Shown one piece after another: positions 1 to 64,000 of a stretch of DNA of 64,000 nt. The DNA lies in the NCBI GenBank assembly GCA_905182255.1, contig CAJJAH010000002.1, positions 186,001 to 250,000 of the forward strand, written 5' to 3'. Position numbers and translations under genes: made by a program. The stretch's first letter is position 1. Every line of letters begins with the position of its first letter. The notes below the pieces were generated by a model. That model was not told the DNA's origin and made no database searches. It saw nothing but the letters and a program-made list of their open reading frames with translations. Source of the DNA: Cryomorphaceae bacterium BACL11 MAG-121001-bin54 (GTDB lineage: Bacteria > Bacteroidota > Bacteroidia > Flavobacteriales > BACL11).

Positions 1-281
1 CACATGGCGAGCCAATTCCAACAAAAGAAGGTGAAATACCAACTAGTAATACAATTCCATTAAACGAATTACAAACTGGAACTAAAGGAAATGTCATGGG
101 CGTTAGTATGGATGAAAAAGCATTTTTGGATTATCTTACACAATTAAATATTAGAATTGGCTCTAAGATAGAGCTTTTAGAGAAAATTATTTTTGACCAA
201 TCAATAAGTATTAAAATTGAAAATACAACTCAGCACATCAGCAATGATGTTGCAAAATACCTTTTAATAAAAATAAGCTAA
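1..281 (+). CDS. DtxR/MntR-family metal-dependent transcriptional regulator, C-terminal part (5' end outside window)
   Basis: The frame is open from the window edge and ends with TAA at 279-281; the gene starts upstream of the window. The visible part begins HGEPIPTKEGEIP, which matches the junction after the metal-binding and dimerisation domain of DtxR/MntR/IdeR proteins. The rest reads as the FeoA/SH3-like C-terminal domain (L.EL..G..G.V..V....KAFLDYLTQLNIRIGSKIELLE). The family represses metal uptake genes when loaded with Mn2+ or Fe2+. A ZIP metal transporter begins 3 nt downstream, so the two are almost certainly co-transcribed, giving a regulator-transporter pair. The DNA-binding N-terminal domain cannot be checked here. 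An internal ATG at 96 is not the real start, because homology runs upstream of it. Confidence 0.82.
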   Translation, partial: HGEPIPTKEGEIPTSNTIPLNELQTGTKGNVMGVSMDEKAFLDYLTQLNIRIGSKIELLEKIIFDQSISIKIENTTQHISNDVAKYLLIKIS

Positions 282-284
282 TAA

Positions 285-1151
285 ATGGAAAATTACGAAT
301 TATACAAATGGTTTATAATACAAACACCAGTAATGCAAGCACTTTATGCAGGGCTTTTCACTTGGGGGTTAACAGCATTAGGTGCAGCATTAGTTTTTCT
401 TTTCAATACTAGCAACCGTAAAGCACTTGATATGTCCTTAGGATTTACTGGAGGCGTAATGATTGCAGCTAGCTTCTGGTCACTTCTATCTCCTGCTATT
501 GCTTATGTTGAAATGCAAAATGAGATGGGAATATCTAACTCACCTTCATGGCTAGCTCCAGCAATAGGTTTCTTTTTAGGAGCTTCATTTCTTTTTGTAT
601 TAGATAAAATTATACCTCATCTGCATATTTTTGCCAAAAGAGAAGAAGCCGAAGGCGTGGAAACTAATTGGCGTAAAACCATTCTTTTAGTATTAGCAAT
701 TGCCTTACACAATATACCTGAAGGATTAGCAGTTGGAGTTGCATTTGGTGCACTTGCTAACCCTGAAATTTTAGGAATGGAAGGCCATTCAGTTTTTACT
801 ATGGGGTCAGCAATAGCATTAGCAATAGGTATTGGTATTCAGAATTTCCCTGAAGGCTTTGCAGTATCTATGCCCTTAAGAAGACAAGGATTAAGCAAAT
901 GGAAATCATGGAAATGGGGACAGCTATCTGCTATTGTAGAACCTATTTTTGCTGTAATTGGCGCTGCAATTGTAATGCAAGTACTTCCTATTTTACCATA
1001 CGCACTTTCATTTGCAGCTGGGGCTATGATATTCATTGTGGTAGAGGAAGTAATTCCTGAAAGCCAAAGAGGTGGAAACACTGACTTAGCAACAATGGGA
1101 CTAATAGCAGGCTTTATAGTTATGATGGTATTGGATGTAGCGTTAGGTTAG
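285..1151 (+). CDS. ZIP-family metal (zinc/manganese/iron) transporter
   Basis: This 288-residue inner-membrane protein has about eight hydrophobic segments. It carries the two signature ZIP half-sites, HNIPEGLAVGVAFG (about residue 142) and QNFPEGFAVSMPL (about residue 188), whose His/Asn/Glu residues bind the transported divalent metal in TM4 and TM5. Conserved glycines and acidic residues near the C-terminus (FIVVEEVIPESQ) are also typical. The family imports Zn2+, Fe2+ or Mn2+ into the cytoplasm; the substrate cannot be fixed from sequence. It starts 3 nt after the metalloregulator stop codon, so it is probably under that regulator's control. Its length is normal for the bacterial ZupT/gufA-like branch. 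Confidence 0.88.
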   Translation: MENYELYKWFIIQTPVMQALYAGLFTWGLTALGAALVFLFNTSNRKALDMSLGFTGGVMIAASFWSLLSPAIAYVEMQNEMGISNSPSWLAPAIGFFLGASFLFVLDKIIPHLHIFAKREEAEGVETNWRKTILLVLAIALHNIPEGLAVGVAFGALANPEILGMEGHSVFTMGSAIALAIGIGIQNFPEGFAVSMPLRRQGLSKWKSWKWGQLSAIVEPIFAVIGAAIVMQVLPILPYALSFAAGAMIFIVVEEVIPESQRGGNTDLATMGLIAGFIVMMVLDVALG

Positions 1152-1210
1152 ATTTTAGTTTAAGTCCAAATACATGAAATATTTCTAACTAATATATAAC
1201 ATCTATATAC

Positions 1211-1218
1211 TATCTTTG
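1211..1218 (+). promoter_or_regulatory. -7 promoter box TATCTTTG of smpB
   Basis: TATCTTTG matches the Bacteroidota -7 consensus TAnnTTTG. It ends 4 nt before the smpB ATG, so the predicted transcription start falls on or beside the start codon and the mRNA would be leaderless. Confidence 0.6.
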
Positions 1219-1222
1219 CAAT

Positions 1223-1675
1223 ATGTCAAGCAAAATCAACATTAAAAATCGTAAAGCTAGCTTTGAATATGAATTCATAGCTACTTTTGTTGCTGGTATT
1301 TCTCTATTAGGAACAGAAATAAAATCGATTCGCAATAATAAAGCCAATATTTCAGATGCACATTGCGTTTTTATCAATGATGAATTATATGTTAAAAGCC
1401 TGCACATTGCTGAATATACTAATGGAGGTTATATTAACCATGAGCCAAAAAGAGACCGTAAGCTTTTACTTAACCGACAAGAACTCAACAAAATGTTAGG
1501 GAAAGTAACCGAAAAAGGGAACTCTATTATTCCTATTCGTCTATTCATTAACGAAAAAGGAAAAGCTAAACTAGAAATTGCTTTAGCTAAAGGTAAAAAG
1601 GTTTACGATAAAAGAGAAAGCATTAAAGAAAAAGACCAAAAACGCGATATTGCGAGAATCAGAAATATGAGATGA
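1223..1675 (+). CDS. smpB: SsrA-binding protein SmpB
   Basis: SmpB binds tmRNA and brings it to stalled ribosomes for trans-translation. The 150-residue length is normal. Family hallmarks are visible in order: NRKASFEYEFIATFVAGISLLGTEIKSIR (N-terminal beta-barrel, tmRNA-binding face), a loop with HCVFINDELYV, HEPKRDRKLLL, and the basic C-terminal tail KGKKVYDKRESIKEKDQKR that enters the ribosomal decoding centre. The start is supported by the preceding -7 box. Its stop overlaps the start region of the next gene (ATGATGAAC), suggesting co-transcription with an unrelated lipoprotein gene. No tmRNA gene is visible nearby. Confidence 0.96.
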   Translation: MSSKINIKNRKASFEYEFIATFVAGISLLGTEIKSIRNNKANISDAHCVFINDELYVKSLHIAEYTNGGYINHEPKRDRKLLLNRQELNKMLGKVTEKGNSIIPIRLFINEKGKAKLEIALAKGKKVYDKRESIKEKDQKRDIARIRNMR

Positions 1676-3135
1676 TGAACAAATACTTTTTCCTTCTAAT
1701 TACACTACTACTTTTTGCTTGCAAAAAAGATCTAATGGATAATGGCACAAGCGCTACTTTGCATTTTTCAAATGATACTATAATTTTTGATACTGCTTTT
1801 CATTCCATAGGAACACCTACAAAAACACTCACCATCTATAATCGTAATAGCTTCACTGTCCTTACAGATATTTCATTAAACTTAATAAATGGAGGTAGTT
1901 TCAGGATGAATGTGGATGGTGTTGCAGGAAACAACCACAATGCAATTGAAATCCCTGCTAAGGATAGTATTTTTATTTTCTTAGAAGTTACACCAAACCT
2001 AAACGGAAGTAATGACTTCTTACTTACCAGTGATATAGAATTTACTACAGGAACAAAAAAACAAGATGTCAAATTAGTTTCTCCAGCTAGAAATGCAAAT
2101 TTTCATTTACCACAGGATAATATTTTTACTAACGGAACTGATAGCGTCAACTATAGATACTTTTCAATAAAAGGAAATAAAACTTGGACAAATGATTTAC
2201 CCCATGTTGTTTATGGATACGTAGTAATTGAACCCAATGCCACCTTAACTATTGAGGAGGGTAGCCAGGTCTATTTTCATAATAATTCAGGAATGTTTGT
2301 TGGAAACCCTATTTTAATATCAGAGAATGGAAACCCACCTGCAAATAACGGAACACTAATCATTGATGGAAGCCTAAGTAATGAAGTTACTATACAAGGC
2401 GATCGATTGGACCCTTGGTACAAAAACACACCCGGTCAATGGAATGGAATACACTTTGTTCCAGGAAGCATAAATAGTAGTATTGATTATGCAGTAATCA
2501 GCAATGGAACTACTGCAATACGAGTCGATTCTGTAGCTAATAACATGCCAACAGTCAGTATTACTAATACGATTATTAAAAACATGTCATCCATTGGAAT
2601 TTTAGGGCAAGGAGCAAATATTAGTGCTACTAATACAATAGTGAGTAGCTGCGGACAATATGCTGTTGCTTGTAATATTGGTGGAACTTATAATTTCACC
2701 CATTGTACCTTTGCAAATTATCCAGGTGTAAACAACCCTCACAACACCCCTTCAGTTCTCCTAAATAATTCTTATGAAGATAAAGATGGTAATTTACAGA
2801 TCCGTGATTTAAATGCAGCAAATTTTACCAATTGTATTATTGACGGGTCATTATCAACTGAAGTGAGTTTTCCGGAAGATGAAATAGGTGTTTTTAATTA
2901 TAACTTCAATCATTGCATTATAAAACTAGATCCTACAATTAATACTGATAACTCACATTATAGCAATGTTATCATTAATCAATCACCAAAATTTGAGAAT
3001 GATGCAGAAAGTGATTTTCATTTAATAGAAGGCTCTCCAGCTATTGATGCTGGTAAAACAACTCCAGTATTAGATGATATTGAAGGTAACGCTAGAAACA
3101 ATGCTGATATAGGTGCTTTTGAGTTTATTGAATAA
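1672..3135 (+). CDS. Secreted lipoprotein with right-handed beta-helix / choice-of-anchor-like domain
   Basis: The 487-residue product begins with a lipoprotein signal (MNKYFFLLITLLLFAC), giving a lipidated Cys near residue 17. The N-terminal part (about 25-140) resembles a DUF1573/choice-of-anchor beta-sandwich. Residues about 150-480 are rich in N, T, I and G, with repeated short strands such as TVSITNTIIKNMSSIGILG and NFTHCTFANYPG, typical of parallel beta-helix proteins. It ends with SPAIDAGKTTPVLDDIEGNAR, the classic terminal motif of choice-of-anchor Q proteins. ATG occurs twice at the start (1672 and 1675); either may be used. The function is unknown, probably carbohydrate or surface binding. 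It ends 0 nt from the convergent next gene. Confidence 0.75.
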   Translation: MMNKYFFLLITLLLFACKKDLMDNGTSATLHFSNDTIIFDTAFHSIGTPTKTLTIYNRNSFTVLTDISLNLINGGSFRMNVDGVAGNNHNAIEIPAKDSIFIFLEVTPNLNGSNDFLLTSDIEFTTGTKKQDVKLVSPARNANFHLPQDNIFTNGTDSVNYRYFSIKGNKTWTNDLPHVVYGYVVIEPNATLTIEEGSQVYFHNNSGMFVGNPILISENGNPPANNGTLIIDGSLSNEVTIQGDRLDPWYKNTPGQWNGIHFVPGSINSSIDYAVISNGTTAIRVDSVANNMPTVSITNTIIKNMSSIGILGQGANISATNTIVSSCGQYAVACNIGGTYNFTHCTFANYPGVNNPHNTPSVLLNNSYEDKDGNLQIRDLNAANFTNCIIDGSLSTEVSFPEDEIGVFNYNFNHCIIKLDPTINTDNSHYSNVIINQSPKFENDAESDFHLIEGSPAIDAGKTTPVLDDIEGNARNNADIGAFEFIE

Positions 3136-4140
3136 TTATAGCTCTCTTAAAAAATCTACTGTATCCACCCCATCTGCATAATCCCAAAGGTTAGGTTGTT
3201 GAGTATTTCCAAAAGGAATATCTTTTTTTGAAACTACACATTGCAATTGTTCTGCATTTTTTTCAATAAACTGCTCAACAGTCTCTACATCATCATAATA
3301 TTCATAATACAACATTGCTACTGGTGAAAATAAAGATTTATCCTCTTTCATAAGTAAAAATCCATTTTCAACCAATTTATTACTTCCCATAAGAAATATA
3401 GCTTTATTATAATCGTAATTATTTCCGTATTTCTTATGTTCTACTAAATGAGAATAATGGAAAAATGCTTCAAACAATTTATTTAATTCATATCCCCTAG
3501 GTAAGAATAATTTAGACACATTACGACATCCTAATCCAAAATATGAAAATACATCATTAGAAAGGTACTTTAACTGCAAGGTTGACTCACTCCCATCCAA
3601 AACAGCAACTGACCTTCTATTCTTACGAATTATCTTTTTCACCCCTTTAAAGTAATAATCAAAATACTGTGCTGAATTATCACTTCCAGTAGCAATCACA
3701 CCATCAAACTTTCTGTTTTTTACATCATCAATAAAAGCGATAAACTGCTTAAATTCAGAGTTAATTCTTAATAGTTTATTAATAATAACTTTTAAGAGCA
3801 CATTATCAGTACTGGACATTTTAACAACTACTTTATGTCCTGAAATAAGGACAGTAAGAAAATCATGAAAACCTACCAAAGGGATATTACCTGCCATAAT
3901 GATAAGTACTTTTTTTGGCATGGAAATTTCTTTAAGTTTGTATGGTTTTATCCATGCAACAAGCATATCTACTTTTAACTGCTCACTCCATGTATTTAGG
4001 GATTTATCAATATTCTCCATAGTAAACCATGGGTTAACTAATGTCGCCATATTTAACTCTTTTTCTGCCTCTTTATATATATCAGTTTTTAGATATTCGC
4101 CTAGTTCGGTAAATGCCCTTATTCTTGCTTCTAAATTCAT
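3136..4140 (-). CDS. LuxC-like acyl-CoA reductase
   Basis: The 334-residue protein matches the LuxC/acyl-CoA reductase branch of the aldehyde-dehydrogenase fold that is common in Bacteroidota. A nucleotide-binding segment is visible (KKVLIIMAGNIPLVGFHDFL, about 77-96), as is the presumptive catalytic cysteine in YFGLGCRNVSKLFLPRGY (about 200-217). The expected reaction is NADPH-dependent reduction of a fatty acyl thioester to an aldehyde. No lux operon partners are present, so bioluminescence is not implied; the biological role in non-luminous Bacteroidota is not known to me. A TATTTTTG -7 box ends 4 nt before the ATG. Confidence 0.8.
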   Translation of the reverse strand: MNLEARIRAFTELGEYLKTDIYKEAEKELNMATLVNPWFTMENIDKSLNTWSEQLKVDMLVAWIKPYKLKEISMPKKVLIIMAGNIPLVGFHDFLTVLISGHKVVVKMSSTDNVLLKVIINKLLRINSEFKQFIAFIDDVKNRKFDGVIATGSDNSAQYFDYYFKGVKKIIRKNRRSVAVLDGSESTLQLKYLSNDVFSYFGLGCRNVSKLFLPRGYELNKLFEAFFHYSHLVEHKKYGNNYDYNKAIFLMGSNKLVENGFLLMKEDKSLFSPVAMLYYEYYDDVETVEQFIEKNAEQLQCVVSKKDIPFGNTQQPNLWDYADGVDTVDFLREL

Positions 4141-4144
4141 TTGA

Positions 4145-4152
4145 CAAAAATA
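4145..4152 (-). promoter_or_regulatory. -7 promoter box TATTTTTG upstream of the acyl-CoA reductase gene
   Basis: On the minus strand TATTTTTG (TAnnTTTG) is followed by TCAA and then the ATG at 4140. The spacing is 4 nt, the same as for smpB, so the transcript should be leaderless. Confidence 0.55.
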
Positions 4153-4187
4153 CTAATAACCAAAATAGGAAACCATAAACTATAAAC

Positions 4188-4195
4188 TATCTTTG
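4188..4195 (+). promoter_or_regulatory. -7 promoter box TATCTTTG of the gene starting at 4200
   Basis: TATCTTTG fits TAnnTTTG exactly and is separated from the ATG by CCTT (4 nt). It and the minus-strand box at 4145-4152 form a compact divergent promoter region of only 59 nt between the two start codons. Confidence 0.6.
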
Positions 4196-4199
4196 CCTT

Positions 4200-5081
4200 A
4201 TGCGAAAAATATTTTTAATTATTTTTACTCTTATAAGTATTCTATGTTTTTCTCAAAAAGGAAACAATAGATTAATTGCTGAATATGAAGATACCTTAAA
4301 AGTAATGGCACACAAGATAATGAATGCAGAAACAGAAGCTGATAAATACTTAGCCAATACCGCATTTATATATAATCTTAAGGAAGTACTTCAATATGAG
4401 AAATCCTTTAAATTTCCTTTTGATTCTTTACCCAGTATTGCACGAATAATATCACCTGACAATACTTTTCGTATTTTTAACTGGCTACTAAAAAGAGACA
4501 ATGGAGCTTACGAATACTATGCAATTGTGCATTATCATAACAAAAAGCGTAAACGTTATGAAATTATTTCTTTAGAGGATAATTCTGCTAATATTCGCAA
4601 TACTGAACATGAAGATTTGGATGCTAAAAATTGGTATGGTGGACTATACTATCAAATTGCTTACATAAAAAAAGCAGGTAGAAAATACTACACCTTACTT
4701 GGATGGGATGGGAATGACAGCTACAGCACGAAAAAAATAATTGATGTGATGTACTTTTCAGGAAAAAATAAAATAAAATTCGGACTTCCTATTTTTAAAA
4801 AAAATAAAAAAGAAAGTCAAAAGAGAATAGTTATTGAATATGATGCTAAAACAAGTGTGAGTGTAAAATATAAACAGAAAGAACAAAGGATAGTCTTTAA
4901 TCACTTAGTTCCTCCAAGAAAAGATTTAGAAGGACTTGAAGAATATTATATTCCTGAAGGAACCTTTAATGCATATCAATATAAAAAAGGGAAATGGTGG
5001 CTACAGCAAGATATTGACATCAGAAATCAGCAAAAAGTAAATAGAATTAAGAAACCAAAGAGAGGCTTAATACCAAGATAG
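4200..5081 (+). CDS. Exported protein of unknown function (Bacteroidota)
   Basis: The 293-residue protein has a cleavable signal peptide (MRKIFLIIFTLISILCFSQ, cut after SQ) and is therefore periplasmic or surface exposed. The mature part is hydrophilic and basic, with motifs such as YYTLLGWDGNDSYSTKKIIDV and EYDAKTSVSVKYK that I recognise only as features of conserved, uncharacterised Bacteroidota proteins. It starts 4 nt after a -7 box, and its stop codon is followed immediately by the rnhB ATG, so rnhB is probably read from the same promoter. No catalytic motif is apparent, and I cannot assign a function. Confidence 0.7.
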   Translation: MRKIFLIIFTLISILCFSQKGNNRLIAEYEDTLKVMAHKIMNAETEADKYLANTAFIYNLKEVLQYEKSFKFPFDSLPSIARIISPDNTFRIFNWLLKRDNGAYEYYAIVHYHNKKRKRYEIISLEDNSANIRNTEHEDLDAKNWYGGLYYQIAYIKKAGRKYYTLLGWDGNDSYSTKKIIDVMYFSGKNKIKFGLPIFKKNKKESQKRIVIEYDAKTSVSVKYKQKEQRIVFNHLVPPRKDLEGLEEYYIPEGTFNAYQYKKGKWWLQQDIDIRNQQKVNRIKKPKRGLIPR

Positions 5082-5678
5082 ATGTTAAAAAGTTTTTCTG
5101 AAAATAAAATAATTGCAGGATGTGATGAGGCAGGTAGAGGGTGCTTAGCTGGCCCAGTAGTTGCTGCTGCAGTAATACTTCCAAAAGGATTCAAAAATAA
5201 GATCCTAAACGACAGTAAAGTTCTATCGGAAAAAAGTAGAAATCTACTACGTAAGACTATTGAAAAACAAGCTATTTCTTGGGCAATAGGAATTGCTAGT
5301 GCTGATGAAATTGATAAAATAAATATTCTTAATGCTTCATTCCTTGCTATGCATAGGGCTATTCAAAAGTTAGAGATTGAAGCGGAACTACTTATAATTG
5401 ATGGTAATCGTTTTAACCCTTACCCTAATATCCCGCATAAATGTATTATTAAGGGAGATGGAAAATTTATGTCAATAGCTGCTGCATCAGTTTTAGCAAA
5501 AACTTATCGAGATCAGATAATGATAGATCTAGATCTAAATTCTCCAGATTATTATTGGAAAAACAACAAGGGATACCCTACTAAACAGCATAGAAAAGCA
5601 ATACAAGAAATTGGCATAAATAAGCAACACAGAAAAACTTTTCAACTACTTACCAATCAATTTACTTTATCCCTTTAA
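5082..5678 (+). CDS. rnhB: Ribonuclease HII
   Basis: RNase HII removes ribonucleotides misincorporated in DNA and RNA primers. The N-terminal motif [21 protein letters not shown] (about 13-33) contains the first catalytic Asp and Glu. LIIDGNRF supplies the next acidic residue, and [24 protein letters not shown] holds the conserved K.D....IAAASI.AK..RD motif. At 198 residues it is of normal length. It starts directly after the stop codon of the upstream exported-protein gene, consistent with a two-gene transcript. Confidence 0.96.
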
Positions 5679-5714
5679 ATTATTAATTTTGGAGTAATAT
5701 TTTCAAATATATCT

Positions 5715-8342
5715 ATGCTTAGTAAAATCCTTAAAATTACCATTCCATTAATACTAATTTCTATTATAATATTGATAGCGTTCAATAGCTATAAACAAGT
5801 TACAAGAAACACTGAAAACCCATTAAATATTATTCCAACAAATGCAGCTTTAATTCTACAATGTAATGATGCAAATAATTTATATACAAACTTAAATTCT
5901 GCAGATATTTGGGGACATTTACGTAACATAAGTATAATAGATAACATAAGTAATCAAATTCAAGAAATCAGTAGTTTTTATAATAAAAACTCCCTTATTT
6001 TTAAAGATAATACACTTTTTATTTCCTTCCATAAAGTAGGAGCTAGTAATAGTGGTTTACTTTTTAGCAGTACTTTTGATAGAAATTCGATTGCTAGCAA
6101 CATTCAAATAAACACTTTACTTGGAAATCTAGTAAAAGAAGGAGAATACAACAATCAATCCTTGTTTGAATTAAAACATAACGACAATGTATTATTTGTA
6201 AGTTTTAAAAGTGACATTGTATTCTTTTCAGAAAATAAAATGTTAGTTGAAGATGCAATACGAGCTAGTGTATCTGATGAAAAATTGTTGCTTGATCCAA
6301 ATTTTAACACTGCATATAAAACTATAAATAAATCAGCAGAGATAAATTTATTTTTTAATTATAATTCCTTAATTAAATACACAAATATATTTACAAATGA
6401 ATCACTTGCTATATCTGATTTTTCTGGATGGACCGCTACCGATTTAAATGTAAATAATAAGATAATCTCAGCAAATGGATTTAGCACCTTCAATAAGAGC
6501 AATATAAACTATACTGATATATTTAGTAACCAATCAGCAGAAAACATAAACATAATAGATGTAATTCCTGAGAACACTACCCTTTTACTAACTATAGGCT
6601 ATGATAATGCCAAGAAATTTTTTGACAAAAAAAATAAAATACTTCAATACCAAAATAATTTCTGGAGCTGGAATAAACATAGAAAACTTATCCTTGATAG
6701 CTCTAATGTAAACTATAATGAATTTATCAATGAATTGCAAAAAGAAGCAGGTATTTTTAATACCTCAGCTAATCTAAGTGAAAAACAGCGATATGCTTTT
6801 TTTAAAACTAATAATTCGATTACAGCAATTAGCTTATTACAAGGATTAATTACTGATAAGAAAACATATGAAAAATATAATATAAATAAAGTAAATGACG
6901 CTAATATCACAGCCCAATTATTTGGAGATATATTTAACAGCACTACTCCATACTTTATTACTATTGAGGATTATTTTATTTTTGGTTCAAGCAAAGCTTC
7001 ATTAGAGTATTTGATTGATAACTATAAAAGTAATAATACTTTATCTAGAAGTAAACATTTTAATGATTACATTAGTTATTTGTCTTCAAAATCAAATTTA
7101 TTCTTCTATATTAATCCTGGAAAATCAGCGATATCTCTTAAAGAGAAATTACAAACTAGTTATGGGCAAAATCTAGACTTTAATCTTGATTCACTAGAAA
7201 AATTCACTGCTTTTACAGTGCAAATGTCCAGAAAAAAAGATTTACTTTTAAACAACATTAATATGTTTTATGATTCTGATTTTAAAGAAGCTATAAATGA
7301 AGAATGGTTCTTGCAATTAGATACCAATGTTAGCATGCATCCTCAATTTGTATTCAATCATTTCACTAAAGAAAAAATGATAGTAGTTCAAAATAATAAC
7401 AATAAAGTGTTTGCAATTAATTCTAAAGGAGAGGAGATGTGGAATATTCAATTAAATTCAAAAATACTTGGAGATATATCAAGCATTGATTTCTATCAAA
7501 ACAATAAATACCAATGTTTGTTTAATACAGAAAGCAAGTTATATTTAATAGACAGAAATGGTGAAAATGTAAATGAATTCCCTATAAATTTAAGTTGTAA
7601 TACAAGTTTTGGTCATTCTTTATTTGACTATAATAATAATAGAAAATACCGTATTCTAATTGTGGGAGAAGATAATAATATCTACAATTTAAACAAAAAA
7701 GGAAAAGAAATTAAAGGATGGAAATATGAGAATAATAATAATAATAGGATAAATAAAAAACTACAGCACTTTAAGGTGGGAACTAGAGACTATATACTTG
7801 CTGAATGCAATGGTAGTAATACTCAATTATTAGCAATTAATGGAAGTGAAAGAGTGAAATTTGAAAAAGATATTTTATTTAATGGAAATACTATCAGTAT
7901 AGATGAAGAAGGAACACTATATACTATTACCAATGAAGGAAAACTATGGAGAGGATATCTAGATGGAAATAGCAGTCAACTTACATTACCTGATTTAGCT
8001 ACTAATTCTTTATTCGTTGTTAATGAATCAGAAAAGGAAAAACAATTTATTTACACTAACAATAATAGAATATTTATTCTTAACTCTAATTTTGAAACTA
8101 TCAATACTATCGACCTTACAAATAATATCACAAACTTATTGATAAATAATAAAGATGTAATTTTTACTACTAAAGATGAATTATATCTATGGAATACTGA
8201 TGGATTTTTAGAAGGCTTCCCCATTAAAAGTGATGGCTATTTTAATATTGAAGATATAGATAATAATGGAAAAATAAATCTGATAAATACTAAAAATGGA
8301 TTTATCTATAATTATGAGTTAAAAGACTATTTAAATAAATAA
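5715..8342 (+). CDS. Membrane-anchored DUF3352-like protein with beta-propeller-like C-terminal half
   Basis: The 875-residue protein has one N-terminal membrane anchor or uncleaved signal (ITIPLILISIIILIAFNSY) and no lipobox. The segment NIIPTNAALILQCNDANNLY opens a region resembling DUF3352 proteins, with repeated blocks containing FISF and VLFVSF strands. From about residue 560 it switches to short strand-turn repeats (FAINSKGEEMWNIQL, LYLIDRNGENVNEF, IYNLNKKGKEIKGW, LYLWNTDGFLEGFPI) that look like PQQ/WD-type propeller blades. It is very rich in Asn, Lys and Ile, following the local AT bias. The role is unknown. Its 3' end overlaps the convergent neighbour by 16 nt. Confidence 0.68.
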   Translation: MLSKILKITIPLILISIIILIAFNSYKQVTRNTENPLNIIPTNAALILQCNDANNLYTNLNSADIWGHLRNISIIDNISNQIQEISSFYNKNSLIFKDNTLFISFHKVGASNSGLLFSSTFDRNSIASNIQINTLLGNLVKEGEYNNQSLFELKHNDNVLFVSFKSDIVFFSENKMLVEDAIRASVSDEKLLLDPNFNTAYKTINKSAEINLFFNYNSLIKYTNIFTNESLAISDFSGWTATDLNVNNKIISANGFSTFNKSNINYTDIFSNQSAENINIIDVIPENTTLLLTIGYDNAKKFFDKKNKILQYQNNFWSWNKHRKLILDSSNVNYNEFINELQKEAGIFNTSANLSEKQRYAFFKTNNSITAISLLQGLITDKKTYEKYNINKVNDANITAQLFGDIFNSTTPYFITIEDYFIFGSSKASLEYLIDNYKSNNTLSRSKHFNDYISYLSSKSNLFFYINPGKSAISLKEKLQTSYGQNLDFNLDSLEKFTAFTVQMSRKKDLLLNNINMFYDSDFKEAINEEWFLQLDTNVSMHPQFVFNHFTKEKMIVVQNNNNKVFAINSKGEEMWNIQLNSKILGDISSIDFYQNNKYQCLFNTESKLYLIDRNGENVNEFPINLSCNTSFGHSLFDYNNNRKYRILIVGEDNNIYNLNKKGKEIKGWKYENNNNNRINKKLQHFKVGTRDYILAECNGSNTQLLAINGSERVKFEKDILFNGNTISIDEEGTLYTITNEGKLWRGYLDGNSSQLTLPDLATNSLFVVNESEKEKQFIYTNNNRIFILNSNFETINTIDLTNNITNLLINNKDVIFTTKDELYLWNTDGFLEGFPIKSDGYFNIEDIDNNGKINLINTKNGFIYNYELKDYLNK

Positions 8343-9199
8343 CTTAAACTTACATAAGGGATTAATTTGAAATCAATTTTTTCTAAAGGCAATTGCACCC
8401 CTCCTCTAATCAAAACTGAATTATATAACTTATTCTTACTAAATTTTCTAAACATTAACTCGGTTGAAATTTGTGGTATAAACTCTCTTTCTTTAGTCGG
8501 AAAATAAATCAATCCAGAACTAGCACCTACATAAAATTTATTTAGCAGTTCATAGTGATAACCAATACTAGCGCCACTAAATACAAATGAAGTATTTACT
8601 TCTGAAAATATTACAGATCTTTTCTTAAAATAGAAAGCTCCTATTCCAGTTAAATAAGGCAAGCCATAATTATGTACAAAGTATAGTTGTTTGTTTGGTT
8701 GATCAATTTTATCGTAATTATAAAGCTCATATTTTTCTATTAAATCAATTAATAGAGATGCATAATTAGGATTGGTAGCATAACCTGCTTTTTTTAGGCC
8801 CCTAGCCCACTTCTTGTAATCTGATTTTTTATATGTAAACAAGAAAGAATAACGCCCTCTTTCTGATAAGAAAAGAGAATGATCTCTATATGACTCTGAT
8901 ACTTTACTATACTTTCTAAAACATTCTCCTTTTTCATCATCATCTACAATAATAGTTTTTCCATTCCAATTACTATGACACTTAATTCCAAAATGATTTT
9001 TCCCATCTACTGCTAAGCGACTTTCTCCATTTCCACTCTCTAATATTCCTTGTGCCAGAGTAATAGAAGCAGGAATACTATACTTATTCATTTCAACTAC
9101 AGCAATACTGCTATACTTTGAGATATAGCTATCAGTCTTATTTTGAGAAAAACCTAATAATGAGAAAAATAAAAATAAAAAAAATAAGTATTTTTTCAT
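8327..9199 (-). CDS. Secreted glucosaminidase (FlgJ/AcmA-type) with a beta-rich C-terminal extension
   Basis: After a signal peptide (cleavage after GFSQN), residues about 25-155 form a glycoside-hydrolase 73-type glucosaminidase domain: SKYSSIAVVEMNKYSIPASITLAQGILESGNGES carries the catalytic Glu, and HFGIKCH and WARGLKKAGYATNPNYA are also characteristic. The family cleaves N-acetylglucosaminyl bonds in peptidoglycan. The Bacteroidota enzymes I know usually end in a LysM domain. Here the last ~120 residues instead alternate polar and aromatic residues and end LSYLFK, resembling strands of a small outer-membrane barrel. A TATATTTG box ends 4 nt before the start. Confidence 0.82.
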   Translation of the reverse strand: MKKYLFFLFLFFSLLGFSQNKTDSYISKYSSIAVVEMNKYSIPASITLAQGILESGNGESRLAVDGKNHFGIKCHSNWNGKTIIVDDDEKGECFRKYSKVSESYRDHSLFLSERGRYSFLFTYKKSDYKKWARGLKKAGYATNPNYASLLIDLIEKYELYNYDKIDQPNKQLYFVHNYGLPYLTGIGAFYFKKRSVIFSEVNTSFVFSGASIGYHYELLNKFYVGASSGLIYFPTKEREFIPQISTELMFRKFSKNKLYNSVLIRGGVQLPLEKIDFKLIPYVSLSYLFK

Positions 9200-9203
9200 G
9201 ACA

Positions 9204-9211
9204 CAAATATA
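9204..9211 (-). promoter_or_regulatory. -7 promoter box TATATTTG of the glucosaminidase gene
   Basis: TATATTTG on the minus strand is followed by TGTC and then the ATG at 9199: the same 4-nt spacing as other boxes here. The upstream PLP-enzyme gene ends only 12 nt before this start codon, so the box overlaps that gene's 3' end. Confidence 0.5.
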
Positions 9212-10099
9212 TTATTCTAATGGTAAACTAACTCCTAATCTTTCGGTCATTCCTTGATTTGCCTGCAAACCTCCTGTATGTATGGCTAAAATAGAACTTC
9301 CTTTTGGAAAGTAATCTTTTCCTATTAAATCCATAATACCCATAAACATCTTTCCATTATAAATTGCATCCAAAGAAATATTATGTGTAGCATTAAACTT
9401 ATTTATAAATTCAACTAATTCATTATTTATTTTTGCATAACCACCACCAACATAATCATTTATTAATTTATAATTAGTTGAATTAGTCCAACTATTAATA
9501 TCTCTTTGTAATTGTTCAAATCCTTTAATTGCAGGAAATCCAATTACAATTTGTTTAGAATTGGAAATATTAATAATTCCAGCAATTGTTCCTCCAGTTC
9601 CAACAGGACAACATATATAATCTTGATAATCAATAGGTTCTATAATCTCTTCGGATCCTTGTATTGCAAATTCATTAGTTCCTCCTTCAGGAATTAAATA
9701 AAAATCACCAAATTTAATTTTTAAAGATTCCAAAAAATTAGCAGTATTCTTTTTTTTATAATTACTTCTGCTGACATAATGTAACTTCATTCCATTTTTT
9801 AGAGCAAAACGTAAAGTATGATTTAAAGGCAAACATTCCTCACCTCTTATAATTCCAATACTTTTTAACCCTTTTGACTTCGCAATAAATGCGGAAGCCG
9901 CAATATGATTCGAATAAGCTCCCCCAAAAGTTAATAGAGTATGATGTCCTTTTCTTTCACATTCAAGAAGATTATATTTTAATTTAAAAAATTTATTTCC
10001 TGAAACAAAAGGATGTAACTTGTCAATACGCTTAATAAATAAGCGAACATCTTTAAGGTTAAATACTGGATGTGATATTTCCTTTATTTCTATTTTCAT
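9212..10099 (-). CDS. PLP-dependent ACC deaminase / D-cysteine desulfhydrase family protein
   Basis: The 295-residue protein belongs to the tryptophan-synthase-beta fold (type II PLP) group. The Schiff-base lysine lies in HPFVSGNKFFKLKYNL (about residue 37). It is followed by LLTFGGAYSNHIAASAF, which binds the substrate carboxylate and cofactor, and the phosphate-binding glycine loop PVGTGGTIAGI (about 165-175). HTGGLQANQGM near the C-terminus is also typical. Members deaminate 1-aminocyclopropane-1-carboxylate or degrade D-cysteine. The short Bacteroidota form is usually annotated only as family-level, so the substrate is not assigned. The nearest box is an imperfect GATATTTG. Confidence 0.85.
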   Translation of the reverse strand: MKIEIKEISHPVFNLKDVRLFIKRIDKLHPFVSGNKFFKLKYNLLECERKGHHTLLTFGGAYSNHIAASAFIAKSKGLKSIGIIRGEECLPLNHTLRFALKNGMKLHYVSRSNYKKKNTANFLESLKIKFGDFYLIPEGGTNEFAIQGSEEIIEPIDYQDYICCPVGTGGTIAGIINISNSKQIVIGFPAIKGFEQLQRDINSWTNSTNYKLINDYVGGGYAKINNELVEFINKFNATHNISLDAIYNGKMFMGIMDLIGKDYFPKGSSILAIHTGGLQANQGMTERLGVSLPLE

Positions 10100-10113
10100 T
10101 CTTGCAAATATCG

Positions 10114-10121
10114 TAAATTTG
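10114..10121 (+). promoter_or_regulatory. -7 promoter box TAAATTTG of the DUF5522-hutU transcript
   Basis: TAAATTTG matches TAnnTTTG and ends 8 nt before the ATG at 10130. It lies in the 30-nt gap between divergent start codons. Confidence 0.5.
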
Positions 10122-10129
10122 CAAAACCT

Positions 10130-10303
10130 ATGAAAGAATTTTCAAAAATAGACAGTCTAGAAAAGGATGAATATTATCATTCAAAAGAAGGCTATATTAT
10201 TTTTACTGAAAAATATCATTTAAAAAGAGGATATTGTTGTAATAACAATTGTAAACACTGTCCTTACAAAAAAGAAATAGAATCAAAAAATGAAAAATCT
10301 TAA
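10130..10303 (+). CDS. DUF5522 cysteine-rich mini-protein
   Basis: The 57-residue product begins MKEFSKIDSLEKDEYYHSKE and contains GYCCNNNCKHCPY, the four-cysteine signature of the DUF5522 family of small Bacteroidota proteins. The cysteines (about residues 36, 37, 41 and 44) could bind a metal, but no function is established that I know of. Its last 14 nt overlap the start of hutU in another frame, so the two are translationally linked. A -7 box ends 8 nt upstream. Confidence 0.8.
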   Translation: MKEFSKIDSLEKDEYYHSKEGYIIFTEKYHLKRGYCCNNNCKHCPYKKEIESKNEKS

Positions 10304-12293
10304 ACAAGCAATCTTAGAAGGAATTCCATCAGAAATACCTAAAAAAAGAAATCTTAATACTAACGTTAGTCATGCCCCTAACAGAAAAGATATACTTAGC
10401 AAGGATGAAAAGAAATTAGCTATTCGTAATGCCTTGCGTTATTTTCCAATGGAAATGCACGAGGAATTAGCACCTGAATTTACTGATGAGCTTAAAACAT
10501 ACGGAAGGATTTACATGTATCGTTTCATGCCTGAATATGAGATAAAAGCAAGACATTTAGAAGATTTTCCATATAAGAGTAAACAAGCTGCAGCAATACA
10601 AATGATGCTATCAAACAACCTAGATCAAGCTATTGCTCAGCATCCTGAAGAATTGATTACTTATGGAGGGAATGGATCTGTATTTCAAAACTGGGCACAA
10701 TACTTATTGTGTATGCAATACTTAGCCCTAATGAATGATGAACAAACTTTAGCTTTATATTCTGGACATTCAATGGGATTATTTCCATCACACAAAGATG
10801 CCCCTAGAGTTGTTGTAACTAATGGAATGATGATACCTAATTACTCCAAACCTGATGATTGGGAAAAATTTAATGCTTTAGGCGTAACACAATTCGGACA
10901 AATGACTGCTGGTTCTTTTATGTATATAGGTCCACAAGGAATTGTACATGGAACTAATATAACTTTACTAAATGCAGCTAGAAAAATAGACCCTAGTGCT
11001 GAAGATTTAAAAGGCAAAATATTTATTACCGCAGGATTAGGAGGAATGAGTGGTGCGCAACCAAAAGCTGGAGTTATTGCAAAAGGAATCTGTATAGTTG
11101 CAGAAATTAATCCTCAAGCAACTTACAAAAGACACGAGCAAGGTTGGGTGGATGAAGTATACAATAATTTAGATAATTTACTTGATAGAGCAATCACTGC
11201 TAGAGCAAACCAAGAAGCAGTTTCTATTGCTTATGATGGAAATATAGTTGACTTATGGGAAAGAGTAGTTGAACGAAATATTCATATTGAAATAGGATCT
11301 GACCAAACTTCCTTACATAATCCTTGGGCGGGTGGTTACTACCCAGTTGGAATGAGTTACGATTCTGCTAATAAAATGATGGTTGAGAATCCTGTAGAAT
11401 TTAAAAAGGAAGTACAAAAAACTTTGATTCGTCATGCTAATGCAATCAATGCTTTAACAGAAAGAGGTATGTACTTTTTTGATTATGGAAATGCTTTCTT
11501 ATTAGAAGCAAGTCGTGCTAATGCCGATGTTTTAATGCCTAATGGAGATTTCAGATACTCTTCTTATGTGCAAGATATATTAGGTCCAATGTGCTTTGAT
11601 TATGGCTTTGGTCCTTTTCGTTGGGTTTGTGCTTCTAATGATCCAAAAGACTTAGCTATAACAGATAGAATTGCTTGTGAAGTACTAGAAAAATTAATTA
11701 AAAATTCTCCTGATGAGATTAAATTACAGATGAGAGACAATATTAATTGGATAAAAGCAGCAGGTAAAAACAAGATGGTTGTAGGTTCACAAGCTCGTAT
11801 TTTATATGCTGACTCTGATGGAAGAATGAAAATTGCAGAAGCTTTCAATAATGCAATTGCTGATAACACTATTTCAGCTCCTGTAGTTTTAGGTCGCGAT
11901 CATCATGATGTTTCAGGAACAGACTCTCCATACCGAGAAACATCAAATATTTATGACGGCTCACAATTTACCGCTGATATGGCTATTCAGAATGTTATTG
12001 GAGATAGTTTTAGAGGAGCTACTTGGGTTTCTATTCACAATGGCGGAGGTGTTGGATGGGGAGAAGTAATCAACGGCGGTTTTGGAATGTTGCTAGATGG
12101 AAGTTCTGATGCTGATAAAAAATTAAAATCTATGCTTTTTTGGGATGTAAATAATGGAATTTCTAGAAGAAGTTGGGCAAGAAATAAAGAAGCAAACTTT
12201 GCAATTAAAAGAGCCATGGAAATGAATCCAGACCTAAAAGTTACAATGCCTAATACTGCTGCTGATAGTTTAATAAATTCATTAGATTTATAG
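10290..12293 (+). CDS. hutU: Urocanate hydratase (long form)
   Basis: Urocanase catalyses the second step of histidine degradation, urocanate to imidazolonepropionate, using tightly bound NAD+ as an electrophile. Family motifs are visible: YGGNGSVFQNWAQY, SGHSMGLFPSHKDAPR, TAGLGGMSGAQPKAGV (NAD-binding, about 251-266), SDQTSLHNPWAGGYYPVG, and the C-terminal GRDHHDVSGTDSPYRET and HNGGGVGWGEVINGGFGM. At 667 residues it is about 110 longer than the classical enzyme; this long form is known in Bacteroidota. No hutH, hutI or hutG gene is adjacent in this window, so the pathway genes are scattered. The start overlaps the DUF5522 gene by 14 nt. Confidence 0.94.
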   Translation: MKNLKQAILEGIPSEIPKKRNLNTNVSHAPNRKDILSKDEKKLAIRNALRYFPMEMHEELAPEFTDELKTYGRIYMYRFMPEYEIKARHLEDFPYKSKQAAAIQMMLSNNLDQAIAQHPEELITYGGNGSVFQNWAQYLLCMQYLALMNDEQTLALYSGHSMGLFPSHKDAPRVVVTNGMMIPNYSKPDDWEKFNALGVTQFGQMTAGSFMYIGPQGIVHGTNITLLNAARKIDPSAEDLKGKIFITAGLGGMSGAQPKAGVIAKGICIVAEINPQATYKRHEQGWVDEVYNNLDNLLDRAITARANQEAVSIAYDGNIVDLWERVVERNIHIEIGSDQTSLHNPWAGGYYPVGMSYDSANKMMVENPVEFKKEVQKTLIRHANAINALTERGMYFFDYGNAFLLEASRANADVLMPNGDFRYSSYVQDILGPMCFDYGFGPFRWVCASNDPKDLAITDRIACEVLEKLIKNSPDEIKLQMRDNINWIKAAGKNKMVVGSQARILYADSDGRMKIAEAFNNAIADNTISAPVVLGRDHHDVSGTDSPYRETSNIYDGSQFTADMAIQNVIGDSFRGATWVSIHNGGGVGWGEVINGGFGMLLDGSSDADKKLKSMLFWDVNNGISRRSWARNKEANFAIKRAMEMNPDLKVTMPNTAADSLINSLDL

Positions 12294-12338
12294 AAAAAAA
12301 TATTATAAAATACTGCTCACTTAAAGAAACTAATAAAC

Positions 12339-13022
12339 ATGACAGCAATCGTAAATCCATCTATTTTTAAATTCTTAACTGTCCTTAAAAACAATAATAC
12401 AAGAGAATGGTTTGCTGAAAACAAAAATTATTACCAAAAAGAAGAAGAGTTAATAAAAGATTTCTTTACATCAATAAATACAGATCTTTCAAATATTGAT
12501 AATATAAGCGAAATGAAAACATATCGCATATATAGAGATATTCGTTTTTCAAAGGATAAAACTCCTTACAAAACCTACAGAAGCTGTAGCTTTAAAAGAG
12601 CAACTAAATTCCTTAGAGGTTCTTATCATTTGGAAATTACACCAGGGGGAAGTTTTTTAGCAGCAGGATTTTGGAAACCCAATAAAGACGATTTATTCAG
12701 GATTAGAAAAGAATTTGAACTAGACAGTTCATTAATTAAAAACATACTTTCTGATAAGGAATTTACAACTAATTTTTTGGGGTTCCATGACATAAGTTCT
12801 TTAAAGCTAGCTCCTACAGGATTTGATAAAAATCACCCAAATATCAATCTGATAAAAAAGAAGGATTTTATTGTTTTACGAAAGTTTAATGATAAAGAAG
12901 TAATATCTAAAGATTTTCATTCTAATGTAATAAATTCGTTTAAAATAGTAAGACCTTTCTTTAACTATATGAGTGATGTACTTACTACAAACTTAAACGG
13001 AGAAAGCATTTTAGAGAGATAA
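12339..13022 (+). CDS. DUF2461 (TIGR02453) family protein
   Basis: This 227-residue cytoplasmic protein matches the DUF2461 family: FLTVLKNNNTREWFAENKNYY at the N-terminus, YRIYRDIRFSKDKTPYKTY in the middle, and YHLEITPGGSFLAAGFWKP are its signature stretches. The biochemical function of the family is not established to my knowledge. It ends directly against the convergent membrane-protein gene (stop at 13022, next stop at 13023), with no room for a separate terminator. Confidence 0.88.
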   Translation: MTAIVNPSIFKFLTVLKNNNTREWFAENKNYYQKEEELIKDFFTSINTDLSNIDNISEMKTYRIYRDIRFSKDKTPYKTYRSCSFKRATKFLRGSYHLEITPGGSFLAAGFWKPNKDDLFRIRKEFELDSSLIKNILSDKEFTTNFLGFHDISSLKLAPTGFDKNHPNINLIKKKDFIVLRKFNDKEVISKDFHSNVINSFKIVRPFFNYMSDVLTTNLNGESILER

Positions 13023-13706
13023 TTATTCAATATATTTGGGTGATAAATTATAAATTAATACAATATGTAATAATCCAATTAATTGAACAAATAAAATATA
13101 AAAAGGCCAATCCCCTATTATAAAAGGGTTATTAACTAATGGTTTTGATAATAGAAACATATAATTTGTATCAAGTATAAAATTGAAAATAAAAACAATT
13201 AAAAATGCGATTTGTGCTCTAAGAAAAATTTTCCACCAACTTAATATTCTTAGTTTATAATTCATTACAAACATTAAATACAAAGGCACAAATATCAAAA
13301 CACCATGAGTAAAATAATATTCAAATATATGCCAATTGCTTGAACCCCAAATAAGTTCTGGGGTTGCTAGAGCATTTAATGCCGAAGGCAGAGCTAATAA
13401 TAAAGCCCACTCGTACATCCACTGTTTTTTATTCAGTAAAACTAAAATACAAATAAAGTAAGATATATTGCATAAATGAAGTGGCAGAAAATCTTGAATT
13501 GTCCAATCACCCATAATTACGGTAATTATATTAGTAGTCAAATAAATGATAATAGCTAAATAAGCAAAATATTTACTAGTGATTTCTTTAAATTTAATTG
13601 TTTTACTTTTTAAATAAAAAATTACTAAACTTATTAAAACAAAGCAAATTACTATTCCCTTCCACCACAAGGAAGATAAAGGCTCTATTAATTCGTGTAT
13701 TAACAT
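13023..13706 (-). CDS. TIGR02206/YwaF-type integral membrane protein
   Basis: The 227-residue protein has about seven hydrophobic segments. The motif FLPLHLCNISYF and the region with WHIFEYYFTHGVLIFVPLYLM resemble the TIGR02206 (YwaF-like) membrane protein family, in which His residues sit next to membrane helices. The function is unknown. The gene starts 3 nt downstream of the stop of the giant T9SS protein gene on the same strand and may be transcribed with it. No signal for a separate promoter is visible. Confidence 0.75.
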   Translation of the reverse strand: MLIHELIEPLSSLWWKGIVICFVLISLVIFYLKSKTIKFKEITSKYFAYLAIIIYLTTNIITVIMGDWTIQDFLPLHLCNISYFICILVLLNKKQWMYEWALLLALPSALNALATPELIWGSSNWHIFEYYFTHGVLIFVPLYLMFVMNYKLRILSWWKIFLRAQIAFLIVFIFNFILDTNYMFLLSKPLVNNPFIIGDWPFYILFVQLIGLLHIVLIYNLSPKYIE

Positions 13707-13709
13707 AGT

Positions 13710-16700
13710 TTATCTTAAAATTAATTTTTTATTAATAGTCGAATCTGATGTTTCAATTCTAATTATATAAACTGACTTAGCAAAATCATCAAGGTTTATT
13801 TTCTTTTGATAAAAACCTGAAAAACTCATTAATTTATCTTCAAAAACAACCTCACTTAATAAATTTAAAATACTAATAATAAAATTACCATTTTCAATAC
13901 ACTCAAAACTAATTTCAACTAAACCATCACTTGGATTTGGAAAAATATTTAGGTTAGAAATTATATTATTTTCAGAAATAGAATTAGCATCTTCAATTAC
14001 AAAATAAGCTGTATCACTTATACAATTATTAGCACCAGTAACTAACAACCAATATATTCCAGAAGTAACTGGACTAATAAATGAGGTAATTTCACCGGAA
14101 CTCCATAAATAAGAGTAGGGAACTAACCCACTTGTAACATTTGAATACAAATTATTATTTTGAGTGTAAATTTGTACTTCTATATCTGAGAATGAAAGGT
14201 AAGTTGTGAATATACTATCACAAGAATTTAAAAAAGATATAGTATCAATATAAATTCCCGCTGTGCTATATATACTATTACCCACTTGATAGCTTTCATT
14301 TTCACACAATACAATTTGCTGAGTATTAAAATAAGAGGGGGTAACTGATAAATAAGTACTTACTATGCTATCACAATTACTTACGGAAATTAATGTGTCA
14401 GAATATAAACCAGGATATAAATATATATTATTTCCTATTTGATAAGTTTCTCCTTGACAAATAACAGCCTGATTAACATAAGCACCTCCACTTAATACCT
14501 CAAGATTAAGAACAATAATACTATCACAACCTTGTGAAGTAGTAAGATAATTAATATAAACCCCTGCTTGAGAATAATAATTATTATTAATCAATACATT
14601 ATCTCCACTACAAATGGAATAATTTAATGTATCATGATAGCTATTTAACACAGATAAATTAGTAGTTATTATACTATCACAATTTCCAAAATTGATAGTA
14701 TCAATATAAATACCAGAAGTGCTATAAAAATTATTTCCAATCTGAAAAGAAGACCCTTCACAAATATTTACTTGTTGGCTAAAAGAAATACTTTGGTTTA
14801 CTGTAAGTAGAGTATTAATAATACTATCACAACCAAGACTGTTTGTTAAAGAGTCTGTATAGTTTACTGATACACTATAATAATTACCTCCTAATAATAC
14901 ACTGTCACCATTGCAAATTAAAATTGATTGGTTAATTGAGTAGCTGTTATTTATTACAGCATCAACACTAGAAATTGCTGAAACACATGATTCAGCTTGA
15001 ATCTCCCAATCATAAAAGAAATAATAATAACCTAATGAAGCATCAGTACCGGTTATTGATACGATATCGCTTATATTGTAAGGGAAAACTGCTCCAGAAC
15101 TTGTTCTATACAAATCAGAATTAGCCGAATTAACTCCTAATTGCATGTTATTTTGTACTGGCAAAACAAAATTTAAATTCACTCTAAAACCATTAGATGA
15201 AGAGGAAATAAATACAGTGGTATCTCTCAGGACAGCATTACTACTGTTCCTTAGTTCGATTGTTCTATATCCATCAGAACCAGCATAAATAAGTACAGAT
15301 TTTAAAGTTGATGGTTTATAATTATCAAATATTAAATGTCTTTCACCCTGAAAGTAACTTCCTGCACCAATATTATTATCAACAGGACCTCCGTTAATTA
15401 CAGGGAAATCATAAACTGATTGTGCATAATAAGTAGTAGAAGTACTTAACAATGGGGTAACAAAAGAGGTTCCTGTGGCCAACAAGTTAGTTGCTGCAGA
15501 ATCTGAATACCAATAAACCGATTCATTAGTTAAAGCACTCAAAGTAAGAAAACTACTTCCGCAAGCATCAGCTCCCACAAGTTGTAAATTCATATCAATA
15601 ATATTGAGATAATTAATCAATATTAAGGAGTCACTTCCATACTGGTTACTAGTAATTAGGCTTATAGTAAAAACACCACTATTAGAATAAGTATGAGTTG
15701 GGTTTTGTAAAGTTGAAGTATTTCCATCTCCAAAATCCCAAATCCAAGTACTTGGTCCATTTGATGATAAATCAGTAAAATTAATTGTTGTATTACAGCT
15801 TACAGTATCGCTTAATACAAAACTAGCTATGGGTGGTGAGGTTGGAAATGCACAAGTCCAATTTGCTTCAAAACCTGTACCATTCACACCAGCATCGGCA
15901 TGAAGATATACGGTTAAAGCTCCTCCACTTGAAATAATAGTTCCTGGGCTTCCAGTTAAAGTATTACAAAACTGACCTAATGAGGTGGATGAAGTATCAA
16001 AGCCATCAAAAATTTCAATATAGTCCCAATTACAATTAGTTGAAGATGATGGTGCTTCAATATCAAAACTTGTAAAATTCAAAGTAATTTGACTACTTCC
16101 TTGAGGAGCAATCGTTATCCAACTATTATTGTTATCATAATAGTTTCCATTAGGACCTCCTACATCAAATAAAACCCCATTACATGATGTTTGTGTTATG
16201 CCGGATCCAGAAGACGGCAAAGTAATAATACATGGGTTATTTGGATCAACACTTATTATTGACTGCTGCAAAATGCTATCAGTACCCAAAGGTCCACTTG
16301 CAAATAACGAAACGGTAAATGTGCCAAAGCTAGTATAAGTATGTGTAGGATTAGTTGCCGTACTTGTGTTTCCATCCCCAAAATCCCAAAAGTAAGTGTT
16401 TGAATAAAAAGAATTATTTAAAAAGCTTACTTGAGATGGAATATTACAAAATACAGAATCATTGTAAGAGAAGTCAGCAATTGGTGGAGAAGTAATTTCT
16501 AAATCAATATCCCACAAGCCCCTTCCAAAAGTGGCAGCTATTAATTTATTTGATTGATACTGAATTTCTAATTCATTAACAATAACATTGGGTAAACTAT
16601 TATTATTAAACATGTTCCAATCTGTTAATGAAGAGTCTGTAATAAACACACCTAAATCAGTACCAATATATAAATTTTCATTATTGCTATTTTCATCTAA

Positions 16701-18743
16701 AACTATACAATTAGCAGGTACATTTGGTAAAGTTCCTGAAATATTTATCCATGTATTACCTCCATTGTTAGTTTTGTACACCTTCTCTCCTGCTGTGTAG
16801 CCTGATAAAGTAACCCAAACTTTATTAGCATCATTAGGATGAACAATAATATAGCTAATTGTTTTGTATGGTAAATTATTGTTTATGCTTGTCCAAGATC
16901 CTCCACCATTTGTAGTTGTAAATATATTTGCACCATCTGAAAAATAAATGACATTACTATTAGACTTTGAGGTTCCTATTTCATCGATTTTCCCTCCATT
17001 AGTTTGATTATTTGTAATGACATTCCAGTTATTACCACCATCAGTGGATTTGTGCAATTCATCGTAACCTATGTAAATTATTTGAGGATTATTTCTATCA
17101 AGTTCATAAGGGGTTTCCCATGCTCCGTTATTTGATGGTCCAATACTAGAAAAACTATTCCCTCCATTAGTTGATTTTCGAATATCACCATAATACAAAG
17201 CACCATACATTATATTTGAATTTGTATAGTCAATAATACATTCCATACCGTCACCCCCAATCACGGCATCCCAAACACTTGAATTTTTAAGAAAGGTTCC
17301 ATTATCCTGTGATCCTGCAATTACTTTATCTTGAACAGTTTGTGAAACACCTAAACTATAAAACTGTGTAATTTGTAATCCATCCGAAATATCCGTCCAA
17401 TTATTACCATTATCAGTTGAGTAATAAAGTCCCCCATCATTACCAGAATATACAAAGTTATTTAATGGATTATACTTTAACATATGCTCATCAGCATGCA
17501 TGTAATTAGTACCTCCTCCTCCGTACCAATGTGTATTTATATTCCAACTTTGCCCACCGTCTAAAGATTTCCAACAATTTACTCCTCCAACAAATAAAAT
17601 ATTTTCGTCCTGAGGAGAAACTTCAAAAGCTAAATCATACCAAGCTTGACCATCAGAATCAGAACCTGTAGTTGACCAGCCAAGTAGATTAGGACTATTA
17701 GCCTGTTGTGTCCACGTTTGTCCTTCATCAGATGATTTGTAAACTCCATAAAATCCATTATTATTTCCACCAAATAAAGCATAAACTACAGAAGGGTTGT
17801 CAGCTGTAACACCGACGCAGGCTCTTACTACATCTGACTGTGAAGGTAATCCTGTTCCTGCTTGAATCCAGGTAATCCCATTATCAGATGATTTGTAAAC
17901 TGAAGTGGAACCCTTAGATCCTCCATAAATTATATTTGAATTAGCAGTGTGAAACTCCATACTTGTTATGCTAATGGAAAAAGTATTTATAAAAGTATTT
18001 CCACCATCAACTGAACGATATACCCCATTGCTTGTAGCTACTATTAAAACATTAGGATTATTTGGATCAATCAAGATCCTATTTCCTTTATAATATTGAG
18101 TTACATTAAATGATAGTCCCGTCATTTGCCAAGATGCTCCTCCATCGTAAGACTTTAACAAACCATATGAATAGGTATCTCCACCATCTCTATCTCCTGT
18201 AATAACATAAATCGTATCAGGATTTGATGGATGAATAGCAATATCAGAAACACCAAGATTAGCTAGAAAATCAGTTGATGTCTGCCAAGTTTGACCTGCA
18301 TTTACTGATTTCCAAAAACCCCCTGCTGGAGCACCAACATATATCGTGTTTGCATCAGTTGGATGAAAAGAAATAGTATTTACTCTTCCTATTCCTCTTT
18401 TTCTTCCACTTGATTCTAATGGAACATTACTTGGCCCAACTTGAGTCCAAATATTTGGAGGAAGCATATTAAACTGATTATTTGCAGCTTGTAAATTATT
18501 ATATTCTTCCCACAATAATTCAGGATATTGAATGCCATCAGGAAAAACTCTCTGTTCCATAAAGTTCTCCCATCTTTTAAATTGTTTCCAACCTTTTCCT
18601 TTTTCTATTGTTTTATTTTCCCAATAAGAGTTAAATTCCTTCTGTACATCATAAAAGTTTTGACTCGGATCTTGCATTTGATCTATCCAGTTTTGTGAAA
18701 ATAAAAACTGGGGAACTAAAAGAAATATTAAGATTTTTTTCAT
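13710..18743 (-). CDS. Giant T9SS-secreted protein: sortilin/BNR repeats, PKD, CUB, repeat region, sorting domain
   Basis: I start this 1677-residue protein at 18743, not 18794, because a -7 box lies inside the longer frame and the new start begins directly with a signal peptide (MKKILIFLLVPQFLFSQ). Residues about 95-740 are a VPS10/sortilin-like propeller with many Asp-box repeats (SVNAGQTWQ, SYDGGASWQM, STDNGNNWTD). Then follow a PKD domain (FWDFGDGNTST), a CUB-like domain (NCNWDYIEIFDG), a second PKD (WIWDFGDGNTST), an Ig-like segment, and five repeats of about 45 residues ending in CDSI. The last ~80 residues are a type A T9SS sorting domain (NIFPNPSDGLVEISF ... KKLILR). It is a surface or secreted adhesion-type protein; no enzymatic residue is visible. 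Confidence 0.9.
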   Translation of the reverse strand: MKKILIFLLVPQFLFSQNWIDQMQDPSQNFYDVQKEFNSYWENKTIEKGKGWKQFKRWENFMEQRVFPDGIQYPELLWEEYNNLQAANNQFNMLPPNIWTQVGPSNVPLESSGRKRGIGRVNTISFHPTDANTIYVGAPAGGFWKSVNAGQTWQTSTDFLANLGVSDIAIHPSNPDTIYVITGDRDGGDTYSYGLLKSYDGGASWQMTGLSFNVTQYYKGNRILIDPNNPNVLIVATSNGVYRSVDGGNTFINTFSISITSMEFHTANSNIIYGGSKGSTSVYKSSDNGITWIQAGTGLPSQSDVVRACVGVTADNPSVVYALFGGNNNGFYGVYKSSDEGQTWTQQANSPNLLGWSTTGSDSDGQAWYDLAFEVSPQDENILFVGGVNCWKSLDGGQSWNINTHWYGGGGTNYMHADEHMLKYNPLNNFVYSGNDGGLYYSTDNGNNWTDISDGLQITQFYSLGVSQTVQDKVIAGSQDNGTFLKNSSVWDAVIGGDGMECIIDYTNSNIMYGALYYGDIRKSTNGGNSFSSIGPSNNGAWETPYELDRNNPQIIYIGYDELHKSTDGGNNWNVITNNQTNGGKIDEIGTSKSNSNVIYFSDGANIFTTTNGGGSWTSINNNLPYKTISYIIVHPNDANKVWVTLSGYTAGEKVYKTNNGGNTWINISGTLPNVPANCIVLDENSNNENLYIGTDLGVFITDSSLTDWNMFNNNSLPNVIVNELEIQYQSNKLIAATFGRGLWDIDLEITSPPIADFSYNDSVFCNIPSQVSFLNNSFYSNTYFWDFGDGNTSTATNPTHTYTSFGTFTVSLFASGPLGTDSILQQSIISVDPNNPCIITLPSSGSGITQTSCNGVLFDVGGPNGNYYDNNNSWITIAPQGSSQITLNFTSFDIEAPSSSTNCNWDYIEIFDGFDTSSTSLGQFCNTLTGSPGTIISSGGALTVYLHADAGVNGTGFEANWTCAFPTSPPIASFVLSDTVSCNTTINFTDLSSNGPSTWIWDFGDGNTSTLQNPTHTYSNSGVFTISLITSNQYGSDSLILINYLNIIDMNLQLVGADACGSSFLTLSALTNESVYWYSDSAATNLLATGTSFVTPLLSTSTTYYAQSVYDFPVINGGPVDNNIGAGSYFQGERHLIFDNYKPSTLKSVLIYAGSDGYRTIELRNSSNAVLRDTTVFISSSSNGFRVNLNFVLPVQNNMQLGVNSANSDLYRTSSGAVFPYNISDIVSITGTDASLGYYYFFYDWEIQAESCVSAISSVDAVINNSYSINQSILICNGDSVLLGGNYYSVSVNYTDSLTNSLGCDSIINTLLTVNQSISFSQQVNICEGSSFQIGNNFYSTSGIYIDTINFGNCDSIITTNLSVLNSYHDTLNYSICSGDNVLINNNYYSQAGVYINYLTTSQGCDSIIVLNLEVLSGGAYVNQAVICQGETYQIGNNIYLYPGLYSDTLISVSNCDSIVSTYLSVTPSYFNTQQIVLCENESYQVGNSIYSTAGIYIDTISFLNSCDSIFTTYLSFSDIEVQIYTQNNNLYSNVTSGLVPYSYLWSSGEITSFISPVTSGIYWLLVTGANNCISDTAYFVIEDANSISENNIISNLNIFPNPSDGLVEISFECIENGNFIISILNLLSEVVFEDKLMSFSGFYQKKINLDDFAKSVYIIRIETSDSTINKKLILR

Positions 18744-18757
18744 TTTTAAAATTTTAA

Positions 18758-18765
18758 CAAATCTA
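18758..18765 (-). promoter_or_regulatory. -7 promoter box TAGATTTG of the giant T9SS gene
   Basis: The minus-strand TAGATTTG ends 14 nt before the ATG at 18743. It lies inside the longer open frame, which argues that the more upstream ATG at 18794 is not used. Confidence 0.55.
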
Positions 18766-18838
18766 AGAATAATTCGTTTTCTAGAAACTATCAATATCTA
18801 ATTTTCTTGTAATCTTAGTTTATTGTTAAACTATTGTT

Positions 18839-21692
18839 TTATTGAAGAATTAATTTCTTGTTAACCACACCACTATTAGTTGTTATTTCTAAGAAATAAA
18901 TTCCTTTAGCATTATTGCTTAAATTAATTGTTTAGTGTACTCACCAATGAACTTCTCTAAGCTTTCATTTATAAGCTCCTCTCCTATTACATTAAGTACT
19001 CTAACTTCTAAATCCTGAATTTCTTCACTTGTAAAGCTGATGTTAAATACATCTCTTGATGGGTTAGGGTAAACATCTAAGTTAGTAATTGCACTTCCTC
19101 CTTCAAGTCTTACAGAAGTTGGTTGTGTCCAAGTATGCTAAGTGCAGTCCAAGCTAATGAGATTAGTATGCTCCACCATTTGGATCACAGAATGTTCTAG
19201 CTTGAGCTCTATACGTTTCTCCTGCTACTAAACCATTCTTGTTCTTAGTGTAAGTACCATATAGTACTCCAAATCCACCTACTTGGAACCAATCAGATCC
19301 CATTGGATTAGAAATTGAATCTACTCTCATCTTAATTCTTACAAACTCATAAGAACCATTTGAAGCATCCCAGTCAAAAGTAGCCTTAGTTGGATTAGCA
19401 CCATAAACAGTGAAATTACCAACATTAGGACAGATCATCAGCTGTAGTAAATGTATTCCATGCAGTCCATGCACTTGTTCCACCACCACAATACCAAGCT
19501 TTCATTTGATATTCATAAGTAGTTGCTCCAGTTAAATTATATAACTGCTTATCAGTTCTTTGATTACCATAAGTACAAGATCCTAAAGGAGCACCCATAG
19601 TTTTCTGTGTAACTGGAGTAGTACCAACTTCTCTGTATTTAATTCTGTATTGATCAACTACACAAGTAGCAGAATTCATATTATCCCAATTGATAGTAGC
19701 TCTACTATGAATGATACCATCAACAAATAAACCTGTTGGTGAATCTTCATTACACGAAGGAGAAGTACAAGAACCATCATCTACTGTAGCAGAAGGATCA
19801 TAGTTGCCTGCAGAAGGATCAGTGCAACCATCTACATCACATAATTCATATTTAAAAACAGACGTAGGATATAAACCCATGTTTGTATTTAAGTCTTGTC
19901 CAAGTAAGAAATACACATCACAACCAATTACAAAATTTCCAGGAGCCCATATTGCTCCCCCAGGATGAGGTGGTAATTGAATCCAGGAATCATTATTCGG
20001 TTCATATTCCCAAAATTCTCCACTGGATAGTGGCTGATGATTATCACCATCTCCACTTAAAATATATCCTTTTCCGTTGTAAGAAAATTGGGTTCCAGCA
20101 ACACGTGCTTCTGATGGAAAATCTGATAGTTGTATCCACGAATCATTTAAAGGATCATATCTGTAAAAATCTTTATATATGTAAGAGGAATTACTTCCTG
20201 TTGCTGGAATACTTCCGTGTCCAAAGCCAACATAAGCATAATCTCCCAAACCAAAATAATAAGGATGATGTCTATTATTTCCTATAAAATTACTTTTTTG
20301 TGTCCAAGCATCTAATGTAATATTATATTCCCACCAATCTCCTAAGTTGCCATTTCCATTTCCCCCACATCCCATATAAATATTATCATTAACTACAATC
20401 ATTGCAGGATGCTGTCTTCCATCTCCTGGAAAATTTGCCAATTGTATCCAACTATCATTATTCATATCATATTCCCACCAATCAGTTGGAAATGTATTAT
20501 TTGAAGTAGATCCAAAACCCATGTAAGCTTTGTCACCATTAGAAACTCCATAAGAGTATCCTCTTCCAGAAAAAGGAATGTCTTGTAATTGAGTCCAAGT
20601 GTCATTTGCTTTATCATATTTGTATACATCATCTAAATAGCTCCCTGACATAACAAATCCAAAATTATCATTTCCAAAAGTAATTGGATGGTGTCTTCCA
20701 CTTGCAATAAAATTTGAAACCTGATTCCAAGTTTGATAATAAATACAGTTTCCATCATCATACGTAGCTGAAGAATCATAGTTATCTGCATTAGGATCAG
20801 TACAACCTGAAACTGCACAACCATTTCCAAATTGACCACTAGCATCTGGACCTGCAGCTAAAATAGTTCCTGAACTATCTGTTACATTCCATGAATTCTC
20901 AATATTAGCGAAAAAAGCCCCTGGAGTATAGATTAAATCTATACATGCTGACATATCAATACATATTATAAAGGAATCCACACTTCCAGTTGGAAGAGAG
21001 TAGTCAATCCCATTTACAGTCATAAATGCTCCTGACCATCCATCACCATAAGAATCAAATAGATTTAAAGAAACTTCATTTAATAGGCATGGGTATGAAC
21101 AAGATCCATTATCTATAGTTGCCTGTGGGTTATAATTTATTGCAGTTGAGTCAGTACAACCATTTATTGGGAGTAACCATGATTGGATAGCACTATTTAA
21201 TAAACCTTCAATCGTTGAAGAATTCTGAACTGTTATACAATTAGCACAAATTGTTGTATATGATTTATCTGGGTAAATAACATAATATGTTGGTGTGTAA
21301 GACAATTGATAATTTATATTCGCTGGAGATATATTATTTGCTATAGGAAATCCCACTCCATAAGTACTTGAAAAGTTAGCAACTGCAGCACTATCAGTTG
21401 ATGGATTAACTTCTAGACCTAAGAAACGAGCAGTATTTGTTCCGTCTGGACCGTTTGCTAAATAAGAATTTTCCGTTCCTATGGCGTGAGATTGACAATG
21501 CCCACAAGTTGTACTCAATAATTCTAACACCATTACGTAGCCACTATCTAAATAATTATATAAATTATGAGTATTTCCATTAATATCATTTACTGTAATA
21601 TCAGGTGCGTCACCTGTACCGTTTAACATCCCTGATTGAGCATTTGATAAAAAAGCAAGACAAATTAAAATTAATGGCAATGTGTTTTTCAT
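18839..21692 (-). pseudogene. Frameshifted T9SS protein: thioredoxin-like, Kelch and fibronectin III domains
   Basis: The intact 5' frame (21692 to 19425) codes for a signal peptide (cut after SNAQ), a TlpA/thioredoxin-like domain with CGHC at residues 63-66, DDGSC-type stalk repeats (GCTDPNADNYDSSATYDDGNC), six or so Kelch blades (about 320-620), and an FN3-like segment ending FTTADD. There an extra base near 19434 shifts the frame; the coding sense continues as CPNVGNFTVYGANPT in 19163-19434. Two further shifts near 19140-19160 lead to VYPNPSRDVFNISFTSEEIQ, and a missing A near 18930 separates that from NAKGIYFLEITT...KKLILQ and TAA at 18839. All breaks fall in the last ~600 nt, so sequencing or assembly error in a conserved repeat is as likely as true decay. 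Confidence 0.8.
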
Positions 21693-21719
21693 TATTTAAA
21701 AGGTTTAATTTAAAAGAAT

Positions 21720-21727
21720 CAAATTTA
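21720..21727 (-). promoter_or_regulatory. -7 promoter box TAAATTTG of the Kelch/thioredoxin-like gene
   Basis: The minus-strand TAAATTTG lies 27 nt before the ATG at 21692, leaving room for a short 5' leader. Confidence 0.45.
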
Positions 21728-21784
21728 GTTAAAATAGATTCAAAATTGTCATTACATAGCACAATAAAATTAATAACTTTCGTT

Positions 21785-21792
21785 TACATTTG
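21785..21792 (+). promoter_or_regulatory. -7 promoter box TACATTTG of the TonB receptor gene
   Basis: TACATTTG lies 18 nt before the ATG at 21811. A possible TTG start at 21790 lies inside this box and is therefore excluded. Confidence 0.55.
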
Positions 21793-21810
21793 CAAACTAT
21801 TATAAATCAC

Positions 21811-24159
21811 ATGAAAAAAACAATCTCAACAATCTTTGTTTCACTAATTTCAATCATTTGTTTAGCACAAGACAAGTATACAATCAGTGGTTATGTACAA
21901 GATGAATCTTCAGGAGAAAATTTAATAGGTGTTTCTATTTATGATAATAAAACTTTTAAGGGAACGGCTAGTAATCAATATGGATTTTATTCACTAACCA
22001 TTGAAGAAGGAGATTATACAATCATTTATTCATTTATAGGATTTAAATCTACAACAAAAAATATAACATTAAATAAAGATATTAGATTAAATATATCATT
22101 AGACAGTGATGCGATAATAACAGAAGAAGTAATTGTAACTGGTGAAAGATTGGATAAAAATGTGAGTAGCTCTAACATGAGTCAAGCAAAAATAGAGGTT
22201 ACTAATATTAAACAGCTTCCCGCGATACTTGGAGAAGTTGATATTATGAAAGCAGCACAACTTTTACCAGGTATTCAATCAGGAGGAGAAGGAAATTCAG
22301 GTCTTTATGTAAGAGGTGGTGGTCCTGATCAGAACTTAATATTACTTGATGAAGCAGTAGTTTATAATGCCGCTCATCTTTTTGGGTTCTTTTCAGTATT
22401 TAATGCAGATGCTATTAAAGATATAAATATAATTAAAGGAGGTATGCCTGCTGAATATGGAGGTAGACTTTCTTCAGTTCTAGATATTACTATGAAGGAT
22501 GGTAATAATAAAAAATATGAAGCTGATGGAGGAATTGGTTTACTGTCATCAAGATTAACAGTTCAAGGTCCTGTTCAAAAGAATAAGAGTTCATTTATTG
22601 TTTCCGGGAGGAGAACGTACATAGATGTTTTGTCTAAACCATTCATACCTAAAGAAGGTGCATTTAGTGGTTCAGGCTATTATTTTTATGACTTGACAAC
22701 AAAAATTAATTACAGAATATCAGATAATGACCGATTATATTTAAGTGGTTATTTTGGTAGAGATGTTTTTAGCTTTAATAATTCCGATAATGGCATTGGG
22801 ATAGAAATTCCTTGGGGAAACGCTACTGGATCATTAAGGTGGAATCATTTATTCAATGACAAATTATTCATGAACACTTCTCTAATTTTTTCGGATTATA
22901 GATTTGAATTTAATATAGCTCAGCAAGATTTTGAATTAAAGATATTCTCGGGAATTAATGATTGGAATACTAAGGTTGATTTTCTTTATCAGCCTAATCA
23001 AAGACACACAATAAAATTTGGAACTAATTACACCTATCATGAATTTACTCCAGGAAATGCTTCTGGTAGATCTGGAGAAGTAGTTTTTGAAGCTGATGAA
23101 ATATTTAAACAATATTCAAATGAAGGAGCTTTATATGTATCTGATGATTTTGAAGTTACTGATGCTTTAAGAGTACATGCTGGTCTGCGCTATTCATCAT
23201 TTCAACATAGTGGCTATATAAGCTTCCGTGATTACATTAAAAATGACTTTCAATCTAATGATGATAATTATAGGCACATTGAACCTAGAATTTCTTTTAG
23301 ATATAGATTAACTCCTTCAAGTTCTATCAAAGGTGCATACACTCAAAATTATCAATATATTCACTTAGCTTCAACTTCTAGCGTAAGTTTACCTACCGAT
23401 CTTTGGGTACCAAGTTCTTCAGAAATTAAACCAAAATTTGCCGACCAATATGCCATAGGTTATTTTAAAAATCTAAAAGACAATATGTACGAGACTTCTA
23501 TTGAAGGATATTATAAAGAAATGACAAATCTACTAGAGTATAAAGAAGGAGAATTGCCAGAAGACAACACTAACTCTAGTAGTGATGGTTCTTTTGCTTT
23601 TGGTAATGGTGATTCATATGGAATAGAAGTACTACTAAGAAAGAATAAAGGAAAAACAACAGGTTGGATTGGCTATACACTATCAAAAACAACCAGACAC
23701 TTTGATGAAGTAAATTCAGGCATTTCATTTCCTGCTAAATATGATAGAAGACATGATTTATCAATTACAGCAACTCATAAATTATCTAAAAAATGGACCC
23801 TAAGTAGTGTTTTTGTGTATGCAACAGGTAATGCAATTACTCTTCCTTCCGAAAGGTATATAATTGGCGAGAATATCTACACAGAGTACACTTCAAGAAA
23901 TGGATTTAGAATGGACCCATATCACAGACTTGATATAGGAGCAACATATACTCCAAAGAGGAAGAAAAATTATCAATCTTCATGGAATTTTTCTATTTAC
24001 AATGTTTACAGCAGAAAGAATCCATATTTTATTTACTTAGCATTAGAAACAACTGATGGTGAAGACGGAAGCATACAAGATGGTAATTTAACACCTAAAG
24101 CTTATCAAGTCTCAATTTTTCCCATCTTACCATCTGTTACCTGGAATTTTAATTTTTAA
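21811..24159 (+). CDS. TonB-dependent outer-membrane receptor with carboxypeptidase-like N-terminal domain
   Basis: I start at the ATG at 21811, which opens directly with a signal peptide (MKKTISTIFVSLISIICLAQ). Residues about 22-105 are the carboxypeptidase-regulatory-like domain (YTISGYVQDESSGENLIGVSIYD). The plug domain follows (MKAAQLLPGIQSGGEGNSGLYVRGGGPDQNLILLDEA, about 145-185), with the TonB barrel to residue 782. The gene is 2 nt from a DUF4249 lipoprotein gene, a standard pair in Bacteroidota in which the lipoprotein is thought to work with the receptor at the cell surface. The substrate is not evident; no sugar-utilisation genes accompany it. Confidence 0.93.
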   Translation: MKKTISTIFVSLISIICLAQDKYTISGYVQDESSGENLIGVSIYDNKTFKGTASNQYGFYSLTIEEGDYTIIYSFIGFKSTTKNITLNKDIRLNISLDSDAIITEEVIVTGERLDKNVSSSNMSQAKIEVTNIKQLPAILGEVDIMKAAQLLPGIQSGGEGNSGLYVRGGGPDQNLILLDEAVVYNAAHLFGFFSVFNADAIKDINIIKGGMPAEYGGRLSSVLDITMKDGNNKKYEADGGIGLLSSRLTVQGPVQKNKSSFIVSGRRTYIDVLSKPFIPKEGAFSGSGYYFYDLTTKINYRISDNDRLYLSGYFGRDVFSFNNSDNGIGIEIPWGNATGSLRWNHLFNDKLFMNTSLIFSDYRFEFNIAQQDFELKIFSGINDWNTKVDFLYQPNQRHTIKFGTNYTYHEFTPGNASGRSGEVVFEADEIFKQYSNEGALYVSDDFEVTDALRVHAGLRYSSFQHSGYISFRDYIKNDFQSNDDNYRHIEPRISFRYRLTPSSSIKGAYTQNYQYIHLASTSSVSLPTDLWVPSSSEIKPKFADQYAIGYFKNLKDNMYETSIEGYYKEMTNLLEYKEGELPEDNTNSSSDGSFAFGNGDSYGIEVLLRKNKGKTTGWIGYTLSKTTRHFDEVNSGISFPAKYDRRHDLSITATHKLSKKWTLSSVFVYATGNAITLPSERYIIGENIYTEYTSRNGFRMDPYHRLDIGATYTPKRKKNYQSSWNFSIYNVYSRKNPYFIYLALETTDGEDGSIQDGNLTPKAYQVSIFPILPSVTWNFNF

Positions 24160-24161
24160 TT

Positions 24162-25229
24162 ATGAATAAATACTTACTTTTAATATCAATAATACTTTTC
24201 TCCTGTCAAGAAGAAATAACTTTAGATCTTCCTAAAGCTGACGACAAACTTGTAATAGAAGGTTCTATTGAAAATGGATTTCCTCCATATGTCATTATAA
24301 CAAAAAATGGAGGTTATTTTGACCCAATTGATAGCGAAACTTTCAATAATTTATTTGTAGATGATATTGAGTCTGTTGAAATTTGGTATAATGATAATGA
24401 TGGTATAAAATTAGACTCAGTAATATTAGAACAGATTACTTTCTTTGATTCATTACCTCCAATTTACACAGATATTGATTATTTAACTTCACTTGATGAA
24501 AATGGAGTAGCACCTTCCCTATATGATTTTAGTAAATCAGGCCGAACATATTATTTAGAAATAAAATGGAATGATCAGATCATTACAAGCTCTACAACAA
24601 TTCCAGAAGTTACACCATTAGATTGTCTTTGGGTTGAAAAAAGTGAAAATAGCGATGAGGAATATGAGTATGACATAAGAGGTTTATATTCAGATCCTGC
24701 AGATCAAGATAATTATATAATAGTAAAATCCAAGAGAGTTCAGCATTTTGCAGCAAATCCTAAAGACAGTTTAGAATGTTTTACTGCAAATATTCCAGAC
24801 GGTTCACTTAAGATAATTGATGCAGGGTCAGATATATTAATTAATGGTCAATCATTTGAAACTTACTTTCCAAGACCAAAAGATCAGGGTTTCCCAAATG
24901 GAAACTATAATGCTTATCATACTAAATTATGTAATGAATCATTAATAGAAGGTAATTTAATTGCTGGTGATACTTTAGTATTTAAGGAGGATATAGTACT
25001 TATTAAGTATTGTCAAATTGACGAACCTTCATTAAAATTTTGGAGAGGGTTAGTAAGACAAGTTGGAACTAATGGAAATCCATTTGCTGAACCTTTAAAT
25101 CTTGTAAGTAATATAAACAATGGATTAGGGGTTTTTACAGGTTACGGATCTGTATATTATAAAGTCCCTATTGTAGATGGGACAACTATATTTTCAGAAT
25201 ACGATCCAACAATTTTAGATATATTTTAA
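24162..25229 (+). CDS. DUF4249 lipoprotein (TonB-receptor partner)
   Basis: The 355-residue protein has a short lipoprotein signal (MNKYLLLISIILFSCQ). The next stretch, EITLDLPKADDKLVIEGSI, is the diagnostic opening of DUF4249 proteins, followed by IENGFPPYVIITKN and later STTIPEVTPLDCLW. In this family the gene almost always sits directly behind a TonB-dependent receptor, as here (2-nt gap), and the protein is assumed to be a surface-exposed binding partner. The exact ligand is unknown. trxB begins 15 nt downstream on the same strand. Confidence 0.9.
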   Translation: MNKYLLLISIILFSCQEEITLDLPKADDKLVIEGSIENGFPPYVIITKNGGYFDPIDSETFNNLFVDDIESVEIWYNDNDGIKLDSVILEQITFFDSLPPIYTDIDYLTSLDENGVAPSLYDFSKSGRTYYLEIKWNDQIITSSTTIPEVTPLDCLWVEKSENSDEEYEYDIRGLYSDPADQDNYIIVKSKRVQHFAANPKDSLECFTANIPDGSLKIIDAGSDILINGQSFETYFPRPKDQGFPNGNYNAYHTKLCNESLIEGNLIAGDTLVFKEDIVLIKYCQIDEPSLKFWRGLVRQVGTNGNPFAEPLNLVSNINNGLGVFTGYGSVYYKVPIVDGTTIFSEYDPTILDIF

Positions 25230-25243
25230 ATAACAAAATCAAA

Positions 25244-26191
25244 ATGAAAAAAGAAATAGAAAAAGTAGAAACATTGATTATCGGATCAGGTCCCGCAGGA
25301 TACTCTGCAGCAATTTATGCAGCTCGTGCTGATATGAAGCCTGTAGTTATTCAAGGATTACAGCCTGGAGGTCAATTAACGACTACAACTGATGTAGATA
25401 ATTATCCAGGTTATAAAGATGGAATTACAGGGCCAGAAATGATGGAGGACTTCAAAGCTCAAGCAGAGCGTTTTGGTACAGATACAAGATGGGGAATGGT
25501 TACAAAGGTTGACTTTTCTGAGCGTCCTTTTAAAGTTGAAGTGGATGAAAAAGATACAATTTTAGCCGAAACAGTAATTATTGCTACTGGTGCTTCCGCA
25601 AAATGGTTAGGAATGGAGGATGAAAAAAGATTAAATGGCTACGGAGTTTCAGCATGTGCCACTTGCGATGGATTCTTTTACAAAGGAAAAGACGTTATTG
25701 TAGTAGGTGCAGGAGATACTGCTGCTGAAGAGGCTACCTACCTAGCTAAAATGTGTACAAAGGTAACTATACTTGTACGTAGAGATGAAATGCGTGCTTC
25801 AAAAGCTATGCAACACAGGGTATTTAACACACCAAATTTAGAAGTACTTTTCAATCATGAAACAAAAAGTATTAATGGTGAGCCAGGACCTGTGGGAGTT
25901 GAAAGTGTAACGGCTATTAATAATAAAACACAAGAAGAGAAAATTATTCCTGCTTCAGGATTTTTTGTTGCCATTGGACACAAACCAAATAGTGATTTAT
26001 TTAAAGGCCAATTAGAAATGGATGATGCTGGTTATTTAATTATTGAGGCGGGCACTTCTAAAACTAAAATTCCTGGAGTATTTGCTGCGGGAGATATAGC
26101 TGATCACGTTTACCGTCAGGCAGTTACATCAGCAGGAACAGGCTGCATGGCTGCCTTAGATGCAGAACGCTTTTTAGCAGATAACAAATAA
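25244..26191 (+). CDS. trxB: Thioredoxin-disulfide reductase
   Basis: The 315-residue cytosolic flavoenzyme transfers electrons from NADPH through FAD to thioredoxin. The FAD-binding fingerprint GSGPAGYSAAIYAARA is at about 14-29, the redox-active pair is in SACATCDGFFY (about 136-146), the NADPH-binding loop is GAGDTAAEEATYLA, and the second FAD motif is GVFAAGDIAD near residue 280. Length and order are canonical. It follows the DUF4249 gene by 14 nt, and a clear rho-independent terminator lies 24 nt downstream. Confidence 0.97.
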   Translation: MKKEIEKVETLIIGSGPAGYSAAIYAARADMKPVVIQGLQPGGQLTTTTDVDNYPGYKDGITGPEMMEDFKAQAERFGTDTRWGMVTKVDFSERPFKVEVDEKDTILAETVIIATGASAKWLGMEDEKRLNGYGVSACATCDGFFYKGKDVIVVGAGDTAAEEATYLAKMCTKVTILVRRDEMRASKAMQHRVFNTPNLEVLFNHETKSINGEPGPVGVESVTAINNKTQEEKIIPASGFFVAIGHKPNSDLFKGQLEMDDAGYLIIEAGTSKTKIPGVFAAGDIADHVYRQAVTSAGTGCMAALDAERFLADNK

Positions 26192-26214
26192 ATAGTTTTA
26201 TACTTAAAGATAAA

Positions 26215-26241
26215 GGCCTCTACTATGTAGGGGTCTTTTTT
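26215..26241 (+). terminator. Rho-independent terminator after trxB
   Basis: GGCCTCTAC and GTAGGGGTC pair over 9 bp (two G-U wobbles) around a 3-nt loop, followed by six T. It separates trxB from recQ. Confidence 0.8.
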
Positions 26242-26254
26242 ATTATATATTTTG

Positions 26255-26262
26255 TACTTTTG
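26255..26262 (+). promoter_or_regulatory. -7 promoter box TACTTTTG of recQ
   Basis: TACTTTTG lies 5 nt before the recQ ATG and just past the trxB terminator; the transcript would be nearly leaderless. Confidence 0.55.
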
Positions 26263-26267
26263 ATTTA

Positions 26268-28175
26268 ATGGATGCTATTGATGTATTAATAAAATATTGG
26301 GGACATACTCAATTTCGCTTAAAACAACAGGAGATTATAAAGCAAGTAATTAATAAGAAAGATACTCTTGCCTTATTACCTACAGGAGGTGGAAAATCAA
26401 TTTGCTACCAAGTACCTGCACTCATGCGAGAAGGGATTTGCCTTGTCATCTCCCCTCTTATTTCACTTATGGATGACCAAGTTCGTTTTTTAAAATCCAA
26501 AGGAATAAAATCAATTGCAATAACATCAGGGATGCATTACAATGAAATTGATATTGCTTTAACTAATTGTATTTATGGAGGAGTAAAATTCTTGTATCTA
26601 TCTCCTGAAAGATTGCAAAACGAATTAGTTCAAATACGAATTAAGGAAATGAATATTAACCTTATTACTGTAGATGAGGCACATTGCATTTCAGAATGGG
26701 GACATAACTTTCGCCCAGCATACAGGCATATTTCTGAGATAAGAAAAATAATACCTAACACACCTGTTTTAGCACTTTCAGCAACTGCAACTAATATTGT
26801 AATTGATGATATTCAAAACAACCTTGATTTTAAAGAACATAATCTTATTCAATCATCATTTATTAGAGAAAACCTATCCTATGTTGTTGATAACGTAGAA
26901 GATAAAAAATCACGACTAATAAAATTAGTTGATAAAATTAAAAGTTCTGTTATTGTTTATGTTGGTAGTAGAAAAGCAGCAAAGGAGATTTCAAATTTTT
27001 TGCTAAATAATAATTATTCTAGTAATTATTATCATGGTGGACTAGCAGCAAAAGTCCGTAAAGAAAGACAAGAAAGTTGGACAAAAAACCAAACTAGAAT
27101 TATTGTGGCTACTAATGCTTTTGGAATGGGAATTGATAAGCCTGATGTTAAATTAGTAGTGCACTTAGAACTACCCTCAACAATTGAATCCTATTTTCAA
27201 GAAGCAGGTAGAGCAGGTAGAGATGGTAAGCAAGCTTATGCATTTCTTCTTGCTAATAAATTGGATATACAAAAACAAAAAGAATTATTAATTCTAAGGT
27301 ACCCATCAATTACTGAAATAAAGACTGTTTATCAGAATTTAGCTAATTACTTCCAATTGGCTGAAAATGTGTTACCTGAACAAGCAATTTCTTTTGATAT
27401 GAAAAATTTTACTGAGCGCTATAAAATTAGTAGTCTCAAAGTATTTAATATACTTAAATATCTTGAAAAAGAAGAACATATAAAACTCTCAGAAGCAATT
27501 CAAACTTCTTCAAAATTAATGATTAAAATCAGTAATTCTGAATTATATAAATTCCAAATTGCTAACAAATATTATGATACCTTTTTAAAAACCCTTCTAC
27601 GTTCTTACACAAATTTATTTAATAATTATGTGATAATTAACGAACAAGAAATAGCAAAGAGATTAAAAATTAATACTGAAGAAGTTGTTCGTTTACTTAA
27701 TAAATTAGTACAACTAGAAGTTGTTAAATATACTCCAAAAAATAATAATTCTCTAATCACTTATCTAAAAGCTAGAAAGGATACTGAAAAACTTTATTTA
27801 GAAGAGAGAAAATGGGAGGAAAGAAAGAAGTATGAAAAAGAAAAACTTGATAAAATATCAAGCTATCTAATTGATGATAAAAGCTGTAGAAGTAAATTGC
27901 TTTTGCATTATTTTGGAGAAAAAGAAAGCGATAAATGTGGTAAATGTGATTTTTGTATTAATGAAAAAAGACAAAATATAAAAGAATCCGAATATAATAA
28001 AATCACAAATAAGCTAGAGAATATATTAAAAGATAAAGAATTAACTAATGAAGAAATCTGTGTGTTATTCCCTAATTATTCTGAGTACAAAATTATATCA
28101 ATTATTCAATACTTATTTGATAACGATAGAATTGGTAAATTTGGAAACAAATATCAATGGAAAAGCAATAAGTAA
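26268..28175 (+). CDS. recQ: ATP-dependent DNA helicase RecQ
   Basis: RecQ unwinds DNA 3'-5' in recombination and repair. Helicase motifs appear in order: FRLKQQEII (motif 0), LLPTGGGKSICYQVPA (Walker A), DEAHCISEWGHNFRP (Walker B and aromatic-rich loop), LALSATAT (III), ATNAFGMGIDKPDV (V) and QEAGRAGRDG (VI). The zinc-binding RQC cysteines are in CRSKLLLHYFGE and CGKCDFC near residue 560. At 635 residues it lacks room for a large HRDC domain, which is usual for one of the RecQ paralogues in Bacteroidota. A terminator and a -7 box lie immediately upstream. Confidence 0.95.
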   Translation: MDAIDVLIKYWGHTQFRLKQQEIIKQVINKKDTLALLPTGGGKSICYQVPALMREGICLVISPLISLMDDQVRFLKSKGIKSIAITSGMHYNEIDIALTNCIYGGVKFLYLSPERLQNELVQIRIKEMNINLITVDEAHCISEWGHNFRPAYRHISEIRKIIPNTPVLALSATATNIVIDDIQNNLDFKEHNLIQSSFIRENLSYVVDNVEDKKSRLIKLVDKIKSSVIVYVGSRKAAKEISNFLLNNNYSSNYYHGGLAAKVRKERQESWTKNQTRIIVATNAFGMGIDKPDVKLVVHLELPSTIESYFQEAGRAGRDGKQAYAFLLANKLDIQKQKELLILRYPSITEIKTVYQNLANYFQLAENVLPEQAISFDMKNFTERYKISSLKVFNILKYLEKEEHIKLSEAIQTSSKLMIKISNSELYKFQIANKYYDTFLKTLLRSYTNLFNNYVIINEQEIAKRLKINTEEVVRLLNKLVQLEVVKYTPKNNNSLITYLKARKDTEKLYLEERKWEERKKYEKEKLDKISSYLIDDKSCRSKLLLHYFGEKESDKCGKCDFCINEKRQNIKESEYNKITNKLENILKDKELTNEEICVLFPNYSEYKIISIIQYLFDNDRIGKFGNKYQWKSNK

Positions 28176-28186
28176 ATGGGAAAATG

Positions 28187-28194
28187 TAGTTTTG
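28187..28194 (+). promoter_or_regulatory. -7 promoter box TAGTTTTG of fmt
   Basis: TAGTTTTG is followed by TAAT and the fmt ATG (4-nt spacing), 11 nt after the recQ stop codon. Confidence 0.55.
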
Positions 28195-28198
28195 TAAT

Positions 28199-29176
28199 AT
28201 GAAGATAGTATTTTTTGGGACACCCTATTTTGCAGCTACTAACCTAAAAGCATTAATTAATGCTGAATATGATATTGCAGCAATTGTATGTCCACCTGAC
28301 AGTAAAAAAGGAAGAGGAAAACAATTAAAGACCTGTGCAGTAAAAGAAGTTGGTATTGAACATAATATTCCAGTATTACAACCTTTAAAACTTAGAGATA
28401 TTGATTTTATTCATTATTTAAAATTATTAAATGCTGATATATTTGTTGTTGTTGCTTTTAGAATGCTCCCAAAAAAAGTATGGAACTTACCAATTAATGG
28501 AACTATAAACCTTCACACATCTCTACTTCCAAATTATAGAGGCGCTGCTCCAATTAATTGGGTGTTAATTAATGGAGAAAAAGAAACTGGAATTACAACT
28601 TTTTTTATTGACCAGCAAATTGATTCTGGAGCAATTATTAAGCAAGAAAAAATAAAATTAACAAATTCTACTACAGCTGCTGAGTTACACAATACCTTAA
28701 TGAATAAAGGTAGTAAGTTACTGATTAACACCTTAAAATCAATTACAAATAATACTATAAGTCAACAACAAGAACATAATTTAGAAATGTCAGAAGCTCC
28801 AAAACTGACAAAAGAACTATTAAAGATTGATTGGAATAAATCAGCTAATGAAATACATAATTTAGTAAGAGGGCTCTCACCATTTTTAGATAACAATACA
28901 AAGCTAAAAGACATTGCTATCTGCCCTTCTGCTTGGTTTAAATTACAAGATGATAAAGGATTAGATAAAAGAATAAAATTACATTTATCAAAAGTAATTA
29001 GCACTGATTCTAATGATATTTTGAGTATAAAAACAGATAATAAAACCTATTTGCATATAATTACAAAAAAGAATGCAATTGCTATCCTTAATTTGCAAGC
29101 TGAAGGGAAAAATCCTATGACTATTCAGCAGTTTCTACAAGGAAATAAAATTAATGAAAAATTCCTTGTTTCATGA
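28199..29176 (+). CDS. fmt: Methionyl-tRNA formyltransferase
   Basis: Fmt formylates initiator Met-tRNA using 10-formyltetrahydrofolate. The 325-residue protein opens with KIVFFGTPYFAATNLKAL and carries the catalytic Asn-His-Asp set: INLHTSLLPNYRGAAPINW (Asn and His, about 101-119) and the following TGITTFFIDQQIDSGAII (Asp). The C-terminal domain that binds tRNA is present (about 210-325). The gene has its own -7 box with 4-nt spacing and overlaps the downstream methyltransferase by 4 nt (ATGA), so the two are translationally coupled. Confidence 0.96.
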   Translation: MKIVFFGTPYFAATNLKALINAEYDIAAIVCPPDSKKGRGKQLKTCAVKEVGIEHNIPVLQPLKLRDIDFIHYLKLLNADIFVVVAFRMLPKKVWNLPINGTINLHTSLLPNYRGAAPINWVLINGEKETGITTFFIDQQIDSGAIIKQEKIKLTNSTTAAELHNTLMNKGSKLLINTLKSITNNTISQQQEHNLEMSEAPKLTKELLKIDWNKSANEIHNLVRGLSPFLDNNTKLKDIAICPSAWFKLQDDKGLDKRIKLHLSKVISTDSNDILSIKTDNKTYLHIITKKNAIAILNLQAEGKNPMTIQQFLQGNKINEKFLVS

Positions 29177-29859
29177 GTAATTTAAAGCATAACTTAGTTC
29201 AATACTTAAAAGAATTTGTGGTAGATGAAAGGCGTGAGCTTTTTGAAGAAAAAATTCAACAAAGAACAAAACATATTACTGTTGTACTTGAAAATATATT
29301 TCAAGGTAGGAATATCTCCGCTTCTATTCGTTCAGCTGATTGCTTTGGTGTGCAAGATGTACATGTAATTGAAAATGATAATATATTTAATGATGACTCA
29401 GAGGTGTCAATGGGTGCTGATAAATGGGTAAGTACAACAATATATAATCAAGAAGAAGACAATACAGCTAAAGCAATCAAAAAACTAAAAGATGAAGGAT
29501 ATCAAGTTATTGCAGCCACACCACACAATACTGATTGTGATTTGTATGACATTGAAATTAGCGAACAAAAAATTGCTTTAATTTTTGGAGCTGAAGTTAG
29601 AGGATGTAGCGAGCAAACATTAATACTTGCTGACAAGAGAATGAGAATTCCAATGTATGGGTTTACAGAAAGCTTTAATATATCTGTTTCTGTTTCTCTG
29701 TCATTACAGCACCTTACTTATAAAATGCGAAACTCAGCTGTTAATTGGAAAATGAGCCAAGATCAGCAAGATGAAACTCTCTTACAATGGCTAAGAAATA
29801 GCATTAAATCATCTATGCAAATTGAAGATAAATTTTTAAAATTACAGTCTGAAAAATAA
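29173..29859 (+). CDS. TrmH/SpoU-family tRNA or rRNA 2'-O-methyltransferase
   Basis: The 228-residue protein is a SPOUT-fold methyltransferase. The family motifs are NISASIRSADCFGVQDVHVIE (motif 1, about 51-71), ALIFGAEVRGCSEQTLILAD (motif 2) and RIPMYGFTESFNISVSVSLSL (motif 3, knot and SAM site). This arrangement, with a C-terminal extension after motif 3, is closest to TrmH, which methylates G18 of tRNA, but an rRNA target is possible. It overlaps fmt by 4 nt. Confidence 0.9.
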   Translation: MSNLKHNLVQYLKEFVVDERRELFEEKIQQRTKHITVVLENIFQGRNISASIRSADCFGVQDVHVIENDNIFNDDSEVSMGADKWVSTTIYNQEEDNTAKAIKKLKDEGYQVIAATPHNTDCDLYDIEISEQKIALIFGAEVRGCSEQTLILADKRMRIPMYGFTESFNISVSVSLSLQHLTYKMRNSAVNWKMSQDQQDETLLQWLRNSIKSSMQIEDKFLKLQSEK

Positions 29860-29886
29860 TTTATAAATAGAAAATAAAATATTTAA

Positions 29887-30522
29887 TTAAGGGGCTAACC
29901 TTTTTTTATTCCATTTTTTTCCATCAATTTCATAAACTAATCTATCGTGCAAACGAGAAGGTCTTCCTTGCCAGAATTCAACTTTAACAGGGAATATACA
30001 GTAACCTCCCCAATGTAACGGTCTTGTAAGCGCCTTATCTTTGAATTTAGCTTGTAAAGAGTTTAATGTGTCCATAAAATTATAATCTAAATTAATAACT
30101 TTACTTTGATCACTCAACCAAGCTCCCATTTGGCTATCTCTTGGTCTACTTTCAAAATAGGTGTCAGAATCATTTATGGCAATTTTTTTTGCAGTCCCAG
30201 TAATTCTAACTTGACGCTCTAGCTCTGGCCAATAAAAATTAAGTGCCACATTTGGATTTGCATCAATATCCTTAGCTTTACTACTCTGATAATTAGAGAA
30301 AAAAGTGAAGCCATTTACATTTATATCTTTTAACAAGACAACTCTTGATGAAGGAAAATTATCTAAAGAAACTGTAGATAATACACAAGCATTTGCTTCC
30401 TTTTTGTTTATCTTTAAAGCATCAGAAAACCAATTTATAAAAAGTTGAATAGGACTATCTATTAAATTCTCAAAATCAATAGTTGATTTTTTATAATTCA
30501 AGCGCAGGTTTTTTATATCCAT
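29887..30522 (-). CDS. pdxH: Pyridoxamine/pyridoxine 5'-phosphate oxidase
   Basis: This FMN enzyme makes pyridoxal 5'-phosphate, the last step of the B6 salvage pathway. I start at the ATG at 30522 (MDIKNLRLNYKKSTI), since the longer frame to 30567 runs through a -7 promoter box and lacks homology. The 211-residue product shows SSRVVLLKDINVNGFTFFSN (FMN binding), ALNFYWPELERQVRITG, SRPRDSQMGAWLSDQS and the C-terminal WGGYCIFPVKVEFWQGRPSR plus LHDRLVYE, all diagnostic. The YqgE gene is divergent. Confidence 0.95.
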   Translation of the reverse strand: MDIKNLRLNYKKSTIDFENLIDSPIQLFINWFSDALKINKKEANACVLSTVSLDNFPSSRVVLLKDINVNGFTFFSNYQSSKAKDIDANPNVALNFYWPELERQVRITGTAKKIAINDSDTYFESRPRDSQMGAWLSDQSKVINLDYNFMDTLNSLQAKFKDKALTRPLHWGGYCIFPVKVEFWQGRPSRLHDRLVYEIDGKKWNKKRLAP

Positions 30523-30553
30523 AAACGATATTAATTTACATTTTATATATTTA

Positions 30554-30561
30554 CAAAAGTA
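30554..30561 (-). promoter_or_regulatory. -7 promoter box TACTTTTG of pdxH
   Basis: The minus-strand TACTTTTG ends 31 nt before the ATG at 30522. Its position inside the longer open frame supports the shorter pdxH start. Confidence 0.5.
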
Positions 30562-30579
30562 AAACAAAGATATCTTTTT

Positions 30580-31131
30580 ATGTTGAAAGCCAAAAAAGGC
30601 AGAATATTAATTTCGGAACCCTCTTTTAACGATTCAATTTTCTTTAAAAGTGTAGTATTACTTACCCATCATAATGATGATGAAAGTATAGGACTAATAC
30701 TTAATCAGCCAACAAAAATTAACCTTAATGAAATTCTAAACAATATTCCATTAAGTGATTTTCCTGTTTATATTGGCGGACCATTAGCAAAACAATCTTT
30801 GCAGTTTATTCATACTTTAGGTGAACTTATTCCAGAATCAAAACAAATAACTGAAAATATTTATTTCGGTGGCGATTTTAATACAATACTAAAATTGATG
30901 CAGGAAAGAAAAATTACTAAAAATGAAATACGATTTTTTGTAGGATACTCTGGATGGGGAGAGGATCAATTAAATACTGAAATTCGAGAAGATAGCTGGT
31001 TGGTAGAGAGTTTAAAAGATGATATGTGCATGAAATATTCTACATCAAAACTTTGGAATAAGATTATAAGAAATCAAAAATCGGACTATGCAATTTGGGT
31101 TAATATCCCTAAAGACCCAAACTTAAACTAA
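30580..31131 (+). CDS. YqgE/AlgH family protein (UPF0301)
   Basis: The 183-residue protein matches the UPF0301/AlgH family: KGRILISEPSFNDSIFFKSV, LLTHHNDDESIGLILNQPT, PVYIGGPLAKQSLQFIHTL, and RFFVGYSGWGEDQLNTEI (the conserved GY.GW..GQL-type motif, here WGEDQL). The molecular role is not established; AlgH was named for an effect on alginate regulation in Pseudomonas, which should not be carried over. It is divergent from pdxH and overlaps the convergent aminotransferase gene by 23 nt. Confidence 0.92.
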   Translation: MLKAKKGRILISEPSFNDSIFFKSVVLLTHHNDDESIGLILNQPTKINLNEILNNIPLSDFPVYIGGPLAKQSLQFIHTLGELIPESKQITENIYFGGDFNTILKLMQERKITKNEIRFFVGYSGWGEDQLNTEIREDSWLVESLKDDMCMKYSTSKLWNKIIRNQKSDYAIWVNIPKDPNLN

Positions 31132-31924
31132 TTAGCTTATTCTGTAATTTACTAGTATAAATAAAACTATTAAAACTAATCTCCTCTACCCTATTTACTG
31201 ATGTTATTCCATTTATGGCATTTGTAATAAAAACTTCATCTGCATTCTTAACATCTATAAGACTTAATGATTTTTTTATAATCTTATTATTATTTAATAC
31301 CCAAGCTCTCATTGTACCATCAATACAGCCATCACTAAGTGGTGGAGTATAAATGACATTATCTTTAACAATAAAGAGTGATGAGTTAGTTGCTTCAATA
31401 CAATTACCTTTTATATTTGTCAAAATAGCATTTTCAAAGCCTAATTCCTTAGCTTGAATTGCACCTAATACAGAAACGGAAGCATTCACGGATTTTATAT
31501 TAGATATTCTCCCCATTGTCTTTACCTCATCAGTAAACACACATAATGATAATGGAATATTTTGTTTAAAAGCTGAACCTGAACAACTAATGATAATAAT
31601 TTCACAACCAAATGATTTAGGTTGATATCTACCACCTTCTTTTCTAGAAACATGAACCTTAACACTTCCATTAATTAATTTATTTTTATTAGTTAAATTA
31701 TTAATAACTGAAAGCAAACTACTAATTGTTTCTTCATGTTTAAACTTTAAAACTTCACATGCTAAAGAAAAACGAGCATAATGCGCAGGATAATTAACAG
31801 GCTTAGAATTTATTATTTTTATAGTTTCAAAAAAACCATCTCCGTAACTAAAAGCTCTATTTGAACTTTTAATTATTAAATCCTGTTCATTTATAAATTC
31901 TGAATTCCTAAAAACTACTCCCAT
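31109..31924 (-). CDS. Class IV aminotransferase (PabC / branched-chain aminotransferase-like)
   Basis: The 271-residue PLP enzyme has the fold-type IV features: NRAFSYGDGFFETIKI near residue 23, the PLP lysine in SNIKSVNASVSVLGAIQAKE (about 141), GNCIEATNSSLFIVKDNVIYTPPL (the E.TNSN/S.F motif), and SDGCIDGTMRAWVL. The short length and the YGDGFFET opening favour 4-amino-4-deoxychorismate lyase (PabC, folate branch) over IlvE, but D-amino-acid aminotransferase cannot be excluded. No pabA or pabB is adjacent. Confidence 0.82.
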   Translation of the reverse strand: MGVVFRNSEFINEQDLIIKSSNRAFSYGDGFFETIKIINSKPVNYPAHYARFSLACEVLKFKHEETISSLLSVINNLTNKNKLINGSVKVHVSRKEGGRYQPKSFGCEIIIISCSGSAFKQNIPLSLCVFTDEVKTMGRISNIKSVNASVSVLGAIQAKELGFENAILTNIKGNCIEATNSSLFIVKDNVIYTPPLSDGCIDGTMRAWVLNNNKIIKKSLSLIDVKNADEVFITNAINGITSVNRVEEISFNSFIYTSKLQNKLISLSLGL

Positions 31925-31967
31925 TTACTTATTATTTGTAATTTGCGAACCTACTGAAAATTAATTT

Positions 31968-34859
31968 ATGAATAAAATTTTACTTCTTGCTTTTACATTT
32001 CTTATTCAAAGTGCTTATGCTCAAATACAAATAAGTGGAAGTATAATTGATGGACAAACCAAAGAAACTTTAATTGGTGCTAATGTGATTGTAAAAGGAA
32101 CAAATAATGGTACTTCAACAGATATTAACGGAAACTATATTATTTACATTTCAGGAAAACTCCCTATTACTTTAGAGATTTCTTATTTAGGATATAAACT
32201 TATAGAATCAGAAGTAAAAAATAAAAATTCAAAACCTATTTATTTATTTCCTAATAGTAAAAGCTTAGAAGAAGTAAGAGTAGTTGACACTAGAATTACC
32301 CAAAAACAGAAAGAAGCTGCTCTTACTGTTGAAGCATTGGATATGATTTCAATTAAAGAAACTCCATCAGCTAATTTCTATGATGCCTTAGGAGCACTTA
32401 AAGGAGTAGATATTACTGCAGCTAGTCTAGGTTTTAAAGTAATTAATACTAGAGGGTTTAATAGCACTTCTCCTGTACGTTCGCTTCAAATTATTGATGG
32501 AGTAGATAATCAGTCTCCAGGTCTTAATTTTTCTTTAGGAAACTTTTTAGGCTCATCAGAACTTGATATAATGAAAGTTGAAATTATACAAGGAGCTAGT
32601 TCGGCTTACTATGGCCCAAATGCTTTTAATGGAGTAATAAGTATGACTACGCTTAACCCTTTTATAAAACAAGGACTTTCAATACAATATAAATTTGGTG
32701 AACGTCAATTGTTTGAAAACTCTATTAGATATGCAGATAAATTTCAGAACAAAGATGGAAAAGATATGTTCGCATTTAAAATTAACCTCTCTTACATGAA
32801 AGCACAGGACTGGGAAGCAAATAATATGGCTGCAGTTGATGGAACAACTAACATTAATAATCCTGGAGGATATGATGCAGTAAATCGCTATGGAGATGAA
32901 GATAATGACGGAAATCTTAATGATGTACGAGACAATTTTAATCTTAACTATTTAACCCAACCTGGTTTAGGTAAATTTCATCGAACAGGTTATATGGAAA
33001 AAGATATAGTTGATTATAATACTAGAAATTTAAAAGCTCAATCTTCCTTTCACTTTATGTTAGACAATAAAACTGAGTTTATATATGGAACAAATTATAG
33101 TACAGGCACAACTGTTTATCAAGGAGATAATCGATTTAGTCTTAAAAACATTCAATTTTGGCAGAATAGACTAGAAATTAGAGTAAAAGATAAATTTTTT
33201 ATAAGAGCTTACAAAACAAGTGAAGATGCAGGAGATTCTTATGATGCTGTTTATACAGCTTTAAGACTTCAAGAATATAATTCAGTAAATAATGGAGATT
33301 GGTATAGTTCATACAAAGTAAATTGGAATGATAATTTTAATGTAATAACATCTCAAGGTTTTCCTAACTCAACATATTCTTGGGGAGATATTGGATGGGA
33401 GTATGAACAAAATGCTAGCTTTGATCCAGCAACAGGAAACCTTACTTATTCATACATAATTGATGGTGAAAATTATAATCAAGCTGAATTTATGTCTATT
33501 AGTGACTCCGTTATTAATAATAACACTGATATTATTATAGCCGCTCATAATGCAACCAGAAACCAAACAGATTTTCAAACTGGAAAACTTGTACCTGGAA
33601 CAGATGCCTTTAATGAAAAATTAGCAGAAATAACCTCAAAAATTCCATTGGATGGAGGTACTGGTTTTTATGATAAATCTGCACTGAGTCATATTCATAC
33701 GGAATACCAATTTAATCCTGATTTTGGAATTATAAAAATAGGTGCTAATTTCAGACAATATAACCCAGATTCTAAAGGAAGTTTATTTATAGATTCCATA
33801 AGTATGATTATAAATAATGAAACTGGAATATATTCTGGAATTGAAGCTGATTTGTTAGGAAATGTATTAAAATTGAGCGCTACTATAAGAGCAGATAAAA
33901 ATGAAAATTTTGATTTAAACTTCTCCCCTGCTTCATCTCTAGTTTATAAACTAACTGAAAAAGATATCATTCGCTTATCCTTTTCCTCAGCTATTAGAAA
34001 CCCTACATTATCTGATCAATATTTATTCTACAATGTAGGAAGAGCAATTTTAATAGGAAATTTAAATGGACATGGTACTAATTATGGAGAAAATTTGGTT
34101 ACAATTCAATCTTTAACGAATTATTATTTACCTAACTCTCCCTCTAAAGATAGTCTAAAGTTCTTTAGTGTTAAACCTATTCAACCTGAAAAAGCAAAAT
34201 CTGCAGAAATTGGATACCGAACAACATTATTTAATAAACTTTATATTGACGCTAATTATTATTATACTAGATACACTGATTTTATAGGATACAAAATTGG
34301 AGCTAAATTTACAGGAGGAGATACAATTAACATGGCGCAAGACACTGGCTATTTTATAAATTTAACATCTATACAGGCTTATCGAATGGCTGCAAATGCT
34401 GTAAACACTGTAACTACTCAAGGTGCATCAATAGGAATAAACTACTACTTACATCCTAAATATTCCTTAAACGGAAATTATTCTTGGAATAAACTTAATG
34501 AAGAAGGAACAGAAGACCCAATTATTCCTGCATACAATACTCCAGAACATAAATATAATTTAGGTTTTTCTGGAAAAGAAATTCATTTTTCAAATTCAAA
34601 ATCCTTTTTAAGAAATTTCAGTTTTAGTATAAATTATAAATGGGTAGATGGGTATACTTATGAAGGATCACCACAGTTTACAGGCAATGTACCAACTTAT
34701 GATTTGGTTGATGTGCAGGTAAGTAAAAATCTACCTGAGCTTAATGCAACCTTAAAAATTGGTTCTTCAAATATACTTAACAATAAACATTTTGAAGTTT
34801 ATGGAGGGCCATATATTGGGAGAATGAGCTACTGCTCTATACTTTTTGAACTCAATTAA
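31968..34859 (+). CDS. TonB-dependent outer-membrane receptor
   Basis: The 963-residue protein has a signal peptide (cut after AYAQ), a carboxypeptidase-regulatory-like domain (QISGSIIDGQTKETLIGANV, about 20-105), a plug with SFKVINTRGFNS-type sequence and VEIIQGASSAYYGPNAFNG (about 135-230), and a beta-barrel to an aromatic-rich C-terminus (MSYCSILFELN). It belongs to the large-loop Bacteroidota receptor class. The next gene, 41 nt downstream, encodes a secreted hydrolase-like protein, so the two may act on one substrate; the nature of that substrate is not shown by the sequence. Confidence 0.93.
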   Translation: MNKILLLAFTFLIQSAYAQIQISGSIIDGQTKETLIGANVIVKGTNNGTSTDINGNYIIYISGKLPITLEISYLGYKLIESEVKNKNSKPIYLFPNSKSLEEVRVVDTRITQKQKEAALTVEALDMISIKETPSANFYDALGALKGVDITAASLGFKVINTRGFNSTSPVRSLQIIDGVDNQSPGLNFSLGNFLGSSELDIMKVEIIQGASSAYYGPNAFNGVISMTTLNPFIKQGLSIQYKFGERQLFENSIRYADKFQNKDGKDMFAFKINLSYMKAQDWEANNMAAVDGTTNINNPGGYDAVNRYGDEDNDGNLNDVRDNFNLNYLTQPGLGKFHRTGYMEKDIVDYNTRNLKAQSSFHFMLDNKTEFIYGTNYSTGTTVYQGDNRFSLKNIQFWQNRLEIRVKDKFFIRAYKTSEDAGDSYDAVYTALRLQEYNSVNNGDWYSSYKVNWNDNFNVITSQGFPNSTYSWGDIGWEYEQNASFDPATGNLTYSYIIDGENYNQAEFMSISDSVINNNTDIIIAAHNATRNQTDFQTGKLVPGTDAFNEKLAEITSKIPLDGGTGFYDKSALSHIHTEYQFNPDFGIIKIGANFRQYNPDSKGSLFIDSISMIINNETGIYSGIEADLLGNVLKLSATIRADKNENFDLNFSPASSLVYKLTEKDIIRLSFSSAIRNPTLSDQYLFYNVGRAILIGNLNGHGTNYGENLVTIQSLTNYYLPNSPSKDSLKFFSVKPIQPEKAKSAEIGYRTTLFNKLYIDANYYYTRYTDFIGYKIGAKFTGGDTINMAQDTGYFINLTSIQAYRMAANAVNTVTTQGASIGINYYLHPKYSLNGNYSWNKLNEEGTEDPIIPAYNTPEHKYNLGFSGKEIHFSNSKSFLRNFSFSINYKWVDGYTYEGSPQFTGNVPTYDLVDVQVSKNLPELNATLKIGSSNILNNKHFEVYGGPYIGRMSYCSILFELN

Positions 34860-34900
34860 TTTTTTGTATTATTGTAGAATACTAACCAACCAAAACAATT

Positions 34901-36874
34901 ATGAAAAAAATTTTACAATCGACGCTTGCTATTGCCCTAATAAGTTTAGGCTTTACATCAAGTGCACAAACTAGATATCTTGATGATGTCTTTTCAGCAG
35001 TAACTGTTACAAGCGATATAGATTATGCAACTAACATAAGCATATTACCATTACTACAAGGCTTACCTCCTGGACCGGCAACATTAAAATGCGACATCTA
35101 TGAACCAACTGGAGATAGTGTAATAAACCGTCCTGTAATAATCCTTATACATACTGGAACATTCTTACCTCCTATAGCAAATGGACAACCAACTGGATCA
35201 AAAACAGACCTGTCAATTGTTGAACAATGTAGCAGGTGGGCAAAAAAAGGATATGTTGCAGTTGCTATGGAAAATCGTTTAGGATGGAATCCAACATCTT
35301 CTGACCAAGATGTTAGAACATCAACTCTACTACAAGCCGCATATAGAGGAATACAAGATGCTAAAGCAATGGTTAGATATATGAGAATGACAGAAGATAA
35401 TGGAAATCCTCATGGAATAAGTCCTGATAAAATTATATTAGGAGGACAAGGAACAGGAGGATACCTTTCTTTAGGATATGCTACTCTTAACGATCCTGGA
35501 GTTGAATTAATGCTTCCTAAATTTATTAATTTTAATACTGCAACTCCAACTCCTTATGTTTTTCCACCATTTTTTGGAAATCCTGATGGAACAGATTCTA
35601 CATACTTACCTGATTTTGCTTCTCCTACTGGACAAACTGAACTTTGGAATATTCCTAATAACCCATCTTACAGTAATGATGTAAATATGGTATTTAATTT
35701 AGGTGGAGCACTTGCTGACATTTCATGGCTTCAAGCTGGTGAAGTTCCTATGGTATCATTCCACTGTGAGAATGATCCAAACGCACCAATTGATACAGGG
35801 GATGTTGTTGAGCCAGTAAATAATGACTTTGTTATAGAAGTCATGGGATCAAGAACTGCACAGATTTATGCAAATCAATATTTAAATAATGATGCATTTG
35901 CACTTGCTGGAATATCAGATGCATTCACAACTGCTGCCAATGTAAATAATGGTGGATTAGAAGGTTTATATATTTTCAAAACACCTGCACCTTCAGCTGG
36001 AACTAATGCTTATGGACAAACCTATACAGAAGAAGGAGCACCTTGGGATTGGTGGGATAATACATCTTATGAAGCAGTAGCTCAAGCATACAATGCTGGT
36101 TCAGGAGCCCCTGCAGGTTATTTTGCTGCAGATGCTATTACAGGCAACCCTGGTATGTCAGCTACAAAAGGAAATGCTTATTTAGATACTGTTCATGGAT
36201 ATTTAAATCCTAGAATGTTTACAGTATTAGGTTTTGTTGCTGGATGTACAGACTCATTAGCAGATAACTTTGATGCTTTAGCAAATATTAATGATGGTTC
36301 TTGCACTTATACACCAACTAATAGTATTTATGATATTATATCAAATTCAGCTGACCATACAACACTTAAAGCAGCTATTGATGCATGTGGATTAGATGCT
36401 GCATTAGCTTTTGACCCTGGACCAATGACAATATTTGCTCCGACTGATGCTGCATTTGATTTATTACCAGCTGGAACAGTAACTGCATTACTAGCGGATA
36501 TTCCACAATTAACAAATATTTTATTGCACCATGCTTTAGGAGCTAGCGTAACATCAGGAATGCTATCGAATGGTCAAGTAGTAACTACCCTACTGGGAAC
36601 AGATGTCACAGTGACAATTAATTCAATGGGAGTTTATATTGACAATGCTATGGTAACTGTAGCTGATTTAATTGCTGATAATGGAGTGGTACATGTTATT
36701 GATGCTGTTTTAATACCAACAACAACAGATATTATTGATTACAATAATTTAGAAAAAGTATATTTATATTCTGTAAATATTCTTGGAGAAAAAGTCAGTA
36801 AAAATTCAAAAGAACAAATAATTTTTAATGTATTTCAAGATGGTTCAGTTGAAAGAAAACTAATTATTGAGTAA
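34901..36874 (+). CDS. Secreted alpha/beta-hydrolase-like protein with fasciclin (FAS1) domain and T9SS-like tail
   Basis: The 657-residue protein has a signal peptide (cut after SSAQ). Residues about 25-430 form a carboxylesterase-like alpha/beta-hydrolase fold (VIILIHTGTFLPP; GISPDKIILGGQGTGGYLSLGYA). The expected nucleophile elbow GxSxG reads GQGTG, so the serine is replaced by glycine and catalysis is doubtful. A DDGSC-type stalk (GCTDSLADNFDALANINDGSC) follows, then a FAS1 domain (about 475-605: TLKAAIDACGLDAAL, MTIFAPTDAAFDLLP, NGVVHVIDAVLIP). The last ~45 residues (YLYSVNILGEKVS...RKLIIE) look like a short T9SS sorting tail. A terminator follows. Confidence 0.82.
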   Translation: MKKILQSTLAIALISLGFTSSAQTRYLDDVFSAVTVTSDIDYATNISILPLLQGLPPGPATLKCDIYEPTGDSVINRPVIILIHTGTFLPPIANGQPTGSKTDLSIVEQCSRWAKKGYVAVAMENRLGWNPTSSDQDVRTSTLLQAAYRGIQDAKAMVRYMRMTEDNGNPHGISPDKIILGGQGTGGYLSLGYATLNDPGVELMLPKFINFNTATPTPYVFPPFFGNPDGTDSTYLPDFASPTGQTELWNIPNNPSYSNDVNMVFNLGGALADISWLQAGEVPMVSFHCENDPNAPIDTGDVVEPVNNDFVIEVMGSRTAQIYANQYLNNDAFALAGISDAFTTAANVNNGGLEGLYIFKTPAPSAGTNAYGQTYTEEGAPWDWWDNTSYEAVAQAYNAGSGAPAGYFAADAITGNPGMSATKGNAYLDTVHGYLNPRMFTVLGFVAGCTDSLADNFDALANINDGSCTYTPTNSIYDIISNSADHTTLKAAIDACGLDAALAFDPGPMTIFAPTDAAFDLLPAGTVTALLADIPQLTNILLHHALGASVTSGMLSNGQVVTTLLGTDVTVTINSMGVYIDNAMVTVADLIADNGVVHVIDAVLIPTTTDIIDYNNLEKVYLYSVNILGEKVSKNSKEQIIFNVFQDGSVERKLIIE

Positions 36875-36896
36875 AATAAAAATTAGTAAAATATTT

Positions 36897-36927
36897 AAAA
36901 AGGGAAGCATTTGCTTCCCTTTTTTTT
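36897..36927 (+). terminator. Rho-independent terminator after the FAS1 protein gene
   Basis: AGGGAAGC and GCTTCCCT pair perfectly around a 4-nt loop. The stem is extended by flanking A and T runs and ends in a T tract. It closes the receptor/hydrolase unit. Confidence 0.9.
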
Positions 36928-37107
36928 ATTTATGATTTTCAGAAGATACCCTATTTTGTTCTTATAAAAATAAAGAATTGATTCTATAATGTTATTATAG
37001 TTCATGAAAGAAATCAACACTAAATTAGTAAAAATAATCAACTAAATTTATGCCACTTTTTAAATAAAAAACAACCTACTTACCAAAACTTAATAAATTT
37101 ATTAGGG

Positions 37108-37147
37108 TGACATTCTGTCGTAAAATTAACTGTGGCATAGATTTAGC
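37108..37147 (+). promoter_or_regulatory. Candidate sigma-54 promoter (37133-37147) with adjacent TGACA/TGTC dyad upstream of htpG
   Basis: TGGCATAGATTTAGC contains GG and GC separated by exactly 10 nt, the invariant geometry of -24/-12 sigma-54 promoters. A start site near 37158 would give a leader of about 27 nt before the htpG ATG. Thirteen nt upstream is an interrupted dyad, TGACA-TTC-TGTC(G), which could bind a regulator. No TAnnTTTG box was seen near the htpG start. The assignment is by pattern only. Confidence 0.4.
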
Positions 37148-37184
37148 ATGTATATTTAATAAAATAATAAACTAAAAATAAGAT

Positions 37185-39089
37185 ATGAAGAAGAATGGCA
37201 GTATTAATGTTCAAACTGAGAATATATTTCCAATAATTAAAAAGTTTCTATACTCTGATCATGAGATTTTTTTAAGAGAATTGGTTTCAAATGCGGTAGA
37301 TGCTACTCAAAAATTAAAAACATTAAAATCTATTGGAGAATTAGATTCAGATATTAGTAAATTAAGAGTAGAAGTATTACTTGACAAAAAAGAAAAAACA
37401 ATAACTATTAGAGATAATGGTATTGGTATGACAGAAGAAGAATTAGATAAGTATATTAATCAAATTGCATTTTCTGGAGCTGAAGAGTTTGTAAATAAAT
37501 ATAAAGATGCTGACACTAAGAATTCAATTATTGGTCATTTCGGACTTGGATTCTACTCCGCATTTATGGTTGCAAAGGAAGTTGAAATTATTACTAAAAG
37601 TCAAAAACCTAATAGTACACCTGTTAAGTGGACATGTGATGGTTCACCAAACTATACTATGCAGGAAACAAAGAAAAAAACAAAAGGAACGGATATAATT
37701 TTGCATATAGCAGATGATTCGACAGAGTTTTTAGAAGAAAATAGACTTACTTTTATATTAAATAAATATTGTAAATTTCTTCCTATCGAAATTAAATTCG
37801 GAACTAATACTGAAAAGGTAGAAGACCCTAAAGGAAAGAAAGATGAAAAAGGAGATATTATTAAAACGGATAAGATATCAGATAATATTATTAATAATCC
37901 AAGCCCAGCATGGACTAAAACACCTTCTAACCTAAAAGAAGAAGATTATAATAGTTTTTATAAAGAACTATATCCAATGGAATTTTCTGACCCCTTATTC
38001 CATATTCACTTAAATGTAGACTTTCCATTTAACCTTACTGGAATTCTATATTTCCCTAAATTAAAAAATAATTTAGAAGTTCAAAAAAATAAAATCAATC
38101 TATATAGTAATCAAGTTTTTATTACTGATAATGTAGAAAATATTGTTCCTGAGTTTTTAACTCTATTGCATGGTGTTATTGATTCTCCAGATATTCCCTT
38201 AAATGTTTCTAGATCTTATCTTCAAGCCGATGGAAATGTTAAAAAAATAGCAAGTCATATTACTAAGAAAGTAGCTGATAAACTATCAAGTATGTTCAAA
38301 AAAGATAGAAAAGACTTTGAGCAAAAATGGGATGACATTAAAGTATTTATAGAATATGGCATGTTGACAGAACAAAAATTCTTTGATAAAGCTAAAGATT
38401 TTTCTCTTTATAAAAATACTGAAAGCGAATACTATACATTTACTGAATTTTCAGAAAAAGTAAAGAATACTCAGAAAAATAAAGATGGAAAAACAATAAT
38501 TTTATATACCAATGATTCAAAGGAACAGCATAGTTTTGTTAAGACCGCAACAGATAAAGGCTATGAAGTTTTAGAATTAGGAGGCCCTTTAATTAGTCAT
38601 TTAATTAGTCGTATTGAGACAGACAATACTGATATTCAATTTACAAGGGTTGATGCTGACATAATAGACAAACTAATTGAACAGAAAGAAGCAACTATTT
38701 CAAAGCTATCTGATAAAGAACAAGAAAATTTACAGAAAATGATCGAAGAAAGTATTGATAAAGAAAAATTTACTGTTCAAGTTCAAAATATGTCAGTCTC
38801 AGACTCACCTATAATTATAACTCAGAGTGAATTTATGAGAAGAATGAAAGAGCAACAGCAACTATCTGGTGGTGGAGGTATGCAAATGTTTGGATCAATG
38901 CCCGAATCTTATAATTTAGCAATTAATTCAAATCACGATTTAATTAGTAAGATTCTTGATGAGAAGACTAAAAAGAAAAGAACTAATCTGATTAACCAAC
39001 TTCTTGATTTAGCCCTATTGTCCCAGGGAATGCTAAAAGGCAAAGATCTTACGGAATTTATATCTAGAAGCGTTAATCTAATTAAATAA
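37185..39089 (+). CDS. htpG: Molecular chaperone HtpG (Hsp90)
   Basis: The 634-residue ATP-dependent chaperone begins with the GHKL ATPase domain: FLRELVSNAVDATQKLKTL (Asn and Asp for Mg-ATP), TIRDNGIGMTEEEL, and IGHFGLGFYSAFMVA (lid/ATP). The middle domain includes GILYFPKL and LYSNQVFITDN, plus the conserved Arg loop (NVSRSYLQAD). The C-terminal dimerisation domain runs to residue 634. The length is normal. It is preceded by a 310-nt region holding a terminator and a candidate sigma-54 promoter, and followed by two strong hairpins. Confidence 0.97.
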   Translation: MKKNGSINVQTENIFPIIKKFLYSDHEIFLRELVSNAVDATQKLKTLKSIGELDSDISKLRVEVLLDKKEKTITIRDNGIGMTEEELDKYINQIAFSGAEEFVNKYKDADTKNSIIGHFGLGFYSAFMVAKEVEIITKSQKPNSTPVKWTCDGSPNYTMQETKKKTKGTDIILHIADDSTEFLEENRLTFILNKYCKFLPIEIKFGTNTEKVEDPKGKKDEKGDIIKTDKISDNIINNPSPAWTKTPSNLKEEDYNSFYKELYPMEFSDPLFHIHLNVDFPFNLTGILYFPKLKNNLEVQKNKINLYSNQVFITDNVENIVPEFLTLLHGVIDSPDIPLNVSRSYLQADGNVKKIASHITKKVADKLSSMFKKDRKDFEQKWDDIKVFIEYGMLTEQKFFDKAKDFSLYKNTESEYYTFTEFSEKVKNTQKNKDGKTIILYTNDSKEQHSFVKTATDKGYEVLELGGPLISHLISRIETDNTDIQFTRVDADIIDKLIEQKEATISKLSDKEQENLQKMIEESIDKEKFTVQVQNMSVSDSPIIITQSEFMRRMKEQQQLSGGGGMQMFGSMPESYNLAINSNHDLISKILDEKTKKKRTNLINQLLDLALLSQGMLKGKDLTEFISRSVNLIK

Positions 39090-39157
39090 GAGTATTATAG
39101 TATTTTAACGAATAAGTTTAGATTTAATATAATTTAAAAATTAGGTCTATAAGCTGC

Positions 39158-39238
39158 AAAAAGCGGAATTCATCTCTTTAAGAGTTTGAATTCCGCTTTT
39201 TTATTTTAGACAAAAAAAGACCCTTAAAAGGGCCTTTT
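39158..39238. terminator. Two strong terminator hairpins after htpG
   Basis: The first is a perfect 15-bp stem (AAAAAGCGGAATTCA with its complement, arms 39158-39172 and 39187-39201) followed by T-rich DNA. The second (39215-39238) pairs AAAAGACCCTT with AAGGGCCTTTT with one mismatch. It has A and T runs on both sides, so it can work in either direction. Confidence 0.85.
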
Positions 39239-39246
39239 ATATCTAG

Positions 39247-39293
39247 TAGCGTGAGGGAGATTTGAACTCCCGACCTCAGGGTTATGAATCCTG
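39247..39293 (-). tRNA. 3' half of a tRNA-Met(CAT) gene (attachment-site remnant)
   Basis: Read on the minus strand, the sequence has anticodon loop TTCATAA (39288-39282, anticodon CAT), 3' anticodon stem CCCTG, variable loop AGGTC, T arm GGGAG-TTCAAAT-CTCCC, acceptor strand TCACGCT and discriminator A. It fits standard tRNA numbering from position 27 to 73. The D arm and 5' acceptor strand are missing: upstream DNA is unrelated AT-rich sequence. A 3' tRNA piece next to an integrase gene is the usual footprint of integration into a tRNA gene. CCA is not encoded. Confidence 0.75.
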
Positions 39294-39394
39294 TATCAAA
39301 AAACCTAACTAATTTAAATCAACCTAGTAAAACCAAAAGTTAACTTTTAAAAAACACCCTATTTAACCACATTTCAACTACTTTAAACGCCAAA

Positions 39395-39513
39395 TGTTCT
39401 ACCAATGTTCTACCACTTTTAATTCATTATTAAAATATAACACACTGATTATATGACATTTAAAATAATTTTACAAATCTATAAAAATAAATTTTAATCA
39501 ATTTGTTCTACCA
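39395..39513 (+). repeat. Three direct copies of TGTTCTACCA upstream of the integrase
   Basis: TGTTCTACCA occurs at 39395-39404, 39406-39415 and 39504-39513, between the tRNA remnant and the integrase start. Such repeats near an att site are probable arm-type binding sites of the integrase. Confidence 0.6.
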
Positions 39514-39558
39514 AAATAAATATTTCATAAGTTTGTAGGGAACAAATAACACCTATAA

Positions 39559-40785
39559 ATGGCATCAATATCACCAATTATCAGAGAAGAAAGAGTAAGT
39601 AAAGGCCTTGTTCCTATTTCGATAAGGGTTACAGTAGATAGAAGAAAGAGTAATATTTCTCTCGGACATAGAATTAAAATTCAGGATTGGGATGATGAAA
39701 AGAAAAGAGTAAGAAAATCTCATACAAACTCTGTAAGGTTAAATAATATTATCCAAAATTATATTAGTAAAATTGATAATTATATTCTTCAGAAAGAAGC
39801 CCAAAATGAAATGGTAAATTTTGATGAAATAAAGGAAAAGGTGTTCAATAAATCAATCACATCAGATACTTTTAAGGAATACTCTTTAAATTACTTAGAA
39901 GAATTATTTATCGCCAAAAAGTTTTCTCAGCACGGCTCAAGTGTAGCACAAATAAATAAAATGGTTCTCTTTTATGGTGATTACGCTAAGTTTTCTGCAA
40001 TTACAATAAATAGCATTCAAAAATTTAAAGGAGTGCTTAAATCACAATACAATCTATCTGAGAGAAGTATTGTCAATCATCTTATTGCTCTTAGGGCAAT
40101 TTGCAATAAAGCAATCAGAGATGGGCTAATGAATAAAAATAAATATCCATTTGGTGGTGACGGGATTATTATCCGAATACCCAGTAGTATAAAGGTAGGC
40201 TTAAACCTTGAAGAGATTAAATTATTAGAAGATGCTAAAATAAAACCCTTTACAACAAAATGGCATGCAAGAAATGCCTTCCTCCTCTCCTTCTATTTTG
40301 CTGGAGCACGAATATCTGATGTTATTCGAATTAAGTGGTCTGATATTGTTGATGGACGCTTACAATATGTAATGGGGAAAAATAATAAAATAAGTTCCGT
40401 GAAGATCACATCTAAAGCAAAAGTGATTTTAGACCAGTATAAGGCCGTTAAAGTAGATAATGAAGCATTTGTATTGCCAGAGTTAAATAAACCAAATATA
40501 GACACTGAAAATGCTACATATAAGAAAATACGATTTGCTACTAAAAAATATAATAATTGGCTCAAACGATTAGCGAAAGAAGTTGGTATAGAGAAGAAAG
40601 TAACATGTCATATTGCTCGTCACTCATTTGGAAATATTTCGGGAGATAAAATTCCAATACAAATGCTTCAGAAACTTTACCGTCATAGCGACATAACTAC
40701 CACAATTAATTACCAACAAGCATTCATCAATAAAGATACTGATGATGCTTTGGAAGCTGTAATTGGAAATGATAATGATAAATAA
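39559..40785 (+). CDS. Tyrosine-type site-specific integrase
   Basis: The 408-residue protein has an N-terminal arm-DNA-binding domain (LVPISIRVTVDRRKSNISLG, about 17-70), a SAM-like core-binding domain (about 105-205) and the catalytic domain. Active-site residues are visible: Arg in FAGARISDVIRIKW, the HxxR box in CHIARHSFGN, His in YRHSDITTT and the nucleophile Tyr in INYQQ. It lies 265 nt from a tRNA-Met 3' fragment and points away from it, into the accessory region, as expected for an element inserted at that tRNA. No conjugation or phage structural genes follow. Confidence 0.93.
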   Translation: MASISPIIREERVSKGLVPISIRVTVDRRKSNISLGHRIKIQDWDDEKKRVRKSHTNSVRLNNIIQNYISKIDNYILQKEAQNEMVNFDEIKEKVFNKSITSDTFKEYSLNYLEELFIAKKFSQHGSSVAQINKMVLFYGDYAKFSAITINSIQKFKGVLKSQYNLSERSIVNHLIALRAICNKAIRDGLMNKNKYPFGGDGIIIRIPSSIKVGLNLEEIKLLEDAKIKPFTTKWHARNAFLLSFYFAGARISDVIRIKWSDIVDGRLQYVMGKNNKISSVKITSKAKVILDQYKAVKVDNEAFVLPELNKPNIDTENATYKKIRFATKKYNNWLKRLAKEVGIEKKVTCHIARHSFGNISGDKIPIQMLQKLYRHSDITTTINYQQAFINKDTDDALEAVIGNDNDK

Positions 40786-41147
40786 AAACATATTTTATAA
40801 AATACAATAAATTGTGTTTTAAAATAATAAATTACTAGTAGCTAAACTAGTTTACTTAATTTTATACTAGATAAAACCCATGCTTTACGCACGTAAACAC
40901 TCAGTTACTTATAAGAACACAAGGTAACTTAGTAAGACTGGGTAATACTCGTATTTAGTATTGGTTAAAATTAATAATTATATTATTATCAAATAAATAA
41001 TAATATAATCATTTTAATTTTTCATCTACATTTAGTAATACTCTTATTTAAATAGCCAATATATCTTAGGAATAAAAACTAAAGAAAATATTTAAAAAGT
41101 AATTCGATTAAAAAATGAAATTTATTTCAATTTGAAGGAACCTATTA
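40786..41147. other. AT-rich intergenic region with a perfect 13-bp inverted repeat
   Basis: No gene is visible in these 362 nt. The notable element is ATTATATTATTAT (40977-40989) and its exact complement at 40997-41009, separated by 7 nt. Similar GTAATACTC strings occur at 40952-40960 and near 41038. No att copy, tRNA or promoter could be recognised. Confidence 0.5.
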
Positions 41148-42062
41148 TTAAAGGATTTGTAATTGTGAATTACTGCTAGGGTTAATCACAAAACTATATT
41201 CTTTATTTAATTTATTTAAATATTTTTTCACTTCTTTACACATAAAAGGGTATTCTAATATATTTTCATCTGCAATAATAATAGTTTGGCCTTTAGCTCT
41301 ACTTGTAGCAACATTAAATATTGCTCTATTTAATGATAAATCCATCATTGAATTAGGAATGAAAAATATAGTAATGTCAGTTGTTAATCCTTGAACTCGT
41401 TCGACTGTCTCAATAATAATATTTTTATTTGTGCCTAACTTTATAGCTGTGTCTTTTTGAATTTTCTTAACTGTTTTTTTTAACTTTGTTAAAACAGCAA
41501 TTTCCAATTTACTATTATTACCTTTTAATAAATGATACACAATATTTATTAATAAATGGGTTGCAAATTCGGGACAAGATTCTCCAACTGGCATTTTTGT
41601 TTTTATCAGGGTTGGTCCGCTATTAGGATTTAAAAACCTACGAACCTCTTCATTTAAGTCTAAATACTTTAATTTATAGTCAGATGGAGATTTTGATATT
41701 AAGCTATTATTGTAAAATATTCCTGTATAAGCAACACTTCTTTTAGTAAGGCGGTATGAATTAGTTAAATGAAAAGAAGGTATAGAAAGATTATTTAAAA
41801 TTGTAACCATACCATTTATAAATAAACCATAATTTCTCTTTTTTATTATATCCAAATTCAACTCGACAATTGGTGATAACTGCATTGAATCACCTATCCA
41901 AATAATATGTTTTCCTAAAAGTTTAGACGCACAAACCATTGATAGTAATGATTGACTTGCTTCATCCATTATAACATAATCAAAAGGAGGTACTGTTGGT
42001 ATTTCAGCTGCTAGTCCACTTGTTATAAAAAATGTGGATAATGATAAATTACCCAGAGGTTC
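41148..42062 (-). pseudogene. Superfamily 1 (Upf1/DNA2-like) helicase lacking its N-terminal half
   Basis: The open frame starts after an in-frame stop at 42063-42065 and includes homology upstream of the first ATG (GLAAEIPTVPPFDYVIMDEAS). Helicase motif II (VIMDEASQS), motif III (IWIGDSMQLSPIV), motif V (VERVQGLTTDITIFF) and motif VI (FNVATSRAKGQTIII) are intact. Motif I (Walker A) and everything before it are missing, so this is the C-terminal part of an AAA_11/AAA_12-type helicase, probably non-functional. Such helicases are frequent in mobile elements and defence islands. Confidence 0.78.
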
Positions 42063-42478
42063 TTAGTTTCTTTAAAAATCATTTAAAGGAAATTGATGTG
42101 GAAACTTTGTGGAAAAAATGTGAAGAAGAATTAAAATTCTAGTAAAAAAGTCGTTGTAGCAGTACTACATTCTACTAGATATGACAACTCAAAAGGTAAC
42201 CGAATAGGTCCCTTGCTATTTTACTGGTCAAAACTATACTACAAATATATCAAATAATCTAAGGTAGAGAACCTTAAGGTCCACCAAAAAATAAACCCAC
42301 TCAAGAGTGGTTTTTCATTTACTAAACAGTGTATCAGGATCGAACCTTCCCTTATATTTTTAAATATGTTAACAATTTTGTTAACAGCCTTTTAGTTGAA
42401 ATAAATGCATGAAAAATATATTATTCTATTTTTATTTTTAAGCTATTTTAGAAAATAATAAATAAAAACTACTCTATT
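42063..42478. other. Intergenic decay region between helicase and integrase fragments
   Basis: No convincing gene is visible. A 36-codon frame at 42032-42142 ends ...WKKCEEELKF and may be a gene tail. A small hairpin (CCACT-CAAG-AGTGG, 42297-42310) followed by five T could be a plus-strand terminator. AAGGT-AGAGA-ACCTT at 42261-42275 is a second small stem-loop. Confidence 0.4.
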
Positions 42479-42649
42479 TATGGTTTTAAGCATACAGCAG
42501 TTTGTAAATGGTATGAACAGACAAAAGATATTGTAAGAGTGCAAAGGATGTGTAGGCATACCTCTATTGATATGACAGCTCGTTATTTAAAGTCTTTAGG
42601 AGTAATGGGAGACCAATACAAAATAGATAGCCTACCTAATTTGATTTAG
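42479..42649 (+). pseudogene. C-terminal fragment of a tyrosine recombinase
   Basis: The frame codes for 56 residues beginning YGFKHTAVCKWYEQTKD and containing MCRHTSIDMTARYLKSLGV, i.e. the second catalytic His and the Tyr region of a tyrosine recombinase (RHTSIDMT..YL). The Arg and HxxR parts are missing. It has no start codon or promoter of its own. The last 14 nt overlap the 3' end of the leucine-rich-repeat gene on the other strand. Confidence 0.7.
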
Positions 42650-43853
42650 ATTCTTCATCATAATTATTATGCCATTTAATAAGCCTGTTTAAATGATATT
42701 CACTAAAATATTCTTTATTTAATGATTTATGATCTTGAAAACATAAATTAACTAATTTATACATATAAAGCCAATCTTGAATCATGTTAACTTCTTGCGA
42801 AAGAAAAGCAATTGAAACTGTAGAAGAAAAATTATACATAATTTTAAAATTATAAGATGGAGTATAAAAATAAAAAGTTAAATAATGAGATATAGAATGT
42901 GAGTTACGCACCTCAACTATTTCTTCTATTGCCTTGTTGTTAAGATTTATAGTGACAGTACTGTCATCAGCATCAATAGGGATAATTATATCCTTATCAT
43001 AGATGTCCTTAAGGAGTTCTTTAATCTTTGATTTCTGAACTTTCCAACTTATTGGTGTGACAGTTTTAACTTCAGTACTGTCATTGTAGTTTTTATTTAC
43101 TATGACATATTCATTTGCAACAAGATTGTCACTACTGTTATTTGTGAAATTAATAGTTTCAAATTCCATTACTCCTCCAAAATAAGAATTTGTGTATTCA
43201 ATTTCTATTTTTGTAATGTTATCTATAACTGTATCTTGAATGCTATGAAAAATAACTTTTTCCTTAAGGTATTCCATAAGAAGACAATTTTTTAATGAGT
43301 CAGAACAATTAAGTCCTGCTATAGTGAAATAGATAGGTAACTGTTTATTGGGAATAGCATTATTATAATAATTGACAAAATGTAATTTAAAATCAGGGAG
43401 TTTAGGGAAGTAAGTTAGTGCATTGTTGCTAAAATTGATACTCTCTAATAATTCAGGTAGGTTTTTAAGGGTATGAATTTTATTATTACTACAATTCAAA
43501 ATCTTTAGCTTTTCTGGTAAACTATCTATTGTCGTTAATTTATTATTGTTACAAGATAATGAGGTGAGATTAGGAGGAAGATGTATTAATTGCTCAATAT
43601 CATTATTATTAATTTCCAACCTCCATAGCCTTTCAAAATATTGTAATCCATCAAGGTTTTCTATTGATCTTCCATTTAATTCTAGTTGTAAACGACCTCT
43701 TATTTTGTATGTATCTAAAGAGTCTTTAGTCGTGCAGTGTTCATGTTTTAGTGCTTTCCTTAAATTAGCATCAGGAATATATATTAACTGCTGAGCACTA
43801 AGTTGAGCACTAAATACACTTAAAAGAATAATAAAAATACTTCTTAATATCAC
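42636..43853 (-). CDS. Secreted leucine-rich-repeat protein
   Basis: The 405-residue protein has a signal peptide (cut near SAQLSAQ) and an LRR block at about residues 60-170: LQLELNGRSIENLDGL, LTSLSCNNNKLTTIDSLP, LKILNCSNNKIHTLKNLP and LESINFSNNALTYFPKLP, the internalin-like 21-22-residue spacing seen in Bacteroidota. The C-terminal 230 residues are unrecognised, and no T9SS sorting domain is visible. The start codon is GTG and overlaps the TGA of a T9SS-tail remnant (GTGA), suggesting that this gene was once the coupled partner of a larger upstream gene. Role unknown. Confidence 0.72.
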   Translation of the reverse strand: MILRSIFIILLSVFSAQLSAQQLIYIPDANLRKALKHEHCTTKDSLDTYKIRGRLQLELNGRSIENLDGLQYFERLWRLEINNNDIEQLIHLPPNLTSLSCNNNKLTTIDSLPEKLKILNCSNNKIHTLKNLPELLESINFSNNALTYFPKLPDFKLHFVNYYNNAIPNKQLPIYFTIAGLNCSDSLKNCLLMEYLKEKVIFHSIQDTVIDNITKIEIEYTNSYFGGVMEFETINFTNNSSDNLVANEYVIVNKNYNDSTEVKTVTPISWKVQKSKIKELLKDIYDKDIIIPIDADDSTVTINLNNKAIEEIVEVRNSHSISHYLTFYFYTPSYNFKIMYNFSSTVSIAFLSQEVNMIQDWLYMYKLVNLCFQDHKSLNKEYFSEYHLNRLIKWHNNYDEESKSN

Positions 43854-43970
43854 TTAATAATTTTGGTGTTAAAGATACTATTTCCATTGTGTGAGTGCAC
43901 ATTTAAAATGTAAAAACCTTGGGCTAAGTTTTCGGTTTTCATTTCCAGTAAATTATTTAATGATAAGTAT
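43850..43970 (-). pseudogene. Orphan T9SS sorting-domain tail
   Basis: The frame codes for YLSLNNLLEMKTENLAQGFY followed by ILNVHSHNGNSIFNTKIIK and TGA. It parallels the tail of the metalloprotease encoded at 44364-46775 (NLLNLNTEDLAKGFY, ILNIYSNNGNTIFNAKIIK). It is the remaining 3' end of a duplicated gene whose body has been deleted; part overlaps the end of the 135-residue lipoprotein gene in another frame. Confidence 0.75.
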
Positions 43971-44364
43971 GCCGAACAGGAGTAGGGACTAAGAAAAAAC
44001 AATTCATAATTTTCCAATTCTGTATTACTGTATCTGAGGATAAAGTAATAAAATTTGTATCAACAATATTTGTTTCCACTCCTTTTTTAGTATAACATTT
44101 TTCAGATGGAGCTATCACTATCATAGCTTTTTCCCCTTTGTACTTAGGGTCAATAATGATATTGTAACTCCCTGTTTTATTCGTCTCAACCTCATAGATT
44201 AACTTTTCATTTATATAAAAACTTAAATGAGAAGGAAGAGGGCTTATGTAATTATTGCTTGTAATTTTCCCCTCCATCACCAAAGGTACTTTATTCATAT
44301 TAGAATTTTGTAAAAGAGAACAAGAAACCAGAAAAGTGCTTAGAATTAAAATAACATTTTTCAT
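43957..44364 (-). CDS. Small lipoprotein of unknown function
   Basis: The 135-residue product has a lipoprotein signal (MKNVILILSTFLVSCSLLQN). The region KTGSYNIIIDPKYKGEKAMIVIAPS looks like a beta-sandwich of the carboxypeptidase-regulatory type. Its ATG overlaps the stop of the metalloprotease gene (TAATG), so it is translationally coupled to it. The C-terminal residues (FFLVPTPVRHTYH) run into the T9SS-tail remnant in another frame, so the native end may have been altered. No function can be assigned. Confidence 0.6.
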   Translation of the reverse strand: MKNVILILSTFLVSCSLLQNSNMNKVPLVMEGKITSNNYISPLPSHLSFYINEKLIYEVETNKTGSYNIIIDPKYKGEKAMIVIAPSEKCYTKKGVETNIVDTNFITLSSDTVIQNWKIMNCFFLVPTPVRHTYH

Positions 44365-46775
44365 TACTTAATAATTTTTGCGTTAAAGATAGTGTTTCCA
44401 TTGTTTGAATATATATTTAAAATATAAAAGCCTTTAGCTAAATCTTCAGTATTCAAATTTAATAAATTACTGCCTTTATAAATTACACTCTTATTATTTA
44501 ACAGTACCCGTCCATTTAAGTCAGCAATGCGGATATTAATTTGCTCTTTTTTTAATGATTGGAGTTCTATATTTATTTTTTCTAAAAAAGGATTAGGATA
44601 GACTTTATGTTTCAATACTCCACTTTTTATTTCTGTAGTCCCTAAGCCTACCTGGGCACATAAAGGGTTTGGGTCGGATGTAATATTGGTGACATTAGCG
44701 CAATTTGAAGTAGCAGTAATATTTAAAGGGTTAGTGCTAAAATCCATGACCCAAGTTCCTCCATTATAACAAGAATTATCAGAAATTAAGTCAATTCTTC
44801 TTGCTCCTGTTGACGTTAAACCTTCTTGATAATGCATGATATTATCTATTCCAATCACATGATTTAAAACATGTGCATGTCCTAATTCGTGTAAAATAGC
44901 AGCATACAAGTCTTTTTCCCCTAGAGGAACTATATTATTAAGAACTGTATCGCAAAAGTAATTATGATTGCTATTAATTTGAATATCGGTTTCAACAATA
45001 ATAGGCTTACTTGAACAATATGTTTGCCAAGTACTTGCTTGGGCTATTATATTCGTTGGAAGTGATGCGAAATGAATAATACATGCTTGATCAGAGGCTA
45101 CTATATTGCCATTATAAGTAGTGTCATTTCCTAGCTCCCAATTAATAGTAGTAAAGCAATTCCAATCGTGAATTGCCTTTTTAATGGCAGCTTTCATTTT
45201 TCCATTGTCATAATTGGCAACTGCTGTTTCGCAGTGGAAAACAAACTTATTGTTAAACTGACTCCAAGGCGCCAGCATATAGGAATCCTTTATAGAGTCA
45301 TTCTTAACAGAATATTCTATTGTCAAAGTACCCGTAGAGGTAACTGTGTTTCCCGCATCAGTATAAACTCTAAACTCTCCTGATCCAGCTGATTGCCCTC
45401 CTTTTTGTACTAATTGTCCTTGATTATTTAGATTCATGCCAAAGTCATAAGAAGGTACGTAAATTTCTATTTGAGTATCTCCCCAATTATGTATGTCTGC
45501 TGGATCAGTCCAAACCTCTGAATTTCCACCATAGTCAGCATTCTTAAAATAAACTTTACCTCCTCCTTGAGTTGATCCAAAGCCACTTCCATTAATAGTA
45601 AGAATTTGTTTTATTCCTCCCGCTACAGTAGTGGGGCTAAACCCACTAATGCTAGGAGGTGGGCAAAATGCATAAGGTGTAGTTTGGTTAAAATAGACAT
45701 TATCATATGATTCTAAAGTAGGAGGTATTGAGGCGGAAGGGGCGGTTGGGGTTGGCTGATATAAGGCAAACGAAGCTAAGAAAGTAGTGTTCATAAATTG
45801 CAAATCAGCAGTTCCAACACAGTTTTGAATTTCAATTTTAATGTGAGCTAGCTGTTGTAAATTAGTAGTTAGTTGAGTTCTGTTCCATGATCCAGCATTA
45901 TTATCAACTCCACAAGAAAAACGCACTTGGTTGCTAGTATAATCAATCAATCCTGACATTGGGTTAATGTAAGTGCTATTGTTGAAATTAGTACCGCTTG
46001 TAATACTAATCGTATTGTTCAATGAAATATCACTACCTAAGGAAAAAGTGTTGTATTCAATGAGAAAAAGTGCATTGTCAAAATAGGTAGCATTACTACT
46101 CCCAGAAACCATAATGTCAAATTCAAAATATTGAGGGTTACTACCTGTTACTTGTTCATTTGTTATGTCAAAAGTAATATCTTCTATCGGAGCTGCACTT
46201 TTAGCCTTATTTTTATTTAATAAACTAGCTTCATAACGATCGAGTAATAACCTTTCTTGTTGGGTAGCAAACTGTACCCTTTTGGCATACAATTTCTTGT
46301 TTGCCTCTTTTTGTGCTAGGGAAATTTCTTTTTTCTTGCATTGCTTTTTTGAGATAGTTGGTCCAAAATTACCAAACTTTGGGCTTTGTTTGCAGTCTAC
46401 AAAATTTAGCCCTGTAATAAGCTCTGCTGCATTATAAACTAAAGCTAGGCTGTCAAAATTATACCACATATCAGCAGCATTTACCTGATAACCATCCCAC
46501 CAATAGCGGATAAATGATTGATCTTCATAATGGGCTTCTAATTTTTGTAAATTGTTTTCAGGATAAAAATCAATAGGACTTAAAGGTCGATTAGTTTCAC
46601 TGCATAAAAAAATACCGCTACTTCCTTCTCCCAGTGTTAAACTATGACTAGGGCTTACTTCCATATTTCCTACACGCCCACCATCAGTGATAATTTCAAC
46701 CGTACCACATGCTATTTCTCCTTTTAGTATTTTAGTGATTTCTACTGTATTTGAAGTGTGTATGTACGTCTTCAT
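44364..46775 (-). CDS. T9SS-type secreted zinc metalloprotease, 5'-truncated at an IS end
   Basis: The catalytic zinc site is ILHELGHAHVLNHVIG (HExxHxxxxxH, about residues 634-644), with a downstream Met-turn candidate DNIMHYQEG, as in metzincin/matrixin-like proteases. An IPT/TIG domain lies at about 380-480 (PSISGFSPTTVAGGIKQILTINGSG), and the last ~75 residues form a T9SS sorting domain (VYPNPFLEKINIELQS ... AKIIK). There is no signal peptide: the frame opens in the middle of a domain (TYIHTSNTVEITKILKGEI), and its ATG is directly beside the IS3 inverted repeat (46776). The original 5' end, including the export signal, is missing, so the present gene is probably inactive. Confidence 0.85.
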   Translation of the reverse strand: MKTYIHTSNTVEITKILKGEIACGTVEIITDGGRVGNMEVSPSHSLTLGEGSSGIFLCSETNRPLSPIDFYPENNLQKLEAHYEDQSFIRYWWDGYQVNAADMWYNFDSLALVYNAAELITGLNFVDCKQSPKFGNFGPTISKKQCKKKEISLAQKEANKKLYAKRVQFATQQERLLLDRYEASLLNKNKAKSAAPIEDITFDITNEQVTGSNPQYFEFDIMVSGSSNATYFDNALFLIEYNTFSLGSDISLNNTISITSGTNFNNSTYINPMSGLIDYTSNQVRFSCGVDNNAGSWNRTQLTTNLQQLAHIKIEIQNCVGTADLQFMNTTFLASFALYQPTPTAPSASIPPTLESYDNVYFNQTTPYAFCPPPSISGFSPTTVAGGIKQILTINGSGFGSTQGGGKVYFKNADYGGNSEVWTDPADIHNWGDTQIEIYVPSYDFGMNLNNQGQLVQKGGQSAGSGEFRVYTDAGNTVTSTGTLTIEYSVKNDSIKDSYMLAPWSQFNNKFVFHCETAVANYDNGKMKAAIKKAIHDWNCFTTINWELGNDTTYNGNIVASDQACIIHFASLPTNIIAQASTWQTYCSSKPIIVETDIQINSNHNYFCDTVLNNIVPLGEKDLYAAILHELGHAHVLNHVIGIDNIMHYQEGLTSTGARRIDLISDNSCYNGGTWVMDFSTNPLNITATSNCANVTNITSDPNPLCAQVGLGTTEIKSGVLKHKVYPNPFLEKINIELQSLKKEQINIRIADLNGRVLLNNKSVIYKGSNLLNLNTEDLAKGFYILNIYSNNGNTIFNAKIIK

Positions 46776-46829
46776 ACCAAAGTGGAATAATTTTTTGTAA
46801 AGTTAGTAAATAGTTTTCGTTTTTCATAA

Positions 46830-47819
46830 TTATGCTGATATCAGCTTTTGTTGTAAATATTCTTGTCTTCTTTTTTGTATTGATTTAAGCTTGGTTTCCT
46901 TCCTTCTTTTGAGGATTTTTTCTTCTCTCCCAAAATAGACATCAGAAGGAGTTACGTTGCTCAAAGATTCATGATATCTTTCATTATTGTAATACTCTAC
47001 CCAGTCGTTTATTGCATTTTCTAACTCTGATGGACTGTAATAATGATGCAGTTTTACAATATTTTTCATAGATCTGTGATACCTCTCTATCTTTCCTTGG
47101 GTTTGAGGATGATTAGGTTTCCCCCTTACATGTCCCATTCCTATGTCTGATAAATAGGATTTTAACTCATTAGAGATATAACAACTTCCGTTATCAGATA
47201 GTAATCTTGGAAGTTCTTTTTCTTCCAGATTTGCATTGTAAATTGCAGTATCAATACTTCTTTTTACATCCTCAGTTTTCATTCTTTCACAGAGTTCCCA
47301 ACTCACAATATACCTGGAGTAATCATCCATAATAGTGGACAAATAATACCAACCATAATTTTTGATTTTAAAGTAGGTAAAGTCAGTCTGCCATTGTTGA
47401 TGTACTCTTGAGGGTTGGTCTTTAAACTTCTTTGAAGCAGCCATTACAATATAGGCTGGAGTAGTTATCAAGCCTCTTGTTTTTAGTATTCTATAAACAG
47501 AAGACTCAGAAATGAAATATCCTCTCTCATCTGTGATGTGTGCAGCTAACTCTCTTGGAGATAATTCAGGTCTTTCTAATGCAACTTTAACCGTTTTATC
47601 AATTAGTTTATCTGGTATTTTATTCCAGAACTTACTTCTTTTTCTCTCTTTAGGAGCAAGGCCATCAAAACCATTTTCATGGTATCTACCGTACCATTTA
47701 TAGAATGTACTGGAGTGAATATTCAACTCCTTAAGAGTAGGTTTTACGCCCAGTTCTGAACCTTCTACTATTTTGATAATCTCCATCTTTTCTTCTTGTT
47801 TGTATCTTCTATATTTCAT
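46830..47819 (-). CDS. IS3-family transposase OrfB (DDE integrase core)
   Basis: The 329-residue protein has an N-terminal helix-turn-helix region (SSTFYKWYGRYHENG), an HTH_21-like segment, and an rve integrase core. The DDE residues are seen in WQTDFTYFKIKNYG, LLSDNGSCYISNE and TQGKIERYHRSMKN. It catalyses strand cleavage and transfer. It lies in the -1 frame relative to orfA and has its own ATG 2 nt after the orfA stop, so it may be made separately as well as by frameshifting. Confidence 0.93.
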   Translation of the reverse strand: MKYRRYKQEEKMEIIKIVEGSELGVKPTLKELNIHSSTFYKWYGRYHENGFDGLAPKERKRSKFWNKIPDKLIDKTVKVALERPELSPRELAAHITDERGYFISESSVYRILKTRGLITTPAYIVMAASKKFKDQPSRVHQQWQTDFTYFKIKNYGWYYLSTIMDDYSRYIVSWELCERMKTEDVKRSIDTAIYNANLEEKELPRLLSDNGSCYISNELKSYLSDIGMGHVRGKPNHPQTQGKIERYHRSMKNIVKLHHYYSPSELENAINDWVEYYNNERYHESLSNVTPSDVYFGREEKILKRRKETKLKSIQKRRQEYLQQKLISA

Positions 47820-47821
47820 CC

Positions 47822-48169
47822 CTATTTTTCTGAAGTGTTGTTTTTTTTCAGAACCCTAAGTTCTAAACTTACCTCCTTAAACATATGGGTAAGTTCTTCA
47901 TTTTCTCTCTTAAGTTTCTTCACATCAGAAGTGTTTGCTTCTCTTAAAGTATCTCCTTGCAATCTATGTTTTCCAGCTTCCATAAAGTCCTTACTCCACT
48001 TGTAGTATGTTGCAGGTGTTATCCCGTGATTCCTGCAAATCTGAGCGATAGACTCTTCATGTTTAAATCCTGCCAATACAACTGCTATTTTCTCCTCAGA
48101 GTTGTATCTCTTTCTTGTCTTTCTTTTAAGTTCTTTTATGAACTTCATTGCGTTTTCTTTGTCTTTCAT
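47822..48169 (-). CDS. IS3-family transposase OrfA
   Basis: The 115-residue protein has an HTH_Tnp_1 domain (RYNSEEKIAVVLAGFKHEES, SIAQICRNHGITPATYYKW) followed by a leucine-zipper-like helix (LKRENEELTHMFKEVSLELRVLKK), as in other IS3 OrfA proteins that bind the terminal repeats. Near its 3' end, A AAA AAC in the reading frame (47846-47840) is a classic -1 slippery heptamer. No stop codon intervenes in the -1 frame before orfB, so an OrfAB fusion can be made. Confidence 0.9.
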   Translation of the reverse strand: MKDKENAMKFIKELKRKTRKRYNSEEKIAVVLAGFKHEESIAQICRNHGITPATYYKWSKDFMEAGKHRLQGDTLREANTSDVKKLKRENEELTHMFKEVSLELRVLKKNNTSEK

Positions 48170-48397
48170 TTTTATTAATTTAAAAGGTTAAAATTAACAA
48201 AAACCATATACTAGACTTTTACACTAAAGAGTCCACTTTGGTTTGACGGATTACATACTCAAAAAAAGTTGAGTTTATAGTATAAAAAATCAATCAAAAC
48301 AAAACAGTACTATTACTCTAGTAACTTATACTTTTTTTATACTATATAATATACTCTATTTTATAGGTACAGGAACAAAGGTTTTTTATCCTACTAT

Positions 48398-48425
48398 TTT
48401 TAAAATAATTATTTTAGGCAGTAAT
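48398..48425 (+). repeat. Direct repeat copy 1 flanking the IntDOT-like integrase
   Basis: The segment contains TAAAATAATTATTTTAGGCA and continues GTAAT. It recurs with a 3-nt insertion and one mismatch at 49744-49774, on the other side of the integrase gene. The AAAATAATTATTTT centre is itself a perfect palindrome. It may be an integrase binding site or an end repeat. Confidence 0.5.
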
Positions 48426-48430
48426 CATTC

Positions 48431-49678
48431 TTAAAAGGAGAATTTACCCATAACTGCCTGCATATCTTCAGCTACTTTATCATCAGACATTTTAGCATAA
48501 ATTTGAGTAGTTTTAATATTAGCATGACCCATCATTTTTTGAATACTTTCAAGAGGTATTCCATTTCGCAAAGTAACTGTTGTACCAAAAGTATGGCGAG
48601 CAGAATGGTAAGTTAAGTTCTTATTGACTCCCGCCAATTTAGCAATCTCTTTTAAGCTCTTATTCATATAGGAATTAGAAAAAGAAGGGAACACTAATTT
48701 CTTTAAGCGTTCAATTTCTGGAGCTGAATGCTTCTGTTTAGTAGGAATAAAAACATCTTCATACTTATCGTAAATAACTTTTGCAGCATTGAGCAAAGGA
48801 ATATTAGTAGTACTTCCTGTTTTCTCCCTATAAGTCATTATCCATGACATCCCAGAAGAATCTAGCTCATACTCATCCTTCTTTAGTTTTTTAATATCAC
48901 AATAGGATAAGCCAGTGAAACAAGAGAACACATACATATCCCTAATTGGACTTAAAACATCACTCAACTGAATCTTAATCAATTTTGAAAGTTCAATATC
49001 AGTTAAGAAAGTCCTATCAACTTTTTCAAAATTATTCTTAAAATTAGCAAATGGGTCATGCGGCATCCATTCATTCCTTTTAGCTAAACTGCATATCTTT
49101 TTTAAACGCACAAAGTTCTTGGCAACTCCATTTTTTGAATTTCCAGTATGTAAAAAAAGATAGTGCTTAAATTTTTGGAGGAAATCATATTTCACCTTCA
49201 TAAGTGGATAATCACTTTTACTATACTGATGCTTAATAAATCGTTCAAGATGCCCATAGGTCATCTTATGATTCTTATGTGTCCCTCTCTTATAGTCGAC
49301 TCCAATAAGACTAAACATATCCTCATTATGCTTTTTATAAACTCCAAGTATCATATTCATAGCTCCAAGCTCGCCAAAGGCAACTTTTGCAATCTTCTTA
49401 GCTGTTATCTCTTCAAAGGACATTTTAAGCTCATCAAAAGCTTGGTGTATTTTCAATTCCCACTCATTTATGTGATTATTTAGCACATCTTCATCCTCAC
49501 AATCAACAACCTTAGAATGCGACTTTGACCAACAATTTAGGGCAACATATAGTTTTAATGAAAAACGGAAAAATTCACCCTTGTGATGTATCTCCATATA
49601 AATAGGGTACAAACCATTAGTCCTTTGCTTACCCTTGTATAGAAACTTTCTTATTCTTATTATATTGGTCATTTTCAC
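48431..49678 (-). CDS. Tyrosine integrase, IntDOT/CTn-like
   Basis: The 415-residue protein has an N-terminal arm-type domain (RKFLYKGKQRTNGLYPIYM), a SAM-like core domain (about 115-215) and a catalytic domain with HSARHTFGTTVTL (HxxR), MMGHANIKTTQIYAKM (His and the nucleophile Tyr). At the usual position of the first catalytic Arg it has FTGLSYCDIKKLKK, i.e. Ser, as in integrases of Bacteroides conjugative transposons such as IntDOT. It lies 475 nt from a tRNA-Pro 3' fragment and points away from it. Confidence 0.92.
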   Translation of the reverse strand: MKMTNIIRIRKFLYKGKQRTNGLYPIYMEIHHKGEFFRFSLKLYVALNCWSKSHSKVVDCEDEDVLNNHINEWELKIHQAFDELKMSFEEITAKKIAKVAFGELGAMNMILGVYKKHNEDMFSLIGVDYKRGTHKNHKMTYGHLERFIKHQYSKSDYPLMKVKYDFLQKFKHYLFLHTGNSKNGVAKNFVRLKKICSLAKRNEWMPHDPFANFKNNFEKVDRTFLTDIELSKLIKIQLSDVLSPIRDMYVFSCFTGLSYCDIKKLKKDEYELDSSGMSWIMTYREKTGSTTNIPLLNAAKVIYDKYEDVFIPTKQKHSAPEIERLKKLVFPSFSNSYMNKSLKEIAKLAGVNKNLTYHSARHTFGTTVTLRNGIPLESIQKMMGHANIKTTQIYAKMSDDKVAEDMQAVMGKFSF

Positions 49679-50152
49679 GAGTACAATGTAATTAAAATAA
49701 TACTAATACAATATCCCAATATATTGCAGTTCAACCAATTACCTTTTAAAATAATAATTATTTTAGGAAGTAATTTTTTAGCTCTAGATAAGCTCATTCG
49801 TAAGCAGAATGAAAAATGGGAAAGACAGTTTTCTTTAGGAAAGCAAAGAAATTTGGTAGGGAAGAATAATTTGAAATCGCAAAAGTTGGCGATTTTTGAG
49901 CAAATAACTTGGCAACATTGCACATTTTTCACCATCAGAATAACAGCAAAAAAACAGCAATTTGATGTGATTATCGTTAAAAATAATCGTCTAAAAAGTG
50001 TATTGAATTGTGTATTTTGGTATAGGGCTTTACTAGAGTAAAACACATAAAAAAAATGCTGGTAAATTACTTTAAAAAATAATTCACACAACATTCTTAA
50101 TTCTTTGACTTTCATTAAGTTACATGAAATTGCAACTAAAATAGGTCGATTT
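49679..50152. other. Intergenic region upstream of the integrase, with the second direct-repeat copy
   Basis: The direct repeat TTTTAAAATAATAATTATTT continues TTAGGAAGTAAT (49744-49774) and mirrors the copy at 48398-48425. Open frames on both strands cover 49724-50041 and 49675-50115, but neither shows a domain, a signal or coding character, and they overlap each other. I see no real gene here. Confidence 0.5.
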
Positions 50153-50171
50153 TGGTCGGGGTAGCAGGATT
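50153..50171 (-). other. 3' end of a tRNA-Pro gene (putative attachment site)
   Basis: On the minus strand this reads AATCCTGCTACCCCGACCA: the 3' T-stem, the acceptor strand CTACCCCG, the discriminator A and an encoded CCA, fitting a tRNA-Pro 3' terminus. The rest of the tRNA is missing; the adjoining bases (ATGTA on the minus strand) do not continue the T loop. It is the likely integration site left by the neighbouring integrase. Confidence 0.65.
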
Positions 50172-50317
50172 ACATATTACTCCGAACTTACATGATTAAA
50201 TCATAATATTTCAACTGAAATTTGCACCACTTTCTGCACCATAAATCAATTTACAAATACAAACTTAAGAAATTAATTTGGATTAAAGAATGAATAGAAT
50301 ATTTTTTAAAATACTAT

Positions 50318-50512
50318 TTAAGAGAAAATAAAGTCTCCCAACTCCAAAACTACTTTCTTATCCATTACACCATTTTCGCTTATTAGTTTAAGGGTGTAAA
50401 CACCTTTAGCAAAATTGCTAAGGTCAAATTTTTGTTTATTTGTAAACCAGTCATACCTTAGTGGAGACTTTTGTAAAATTATAACTATTCCGAAGTTGCT
50501 TTTTGCATCTAT
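50318..50512 (-). pseudogene. Orphan T9SS sorting-domain fragment
   Basis: Downstream of an in-frame stop, the minus strand codes for IDAKSNFGIVIILQKSPLRY then DWFTNKQKFDLSNFAKGVYT and LKLISENGVMDKKVVLEL. The FAKGVYTLKL...KKVVLE pattern is the last ~45 residues of a type A T9SS sorting domain. There is no start codon or upstream gene body; the parent gene has probably been lost at the tRNA-Pro junction 150 nt away. Confidence 0.7.
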
Positions 50513-50656
50513 TTATTAGAAACTTTTTTCTTATTATTTTTTTTCAATATCACCTCTATATTCCTTAACTAATACCAACTATTAAACATATACTTTAATA
50601 GTTAATATCGCTAACTAGTAATAGGACTTAAAACCTGAGGTTAAAACAAAAATAAA

Positions 50657-51109
50657 CTATTCAAAGAGAAAAACTTGCTGCTTTTTCATATACGATAATG
50701 TGAATTTTTCTGTCGAAATTTTCAACACTTTAATTCCGTATTTTTCATCCCCTACTCCCATTACAAATTGTTCGTTATTTATAGTAATAATAATTAGTTT
50801 TTTACGCTTACTTTTTACCGTTCCTTTATATTGAATTTCTGGCCAAATAACTTTCTGTATTTTTTTCGGTTTTATTTTTTGTTTTACTGCTTTATTTTTC
50901 GATTTTCTTTTTCGTAAAAACGGATCGTTATATTCCAACAATAAAACTGGCTTTTCAATTACTTGCTTAGGGATAATATTATTACGGATTACAGCTAACT
51001 GAACAGGCTCTGTATTATCAGCTGTTATTTCCCAAAAACGAAAGGCAACTATAGCCCAAACAATCAAGGTTAAAGGTAAAAGGAAATATACATTCTTTAT
51101 AACTTTCAT
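50657..51109 (-). CDS. GspC/PilP-like inner-membrane protein (last gene of secretion operon)
   Basis: The 150-residue protein has one N-terminal membrane segment (VYFLLPLTLIVWAIVAF), a basic linker (RKRKSKNKAVKQKIKPKK), and a small C-terminal domain: IQYKGTVKSKRKKLIIITIN, NEQFVMGVGDEKYGIKVLKI and EKFTLSY. This order is that of GspC and PilP, whose periplasmic homology-region domain links the inner-membrane platform to the secretin. It follows the lipoprotein gene by 1 nt. Sequence similarity is weak; position in the operon and architecture carry the call. Confidence 0.65.
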   Translation of the reverse strand: MKVIKNVYFLLPLTLIVWAIVAFRFWEITADNTEPVQLAVIRNNIIPKQVIEKPVLLLEYNDPFLRKRKSKNKAVKQKIKPKKIQKVIWPEIQYKGTVKSKRKKLIIITINNEQFVMGVGDEKYGIKVLKISTEKFTLSYMKKQQVFLFE

Positions 51110-51110
51110 T

Positions 51111-51755
51111 TTACTGCACTATAAATGTTCTTAATTCTGAAGTTGCACCTGTTCCTTGTTGATTAAAAATTTGTACTTGCCATTTATACCGTCCTTCTGC
51201 TAAAGAATAAGCAAAACTATCAACAGATAATATAACATCAACCAAAGGGCTATTATTGGTATCTAACAGTTGGAAATTATATAATTCAGCATTGTATAAA
51301 CTCTCCCAGCTAAATACTTGCATACCAATAGCAGTTGTGTCGTTATTATAGGGGCTTAGTAATAATACTGTATCCTGCAATACTTCCAAAATGCTATCCA
51401 CTTGCAATGCTCTTTTGGTATAAGGTGTTTCGCTACTGCCATTTACTGCCTTTACTCGCCAAGTAAATTCTGAAGAGTATAAGGTATGGTTAAATTTTGC
51501 ATTAGGAATAAGAGTATCCAAAACAACTTTCTCCAAACTCTCCCAACTGGGTGACGCTATTTGCAAGCGATATTCTAAAGCTCCTTCTACTTCCTCCCAA
51601 AGAAATTCATGAACTATTTCAGTTGTAAGTAAATTATCTTGTGGTGTTAATAATTTTACCTTTTGTTGCTGTAAATCTATTTCAAAAATATCAGTACATG
51701 AAAGTGCAAAAGAACAGAGTAAAACAGTGAATAGGTAAGTAGTCTTATTTTTCAT
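51111..51755 (-). CDS. Lipoprotein with fibronectin III-like repeats in secretion operon
   Basis: The 214-residue protein has a lipoprotein signal (TVLLCSFALSCTD). Two FN3-like repeats follow: VHEFLWEEVEGALEYRLQIA ... FTWRVKAVNGSSE (about 45-115) and QVFSWESLYNAELYNFQLLD ... YKWQVQIFNQQGTGATSE (about 140-210). It overlaps the GspM/PilO-like gene by 11 nt, so it is an integral operon member. It could be a pilotin-like or surface accessory component; classical T2SS pilotins have a different fold, so no function is assigned. Confidence 0.65.
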   Translation of the reverse strand: MKNKTTYLFTVLLCSFALSCTDIFEIDLQQQKVKLLTPQDNLLTTEIVHEFLWEEVEGALEYRLQIASPSWESLEKVVLDTLIPNAKFNHTLYSSEFTWRVKAVNGSSETPYTKRALQVDSILEVLQDTVLLLSPYNNDTTAIGMQVFSWESLYNAELYNFQLLDTNNSPLVDVILSVDSFAYSLAEGRYKWQVQIFNQQGTGATSELRTFIVQ

Positions 51756-52263
51756 TTTTCTTTATATTTTGTATGCAAATAGTTGTTAGTAGTTGAATCC
51801 TTTTTGTTTTTTTATTTTTTACTTTCTTAAAGAACAAAGAAGCTATGCTTCCTTGCTGTTTTTCTTCTAATTCTTCAATTAATTTTAAGGTATTTGAAAA
51901 AGAACCTTCAATGGTTATTTTATCAATCAATAATAAATACTCCCCTTTTTGCTGTACTAACTGTTTAGGAATATCTGAAATATTAAGTTTAAATCTTTGA
52001 CCTATTTCAGTAATTATAGCCAATAAATCTTCTTGCTTATTTGCATAAGAAATATGACCATCCAACATTAACAGTTGTGCTTTCATTTGCTTAATCTTCT
52101 CAGGAGATTCTTGTTTTAAAAGCAATTGTTGTTCTTGAATATCGGAAAGTTGAATAAGCTTTATCGTTTTTTTAAATGACAATTGATAAGCTACCAACAC
52201 AAGAAACACTACCAGTAGTAACAGTGCCTTGTTTTTATTTTTATAGGTCCAGTTAGCTGTCAT
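51745..52263 (-). CDS. GspM/PilO-like inner-membrane assembly protein
   Basis: The 172-residue protein has a short cytoplasmic N-terminus, one membrane helix (ALLLLVVFLVLVAYQLSF), a helical coiled-coil region (IQEQQLLLKQESPEKIKQMKAQ) and a small alpha/beta ferredoxin-like domain (LLLIDKITIEGSFSNTLKLI ... LFFKKV). This is the architecture of PilO and GspM, partners of PilN and GspL. It overlaps both neighbours by 11 nt. Assignment rests on architecture and position. Confidence 0.68.
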   Translation of the reverse strand: MTANWTYKNKNKALLLLVVFLVLVAYQLSFKKTIKLIQLSDIQEQQLLLKQESPEKIKQMKAQLLMLDGHISYANKQEDLLAIITEIGQRFKLNISDIPKQLVQQKGEYLLLIDKITIEGSFSNTLKLIEELEEKQQGSIASLFFKKVKNKKTKRIQLLTTICIQNIKKNEK

Positions 52264-53287
52264 GAATTAATACTTTAATTTCAAAATCTCCAACTTTACT
52301 TTCTTGCTTAAACCCCTCAATGCTTACTGACTCAATAAAATCAATAGCACTTAATTCTTTTATCCAAGCACTTAATAGTTTAGCAGAAGCATTTCCTTTA
52401 ATTAGTAATACTCCTTTTCGAAACACTCCTTTTTGTTTTGGGTATTCGGGTTGGATTACCCACTGCTGAAGAGAAAGTGAGGTTGGAATCGTTTCCGCTA
52501 TCCTGTCCGCATAATAGGAAAGTTCATATTTATTTTGTTCCCCTACTTCATTCAGGAGTGATTGCTGCTTATTTATTTCCTCAACTAACACATTCATTTC
52601 TTGCCGCTCAGCTTGATAGGTTAACAATTCGGAACTTAATTGATTAGTTGCCTCAGTATAATATATGAACAGTAAAAAATTGATGAGCAATGAAATGAAA
52701 AATACAATTCCAGTACCTCTAACACCATATTTAAATAACTGTTTATGCTTTGCTTCATTCGCCTTATTTTTCGCTAAACCCTCTCCTATTGGCTTGTGCC
52801 AATAAGCTATAGCTGATGCTTTGGAAAGCGAACTATCAGCAATGTAATTTTGAGCTGTTGTTCCTAACATTATATTTACAACATCAAAGCCCATTTCTTC
52901 AAATAAGGATATATATTCTTTTATTTTTTCGTTACGGATGATAAACACCCATTTTTCAGCATCAGATATTGGCACTTCTTCTATATAAAAATGCTGCATA
53001 TCGGCATTTGGCAATACGGAATCTAAAGTCTGTTCCTTGGGCACATCAACAGCTACTTTTCTTTTTATAAGTTGTGCTGTATTTATTGAAATAGAAAAAG
53101 GAGTATGCCTCCATACATCCAACATTTCATGAATAGGAATGGCTGGAAAATTATTCAGCTGCTGAAATTCTCCTTTAACCCTCTCAACAGTAGTTAGGTT
53201 TATCCTCAATTCCCCTTCAGGAGAAGAAAATAGTTCTGCTCCATGAATTTTTGGAGCATATAAAAGGTATTTTAATTTAGCAAACAT
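52253..53287 (-). CDS. GspL/PilN-like inner-membrane assembly protein
   Basis: The 344-residue protein has an N-terminal cytoplasmic region (about 1-185) that may be a degenerate actin-like (PilM/GspL cytoplasmic) domain, one membrane segment (GIVFFISLLINFLLFIYY, about 194-211), then a coiled coil (LLTYQAERQEMNVLVEEINK) and a ferredoxin-like domain (LLIKGNASAKLLSAWIKELS, FIESVSIEGF). This single-chain PilM-PilN arrangement is that of GspL, which recruits the GspE ATPase. It overlaps the secretin stop codon by 1 nt (TAATG). Confidence 0.7.
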   Translation of the reverse strand: MFAKLKYLLYAPKIHGAELFSSPEGELRINLTTVERVKGEFQQLNNFPAIPIHEMLDVWRHTPFSISINTAQLIKRKVAVDVPKEQTLDSVLPNADMQHFYIEEVPISDAEKWVFIIRNEKIKEYISLFEEMGFDVVNIMLGTTAQNYIADSSLSKASAIAYWHKPIGEGLAKNKANEAKHKQLFKYGVRGTGIVFFISLLINFLLFIYYTEATNQLSSELLTYQAERQEMNVLVEEINKQQSLLNEVGEQNKYELSYYADRIAETIPTSLSLQQWVIQPEYPKQKGVFRKGVLLIKGNASAKLLSAWIKELSAIDFIESVSIEGFKQESKVGDFEIKVLIHDS

Positions 53288-55167
53288 TAGTAATACACTG
53301 TAGGTTTAATAAAAATATTTAGCTTGTTTTTAGTTCTTGCTTTGGTTCTGCTACTAAAAAACCATTTAATAACAGGAATTCTTGAAAACCAAGGTAAACC
53401 ACTTCCGCTATCACTAATTTTCTTTTCTTCCAGCCCTCCTAACAAAACCATCTCTCCATCCTTTACCCTTATTAAAGAACTGAAATTACGGGATACTGTT
53501 CCTGGTGGTGCATCAGGAGAAATACGAGCTGTAAAATCAGATTGATTCACCTCAATTTCTAATGTAATTTGATTGTCTCCTGAAACAATAGGCTTTACTT
53601 TTATTGACATATCCGCTTTTACTGATTTGTAATGTTTTGTAATGATATTTTGAGGGTTTTGTGAGCCAATTACATTGTTTGTTTCCTCTAAATAGTACTC
53701 AGTATTTCCAATACTCATTGTTGCCTCATGACTATTAAGTGCCGCTAATTTTGGAGTAGAACGCACTTTAACTACACCATTGTCCTCCATAGCTTTTAGG
53801 CTCATGTAAAAACTTTGGTTCACTTTTCCTAAATTCATTAGCCCAAAACCATTGAAGCTATTTATTAGTTGATTGATTGAATTCGCGTTTAACTGGAAAT
53901 CTACCCCAGGATATAAAGCCCCTCCTGTTATTATATTTTCTCCTCCTCCCAAATGAGCCGTCATACCCAATGAAGCTGAACTGGTGCTATTATAATCCAC
54001 TATCATTACCTCAATAAGTATTAGAGGTACAACTTGGTCAATCTCTTTTATAAAAGCCTTTAATTCAATAATTTTTGGTTGTGAACCACTAAGTATTAAA
54101 GAATTTTGTTCAGAAAACTCTTTAATGCTTACTTCTTTTTTAAGTTCAGCAGGAATGATTTCTATTACATCCTTTACAGTTCGGTATTGTAATTTTACAA
54201 CTTCTGTATTTCTTAATCCTTCTGATTTTCGGTCTCCAATTAAATAAATACCTTCCTTTTTACTAAAAGTATATTCTGTACCACTAAGCATATAGGTTAG
54301 CAACTCATCAATATTTGCCGCTCGCATGCTTAAGGTTAAATCTCCTTTTAGGTTAGTGGCAATAAAATAGTTGAGATTTAACTGCCTTGCTGTTTCCTGT
54401 ACTACTCCTGACAAACCCTGCTTATATGCCTCAATATAAACCCTACCAAGCGTATCAACCTCAATGCTTAACTCAGTAGTATTTTTATACTTTGCATTTG
54501 TTTTTTTGGTACTACTACTATTTTTTGCAGGAGATGATTTCTTTTCAATTACATAATAGCCATCATCAGAAATTCTTGCTTGCAAATCATTAGAAAATGC
54601 TAATTTTTCAATAGCACTTTTAAAAGGTTTTTCCTGAATATATACGGACACTAACTTATCAGATAACCCTGGTGCTAAAATTACATTATGCCCACTAATT
54701 TGAGTAATCGCTTTTACTACTCTTTGCAAGGAATCTTTCTTTAAATCCAAGGTAAGTGTATCGGCTAAAAATTGAATTCCTAAAGACTTAGGAACATAAG
54801 GTATAATTACTTTTTCAGGAATAAATTTACTTACTGAAATAATATTTCCTACAATGGTTAAATCCAGTTCGTATTCTCGGCACAAGAACAATAATACATC
54901 TGTTACTCTAACATTCGAGAATGTATTTGTAATGCTAATATTCAACTCTGGTGAGATGCTAATATTTACTCCATTAGCAACTGCCAAAGCATTAATAAAT
55001 TCTTTGATATTTACCCTACTTACTGATAATTCCACTGGTTTTTCAAGACCTGGATTATCAATAATCAATGTTTCTAATTGATTGTTTAATTGTGTAATCC
55101 TATCCTGAGCAATTGCTGTTGTATGGATAAAGATTAACAAATAAAATAAGTATTTCAGTTTTTTCAT
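53287..55167 (-). CDS. gspD: Type II/IV-pilus secretin
   Basis: The 626-residue outer-membrane channel protein has a signal peptide (cut after TTAIAQ), an N0/STN-type domain (VNIKEFINALAVANGVNISI, about 52-110), further N domains (KPFKSAIEKLAFSNDLQARI; VVQETARQLNLNYFIATNLK; VVKLQYRTVKDVIEIIPAEL), and the secretin core (about 395-626) with VKDGEMVLLGGLEEKKISDS and LPWFSRIPVIKWFFSSRTKA, the conserved secretin signature. It would form the outer-membrane pore through which substrates or pseudopili pass. The stop overlaps the next gene's start, and the start overlaps gspE by 4 nt. Confidence 0.9.
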   Translation of the reverse strand: MKKLKYLFYLLIFIHTTAIAQDRITQLNNQLETLIIDNPGLEKPVELSVSRVNIKEFINALAVANGVNISISPELNISITNTFSNVRVTDVLLFLCREYELDLTIVGNIISVSKFIPEKVIIPYVPKSLGIQFLADTLTLDLKKDSLQRVVKAITQISGHNVILAPGLSDKLVSVYIQEKPFKSAIEKLAFSNDLQARISDDGYYVIEKKSSPAKNSSSTKKTNAKYKNTTELSIEVDTLGRVYIEAYKQGLSGVVQETARQLNLNYFIATNLKGDLTLSMRAANIDELLTYMLSGTEYTFSKKEGIYLIGDRKSEGLRNTEVVKLQYRTVKDVIEIIPAELKKEVSIKEFSEQNSLILSGSQPKIIELKAFIKEIDQVVPLILIEVMIVDYNSTSSASLGMTAHLGGGENIITGGALYPGVDFQLNANSINQLINSFNGFGLMNLGKVNQSFYMSLKAMEDNGVVKVRSTPKLAALNSHEATMSIGNTEYYLEETNNVIGSQNPQNIITKHYKSVKADMSIKVKPIVSGDNQITLEIEVNQSDFTARISPDAPPGTVSRNFSSLIRVKDGEMVLLGGLEEKKISDSGSGLPWFSRIPVIKWFFSSRTKARTKNKLNIFIKPTVYY

Positions 55168-56561
55168 TCTTGGTGTAATAATATTGGATAGACTTCTTCA
55201 AAAGTTGTTTTTCCTTGCATTAATAATTTAAGTGCACTTTCAGCCAATGCATTTTTTCGTTTTCCTTCCCATTGTTGGTCTTTAATACTTTCCGAGAGTT
55301 TTTCATCAATAGGCAATACATCATAAATTGCTTTTCTTCCTTTATAGCCTGTATAATGACATTGAGAACAACCCACTGCCTTGTACTGATGGCTTAATGT
55401 AACTTGAGAGAAAGCAGCAGGCAACATTTCTTTTTGAAAAACCTCTTTATGTTTACATTCAGGGCAAAGCAAACGCAACAAGCGTTGAGCAACCGATAGG
55501 TTAAGCGTATCCGCTATTAAAAAAGAAGGAATACCCATATCAATTAATCGAGCAATGGTACCCCATGCTGAATTGGTGTGTATTGTTGATAATACCAAAT
55601 GACCCGTAAGTGCAGCACGAATTGCCATCTGTGCAGTTTCAGCATCCCGAATCTCCCCTACCATTACTATATCAGGGTCCTGTCGTAAAAAGGTACGCAA
55701 TGCTTTAGGAAAATCTAAGCCTATATCTTCTTTCAATTGTACCTGATTGATTCCTTCTAAAGTATATTCTATGGGGTCTTCAATGGTTAAAATATTTACA
55801 TCCTTTTGGTTGAGTTGCTTTAGGCTTGCGTACAATGTGGTTGTTTTACCTGAACCTGTTGGTCCACTAATTAAAACCAAGCCTTGTGTTTTTTTAATTC
55901 CTTGAAGGTAGCCTGCTAATTGTTCCTGCTGAAATCCTAACTGCTCAAGATCCACTTGTTTTGCACTTTTACTCAGTAGCCTTAGCACTACTTTCTCACC
56001 AAAATGAGTAGGTAAAATAGAAACTCGAATATCCAAATCAAGAATTTTAAGGGTTATTCTCCCATCCTGAGGCAATCTTTTTTCAGCAATATCGAGCATT
56101 GCCCTAATTTTAATTTTATTTACCAAAGCAGGATAATCCGATTTTGGAATACTGTAACGCTCCATGAGTTTACCGTCCAAACGCATACGCACCCTGCACC
56201 TTTCATTGTAAGATTCAATATGAATATCACTACAGCCTATGGCATGGGCTTCCTTTATGAGTTCTTCAAAAAAATCGCTACCCGATAACTGATTTGTTTT
56301 TTCGTACTTTCTATAATGTTTTGCTAAGGCCTTTTTTATAAGGGGTGCAGGAGATTTTTCTAAACTTATGTTTTTTCCTAAGAGAGCTTCTAACTCATAT
56401 TTTATAGTGGATGTATCGGCAGTATCCTCTATTAAAAAAGTAATATCCCCATTGTGCTGATATTTGGGTATAATGCCAAAATGATGCGCCTGCTGAGCAG
56501 TAATTAATTGCAGCAGTTCTACTTCAATATCTTCTAATTGATGGTTCATAATGGAATCCAA
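55164..56561 (-). CDS. gspE: GspE/PilB-type secretion or pilus-assembly ATPase
   Basis: The 465-residue cytoplasmic ATPase powers pseudopilus assembly. Visible motifs: GCSDIHIESYNERCRVRMRLDG (N2 domain), LISGPTGSGKTTTLYASL (Walker A, about 231-248), the Asp box TIEDPIEYTLEG, RQDPDIVMVGEIRDAETAQ (Walker B and His-box region), LVLSTIHTNSA, and four zinc cysteines in LLCPECKH (366 and 369) and GCSQCHYTG (398 and 401) typical of extension ATPases rather than PilT. It overlaps the prepilin-peptidase gene by 16 nt. Confidence 0.95.
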   Translation of the reverse strand: MDSIMNHQLEDIEVELLQLITAQQAHHFGIIPKYQHNGDITFLIEDTADTSTIKYELEALLGKNISLEKSPAPLIKKALAKHYRKYEKTNQLSGSDFFEELIKEAHAIGCSDIHIESYNERCRVRMRLDGKLMERYSIPKSDYPALVNKIKIRAMLDIAEKRLPQDGRITLKILDLDIRVSILPTHFGEKVVLRLLSKSAKQVDLEQLGFQQEQLAGYLQGIKKTQGLVLISGPTGSGKTTTLYASLKQLNQKDVNILTIEDPIEYTLEGINQVQLKEDIGLDFPKALRTFLRQDPDIVMVGEIRDAETAQMAIRAALTGHLVLSTIHTNSAWGTIARLIDMGIPSFLIADTLNLSVAQRLLRLLCPECKHKEVFQKEMLPAAFSQVTLSHQYKAVGCSQCHYTGYKGRKAIYDVLPIDEKLSESIKDQQWEGKRKNALAESALKLLMQGKTTFEEVYPILLHQE

Positions 56562-57016
56562 TTTAACTCTGTTGCTACTAAACTAAGCATCCAACTCATT
56601 GCTAAGAAACCAGCAAAAGGGATGGGATAATTTTTTTCCTTATTGAAATAAATAATAGGTAAGGACACTAATAATGCAAATACAGCAGCAAAAAGTATGA
56701 GCAGTAAAAAATGTAAAGGTGGGAAAGCCGCACACATCACGCAAATGAATAACACATCTCCTTTTCCTAGAGCATAGTCAATAAATTGATGCGACTTTCC
56801 GTACCTTAAACTGTGATAACCTTTTATTAATAACAGTTGTATTATCCATAGTGCATTATTTGTAAAAAAACTCATTGTCCAATTTTGCCATGTATTGTCC
56901 AATAGCTGATAATAAGCAGCAGCAACAAACAAGATTGGAAATAAATACCAAGCGATAGCACGGTATTTAAAATCCTGATAGACAAAGGCTGATAAAATAC
57001 TACTGAGCACTATCAT
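56546..57016 (-). CDS. Prepilin peptidase (A24 family, short form)
   Basis: The 156-residue integral membrane protein has about five hydrophobic segments. The two catalytic aspartates of A24 aspartyl proteases are seen in VYQDFKYRAIAW (first Asp, about residue 14) and YALGKGDVLFICVMCAAFPP (GxGD motif). It lacks the N-terminal methylase domain with paired CxxC found in PilD, like TadV/CpaA-type or archaeal-type enzymes. It should cleave the pseudopilin encoded 1 nt upstream at its Gly-Phe junction. Confidence 0.85.
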   Translation of the reverse strand: MIVLSSILSAFVYQDFKYRAIAWYLFPILFVAAAYYQLLDNTWQNWTMSFFTNNALWIIQLLLIKGYHSLRYGKSHQFIDYALGKGDVLFICVMCAAFPPLHFLLLILFAAVFALLVSLPIIYFNKEKNYPIPFAGFLAMSWMLSLVATELNWIPL

Positions 57017-57017
57017 C

Positions 57018-57419
57018 CTAATCTTTTTGAGTTTCTAACAATTTCTTATCCTGATCTATAACCCAGACATTGTACTTTCCATCTCCATCAAAATCAACCA
57101 CAGCTGTTGCTGTTGCTGTAAAACCTTGTGTATTTGCTTCAGTAATTTCAATTTGGTAGTTAGCACTCCCCTTTACCGTTACTAAGGCAATTTGTTCAAA
57201 ACCTAATTCATCAAAAGAATCGCTATAGCGAGAATGTAAATAGAAATGATTCTTTTCTAATGTATAAAGGTGTTCCAGTTGTAATTGTGCTTCTGTACTT
57301 TTAGCACGAGAGATAAGTGGCATTAAACTGGGCAAAGCCATCAGCACCAATATACCAATAATTACGAGTACTACCAATAGCTCCGCTAAGGTAAACCCGT
57401 TGAGTTTGTGTTGTTTCAT
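57018..57419 (-). CDS. gspG: Type II pseudopilin (GspG-like)
   Basis: The 133-residue protein has a class III signal: MKQHKLNG|FTLAELLVVLVIIGILVL, with Phe+1 and Glu+5 followed by a hydrophobic helix. The globular part ends with VVDFDGDGKYNVWVIDQDKK, resembling the calcium-binding loop of major pseudopilins. It is the first gene of the leftward operon and lies 1 nt from its processing peptidase. No minor pseudopilin genes are present in the window. The 173-nt gap to the divergent Rhs gene should hold its promoter, but I find no clean TAnnTTTG box. Confidence 0.88.
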   Translation of the reverse strand: MKQHKLNGFTLAELLVVLVIIGILVLMALPSLMPLISRAKSTEAQLQLEHLYTLEKNHFYLHSRYSDSFDELGFEQIALVTVKGSANYQIEITEANTQGFTATATAVVDFDGDGKYNVWVIDQDKKLLETQKD

Positions 57420-57592
57420 ATCATTTGCGTTTTGATTTGGCTAAACTCTGTAATAAAACATTATGAATTCAGGACACTACAAGGCCTTTTAGGACAATGA
57501 CACCAAAAACAATGTGTTGTATGTATGGCTATTTTGTGTACTTTAGTAGCACAAAAAATCAGTACATTTTTAACCAAAATAGTATAATTTTA

Positions 57593-58564
57593 ATGCATTT
57601 TTCAAGCCAAAACACAGCTAACACTCTGAATATCAAAGGCGATTACTATCCTTTCGGAAGTTTGAAACCATTAAGACATTCAGGGTCAAATAATTATAGG
57701 TTCAGTTTTAACGGTATGGAGGTTGATAATGAGGTAAAAGGCGATAATAATAGTTTAGATTTTGGAGCTCGTATTTATGACCCAAGAATTGGGAGGTTTT
57801 TGAGTATTGACCCAGCTTTTAACGAATATCCCTCAATATCTCCTTATACTGGACTTGGAAATAATCCATTGGTTTTTATTGATCCAGATGGGAAGAGATT
57901 GTATTTTGTTGGCGGGGCAGGAAATGATGCCAAAGGATGGAATTACATTAATAGGTTTAAAAGAATATTTACTCAAAAGGGAATTAAAGGCTTTACTAGA
58001 ATTAATGCTTCTGGAGGTGTAAATAAAGATATTGCATTCACAGCCACCTATAAGAATTTTTCTCATATCGGAAATCAATTAGTTAAGTCTGGTTCAGTTC
58101 TTGAGGTGAAATTAAAACGTAGAGATCATAAACAAATTGAAAAAGCAGTAAATGATATAATGATTGATCTTCAAAATAATCCACTAAAAGAAGGAGAGCA
58201 ATTGAATTTAGCAGGTTATAGTTATGGTAGTGTGTTGCAAGCTAATGTTGCTTTACAATTGGCAGATAAAGGTGTTAAAGTAGATAATCTTATTTTAATT
58301 GGTAGTCCAATATCTGATAAATCAGAACTGTTTAAAGCTTTAAATTCAAATAAGAATATTGGAAAAGTAATTAGAAAAGATATACCAGGTGATAAGTTAA
58401 GTAATCCACAATCAAATTGGGATTTCTTTGAAGGAGGTAAGCAAAACCTTGATCCAAATGATAAAGGTGTGGGACCTCATTTTGATTATGCAAGGCCAGG
58501 AACTGAAACAGATAGGAAAATAGGACAGTTAGGGGATGAACTTAAGAAAAATGGAGTAGAGTAA
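57593..58564 (+). CDS. Short Rhs-core protein with alpha/beta-hydrolase toxin tip
   Basis: I start at the ATG at 57593 (MHFSSQNTANT). Residues about 14-100 are the end of an RHS core: GDYYPFGSLKPL, NNYRFSFNGMEV, FGARIYDPRIGRFLSIDP and YTGLGNNPLVFIDPDG. After this junction comes a unique tip (about 103-323) with LNLAGYSYGSVLQANVALQL, a GxSxG nucleophile elbow, and later GPHFDYA as a possible catalytic His, suggesting a lipase/esterase-type toxin. No YD-repeat body exists upstream, so this is an orphan cassette. Its stop overlaps the ATG of a small membrane-protein gene (TAATG), the likely immunity gene. It is divergent from the secretion operon. Confidence 0.82.
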   Translation: MHFSSQNTANTLNIKGDYYPFGSLKPLRHSGSNNYRFSFNGMEVDNEVKGDNNSLDFGARIYDPRIGRFLSIDPAFNEYPSISPYTGLGNNPLVFIDPDGKRLYFVGGAGNDAKGWNYINRFKRIFTQKGIKGFTRINASGGVNKDIAFTATYKNFSHIGNQLVKSGSVLEVKLKRRDHKQIEKAVNDIMIDLQNNPLKEGEQLNLAGYSYGSVLQANVALQLADKGVKVDNLILIGSPISDKSELFKALNSNKNIGKVIRKDIPGDKLSNPQSNWDFFEGGKQNLDPNDKGVGPHFDYARPGTETDRKIGQLGDELKKNGVE

Positions 58565-58836
58565 TGAAAGGTAAAATCATAGTCTTAGCTTTATTTTCTT
58601 TTATTATTTACATTTTACTATGCGCTGTATTTTTTTTTGCAACTCCTTTTATGGTAAGTTGGGGTGAAGCAAAGCCATGGTATTTACAAGCAATAATTTT
58701 TGCTCAGGATTTTCCTTTTAATTTAATTAGAAGTAATGGAGAAATCAAGATGAGTCTTATATTTATTAATGCTTTATTTTGGAGTTCAAGTTTAATAGGA
58801 ATGTTTTGGATGCTTTTTGTGAAAAGTAAAAGATAA
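58564..58836 (+). CDS. Putative immunity protein (small membrane protein)
   Basis: The 90-residue protein has two hydrophobic segments (VLALFSFIIYILLCAVFFFA and INALFWSSSLIGMFWMLF) and no recognisable domain. It starts inside the stop codon of the Rhs/hydrolase gene, so translation is coupled; in polymorphic-toxin loci the gene directly after the toxin tip is normally the cognate immunity gene. A membrane location fits protection against a membrane-active or lipid-hydrolysing toxin. The function is inferred from position only. Confidence 0.65.
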   Translation: MKGKIIVLALFSFIIYILLCAVFFFATPFMVSWGEAKPWYLQAIIFAQDFPFNLIRSNGEIKMSLIFINALFWSSSLIGMFWMLFVKSKR

Positions 58837-58866
58837 GAAATAGTATGGCAATTACTTTAGCTGTAA

Positions 58867-58974
58867 AGATTGGAGGTTTTATCAGATGGTTTGCAAAAGG
58901 CTGATGATATGTTTAATGCTTCACCAAATAATACAGATATTGAGACCCAAAAGACTATAAAGAAGGATGATTAA
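58867..58974 (+). pseudogene. Remnant of an Rhs toxin tip (last ~35 codons)
   Basis: After an in-frame stop, the frame codes for LEVLSDGLQKADDMFNASPN and NTDIETQKTIKKDD, then TAA. It has no start codon and overlaps the ATG of the next gene by a few bases, exactly as the intact toxin at 57593 overlaps its partner. I read it as the 3' end of a deleted toxin gene whose immunity gene is still present. Confidence 0.55.
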
Positions 58975-59314
58975 GAAAATAATATTTATTTTAATTCTAT
59001 TAGTATTTATTACTACTTCCTACTATTTTAAGTATTTAACAATTACTTCAACTGAGAACTATATTATTGAATCTGGCTTTTCAGAAAACCATAATGAGGT
59101 ATTAGTAAAAAGGTTATTAATATCTAAGTCTAGTTTAGTTTTAAATGTTGGGTTATTGCTTTACGTTTTTTATTTATTAGTTAGTATTTTATATTTTAAA
59201 AAAATATTTAATTCAAAGAAATGGATACTTATACCTCTAGGTTTATCTATTATTTATATCTTAATAGAATATTTATTATTTGTTAAATATTTTTTAGAAG
59301 CAATTAATTTTTAG
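58967..59314 (+). CDS. Putative orphan immunity protein (membrane)
   Basis: The 115-residue protein has three hydrophobic segments (IIFILILLVFITTSYYF, LVLNVGLLLYVFYLLVSILYF, ILIPLGLSIIYILIEYLLF). No domain is recognised. It begins within the last codons of a degraded toxin tip (GGATGATTAAG overlap), the normal toxin-immunity arrangement, so it is best explained as an immunity gene retained after its toxin was lost. It is followed closely by the next Rhs cassette and its promoter. Confidence 0.6.
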   Translation: MIKKIIFILILLVFITTSYYFKYLTITSTENYIIESGFSENHNEVLVKRLLISKSSLVLNVGLLLYVFYLLVSILYFKKIFNSKKWILIPLGLSIIYILIEYLLFVKYFLEAINF

Positions 59315-59324
59315 CTAGAATAAC

Positions 59325-59332
59325 TATCTTTA
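59325..59332 (+). promoter_or_regulatory. -7 promoter box TATCTTTA of the second Rhs cassette
   Basis: TATCTTTA is followed by CATC and the ATG at 59337 (4-nt spacing). The box and start region are nearly identical to those of the cassette starting at 63829 on the other strand. Confidence 0.5.
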
Positions 59333-59336
59333 CATC

Positions 59337-60188
59337 ATGCAAGTAGCCCTTAAAAATAGCACTTTTTCCTATCCTTTCGGGTCGCTCAAAGCTAGTAGAA
59401 ATGCAAGCACGAGTAATTATAGGTTCAGTTTTAACGGGCAAGAGGGCACTGATGAGCTAAGTGGTGTAGGAAACCATACTACTGCTACTTTTTGGGAATA
59501 TGATACACGCCTTGGAAGAAGGTGGAACTTAGATCCTGTTATAAAATATGGGCAATCTGGTTATAGTACATTTGCTAATAATCCAATATGGTTTATTGAC
59601 CCTAATGGTGCTGATAGTTTAAAGTTTGATGCGGGCGGAATGTATACTGGTCAAGTAAAAGCAGAAGGTGATCATGTTGGGCAGTTAGCTGATGGAACAA
59701 CTTTTTCTTTTGCTGACCAAAGCTGGGGAGATAAATTTACTACTGACGAATATCCACAAGAAAGTGATGGGAAAGGTTTTAATAGTATTTTTGTTGTCCC
59801 TGATAAAGATATTGCAGGAATATTAGAAGGTTCAGGAGTAAACGATAAAAAAAATATAATAAGTAAATATTATTATGCCTTAACAGAAAGTAGAGGAAAT
59901 GATAAAAAAATGGATTTTGTAAATAACTCCAAAGTAAAAAAAATGGTTAAAGAAAATCGATACTCATTGTTTATGACTAAAGGGGAAAAAGATAATATGG
60001 CTCATGATACTTTCAATTTTGGAAATTTTATGTGGGGAGCAGGAATGAGTAAATTGAAAATCCCTTACATAGATGCTGTAATAGGGGGTTATATTGATAA
60101 TATGTATCATCATGGGTTAGAATTAGATTCTAAAGATGATCAGAGGTCAATTAAGGCTGGGTATAAATGGAATTATGAAAATAAATAA
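59337..60188 (+). CDS. Short Rhs-core protein with toxin tip (Toxin_44-like)
   Basis: The 283-residue product starts MQVALKNSTFSYPFGSLKAS and contains the RHS-core end (NYRFSFNGQEG, WEYDTRLGRRWNLDP, YSTFANNPIWFIDPNG) in residues 1-98. The tip (about 99-283) contains MAHDTFNFGNFMWGAGMSKL and YIDAVIGGYIDNMYHHG near its end; the FNFGNFMWG.A pattern resembles polymorphic toxin type 44, but this is by eye only. It has its own -7 box 4 nt before the ATG and is followed 4 nt later by a lipoprotein gene, the likely immunity partner. Confidence 0.8.
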   Translation: MQVALKNSTFSYPFGSLKASRNASTSNYRFSFNGQEGTDELSGVGNHTTATFWEYDTRLGRRWNLDPVIKYGQSGYSTFANNPIWFIDPNGADSLKFDAGGMYTGQVKAEGDHVGQLADGTTFSFADQSWGDKFTTDEYPQESDGKGFNSIFVVPDKDIAGILEGSGVNDKKNIISKYYYALTESRGNDKKMDFVNNSKVKKMVKENRYSLFMTKGEKDNMAHDTFNFGNFMWGAGMSKLKIPYIDAVIGGYIDNMYHHGLELDSKDDQRSIKAGYKWNYENK

Positions 60189-60192
60189 TTAA

Positions 60193-60735
60193 ATGAATCA
60201 TTTAATTACTTATCTAATCTTACTTTTTGGTTTAACTGGGTGTGCACAGAATAATATTGATGTTATAATAGAGAATTATAAAAATTGCAATTTAACTCAA
60301 TTTAATAATTTTGAAATAGTTCCAAGAGATGGAGATGATGAAAGTCAATATTTCATGAGTTATTATACTCCACTTAAAGATACAGGAAAGGGAGTTAAAG
60401 TTGGATTTCCTTTGTTTGATGTTGTTTTCTTTGAAAAAACATATTTTGACTCAATGAAAATTTCATTTTTTATAGAGCCACTTGAAAAGTCCTTTTTTTG
60501 TAATAAGGTGGGAATTGATACCTCTAATTTTGAACCCTATATAATTAATCTATTTCAAGATTTTACAAAATTAAAATGTAAATCAATAAATTTCAGAAAT
60601 GGTATTTATATTATTAAGAATAGTAGATATTCTATTGTTTATCTTAGTAAATATAATATTTCTCATAATAAAAAATTATTAAGTCGTGGGTATTTAATGT
60701 ATGATGATGATTGGTATTATAAATTAGAACCTTAA
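60193..60735 (+). CDS. Putative immunity lipoprotein
   Basis: The 180-residue protein has a lipoprotein signal (MNHLITYLILLFGLTGCAQ) and a mature part of alternating strands (GVKVGFPLFDVVFFEKTYF, NGIYIIKNSRYSIVYLSKYN). It follows the Rhs toxin gene by 4 nt on the same strand, the expected place of the cognate immunity gene. Anchoring to a membrane in the periplasm would suit neutralising an incoming toxin there. No named family is recognised. Confidence 0.62.
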   Translation: MNHLITYLILLFGLTGCAQNNIDVIIENYKNCNLTQFNNFEIVPRDGDDESQYFMSYYTPLKDTGKGVKVGFPLFDVVFFEKTYFDSMKISFFIEPLEKSFFCNKVGIDTSNFEPYIINLFQDFTKLKCKSINFRNGIYIIKNSRYSIVYLSKYNISHNKKLLSRGYLMYDDDWYYKLEP

Positions 60736-60825
60736 TTGATATTTTGGAATTTATTGTAATCTAAATTATTGCCTTTAGGTTTTCATTATTCTTTTTAACT
60801 AAGTATTCTATTTACTTTAAATAAT

Positions 60826-60833
60826 TATCTTTA
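60826..60833 (+). promoter_or_regulatory. -7 promoter box TATCTTTA of the 48-codon gene
   Basis: TATCTTTA-CTTC-ATG repeats the box and 4-nt spacing used by the two short Rhs genes at 59337 and 63829. Confidence 0.45.
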
Positions 60834-60837
60834 CTTC

Positions 60838-60984
60838 ATGCAACAAATATTATCAGATTTTATCGATTTAATTTTTGGTTCTAATGATCCAGCAAATGAG
60901 CAACTACATAGTTGGTGGGTAATATTTGGGGTACTTCTTTTTTTAGTATTTATTGTTTTTGTATTACCCGTATCAGGAACTTAA
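60838..60984 (+). CDS. Small membrane peptide (48 residues)
   Basis: The product starts MQQILSDFIDLIFGSNDPAN and has one membrane helix (WWVIFGVLLFLVFIVFVLP). It has its own -7 box with the 4-nt spacing shared with the Rhs cassettes. Its ATGCAA start and position between an immunity lipoprotein and the recombinase suggest that it is a cassette remnant or a small immunity protein. Coding potential is plausible but not proven. Confidence 0.45.
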   Translation: MQQILSDFIDLIFGSNDPANEQLHSWWVIFGVLLFLVFIVFVLPVSGT

Positions 60985-61123
60985 ATTTATTAAAGCCTAA
61001 GCCTCAGCGTTTAGCTTTTTTATTCTTTTCCCATCCTCCCCATAAATAGAGTATAGCCTTAGGTTTTCTTTATTCTTTAAAAAATCAAACTAACCTCCTA
61101 AAATACCAAATAATCAAATTTTC

Positions 61124-61154
61124 GTTTCTTTATTGAAAATCAATAAATAGAAAC
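61124..61154 (+). repeat. Inverted repeat just before the recombinase start
   Basis: GTTTCTTTATTGA and TCAATAAATAGAAAC pair over 13 bp with a 2-nt bulge and a 3-nt loop, ending 2 nt before the ATG at 61157. It could be an operator for autoregulation or a recombination site of this recombinase. Confidence 0.5.
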
Positions 61155-61156
61155 AA

Positions 61157-62266
61157 ATGAAAATTATTATTAGAAAAAAGGATAGAGTCCTTAATCAAGA
61201 GGCTTTTTTAGTATTGCTAACTGATTTTATAAAAGATACAGCAGCAGGAAGGAGAACCAAAAGTAATGGCTCTTTAATTAGTCATTCTACAGTAGAGAAC
61301 TACATACATATGAAAAGGTTAGTACAGAACTTTAGCAAGCAATCTACCTTTGAGATAAAGCTCTATTTGGTAAATAATTTGAACCAAGCAGAAAAAGAAA
61401 ATGCGCATAAATACTATAGGAAACTTTATATTGCTTTTACAAACTATATGTATGATGACCTTAATTATTTTGATAATTATGTAGGCAATGTAATCAAATG
61501 CTTAAAAGCATTTTTTAATTACTTGATAAAAGAAAGAAGTATAGAAATTGGAAACTATCACAGGTTATTTTATGTGCCTCATGAGGAGATTCCTATCATA
61601 GCCTTAAACAGAGAGCAATTGAATTATGTAATAAATAATGCTACATTCAAACGCAAAGTAAAAGAAAACGATTTAGAGGTTGTTAGAGATGTTTTTATCT
61701 TTGGTTGTACTGTTGCCCTCCGTGTCTCTGATTTATTGACCCTATCACCTAAAAACTTGGTAATACGAGATAATAAACATTACATTCAAGTTAAATCTCA
61801 AAAAACAAAGAAGAATACCGTTATAAAGTTGCCCGACTATTGTGTTACTATTCTTAGAAAATACAAAGGAAAACAAGAAACTTTATTGCCAAGTTGTAGC
61901 TTATTTTCTTTTAATTCAAAATTGAAGAAGATGGCTACTTTATTTCCTGATAATTTTGAGCTGGTAAAAACACGCGAGAAAAGAGGAAAACAAATTGTTA
62001 TTTATAAAAACCCAAAATTAAAAACGCATTATAAACTATCCGACCATATGAGTTCCCATGTTATGCGCAGGACAGGAATTACTACTATGCTTAACTTGGG
62101 AATGCCCGAATATATGGTAAGAAGAATTTCAGGGCATACTGCCAATAGTAAAGAATTCTTCCGCTATGTTCAACTCTCTCAAAACCTAGTAGATAAAGAA
62201 ACAGATAGAGTATTTGAACAATTAGCTATGAAGAATAATGTCAAAGTGGAAAACAGGAAGCAATAA
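61157..62266 (+). CDS. Tyrosine recombinase within the Rhs cassette array
   Basis: The 369-residue protein has an N-terminal core-binding domain (VENYIHMKRLVQNF; LNQAEKENAHKYYRKLYIAF) and a catalytic domain with Arg in CTVALRVSDLLTLSP, Lys in VKSQKTKKNTVIKL, HxxR in MSSHVMRRTGIT, His in RRISGHTANSKEFF and Tyr in RYVQLSQN. It differs from the two arm-domain integrases elsewhere in the window. A second, broken 3' copy lies at 63859-63981 next to another Rhs cassette. The start is preceded by a 31-nt inverted repeat. It may move or rearrange the toxin cassettes. Confidence 0.9.
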   Translation: MKIIIRKKDRVLNQEAFLVLLTDFIKDTAAGRRTKSNGSLISHSTVENYIHMKRLVQNFSKQSTFEIKLYLVNNLNQAEKENAHKYYRKLYIAFTNYMYDDLNYFDNYVGNVIKCLKAFFNYLIKERSIEIGNYHRLFYVPHEEIPIIALNREQLNYVINNATFKRKVKENDLEVVRDVFIFGCTVALRVSDLLTLSPKNLVIRDNKHYIQVKSQKTKKNTVIKLPDYCVTILRKYKGKQETLLPSCSLFSFNSKLKKMATLFPDNFELVKTREKRGKQIVIYKNPKLKTHYKLSDHMSSHVMRRTGITTMLNLGMPEYMVRRISGHTANSKEFFRYVQLSQNLVDKETDRVFEQLAMKNNVKVENRKQ

Positions 62267-62385
62267 ACTCTCTATTGACGGCATTCATTACTAAAAAAAA
62301 TTACAAAGTATTTTGTATATAAAAAAGCCACTAACTACTTAAATATATAACTATACCCAGATATAAAATATTTTGGATACTTAAA

Positions 62386-62772
62386 TCATTGCATGACTAT
62401 GGTATAACAATCAATTGAATTGATTTTTTCTATAGGGATTTCCAAAAGAGAGTCGTTATCCAAACTACCTATTTCCATATAAGAAAAACAAAGCTTATCA
62501 GCATCTCTTATCAGCTTCCTAGTACTAAGTTTGGTTATTAGCGGAGCATGTTCCTTCGTCAGATGAATAATACTATCCGTAACGAATGACTCACCTTTCT
62601 CTATTATAGTTTTACCAATAAGAATATCATAATTTCCATCTTTATATAAATTCAAAATTTCTGTTTTCAATCCCTGAATTCTTGTTGCTTTTATAAGTAA
62701 TTCACTATTCCTATTGCTCGAACAAGATAGAATTACTATTAGAATTAAAAAGATTATAAATTCATTTTTCAT
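62386..62772 (-). CDS. Putative immunity lipoprotein
   Basis: The 128-residue protein has a lipoprotein signal (MKNEFIIFLILIVILSCSS). The mature part is short and of no recognised family (KTEILNLYKDGNYDILIGKT, SFVTDSIIHLTKEHAPLITK). It follows the Rhs/hydrolase gene at 62798-63829 by 25 nt on the same strand, so it is the probable cognate immunity protein, in the same toxin-then-lipoprotein order as 59337/60193. Confidence 0.62.
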   Translation of the reverse strand: MKNEFIIFLILIVILSCSSNRNSELLIKATRIQGLKTEILNLYKDGNYDILIGKTIIEKGESFVTDSIIHLTKEHAPLITKLSTRKLIRDADKLCFSYMEIGSLDNDSLLEIPIEKINSIDCYTIVMQ

Positions 62773-62797
62773 TAAATACCTTAATTTTAGTTAACTA

Positions 62798-63829
62798 TCA
62801 ATCTCTAGATGATGCAGGATTAACACTACCTTTTATTGTTCCAGCGCCTTTCATTAGTGATCCCTGATCAGGGTTTCCAAATACATTAGGACTACCACTA
62901 CTAGCTGGATTATACGTTTTTTGGGTTCTGCTCTTCGCTAAACCTACAGCATCTTTTCCTGATATGAAATTATTAATATCTTTTGCAATATTACCTACTT
63001 GGTCATTATCAATTGAACGGTGATTTGAACCAGGAGAAAGTATATTAGCACCATTTGTTGCATTATTCAAAATATCTATCCTTTCACCACCTACAGCTTC
63101 AGTGGTTTGATAATAATTAATAACATTTTTCACATTTGAAGTAATATTATTATCATCAATTCCATACGGCTTGGGATCTTGTGTGTCAATTAAAATCAAT
63201 AAATCAATTTGTAGACTAGGATTATCTTTAGCAAGCTCTACAGCATTATCACCTCCACCACTATGACCGACTATAATAACCTTACTGCCAGAATTAGCGG
63301 TTTTAAATGCTTGGATAGTTATTTTAACATCATTTTTAGTATTTTCTGTTGAAGATGAGGAATAGGTAACTACCTGAATGTCTGTCCTTCCTTTTGCTGC
63401 TTGTGCAATCTTTCCTAAACCTGTCATATCTAAACCTCCATTAGCTGGATCATATTGAGCTTGTGTTTTTCCATTCTTTGGGTCGACCCCATAACCTTGT
63501 AAAATAAGAATTAATGTTCCTGTATTCGGATTAGCTGTAGCAGGCTCAAGTCCTTCAAGATCAAAAGCAGCGATTGGGCTATTTCCTGCATATTGATACG
63601 GAGATAGCGCTGCAAATTGTTTAGACAATGGATCAACCGATTTATATCTACCCAATCTTGTATCATAACTTCTAAACAAATGCTCTTGAGCATTTCCTTC
63701 TTCTGAAATCTCATTCGCGTTCTCTGCTCCAATAAACCCAAATCTATACTCATTACCACCAGAGTACCTAAGAGGTTTTAGTGACCCGAAAGGATAGGAA
63801 TATGGGCTATTTTTAAGGGCTACTTGCAT
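62798..63829 (-). CDS. Short Rhs-core protein with alpha/beta-hydrolase toxin tip
   Basis: The 343-residue product starts MQVALKNSPYSYPFGSLKPL, with RHS-core end motifs EYRFGFIGAEN, RSYDTRLGRYKSVDP and SPYQYAGNSPIAAFDLEG up to about residue 93. The tip (about 97-343) is an alpha/beta hydrolase: KVIIVGHSGGGDNAVELAKD provides the GxSxG nucleophile, LILIDTQDP a possible acid and SNHRSIDNDQ a possible His, so a lipase or related esterase toxin is likely. It is unlike the hydrolase tip at 57593. It has its own -7 box 4 nt before the ATG. A lipoprotein gene follows. Confidence 0.82.
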   Translation of the reverse strand: MQVALKNSPYSYPFGSLKPLRYSGGNEYRFGFIGAENANEISEEGNAQEHLFRSYDTRLGRYKSVDPLSKQFAALSPYQYAGNSPIAAFDLEGLEPATANPNTGTLILILQGYGVDPKNGKTQAQYDPANGGLDMTGLGKIAQAAKGRTDIQVVTYSSSSTENTKNDVKITIQAFKTANSGSKVIIVGHSGGGDNAVELAKDNPSLQIDLLILIDTQDPKPYGIDDNNITSNVKNVINYYQTTEAVGGERIDILNNATNGANILSPGSNHRSIDNDQVGNIAKDINNFISGKDAVGLAKSRTQKTYNPASSGSPNVFGNPDQGSLMKGAGTIKGSVNPASSRD

Positions 63830-63833
63830 GAGG

Positions 63834-63841
63834 TAAAGATA
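63834..63841 (-). promoter_or_regulatory. -7 promoter box TATCTTTA of the minus-strand Rhs cassette
   Basis: The minus-strand TATCTTTA is followed by CCTC and the ATG at 63829: the same box and 4-nt gap as at 59325. Confidence 0.5.
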
Positions 63842-63858
63842 GAAATATTATCAAGAGA

Positions 63859-63981
63859 ATACTGCCAATAGTAAGGAATTCCTTCCGCTATGTTCAGCTT
63901 TCACAAACCCTAGTGGATGAAGAAACTGATAAGGTGTTTGAGAAATTGTTATTACTCATGAAAAATACTCTTTTCTCTTAG
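63859..63981 (+). pseudogene. 3' scrap of a second copy of the array recombinase
   Basis: Starting with ATACTGCCAATAGTAA, the sequence parallels 62142 onward of the recombinase gene. It codes for TANSKEF, then after one inserted C for FRYVQLSQTLVDEETDKVFE, and ends TAG at 63979. The Arg and HxxR parts are missing. The scrap begins only 18 nt from the -7 box of the minus-strand Rhs cassette, so that cassette replaced or interrupted the recombinase copy. Confidence 0.8.
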
Positions 63982-64000
63982 AATATCTAACAAGTGATTC

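What the first reader, a model, noticed from the sequence alone, without database searches (positions are those of the whole stretch)
50657..57419. Eight-gene type II-like secretion operon without GspF, divergent from the Rhs array
Pseudopilin, prepilin peptidase, extension ATPase, secretin, GspL/PilN-like, GspM/PilO-like, lipoprotein and GspC/PilP-like genes are packed with gaps of 1 nt or overlaps. The platform protein GspF/PilC, essential in known type II systems and type IV pili, is missing, as are minor pseudopilins. Either gspF is elsewhere, or this is a reduced machine. The divergent neighbour is a toxin gene array with no visible export signals, so the operon may be its exporter; that link is inference from position only.
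Basis: partly seen in the sequence, partly recalled or inferred. Interest (0 to 1): 0.62.

Follow-up and report, generated by a model that had tools for sequence, protein, structure and literature searches.

The report
Bacteroidota secretion operon beside switchable toxins
The eight genes are the standard core of a known type II protein-export machine of Bacteroidota bacteria, whose missing part normally lies in a separate gene cassette; across many genomes this machine sits beside giant Rhs toxin genes, which makes those toxins its likely and so far unrecognised cargo.

Summary
The eight-gene operon is real. Its order (gspG, prepilin peptidase, gspE, gspD, gspL, gspM, lipoprotein, gspC) matches the core of the known Bacteroidota T2SS. 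It is not a reduced machine. In relatives gspF travels with the minor pseudopilins in a second cassette, upstream of gspG, downstream of gspC, or elsewhere in the genome. In the nearest relatives that cassette lies downstream of gspC; here that spot holds decayed DNA, a tyrosine recombinase and an IS3 element. The genome is a 53% complete MAG, so absence of gspF cannot be proven.

All 21 other T2SS+ genomes sampled in the order carry Rhs-core genes. The T2SS lies within 20 kb of one in 15 of 20, against 2 expected (P about 1e-12); a restriction-gene control gives 0 of 20. Full-length Rhs neighbours carry Sec signal peptides; the window's Rhs genes are orphan C-terminal tips.

New here: a recombinase (61157-62266) found only in T2SS+ genomes, between convergent Rhs tips with inverted repeats, suggesting an invertible toxin-tip switch. 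The module sits on an island interrupting tRNA-Met, absent from congeners.

The parts
57018..57419 (-). gspG, major pseudopilin (133 aa, GFTLAE processing site, Glu5)
   Evidence: N_methyl E 4.5e-7; motif
56546..57016 (-). prepilin peptidase (A24, short form, GxGD motif present)
   Evidence: Peptidase_A24 E 1.2e-5; motif
55164..56561 (-). gspE, secretion ATPase (465 aa)
   Evidence: T2SSE E 1.3e-126; Walker A, His box, CxxC pairs
53287..55167 (-). gspD, secretin (626 aa)
   Evidence: Secretin E 1.3e-36, STN, Secretin_N
52253..53287 (-). gspL-like: actin-like cytoplasmic domain, TM helix, periplasmic ferredoxin-like domain in one chain
   Evidence: AlphaFold model; Foldseek and VIA match to EpsL, GspL, PulL, XcpY; PilN in 22 of 28 family members
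51745..52263 (-). gspM/PilO-like inner-membrane protein (172 aa)
   Evidence: family profile to PilO 3jc8 E 0.0021; conserved position
51111..51755 (-). conserved T2SS-locus lipoprotein; two beta-rich repeat domains here, three in relatives
   Evidence: lipobox; alignment of 25 members
50657..51109 (-). gspC-like protein: TM helix plus homology-region domain
   Evidence: model; Foldseek to GspC/PulC HR and PilP; T2SSC in 4 of 24 members
48431..49678 (-). XerD-like tyrosine recombinase at the place where nearest relatives carry the GspK-like, minor pseudopilin and gspF cassette
   Evidence: XerD E 1e-21; comparison of gene orders
46830..48169 (-). IS3-family transposase genes (orfA 47822-48169, orfB 46830-47819)
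   Evidence: transpos_IS3
57497..58564 (+). orphan Rhs C-terminal tip 1 (Rhs core then alpha/beta-hydrolase-like tip), divergent from gspG by 78 nt
   Evidence: TIGR03696 E 6.6e-15; Pfam
59337..60188 (+). orphan Rhs C-terminal tip 2
   Evidence: TIGR03696 E 2.5e-7
61157..62266 (+). tyrosine recombinase of a family found here only in T2SS+ genomes, between convergent Rhs tips; proposed tip switch
   Evidence: Phage_integrase E 3.5e-11
62798..63829 (-). orphan Rhs C-terminal tip 3, inverted relative to tips 1 and 2
   Evidence: TIGR03696 E 1.6e-9
59324..59393 (+). inverted-repeat arm (90% over 70 nt) at the start of tip 2
63773..63842 (-). inverted-repeat arm at the start of tip 3
57650..57900 (+). 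inverted-repeat arm of tip 1; partner is the fourth tip 1.0-1.3 kb beyond the window end, where the contig stops
   Evidence: 82% over 256 nt
39246..39293 (-). 3' remnant of a tRNA-Met gene interrupted near the anticodon: left edge of the genomic island
   Evidence: match to intact tRNA-Met of congener G008; no tRNA found in the window
39559..40785 (+). tyrosine integrase just inside the island edge
   Evidence: ORF and homology to the second recombinase

Best explanation
The operon encodes the core half of a Bacteroidota-type type II secretion system: ATPase GspE, GspL and GspM inner-membrane parts, a GspC-like connector, secretin GspD, major pseudopilin, its peptidase and a phylum-specific lipoprotein. 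GspF and the minor pseudopilins are normally encoded in a second, separable cassette. In this genome that cassette is either in the unassembled half or was displaced by mobile elements downstream of gspC. The machine lies on a genomic island interrupting tRNA-Met, together with Rhs tip genes and a tyrosine recombinase. Proposed working: a full-length Rhs/YD protein with a Sec signal peptide is exported to the periplasm and folds there; pseudopilus growth driven by GspE pushes it through the secretin; the recombinase inverts the segment between convergent tips, changing which toxin tip is fused to the full-length Rhs. Shown: gene content and order, intact motifs, GspL fold, location of gspF in relatives, co-occurrence and adjacency with Rhs/YD genes, signal-peptide-like starts on full-length Rhs neighbours, inverted repeats. 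Inferred: the substrate relation, the inversion, and that gspF exists in this organism.
For: Same gene order in dozens of Bacteroidota loci and in Cytophaga hutchinsonii, where D, F and G mutants have a phenotype (PMC5553014). gspF present in 20 of 21 other T2SS+ genomes of the order and elsewhere in 9 of 11 genomes whose locus lacked it. Rhs core in 21 of 21 other T2SS+ genomes of the order, against about 60 of 174 T2SS- genomes (Fisher about 2e-9), and in 44 of 45 T2SS+ genomes from a second collection spanning several orders. Within 20 kb in 15 of 20, 2.05 expected, P 1.3e-12; restriction-methylase control 0 of 20 (read by eye). Rhs/YD genes lie as little as 68-500 nt from T2SS genes in 14 loci. 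Full-length Rhs neighbours start with Sec-type signals. Recombinase family in 4 other genomes of 196, all T2SS+, near the T2SS, between convergent tips; inverted repeats that in most loci start at the same YYPFG codons. htpG on the same contig is 93% identical to a congener, so the contig is correctly binned.
Against: No secretion data. The C. hutchinsonii T2SS study found extracellular protein profiles hardly changed in mutants and proposed no Rhs substrate. Rhs genes are common without a T2SS in this order, so they do not need it. Both kinds of gene favour plastic islands, and T2SS+ genomes tend to be larger, so part of the association may be indirect. Related genomes are not independent. 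gspF is not found in the held half of this genome. Signal peptides were judged by eye. No alternative orientation of the tip segment was observed.
Confidence: 0.62

Rival explanations
1. A stranded, non-working fragment: the island lost the gspF and minor-pseudopilin cassette when the recombinase and IS3 element came in, and the remaining eight genes are on their way to decay.
For: Exactly the cassette found downstream of gspC in the nearest relatives is missing, and the spot holds decayed DNA, a recombinase and an IS3 element. The lipoprotein lacks its third domain and GspL is shorter than usual. No gspF in the held genome.
Against: All eight frames are open, tightly packed, with intact catalytic and processing motifs; only 53% of the genome is held, and cassettes far from the core occur in other genomes (for example G177, over 100 kb apart).
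Confidence: 0.2
2. The T2SS exports other substrates (enzymes, surface proteins); it sits near Rhs genes only because both are carried on genomic islands.
For: C. hutchinsonii T2SS mutants are affected in cellulose use and surface proteins. The window region is an island. Rhs occurs widely without T2SS.
Against: Co-occurrence is near complete (21 of 21 and 44 of 45), proximity far exceeds chance, another accessory gene class shows none, and several loci are direct neighbours in one direction (G143, G090, L017, L019, L020).
Confidence: 0.25
3. A type IV pilus or DNA-uptake machine rather than a secretion system.
For: PilN, PilO and PilP models match some family members weakly.
Against: GspL is a single chain with cytoplasmic and periplasmic halves as in T2SS, not separate PilM and PilN; best fold matches are EpsL, PulL and XcpY; the best matches of the last gene are GspC/PulC homology regions; no retraction ATPase gene is part of the conserved locus.
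Confidence: 0.06

Closest known systems
T2SS of Cytophaga hutchinsonii (CHU_3191-CHU_3202; Wang et al. 2017, PMC5553014)
   Same: Order G, peptidase, E, D, then GspL/M/C-like genes with one extra gene; the authors' remote-homology assignments agree with ours.
   Different: C. hutchinsonii has gspF and minor pseudopilins directly upstream of gspG; no Rhs link was reported and no direct substrate was identified.
Proteobacterial T2SS (Gsp, Eps, Pul, Xcp)
   Same: GspD, E, G, GspL fold, GspC homology-region-like domain, prepilin peptidase.
   Different: No gspF, H, I, J or K in the locus; a phylum-specific lipoprotein; short peptidase; different gene order.
Rhs polymorphic toxins (Zhang et al. 2012, PMC3482391)
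   Same: Rhs core followed by variable tips and small neighbouring genes that may be immunity genes; that survey labels signal-peptide Rhs toxins 'T2SS/Sec-dependent'.
   Different: That label rests on a signal peptide only, with no T2SS neighbourhood listed; the link to a T2SS locus and a dedicated recombinase was not found in the literature searched.
Tyrosine-recombinase invertible loci (invertons, shufflons)
   Same: A recombinase between inverted repeats flanking alternative gene ends.
   Different: Here the repeats lie at the Rhs core start and the alternatives are toxin tips; inversion itself was not observed.

Membership tests
Type II secretion system | Secretin (GspD) | tested here: met
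   Secretin 1.3e-36
Type II secretion system | Assembly ATPase GspE with intact motifs | tested here: met
Type II secretion system | Major pseudopilin and prepilin peptidase | tested here: met
Type II secretion system | GspL and GspC-like inner-membrane parts | tested here: met
   folds: GspL Z 12.7 and 10.8; GspC HR prob 1.00 with weak E
Type II secretion system | Platform protein GspF | tested here: inconclusive
   absent from the window and from the held 1.04 Mb of a 53% complete MAG; present in 20 of 21 other T2SS+ genomes of the order
Type II secretion system | Minor pseudopilins | tested here: inconclusive
   none in the window; in relatives they sit with gspF; the rest of the genome was not searched for them
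Type II secretion system | Secretes folded periplasmic substrates | not testable with these tools
   needs an experiment
Bacteroidota-type T2SS gene order | G-peptidase-E-D-L-M-lipoprotein-C | tested here: met
   identical order in relatives
Rhs polymorphic toxin tips (57497-63829) | Rhs-associated core domain | tested here: met
   TIGR03696 in three window genes, one just under the cut-off
Rhs polymorphic toxin, full length | N-terminal part with signal peptide and YD repeats | tested here: not met
   only tips are in the window; the contig ends inside a fourth tip
Invertible DNA switch | Recombinase with inverted repeats at both ends | tested here: met
Invertible DNA switch | Both orientations observed | not testable with these tools
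   no reads held

The most novel reading that the evidence does not exclude
The Bacteroidota T2SS is chiefly an exporter of Rhs/YD-repeat polymorphic toxins, and in a subset of loci a co-inherited tyrosine recombinase inverts a segment at the conserved YYPFG-coding site so that the exported toxin changes its tip: a secretion machine with a built-in toxin switch.
Probability: 0.42. Interest if true: 0.82.

Novelty: new variant of a known kind. Interest (0 to 1): 0.62.

Why it matters
No direct substrate of a Bacteroidota T2SS was identified in the papers read here, and the export route of signal-peptide Rhs toxins in this phylum is not established. Near-complete co-occurrence, tight linkage and direct adjacency join these two open questions and make both testable with single gene deletions in laboratory Flavobacterium strains. 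If the recombinase does switch tips, it would be a programmed way to change an exported toxin.

Tried and rejected
gspF hidden in the window: tblastn with about 40 relatives' GspF found nothing better than E 0.08. Remnants of the downstream cassette behind gspC: only a weak hit (E 0.02, 21% identity) to the small gene that follows gspC in L020, not relied on. Misbinned contig: rejected, htpG on the contig is 93% and 90% identical to congeners. Sequence search of the GspL-like and GspC-like families against solved structures gave no meaningful hit; folds were needed. Pfam gives no domain for the about 1900-aa YD-like neighbour family. PADLOC gave no defence-system hit for the recombinase or secretin. 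Papers on a T2SS-Rhs link or an Rhs inversion system in Bacteroidota: none found, within an open-access library only.

Full report
1. What is there. Eight minus-strand genes at 50657-57419 run gspG, A24 prepilin peptidase, gspE, gspD, gspL-like, gspM-like, lipoprotein, gspC-like, with gaps of 1 nt or overlaps of 1-16 nt. Pfam names gspE (1e-126), secretin (1e-36), N_methyl and Peptidase_A24. The rest were resolved by family profiles and structure. The 344-aa protein is a single-chain GspL: an AlphaFold model (mean pLDDT 84) matches the EpsL cytoplasmic domain (1yf5, Z 12.7, rmsd 4.0 over 153 residues) and the PulL periplasmic domain (5hl8, Z 10.8, rmsd 2.2 over 78). The last gene has a GspC-like homology-region domain (3oss, 6hcg; Foldseek prob 1.00, E 0.02-0.07), and 4 of 24 relatives hit T2SSC. 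The gspM-like family hits PilO weakly (E 0.002). Motifs needed for function are intact.

2. It is the Bacteroidota T2SS core. A scan of named genomes gave 49 loci. In most complete loci the same eight genes occur in the same order. It is also the order in Cytophaga hutchinsonii, where disruption of D, F or G impairs cellulose use (PMC5553014). So the operon is a member of a known kind.

3. The missing gspF. In relatives gspF follows two minor pseudopilins, and often a GspK-like protein of about 420 aa. This cassette lies upstream of gspG in many Flavobacteriaceae, or 2-3 kb downstream of gspC in the nearest relatives (L006, L016, L017, L020, L021), or far away. T2SSF is found in 20 of 21 other T2SS+ genomes of the order; the exception, G061, holds its T2SS on a 3.6-kb contig. 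In 11 genomes whose sampled locus lacked it or was cut short, 9 have it elsewhere. The window's genome is 53% complete and shows none. Downstream of gspC the window has decayed DNA, a XerD-like recombinase (48431-49678) and an IS3 element (46830-48169), so displacement or loss of the cassette is plausible, but a copy in the missing half is at least as likely.

4. The island. None of the 36 same-genus or same-family genomes searched has the secretin. The contig is correctly binned: htpG at 37185-39089 is 93% and 90% identical to congeners. About 150 nt after htpG the window matches the 3' part of a tRNA-Met of congener G008 and then departs from it inside the tRNA; ARAGORN finds no tRNA in the window. 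An integrase follows at 39559-40785. The T2SS, Rhs tips and recombinase therefore lie on an island of at least 26 kb running past the contig end.

5. Rhs association. In 196 genomes of the order 22, own included, have the T2SS. All 21 others carry the Rhs core, against about 60 of 174 T2SS- genomes (Fisher about 2e-9, computed with 61 of 175). In 45 T2SS+ genomes from the second collection, which spans several orders, 44 carry it. In 15 of 20 usable genomes a Rhs core lies within 20 kb of a T2SS part, 2.05 expected with every Rhs copy counted separately (P 1.3e-12); at 10 kb 12 against 1.25. T2SS extents in that script were entered by hand, some only approximately. The control, N6_Mtase, has no copy within 20 kb (read by eye from the listing). 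Rhs/YD-like ORFs lie in 34 of 52 fetched loci, and in 14 loci within 500 nt of a T2SS gene, for example 68 nt after gspC in L019, 143 nt after gspF in G143, 131 nt after the gspM-like gene in G090. Full-length Rhs neighbours (G155 3686 aa, G209 3919 aa, G084 3198 aa, two-gene forms in G090 and G143) begin with Sec-type signals (judged by eye). That is the expected entry route for T2SS cargo. Caveats: relatedness of genomes, genome size, shared preference for islands.

6. Why the window's Rhs genes lack signals. They are orphan tips: reading frames that start at or just before the conserved YYPFG codons of the Rhs core, followed by a variable tip such as an alpha/beta-hydrolase-like one, and by small genes that may be immunity genes. 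The contig ends inside a fourth, inverted tip. In G155 and G209 the matching place holds the full-length Rhs gene; by analogy the full-length gene here would lie beyond the contig end. This last step is inference.

7. The recombinase. The tyrosine recombinase at 61157-62266 has relatives (E below 1e-70) in T2SS loci of other genera. In a search of the order that was blind to T2SS it occurs in only four other genomes, all T2SS+, near the T2SS. In these four, in L046 and in the window it lies between Rhs tips that point toward it from both sides. DNA inverted repeats link the convergent tips: G155 172 nt at 97.7%, G209 167 nt at 88%, L046 286 nt at 95%, G126 41 nt at 100% ending at a contig end, window 70 nt at 90% and 256 nt at 82%. 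In most of them homology starts sharply at the codons for YYPFG; in the window's tips 2 and 3 and in L046 it extends further upstream. This fits an invertible tip switch, but no alternative orientation was seen.

8. Verdict. The operon itself is an ordinary member of a known phylum-specific T2SS with its second cassette not in view. No paper describing either was found in the searched open-access library; Zhang et al. 2012 label signal-peptide Rhs toxins as T2SS/Sec-dependent without neighbourhood evidence (PMC3482391).

Noticed in passing
window 39246-39293 and 39559-40785: tRNA-Met interrupted near its anticodon next to an integrase: left edge of a genomic island not shared by congeners; the right edge lies beyond the contig end.
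   Followed up: partly
window 44364-46775: 803-aa protein with a metalloprotease-like HExxH stretch and a T9SS C-terminal sorting domain, inside the island.
   Followed up: no
window about 50380-50510 (-): Decayed stretch downstream of gspC that reads like the end of a T9SS sorting domain, a possible pseudogene remnant; position approximate.
   Followed up: no
L017:1817-7387 (-): Three tandem genes sharing a 'QFKDNRPE' N-terminal motif, possibly eCIS-type effectors, directly upstream of a T2SS locus: a second kind of large toxin-like gene beside the machine.
   Followed up: no
L025, L028, L030, L033, L034, L035, L045, L047, L048; L085:1923-7631: A conserved YD-like protein (about 1900 aa where complete, 'GPSQPEF' N-terminus, no Pfam domain) lies 1.3-3 kb downstream of gspC in many Flavobacteriaceae T2SS loci; a candidate common T2SS partner or cargo.
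   Followed up: partly
window 51111-51755: The lipoprotein conserved in Bacteroidota T2SS loci has lost its third domain here; its role is unknown.
   Followed up: partly
window 41148-41969: Helicase-like ORF with weak PADLOC similarity to MkoC and MkoA.
   Followed up: no

Follow-up and report, generated by a model that had tools for sequence, protein, structure and literature searches.

The stretch of DNA analysed (64,000 nucleotides, hereafter the window), from Cryomorphaceae bacterium BACL11 MAG-121001-bin54, contains an intact tyrosine recombinase gene, REC (61157-62266, + strand), within an array of Rhs cassettes, as the preliminary description of the locus had proposed. The encoded protein of 369 amino acids matches Pfam PF00589 (Phage_integrase, E=3.5e-11), and its catalytic residues R189, K216, H301, R304, H327 and Y337 are invariant in an alignment of 11 orthologous sequences. 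This R-K-H-R-H-Y set, together with the fold, places REC among the tyrosine recombinases. The structure predicted by AlphaFold2 (pLDDT 90.5) has XerA, XerH and Tn1549 Int as its best matches among solved structures, and also resembles Cre; a sequence search of the PDB with REC returned no match. Searches of viral contigs yielded a single weak match, and tblastn of REC against plasmids (E<1e-5) matched solely Bacteroidota plasmids. When genome contigs were scanned, the single REC sequence retrieved nothing, and orthologues were found with the alignment as query. The window also encodes two more tyrosine recombinases (39559-40785, +, and 48431-49678, −), distantly similar to REC, whose genes lie near an IS3-type transposase pair (46830-48169).

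Rhs genes are named as rearrangement hotspots. REC is surrounded by four short genes that encode an Rhs core and a tip, two on the left (+) and two on the right (−); the cores are at 57.6 kb (+), 59.4 kb (+) and 63.6 kb (−), while the fourth (−) lies beyond the window and reaches the contig end 1.3 kb past it. Cassette A (57593-58564, +; TIGR03696 E=6.6e-15) has an alpha/beta-hydrolase-like tip with Abhydrolase_8 and Thioesterase matches, and is followed by a gene for a small membrane protein without a Pfam match (58564-58836, +), a candidate immunity gene on the basis of its position and hydrophobic sequence. Cassette B (59337-60188, +) matches TIGR03696 at E=2.5e-7, just under the cut-off, and passed the cut-off in a second search; the lipoprotein-like gene after its tip (60193-60735, +), which belongs to no significant family, is a candidate immunity gene by virtue of position and a lipobox-like start. 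By the same two features, the lipoprotein-like gene after tip C (62386-62772, −; no Pfam match) is a further candidate. Cassette C itself (62798-63829, −; TIGR03696 E=1.6e-9) encodes a further alpha/beta-hydrolase-like tip, with weak S33 and Lipase_3 matches. In cassette D (−), the core of which is cut by the contig end, the tip is metalloprotease-like; the 3′ end of its candidate immunity gene occupies 63956-64000 (−), and this gene and the D tip run on to the contig end (L004). Cassettes A, C and D exceed the TIGR03696 cut-off. A core, a variable C-terminal domain and a small downstream gene, the architecture of Rhs polymorphic toxins, are thus all present in the window. Gene order and the hydrolase- or protease-like nature of the tips suggest that each would be neutralised by its own immunity protein.

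The four cassettes differ in how they begin. Cassette A, on the side of the secretion-like operon described below, carries the canonical site GATTACTATCCTTTCGG (57641-57657, +), which marks the inverted-repeat boundary in orthologous loci, and the sequence GATTACTATCC occurs only once in the window, at 57641 in this cassette. Cassettes B and C carry the variant site TTCCTATCCTTTCGG (with CTATCCTTTCGG at 59369 in B, and the site ending at 63797 in C) and have their own start codons within a common leader. In B this leader (59325-59376, +) comprises a −7-like box, the start codon and the peptide MQVALKNS, and is identical at 49 of 53 positions to 63790-63842 of C. Cassette D, at the contig end, begins CCTTTCGGAAG; it is 81% identical to A over 252 bp, with one mismatch in the first ~40, and the contig stops at CCTTTCGG of the conserved site. 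As D matches A, and B and C have variant sites and their own starts, A and the contig-end D are probably the active pair, and B and C are probably displaced, independently started copies. A search with RHS_repeat found no full-length Rhs gene in the 53%-complete draft genome, so the proposed switch is visible only in part here; the full-length gene should lie beyond the contig end.

Between cassettes C and D lies a frameshifted 3′ scrap of an older REC (63859-63980, +). In a BLASTN alignment (E=3e-22) the segment 63859-63947 (+) is 84% identical in DNA to REC 62136-62223, with one base inserted, and as protein it corresponds to REC residues 287-362 with stops. Its start lies outside the leader of the inverted Rhs gene (62798-63829, −), at a distance of ~14-18 nt, which bears out the earlier report of a broken recombinase copy beside that leader. 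Besides REC itself and this scrap, the 1.04-Mb draft genome contains no further piece of the gene. The resulting gene order is REC (+), immunity C (−), tip C (−), REC scrap (+), immunity D (−) and tip D (−). To the left of the array, 50657-57419 (−) is occupied by an operon resembling those of type II secretion systems and type IV pili, which encodes a prepilin, a prepilin peptidase, a GspE ATPase, a secretin and other proteins (Pfam T2SSE 1.3e-126, Secretin 1.3e-36, N_methyl and Peptidase_A24).

Orthologues of REC, with identities of 36-45%, are found in Flavobacteriaceae, Chitinophagaceae and Cytophagales. Relatives with REC and no rhs neighbours, the pattern that the preliminary description named as counting against its proposal, are not what these loci present: in 82 of 86, Rhs cores lie within 10 kb of REC, mostly as inverted pairs that face it, and in L080, one of the remaining four, the sequence stops at the site within a truncated core. 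Among cores downstream of REC 76 point towards the recombinase gene and 1 away, and upstream the numbers are 93 and 19, the 19 mostly deriving from loci where REC sits just outside the pair. In complete loci one core belongs to a full-length Rhs gene (its open frame spans ~2,500-3,000 codons in the sequence read) and its partner is an orphan consisting of core plus tip. Arrays contain up to six cores (L034/L095). The orthologous secretion-like operon adjoins REC loci, and is on the orphan side in nearly every two-core locus that displays both the flank type and the operon. The recurrence of this layout in orthologous loci excludes chance. The loci thus have inverted specific repeats at alternative C-terminal segments beside a recombinase gene, as a shufflon does. 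A circular 26.9-kb 'plasmid' of Flavobacterium N1861 (NZ_CP109997.1, L039) contains much of a REC/Rhs/secretion locus; two of its Rhs copies have almost identical starts and share a strand. On account of the shared strand, and because the molecule may be a circularised chromosomal assembly fragment, L039 was left out of the orientation evidence.

Alignment of the paired inverted cores of each locus revealed unrelated sequence upstream and abrupt near identity from GATTACTATCC onwards. The boundary sits inside the DYYPFG codons at the start of the Rhs core, and does so alike where the flank is coding (...PDVxSYND) and where it is noncoding. The conserved site, within the Rhs core, is GATTACTATCC(N)TT(Y)GG. 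The Tyr-Tyr pair is encoded by TACTAT in 92 of 96 REC-linked sites, compared with 10 of the 55 DYYPFGM sites in 198 Bacteroidia genomes (Fisher p=7e-24, in a test that treats related genomes as independent and ignores shared ancestry). Any REC carriers were left in the control set, which makes the comparison conservative. The pattern search of the 198 genomes replaced an initial codon control of thirty general Rhs loci, as these contained only three DYYPFG sites. The fixation of TACTAT indicates that the DNA itself is constrained, as a recombinase site predicts. A motif near AAGTTCTTTTATTTATTGA is conserved in the noncoding orphan-side flanks, at a distance of ~20-37 nt upstream from the site (L026-L120), and may represent a promoter, an old leader or an accessory site for the recombinase. 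Extra members of the arrays often have degenerate sites. Two other elements had been put forward as sites of REC action. The dyad upstream of REC (61124-61154) is not conserved upstream of the inspected orthologous REC genes, with a partial likeness in L109 only, and was rejected as a crossover site; it is more likely an operator or a chance dyad. The leader module at 59325 was also discarded, since no other fetched locus contains a copy.

Comparisons between related loci argue for inversion of the segment. On the operon side, 8.3 kb of Flavobacterium sp. Root420 (L085) and F. pectinovorum (L087) align collinearly at 88%, and so do 8.5 kb (86%) on the side of the full-length Rhs gene, but the REC region between these flanks (89.5%) is inverted. 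The REC segment is likewise inverted between L033 and L103 (93% flank) and between L101 and L103. Of the loci that have REC within the segment, 20 place the full-length gene upstream of REC and 13 downstream. In 7 of 9 pairs, homologous tips are found in opposite slots. A 1.5-kb tip-immunity block is part of the full-length gene in L087 and of the orphan in L103, although the orientation of REC is the same in both. This indicates cassette transfer as well as inversion, and shows that simple inversion alone is insufficient to explain every difference. Several contigs end at the outer repeat boundary: both ends of L066 and L081 begin GATTACTATCC, L047 has both ends a few bases outside the boundary, and L044, L090, L106 and L030 each have a single end within 2 bases of it. 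Contigs that start exactly where the flanks become identical would be expected of k-mer assembly if the reads hold both orientations. Breaks can also occur at static repeats, although one of only ~26 bp, the length of the identical repeat in L066, should have been bridged. In the REC-bearing contig of Psychroserpens burtonensis (L072) the first 80 bases are the reverse complement of the last 80, so that an inverted repeat terminates the contig.

The loci also record growth of the arrays. Flavobacterium agri (L076) has the same order as the window, with a 120-bp, 94% identical REC 3′ scrap between two inverted cassettes. Other forms are an inverted REC 3′ scrap in L119, an inverted 5′ REC fragment in L066, and a second REC copy, 96.6% identical over 945 bp, in L063. 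These loci support the earlier proposal of repeating recombinase-plus-cassette units, one of them overwritten, and their simplest reading would be that new units, each of REC, immunity gene and tip, are inserted next to an earlier REC whose end alone survives. Such units may arrive by recombination with foreign copies. In L066, positions 1-6724 constitute a candidate invertible segment, with REC at one end and the inverted 5′ REC fragment (96.5%) at the other, and both ends of the contig fall exactly at the site.

The operon is strongly linked to REC. Of 396 genomes of the order, all 10 that carry a true orthologue of REC encode the secretion-like ATPase, as do 21 of the remaining 386 (p=1.9e-12, again with related genomes treated as independent). 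In the stretches read from 19 operon-bearing genomes without REC an inverted Rhs pair was found in none, and a few had a nearby Rhs core. Among 13 genus siblings, several of them incomplete drafts, neither REC nor the ATPase was detected and Rhs cores were present in one. The absence of REC and the ATPase from the siblings, and of Rhs cores from 12 of the 13, suggests that REC, the Rhs cores and the operon were probably gained together. The siblings lack the system, and inversion of the window's own locus is thus not seen in any close relative. The one sibling Rhs core (G012:C133, L182) is in a large open frame of 2051 amino acids; at the thresholds applied, this sibling has neither REC nor the secretion-like ATPase.

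The explanation that best accounts for these data, and one in which we place considerable confidence, is a shufflon-like switch in which REC exchanges Rhs toxin tips by inversion. REC would recognise GATTACTATCC(N)TT(Y)GG inside the DYYPFG codons. Two inverted copies of the site, one in the full-length Rhs gene and one at the orphan, would bound a segment that inverts when REC recombines them, thereby joining the full-length gene in frame to the other tip, with both tips and both immunity genes remaining in the chromosome. Recombination with foreign copies would add units of REC, immunity gene and tip, leaving displaced cassettes and REC scraps. The layout, the common site, the boundary of the repeat, the constraint on the DNA, the differing orientations in related species and the presence of homologous tips in either slot are read directly from the sequences; from there we infer that REC is the enzyme acting at the GATTACTATCC site, that inversion takes place in living cells, that the tips are antibacterial toxins and that the neighbouring secretion-like operon participates.

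The cores of one locus share up to ~250 bp at 75-100% identity, and Salmonella is a documented case in which main and orphan rhs genes undergo homologous recombination (PMC3967940). RecA-dependent homologous recombination between Rhs cores might therefore swap the tips, with REC an incidental neighbour. This is unlikely, as the repeat starts at the same codon everywhere, exact identity extends down to ~26 bp (L066), and the choice among synonymous codons is fixed in the DNA. Furthermore, inverted pairs accompany REC in nearly all loci, and operon loci without REC have no such pairs in the stretches read. The view that REC is the integrase of a mobile element, inserted near Rhs genes by chance, is scarcely credible, even though REC matches phage and plasmid integrase families. 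There is no tRNA in the window, and in several families REC is flanked by, or next to, inverted Rhs copies. The more remote integrases that the same searches recovered (5 loci) have no Rhs neighbours.

The preliminary description had envisaged a dedicated system for toxin tips, loosely like an integron. The dedicated system survives as tip inversion, which is supported by the 82 loci, the abrupt site and the orientation differences, but the likeness to an integron does not. Gain over time is indeed indicated by displaced orphans, by the REC scraps that separate cassettes and by arrays with as many as six tips, as would be expected if REC excised and inserted single Rhs cassettes at a fixed site. 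Integron cassettes, however, share one orientation and each end in an attC hairpin, while the Rhs cassettes are inverted pairs that converge on REC, with the site at the 5′ coding end and often degenerate in extra array members. REC is also not an IntI-type integrase, scoring 36 bits against the XerA/integron-integrase model, for which the cut-off is 220. Capture of this kind is thus very unlikely to explain the loci.

The R64 shufflon, which the proposed REC-driven switch resembles in function, is a better analogue than the integron. In R64 the tyrosine recombinase Rci joins the constant N-terminus of PilV to alternative C-termini in a type IV pilus operon, and only one side of the sfx sites is conserved (PMC11852207). 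As in R64, the recombinase is encoded with the switch, the sites are at the start of the alternative C-terminal segments with just one side conserved, inversion would join a constant N-terminus to a new C-terminus, and a type IV pilus-type operon is linked. Unlike in R64, where a pilus adhesin is switched, the target is an Rhs polymorphic toxin accompanied by immunity genes, REC is often inside the invertible segment and the site is GATTACTATCCNTTYGG. Close homology to Rci, the mark of Rci-type invertases, was not evident in the plasmid tblastn search, where only Bacteroidota sequences matched. Another recombinase-linked system of Bacteroidota is the SusC/SusD shufflon of Bacteroides, in which Tsr0667 generates alternative surface proteins (cited in PMC11852207); its targets differ from those of REC.

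The REC loci also resemble enterobacterial rhs loci, in which a full-length gene and orphan rhs-CT/immunity modules exchange tips (PMC3967940; PMC3150448). The enterobacterial orphans are downstream of the main gene, and the available text of PMC3967940 mentions no site-specific recombinase; in Salmonella, exchange is attributed there to homologous recombination after duplication, with deletion of one copy of the immunity gene. Zhang et al. 2012 (PMC3482391) described RHS proteins that have variable toxin tips and standalone cassettes, with many examples in Bacteroidetes; the accessible part of that paper contains neither 'inversion' nor 'integrase' and does not describe a REC/Rhs switch. No description of recombinase-driven inversion of Rhs tips was found in the openly licensed literature covered by the searches, which is weak evidence of absence. 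REC very probably flips inverted, toxin-like Rhs ends, and the system is apparently a widespread, undescribed DNA switch of Bacteroidota that combines two known kinds.

The documented tip swap, by homologous recombination, may cost an immunity gene, while inversion would spare both. The strong link to a pilus- or secretion-like operon is a lead on Rhs export in Bacteroidota, and a role for the operon in Rhs delivery would be plausible. It is conceivable, though we hold this only tentatively, that REC, the full-length Rhs gene, the swappable tips and the operon make up a single antibacterial weapon that moves horizontally, with Rhs exported by a pilus-type machine and its toxin chosen by programmed inversion. 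The ~80 carrier genomes include cultured Flavobacterium species, making the switch directly testable; F. pectinovorum DSM 6368, Mesonia and Aquimarina are examples of carrier isolates. If the proposal is correct, switching would be reversible, and one clone could hold sub-populations with different weapons.
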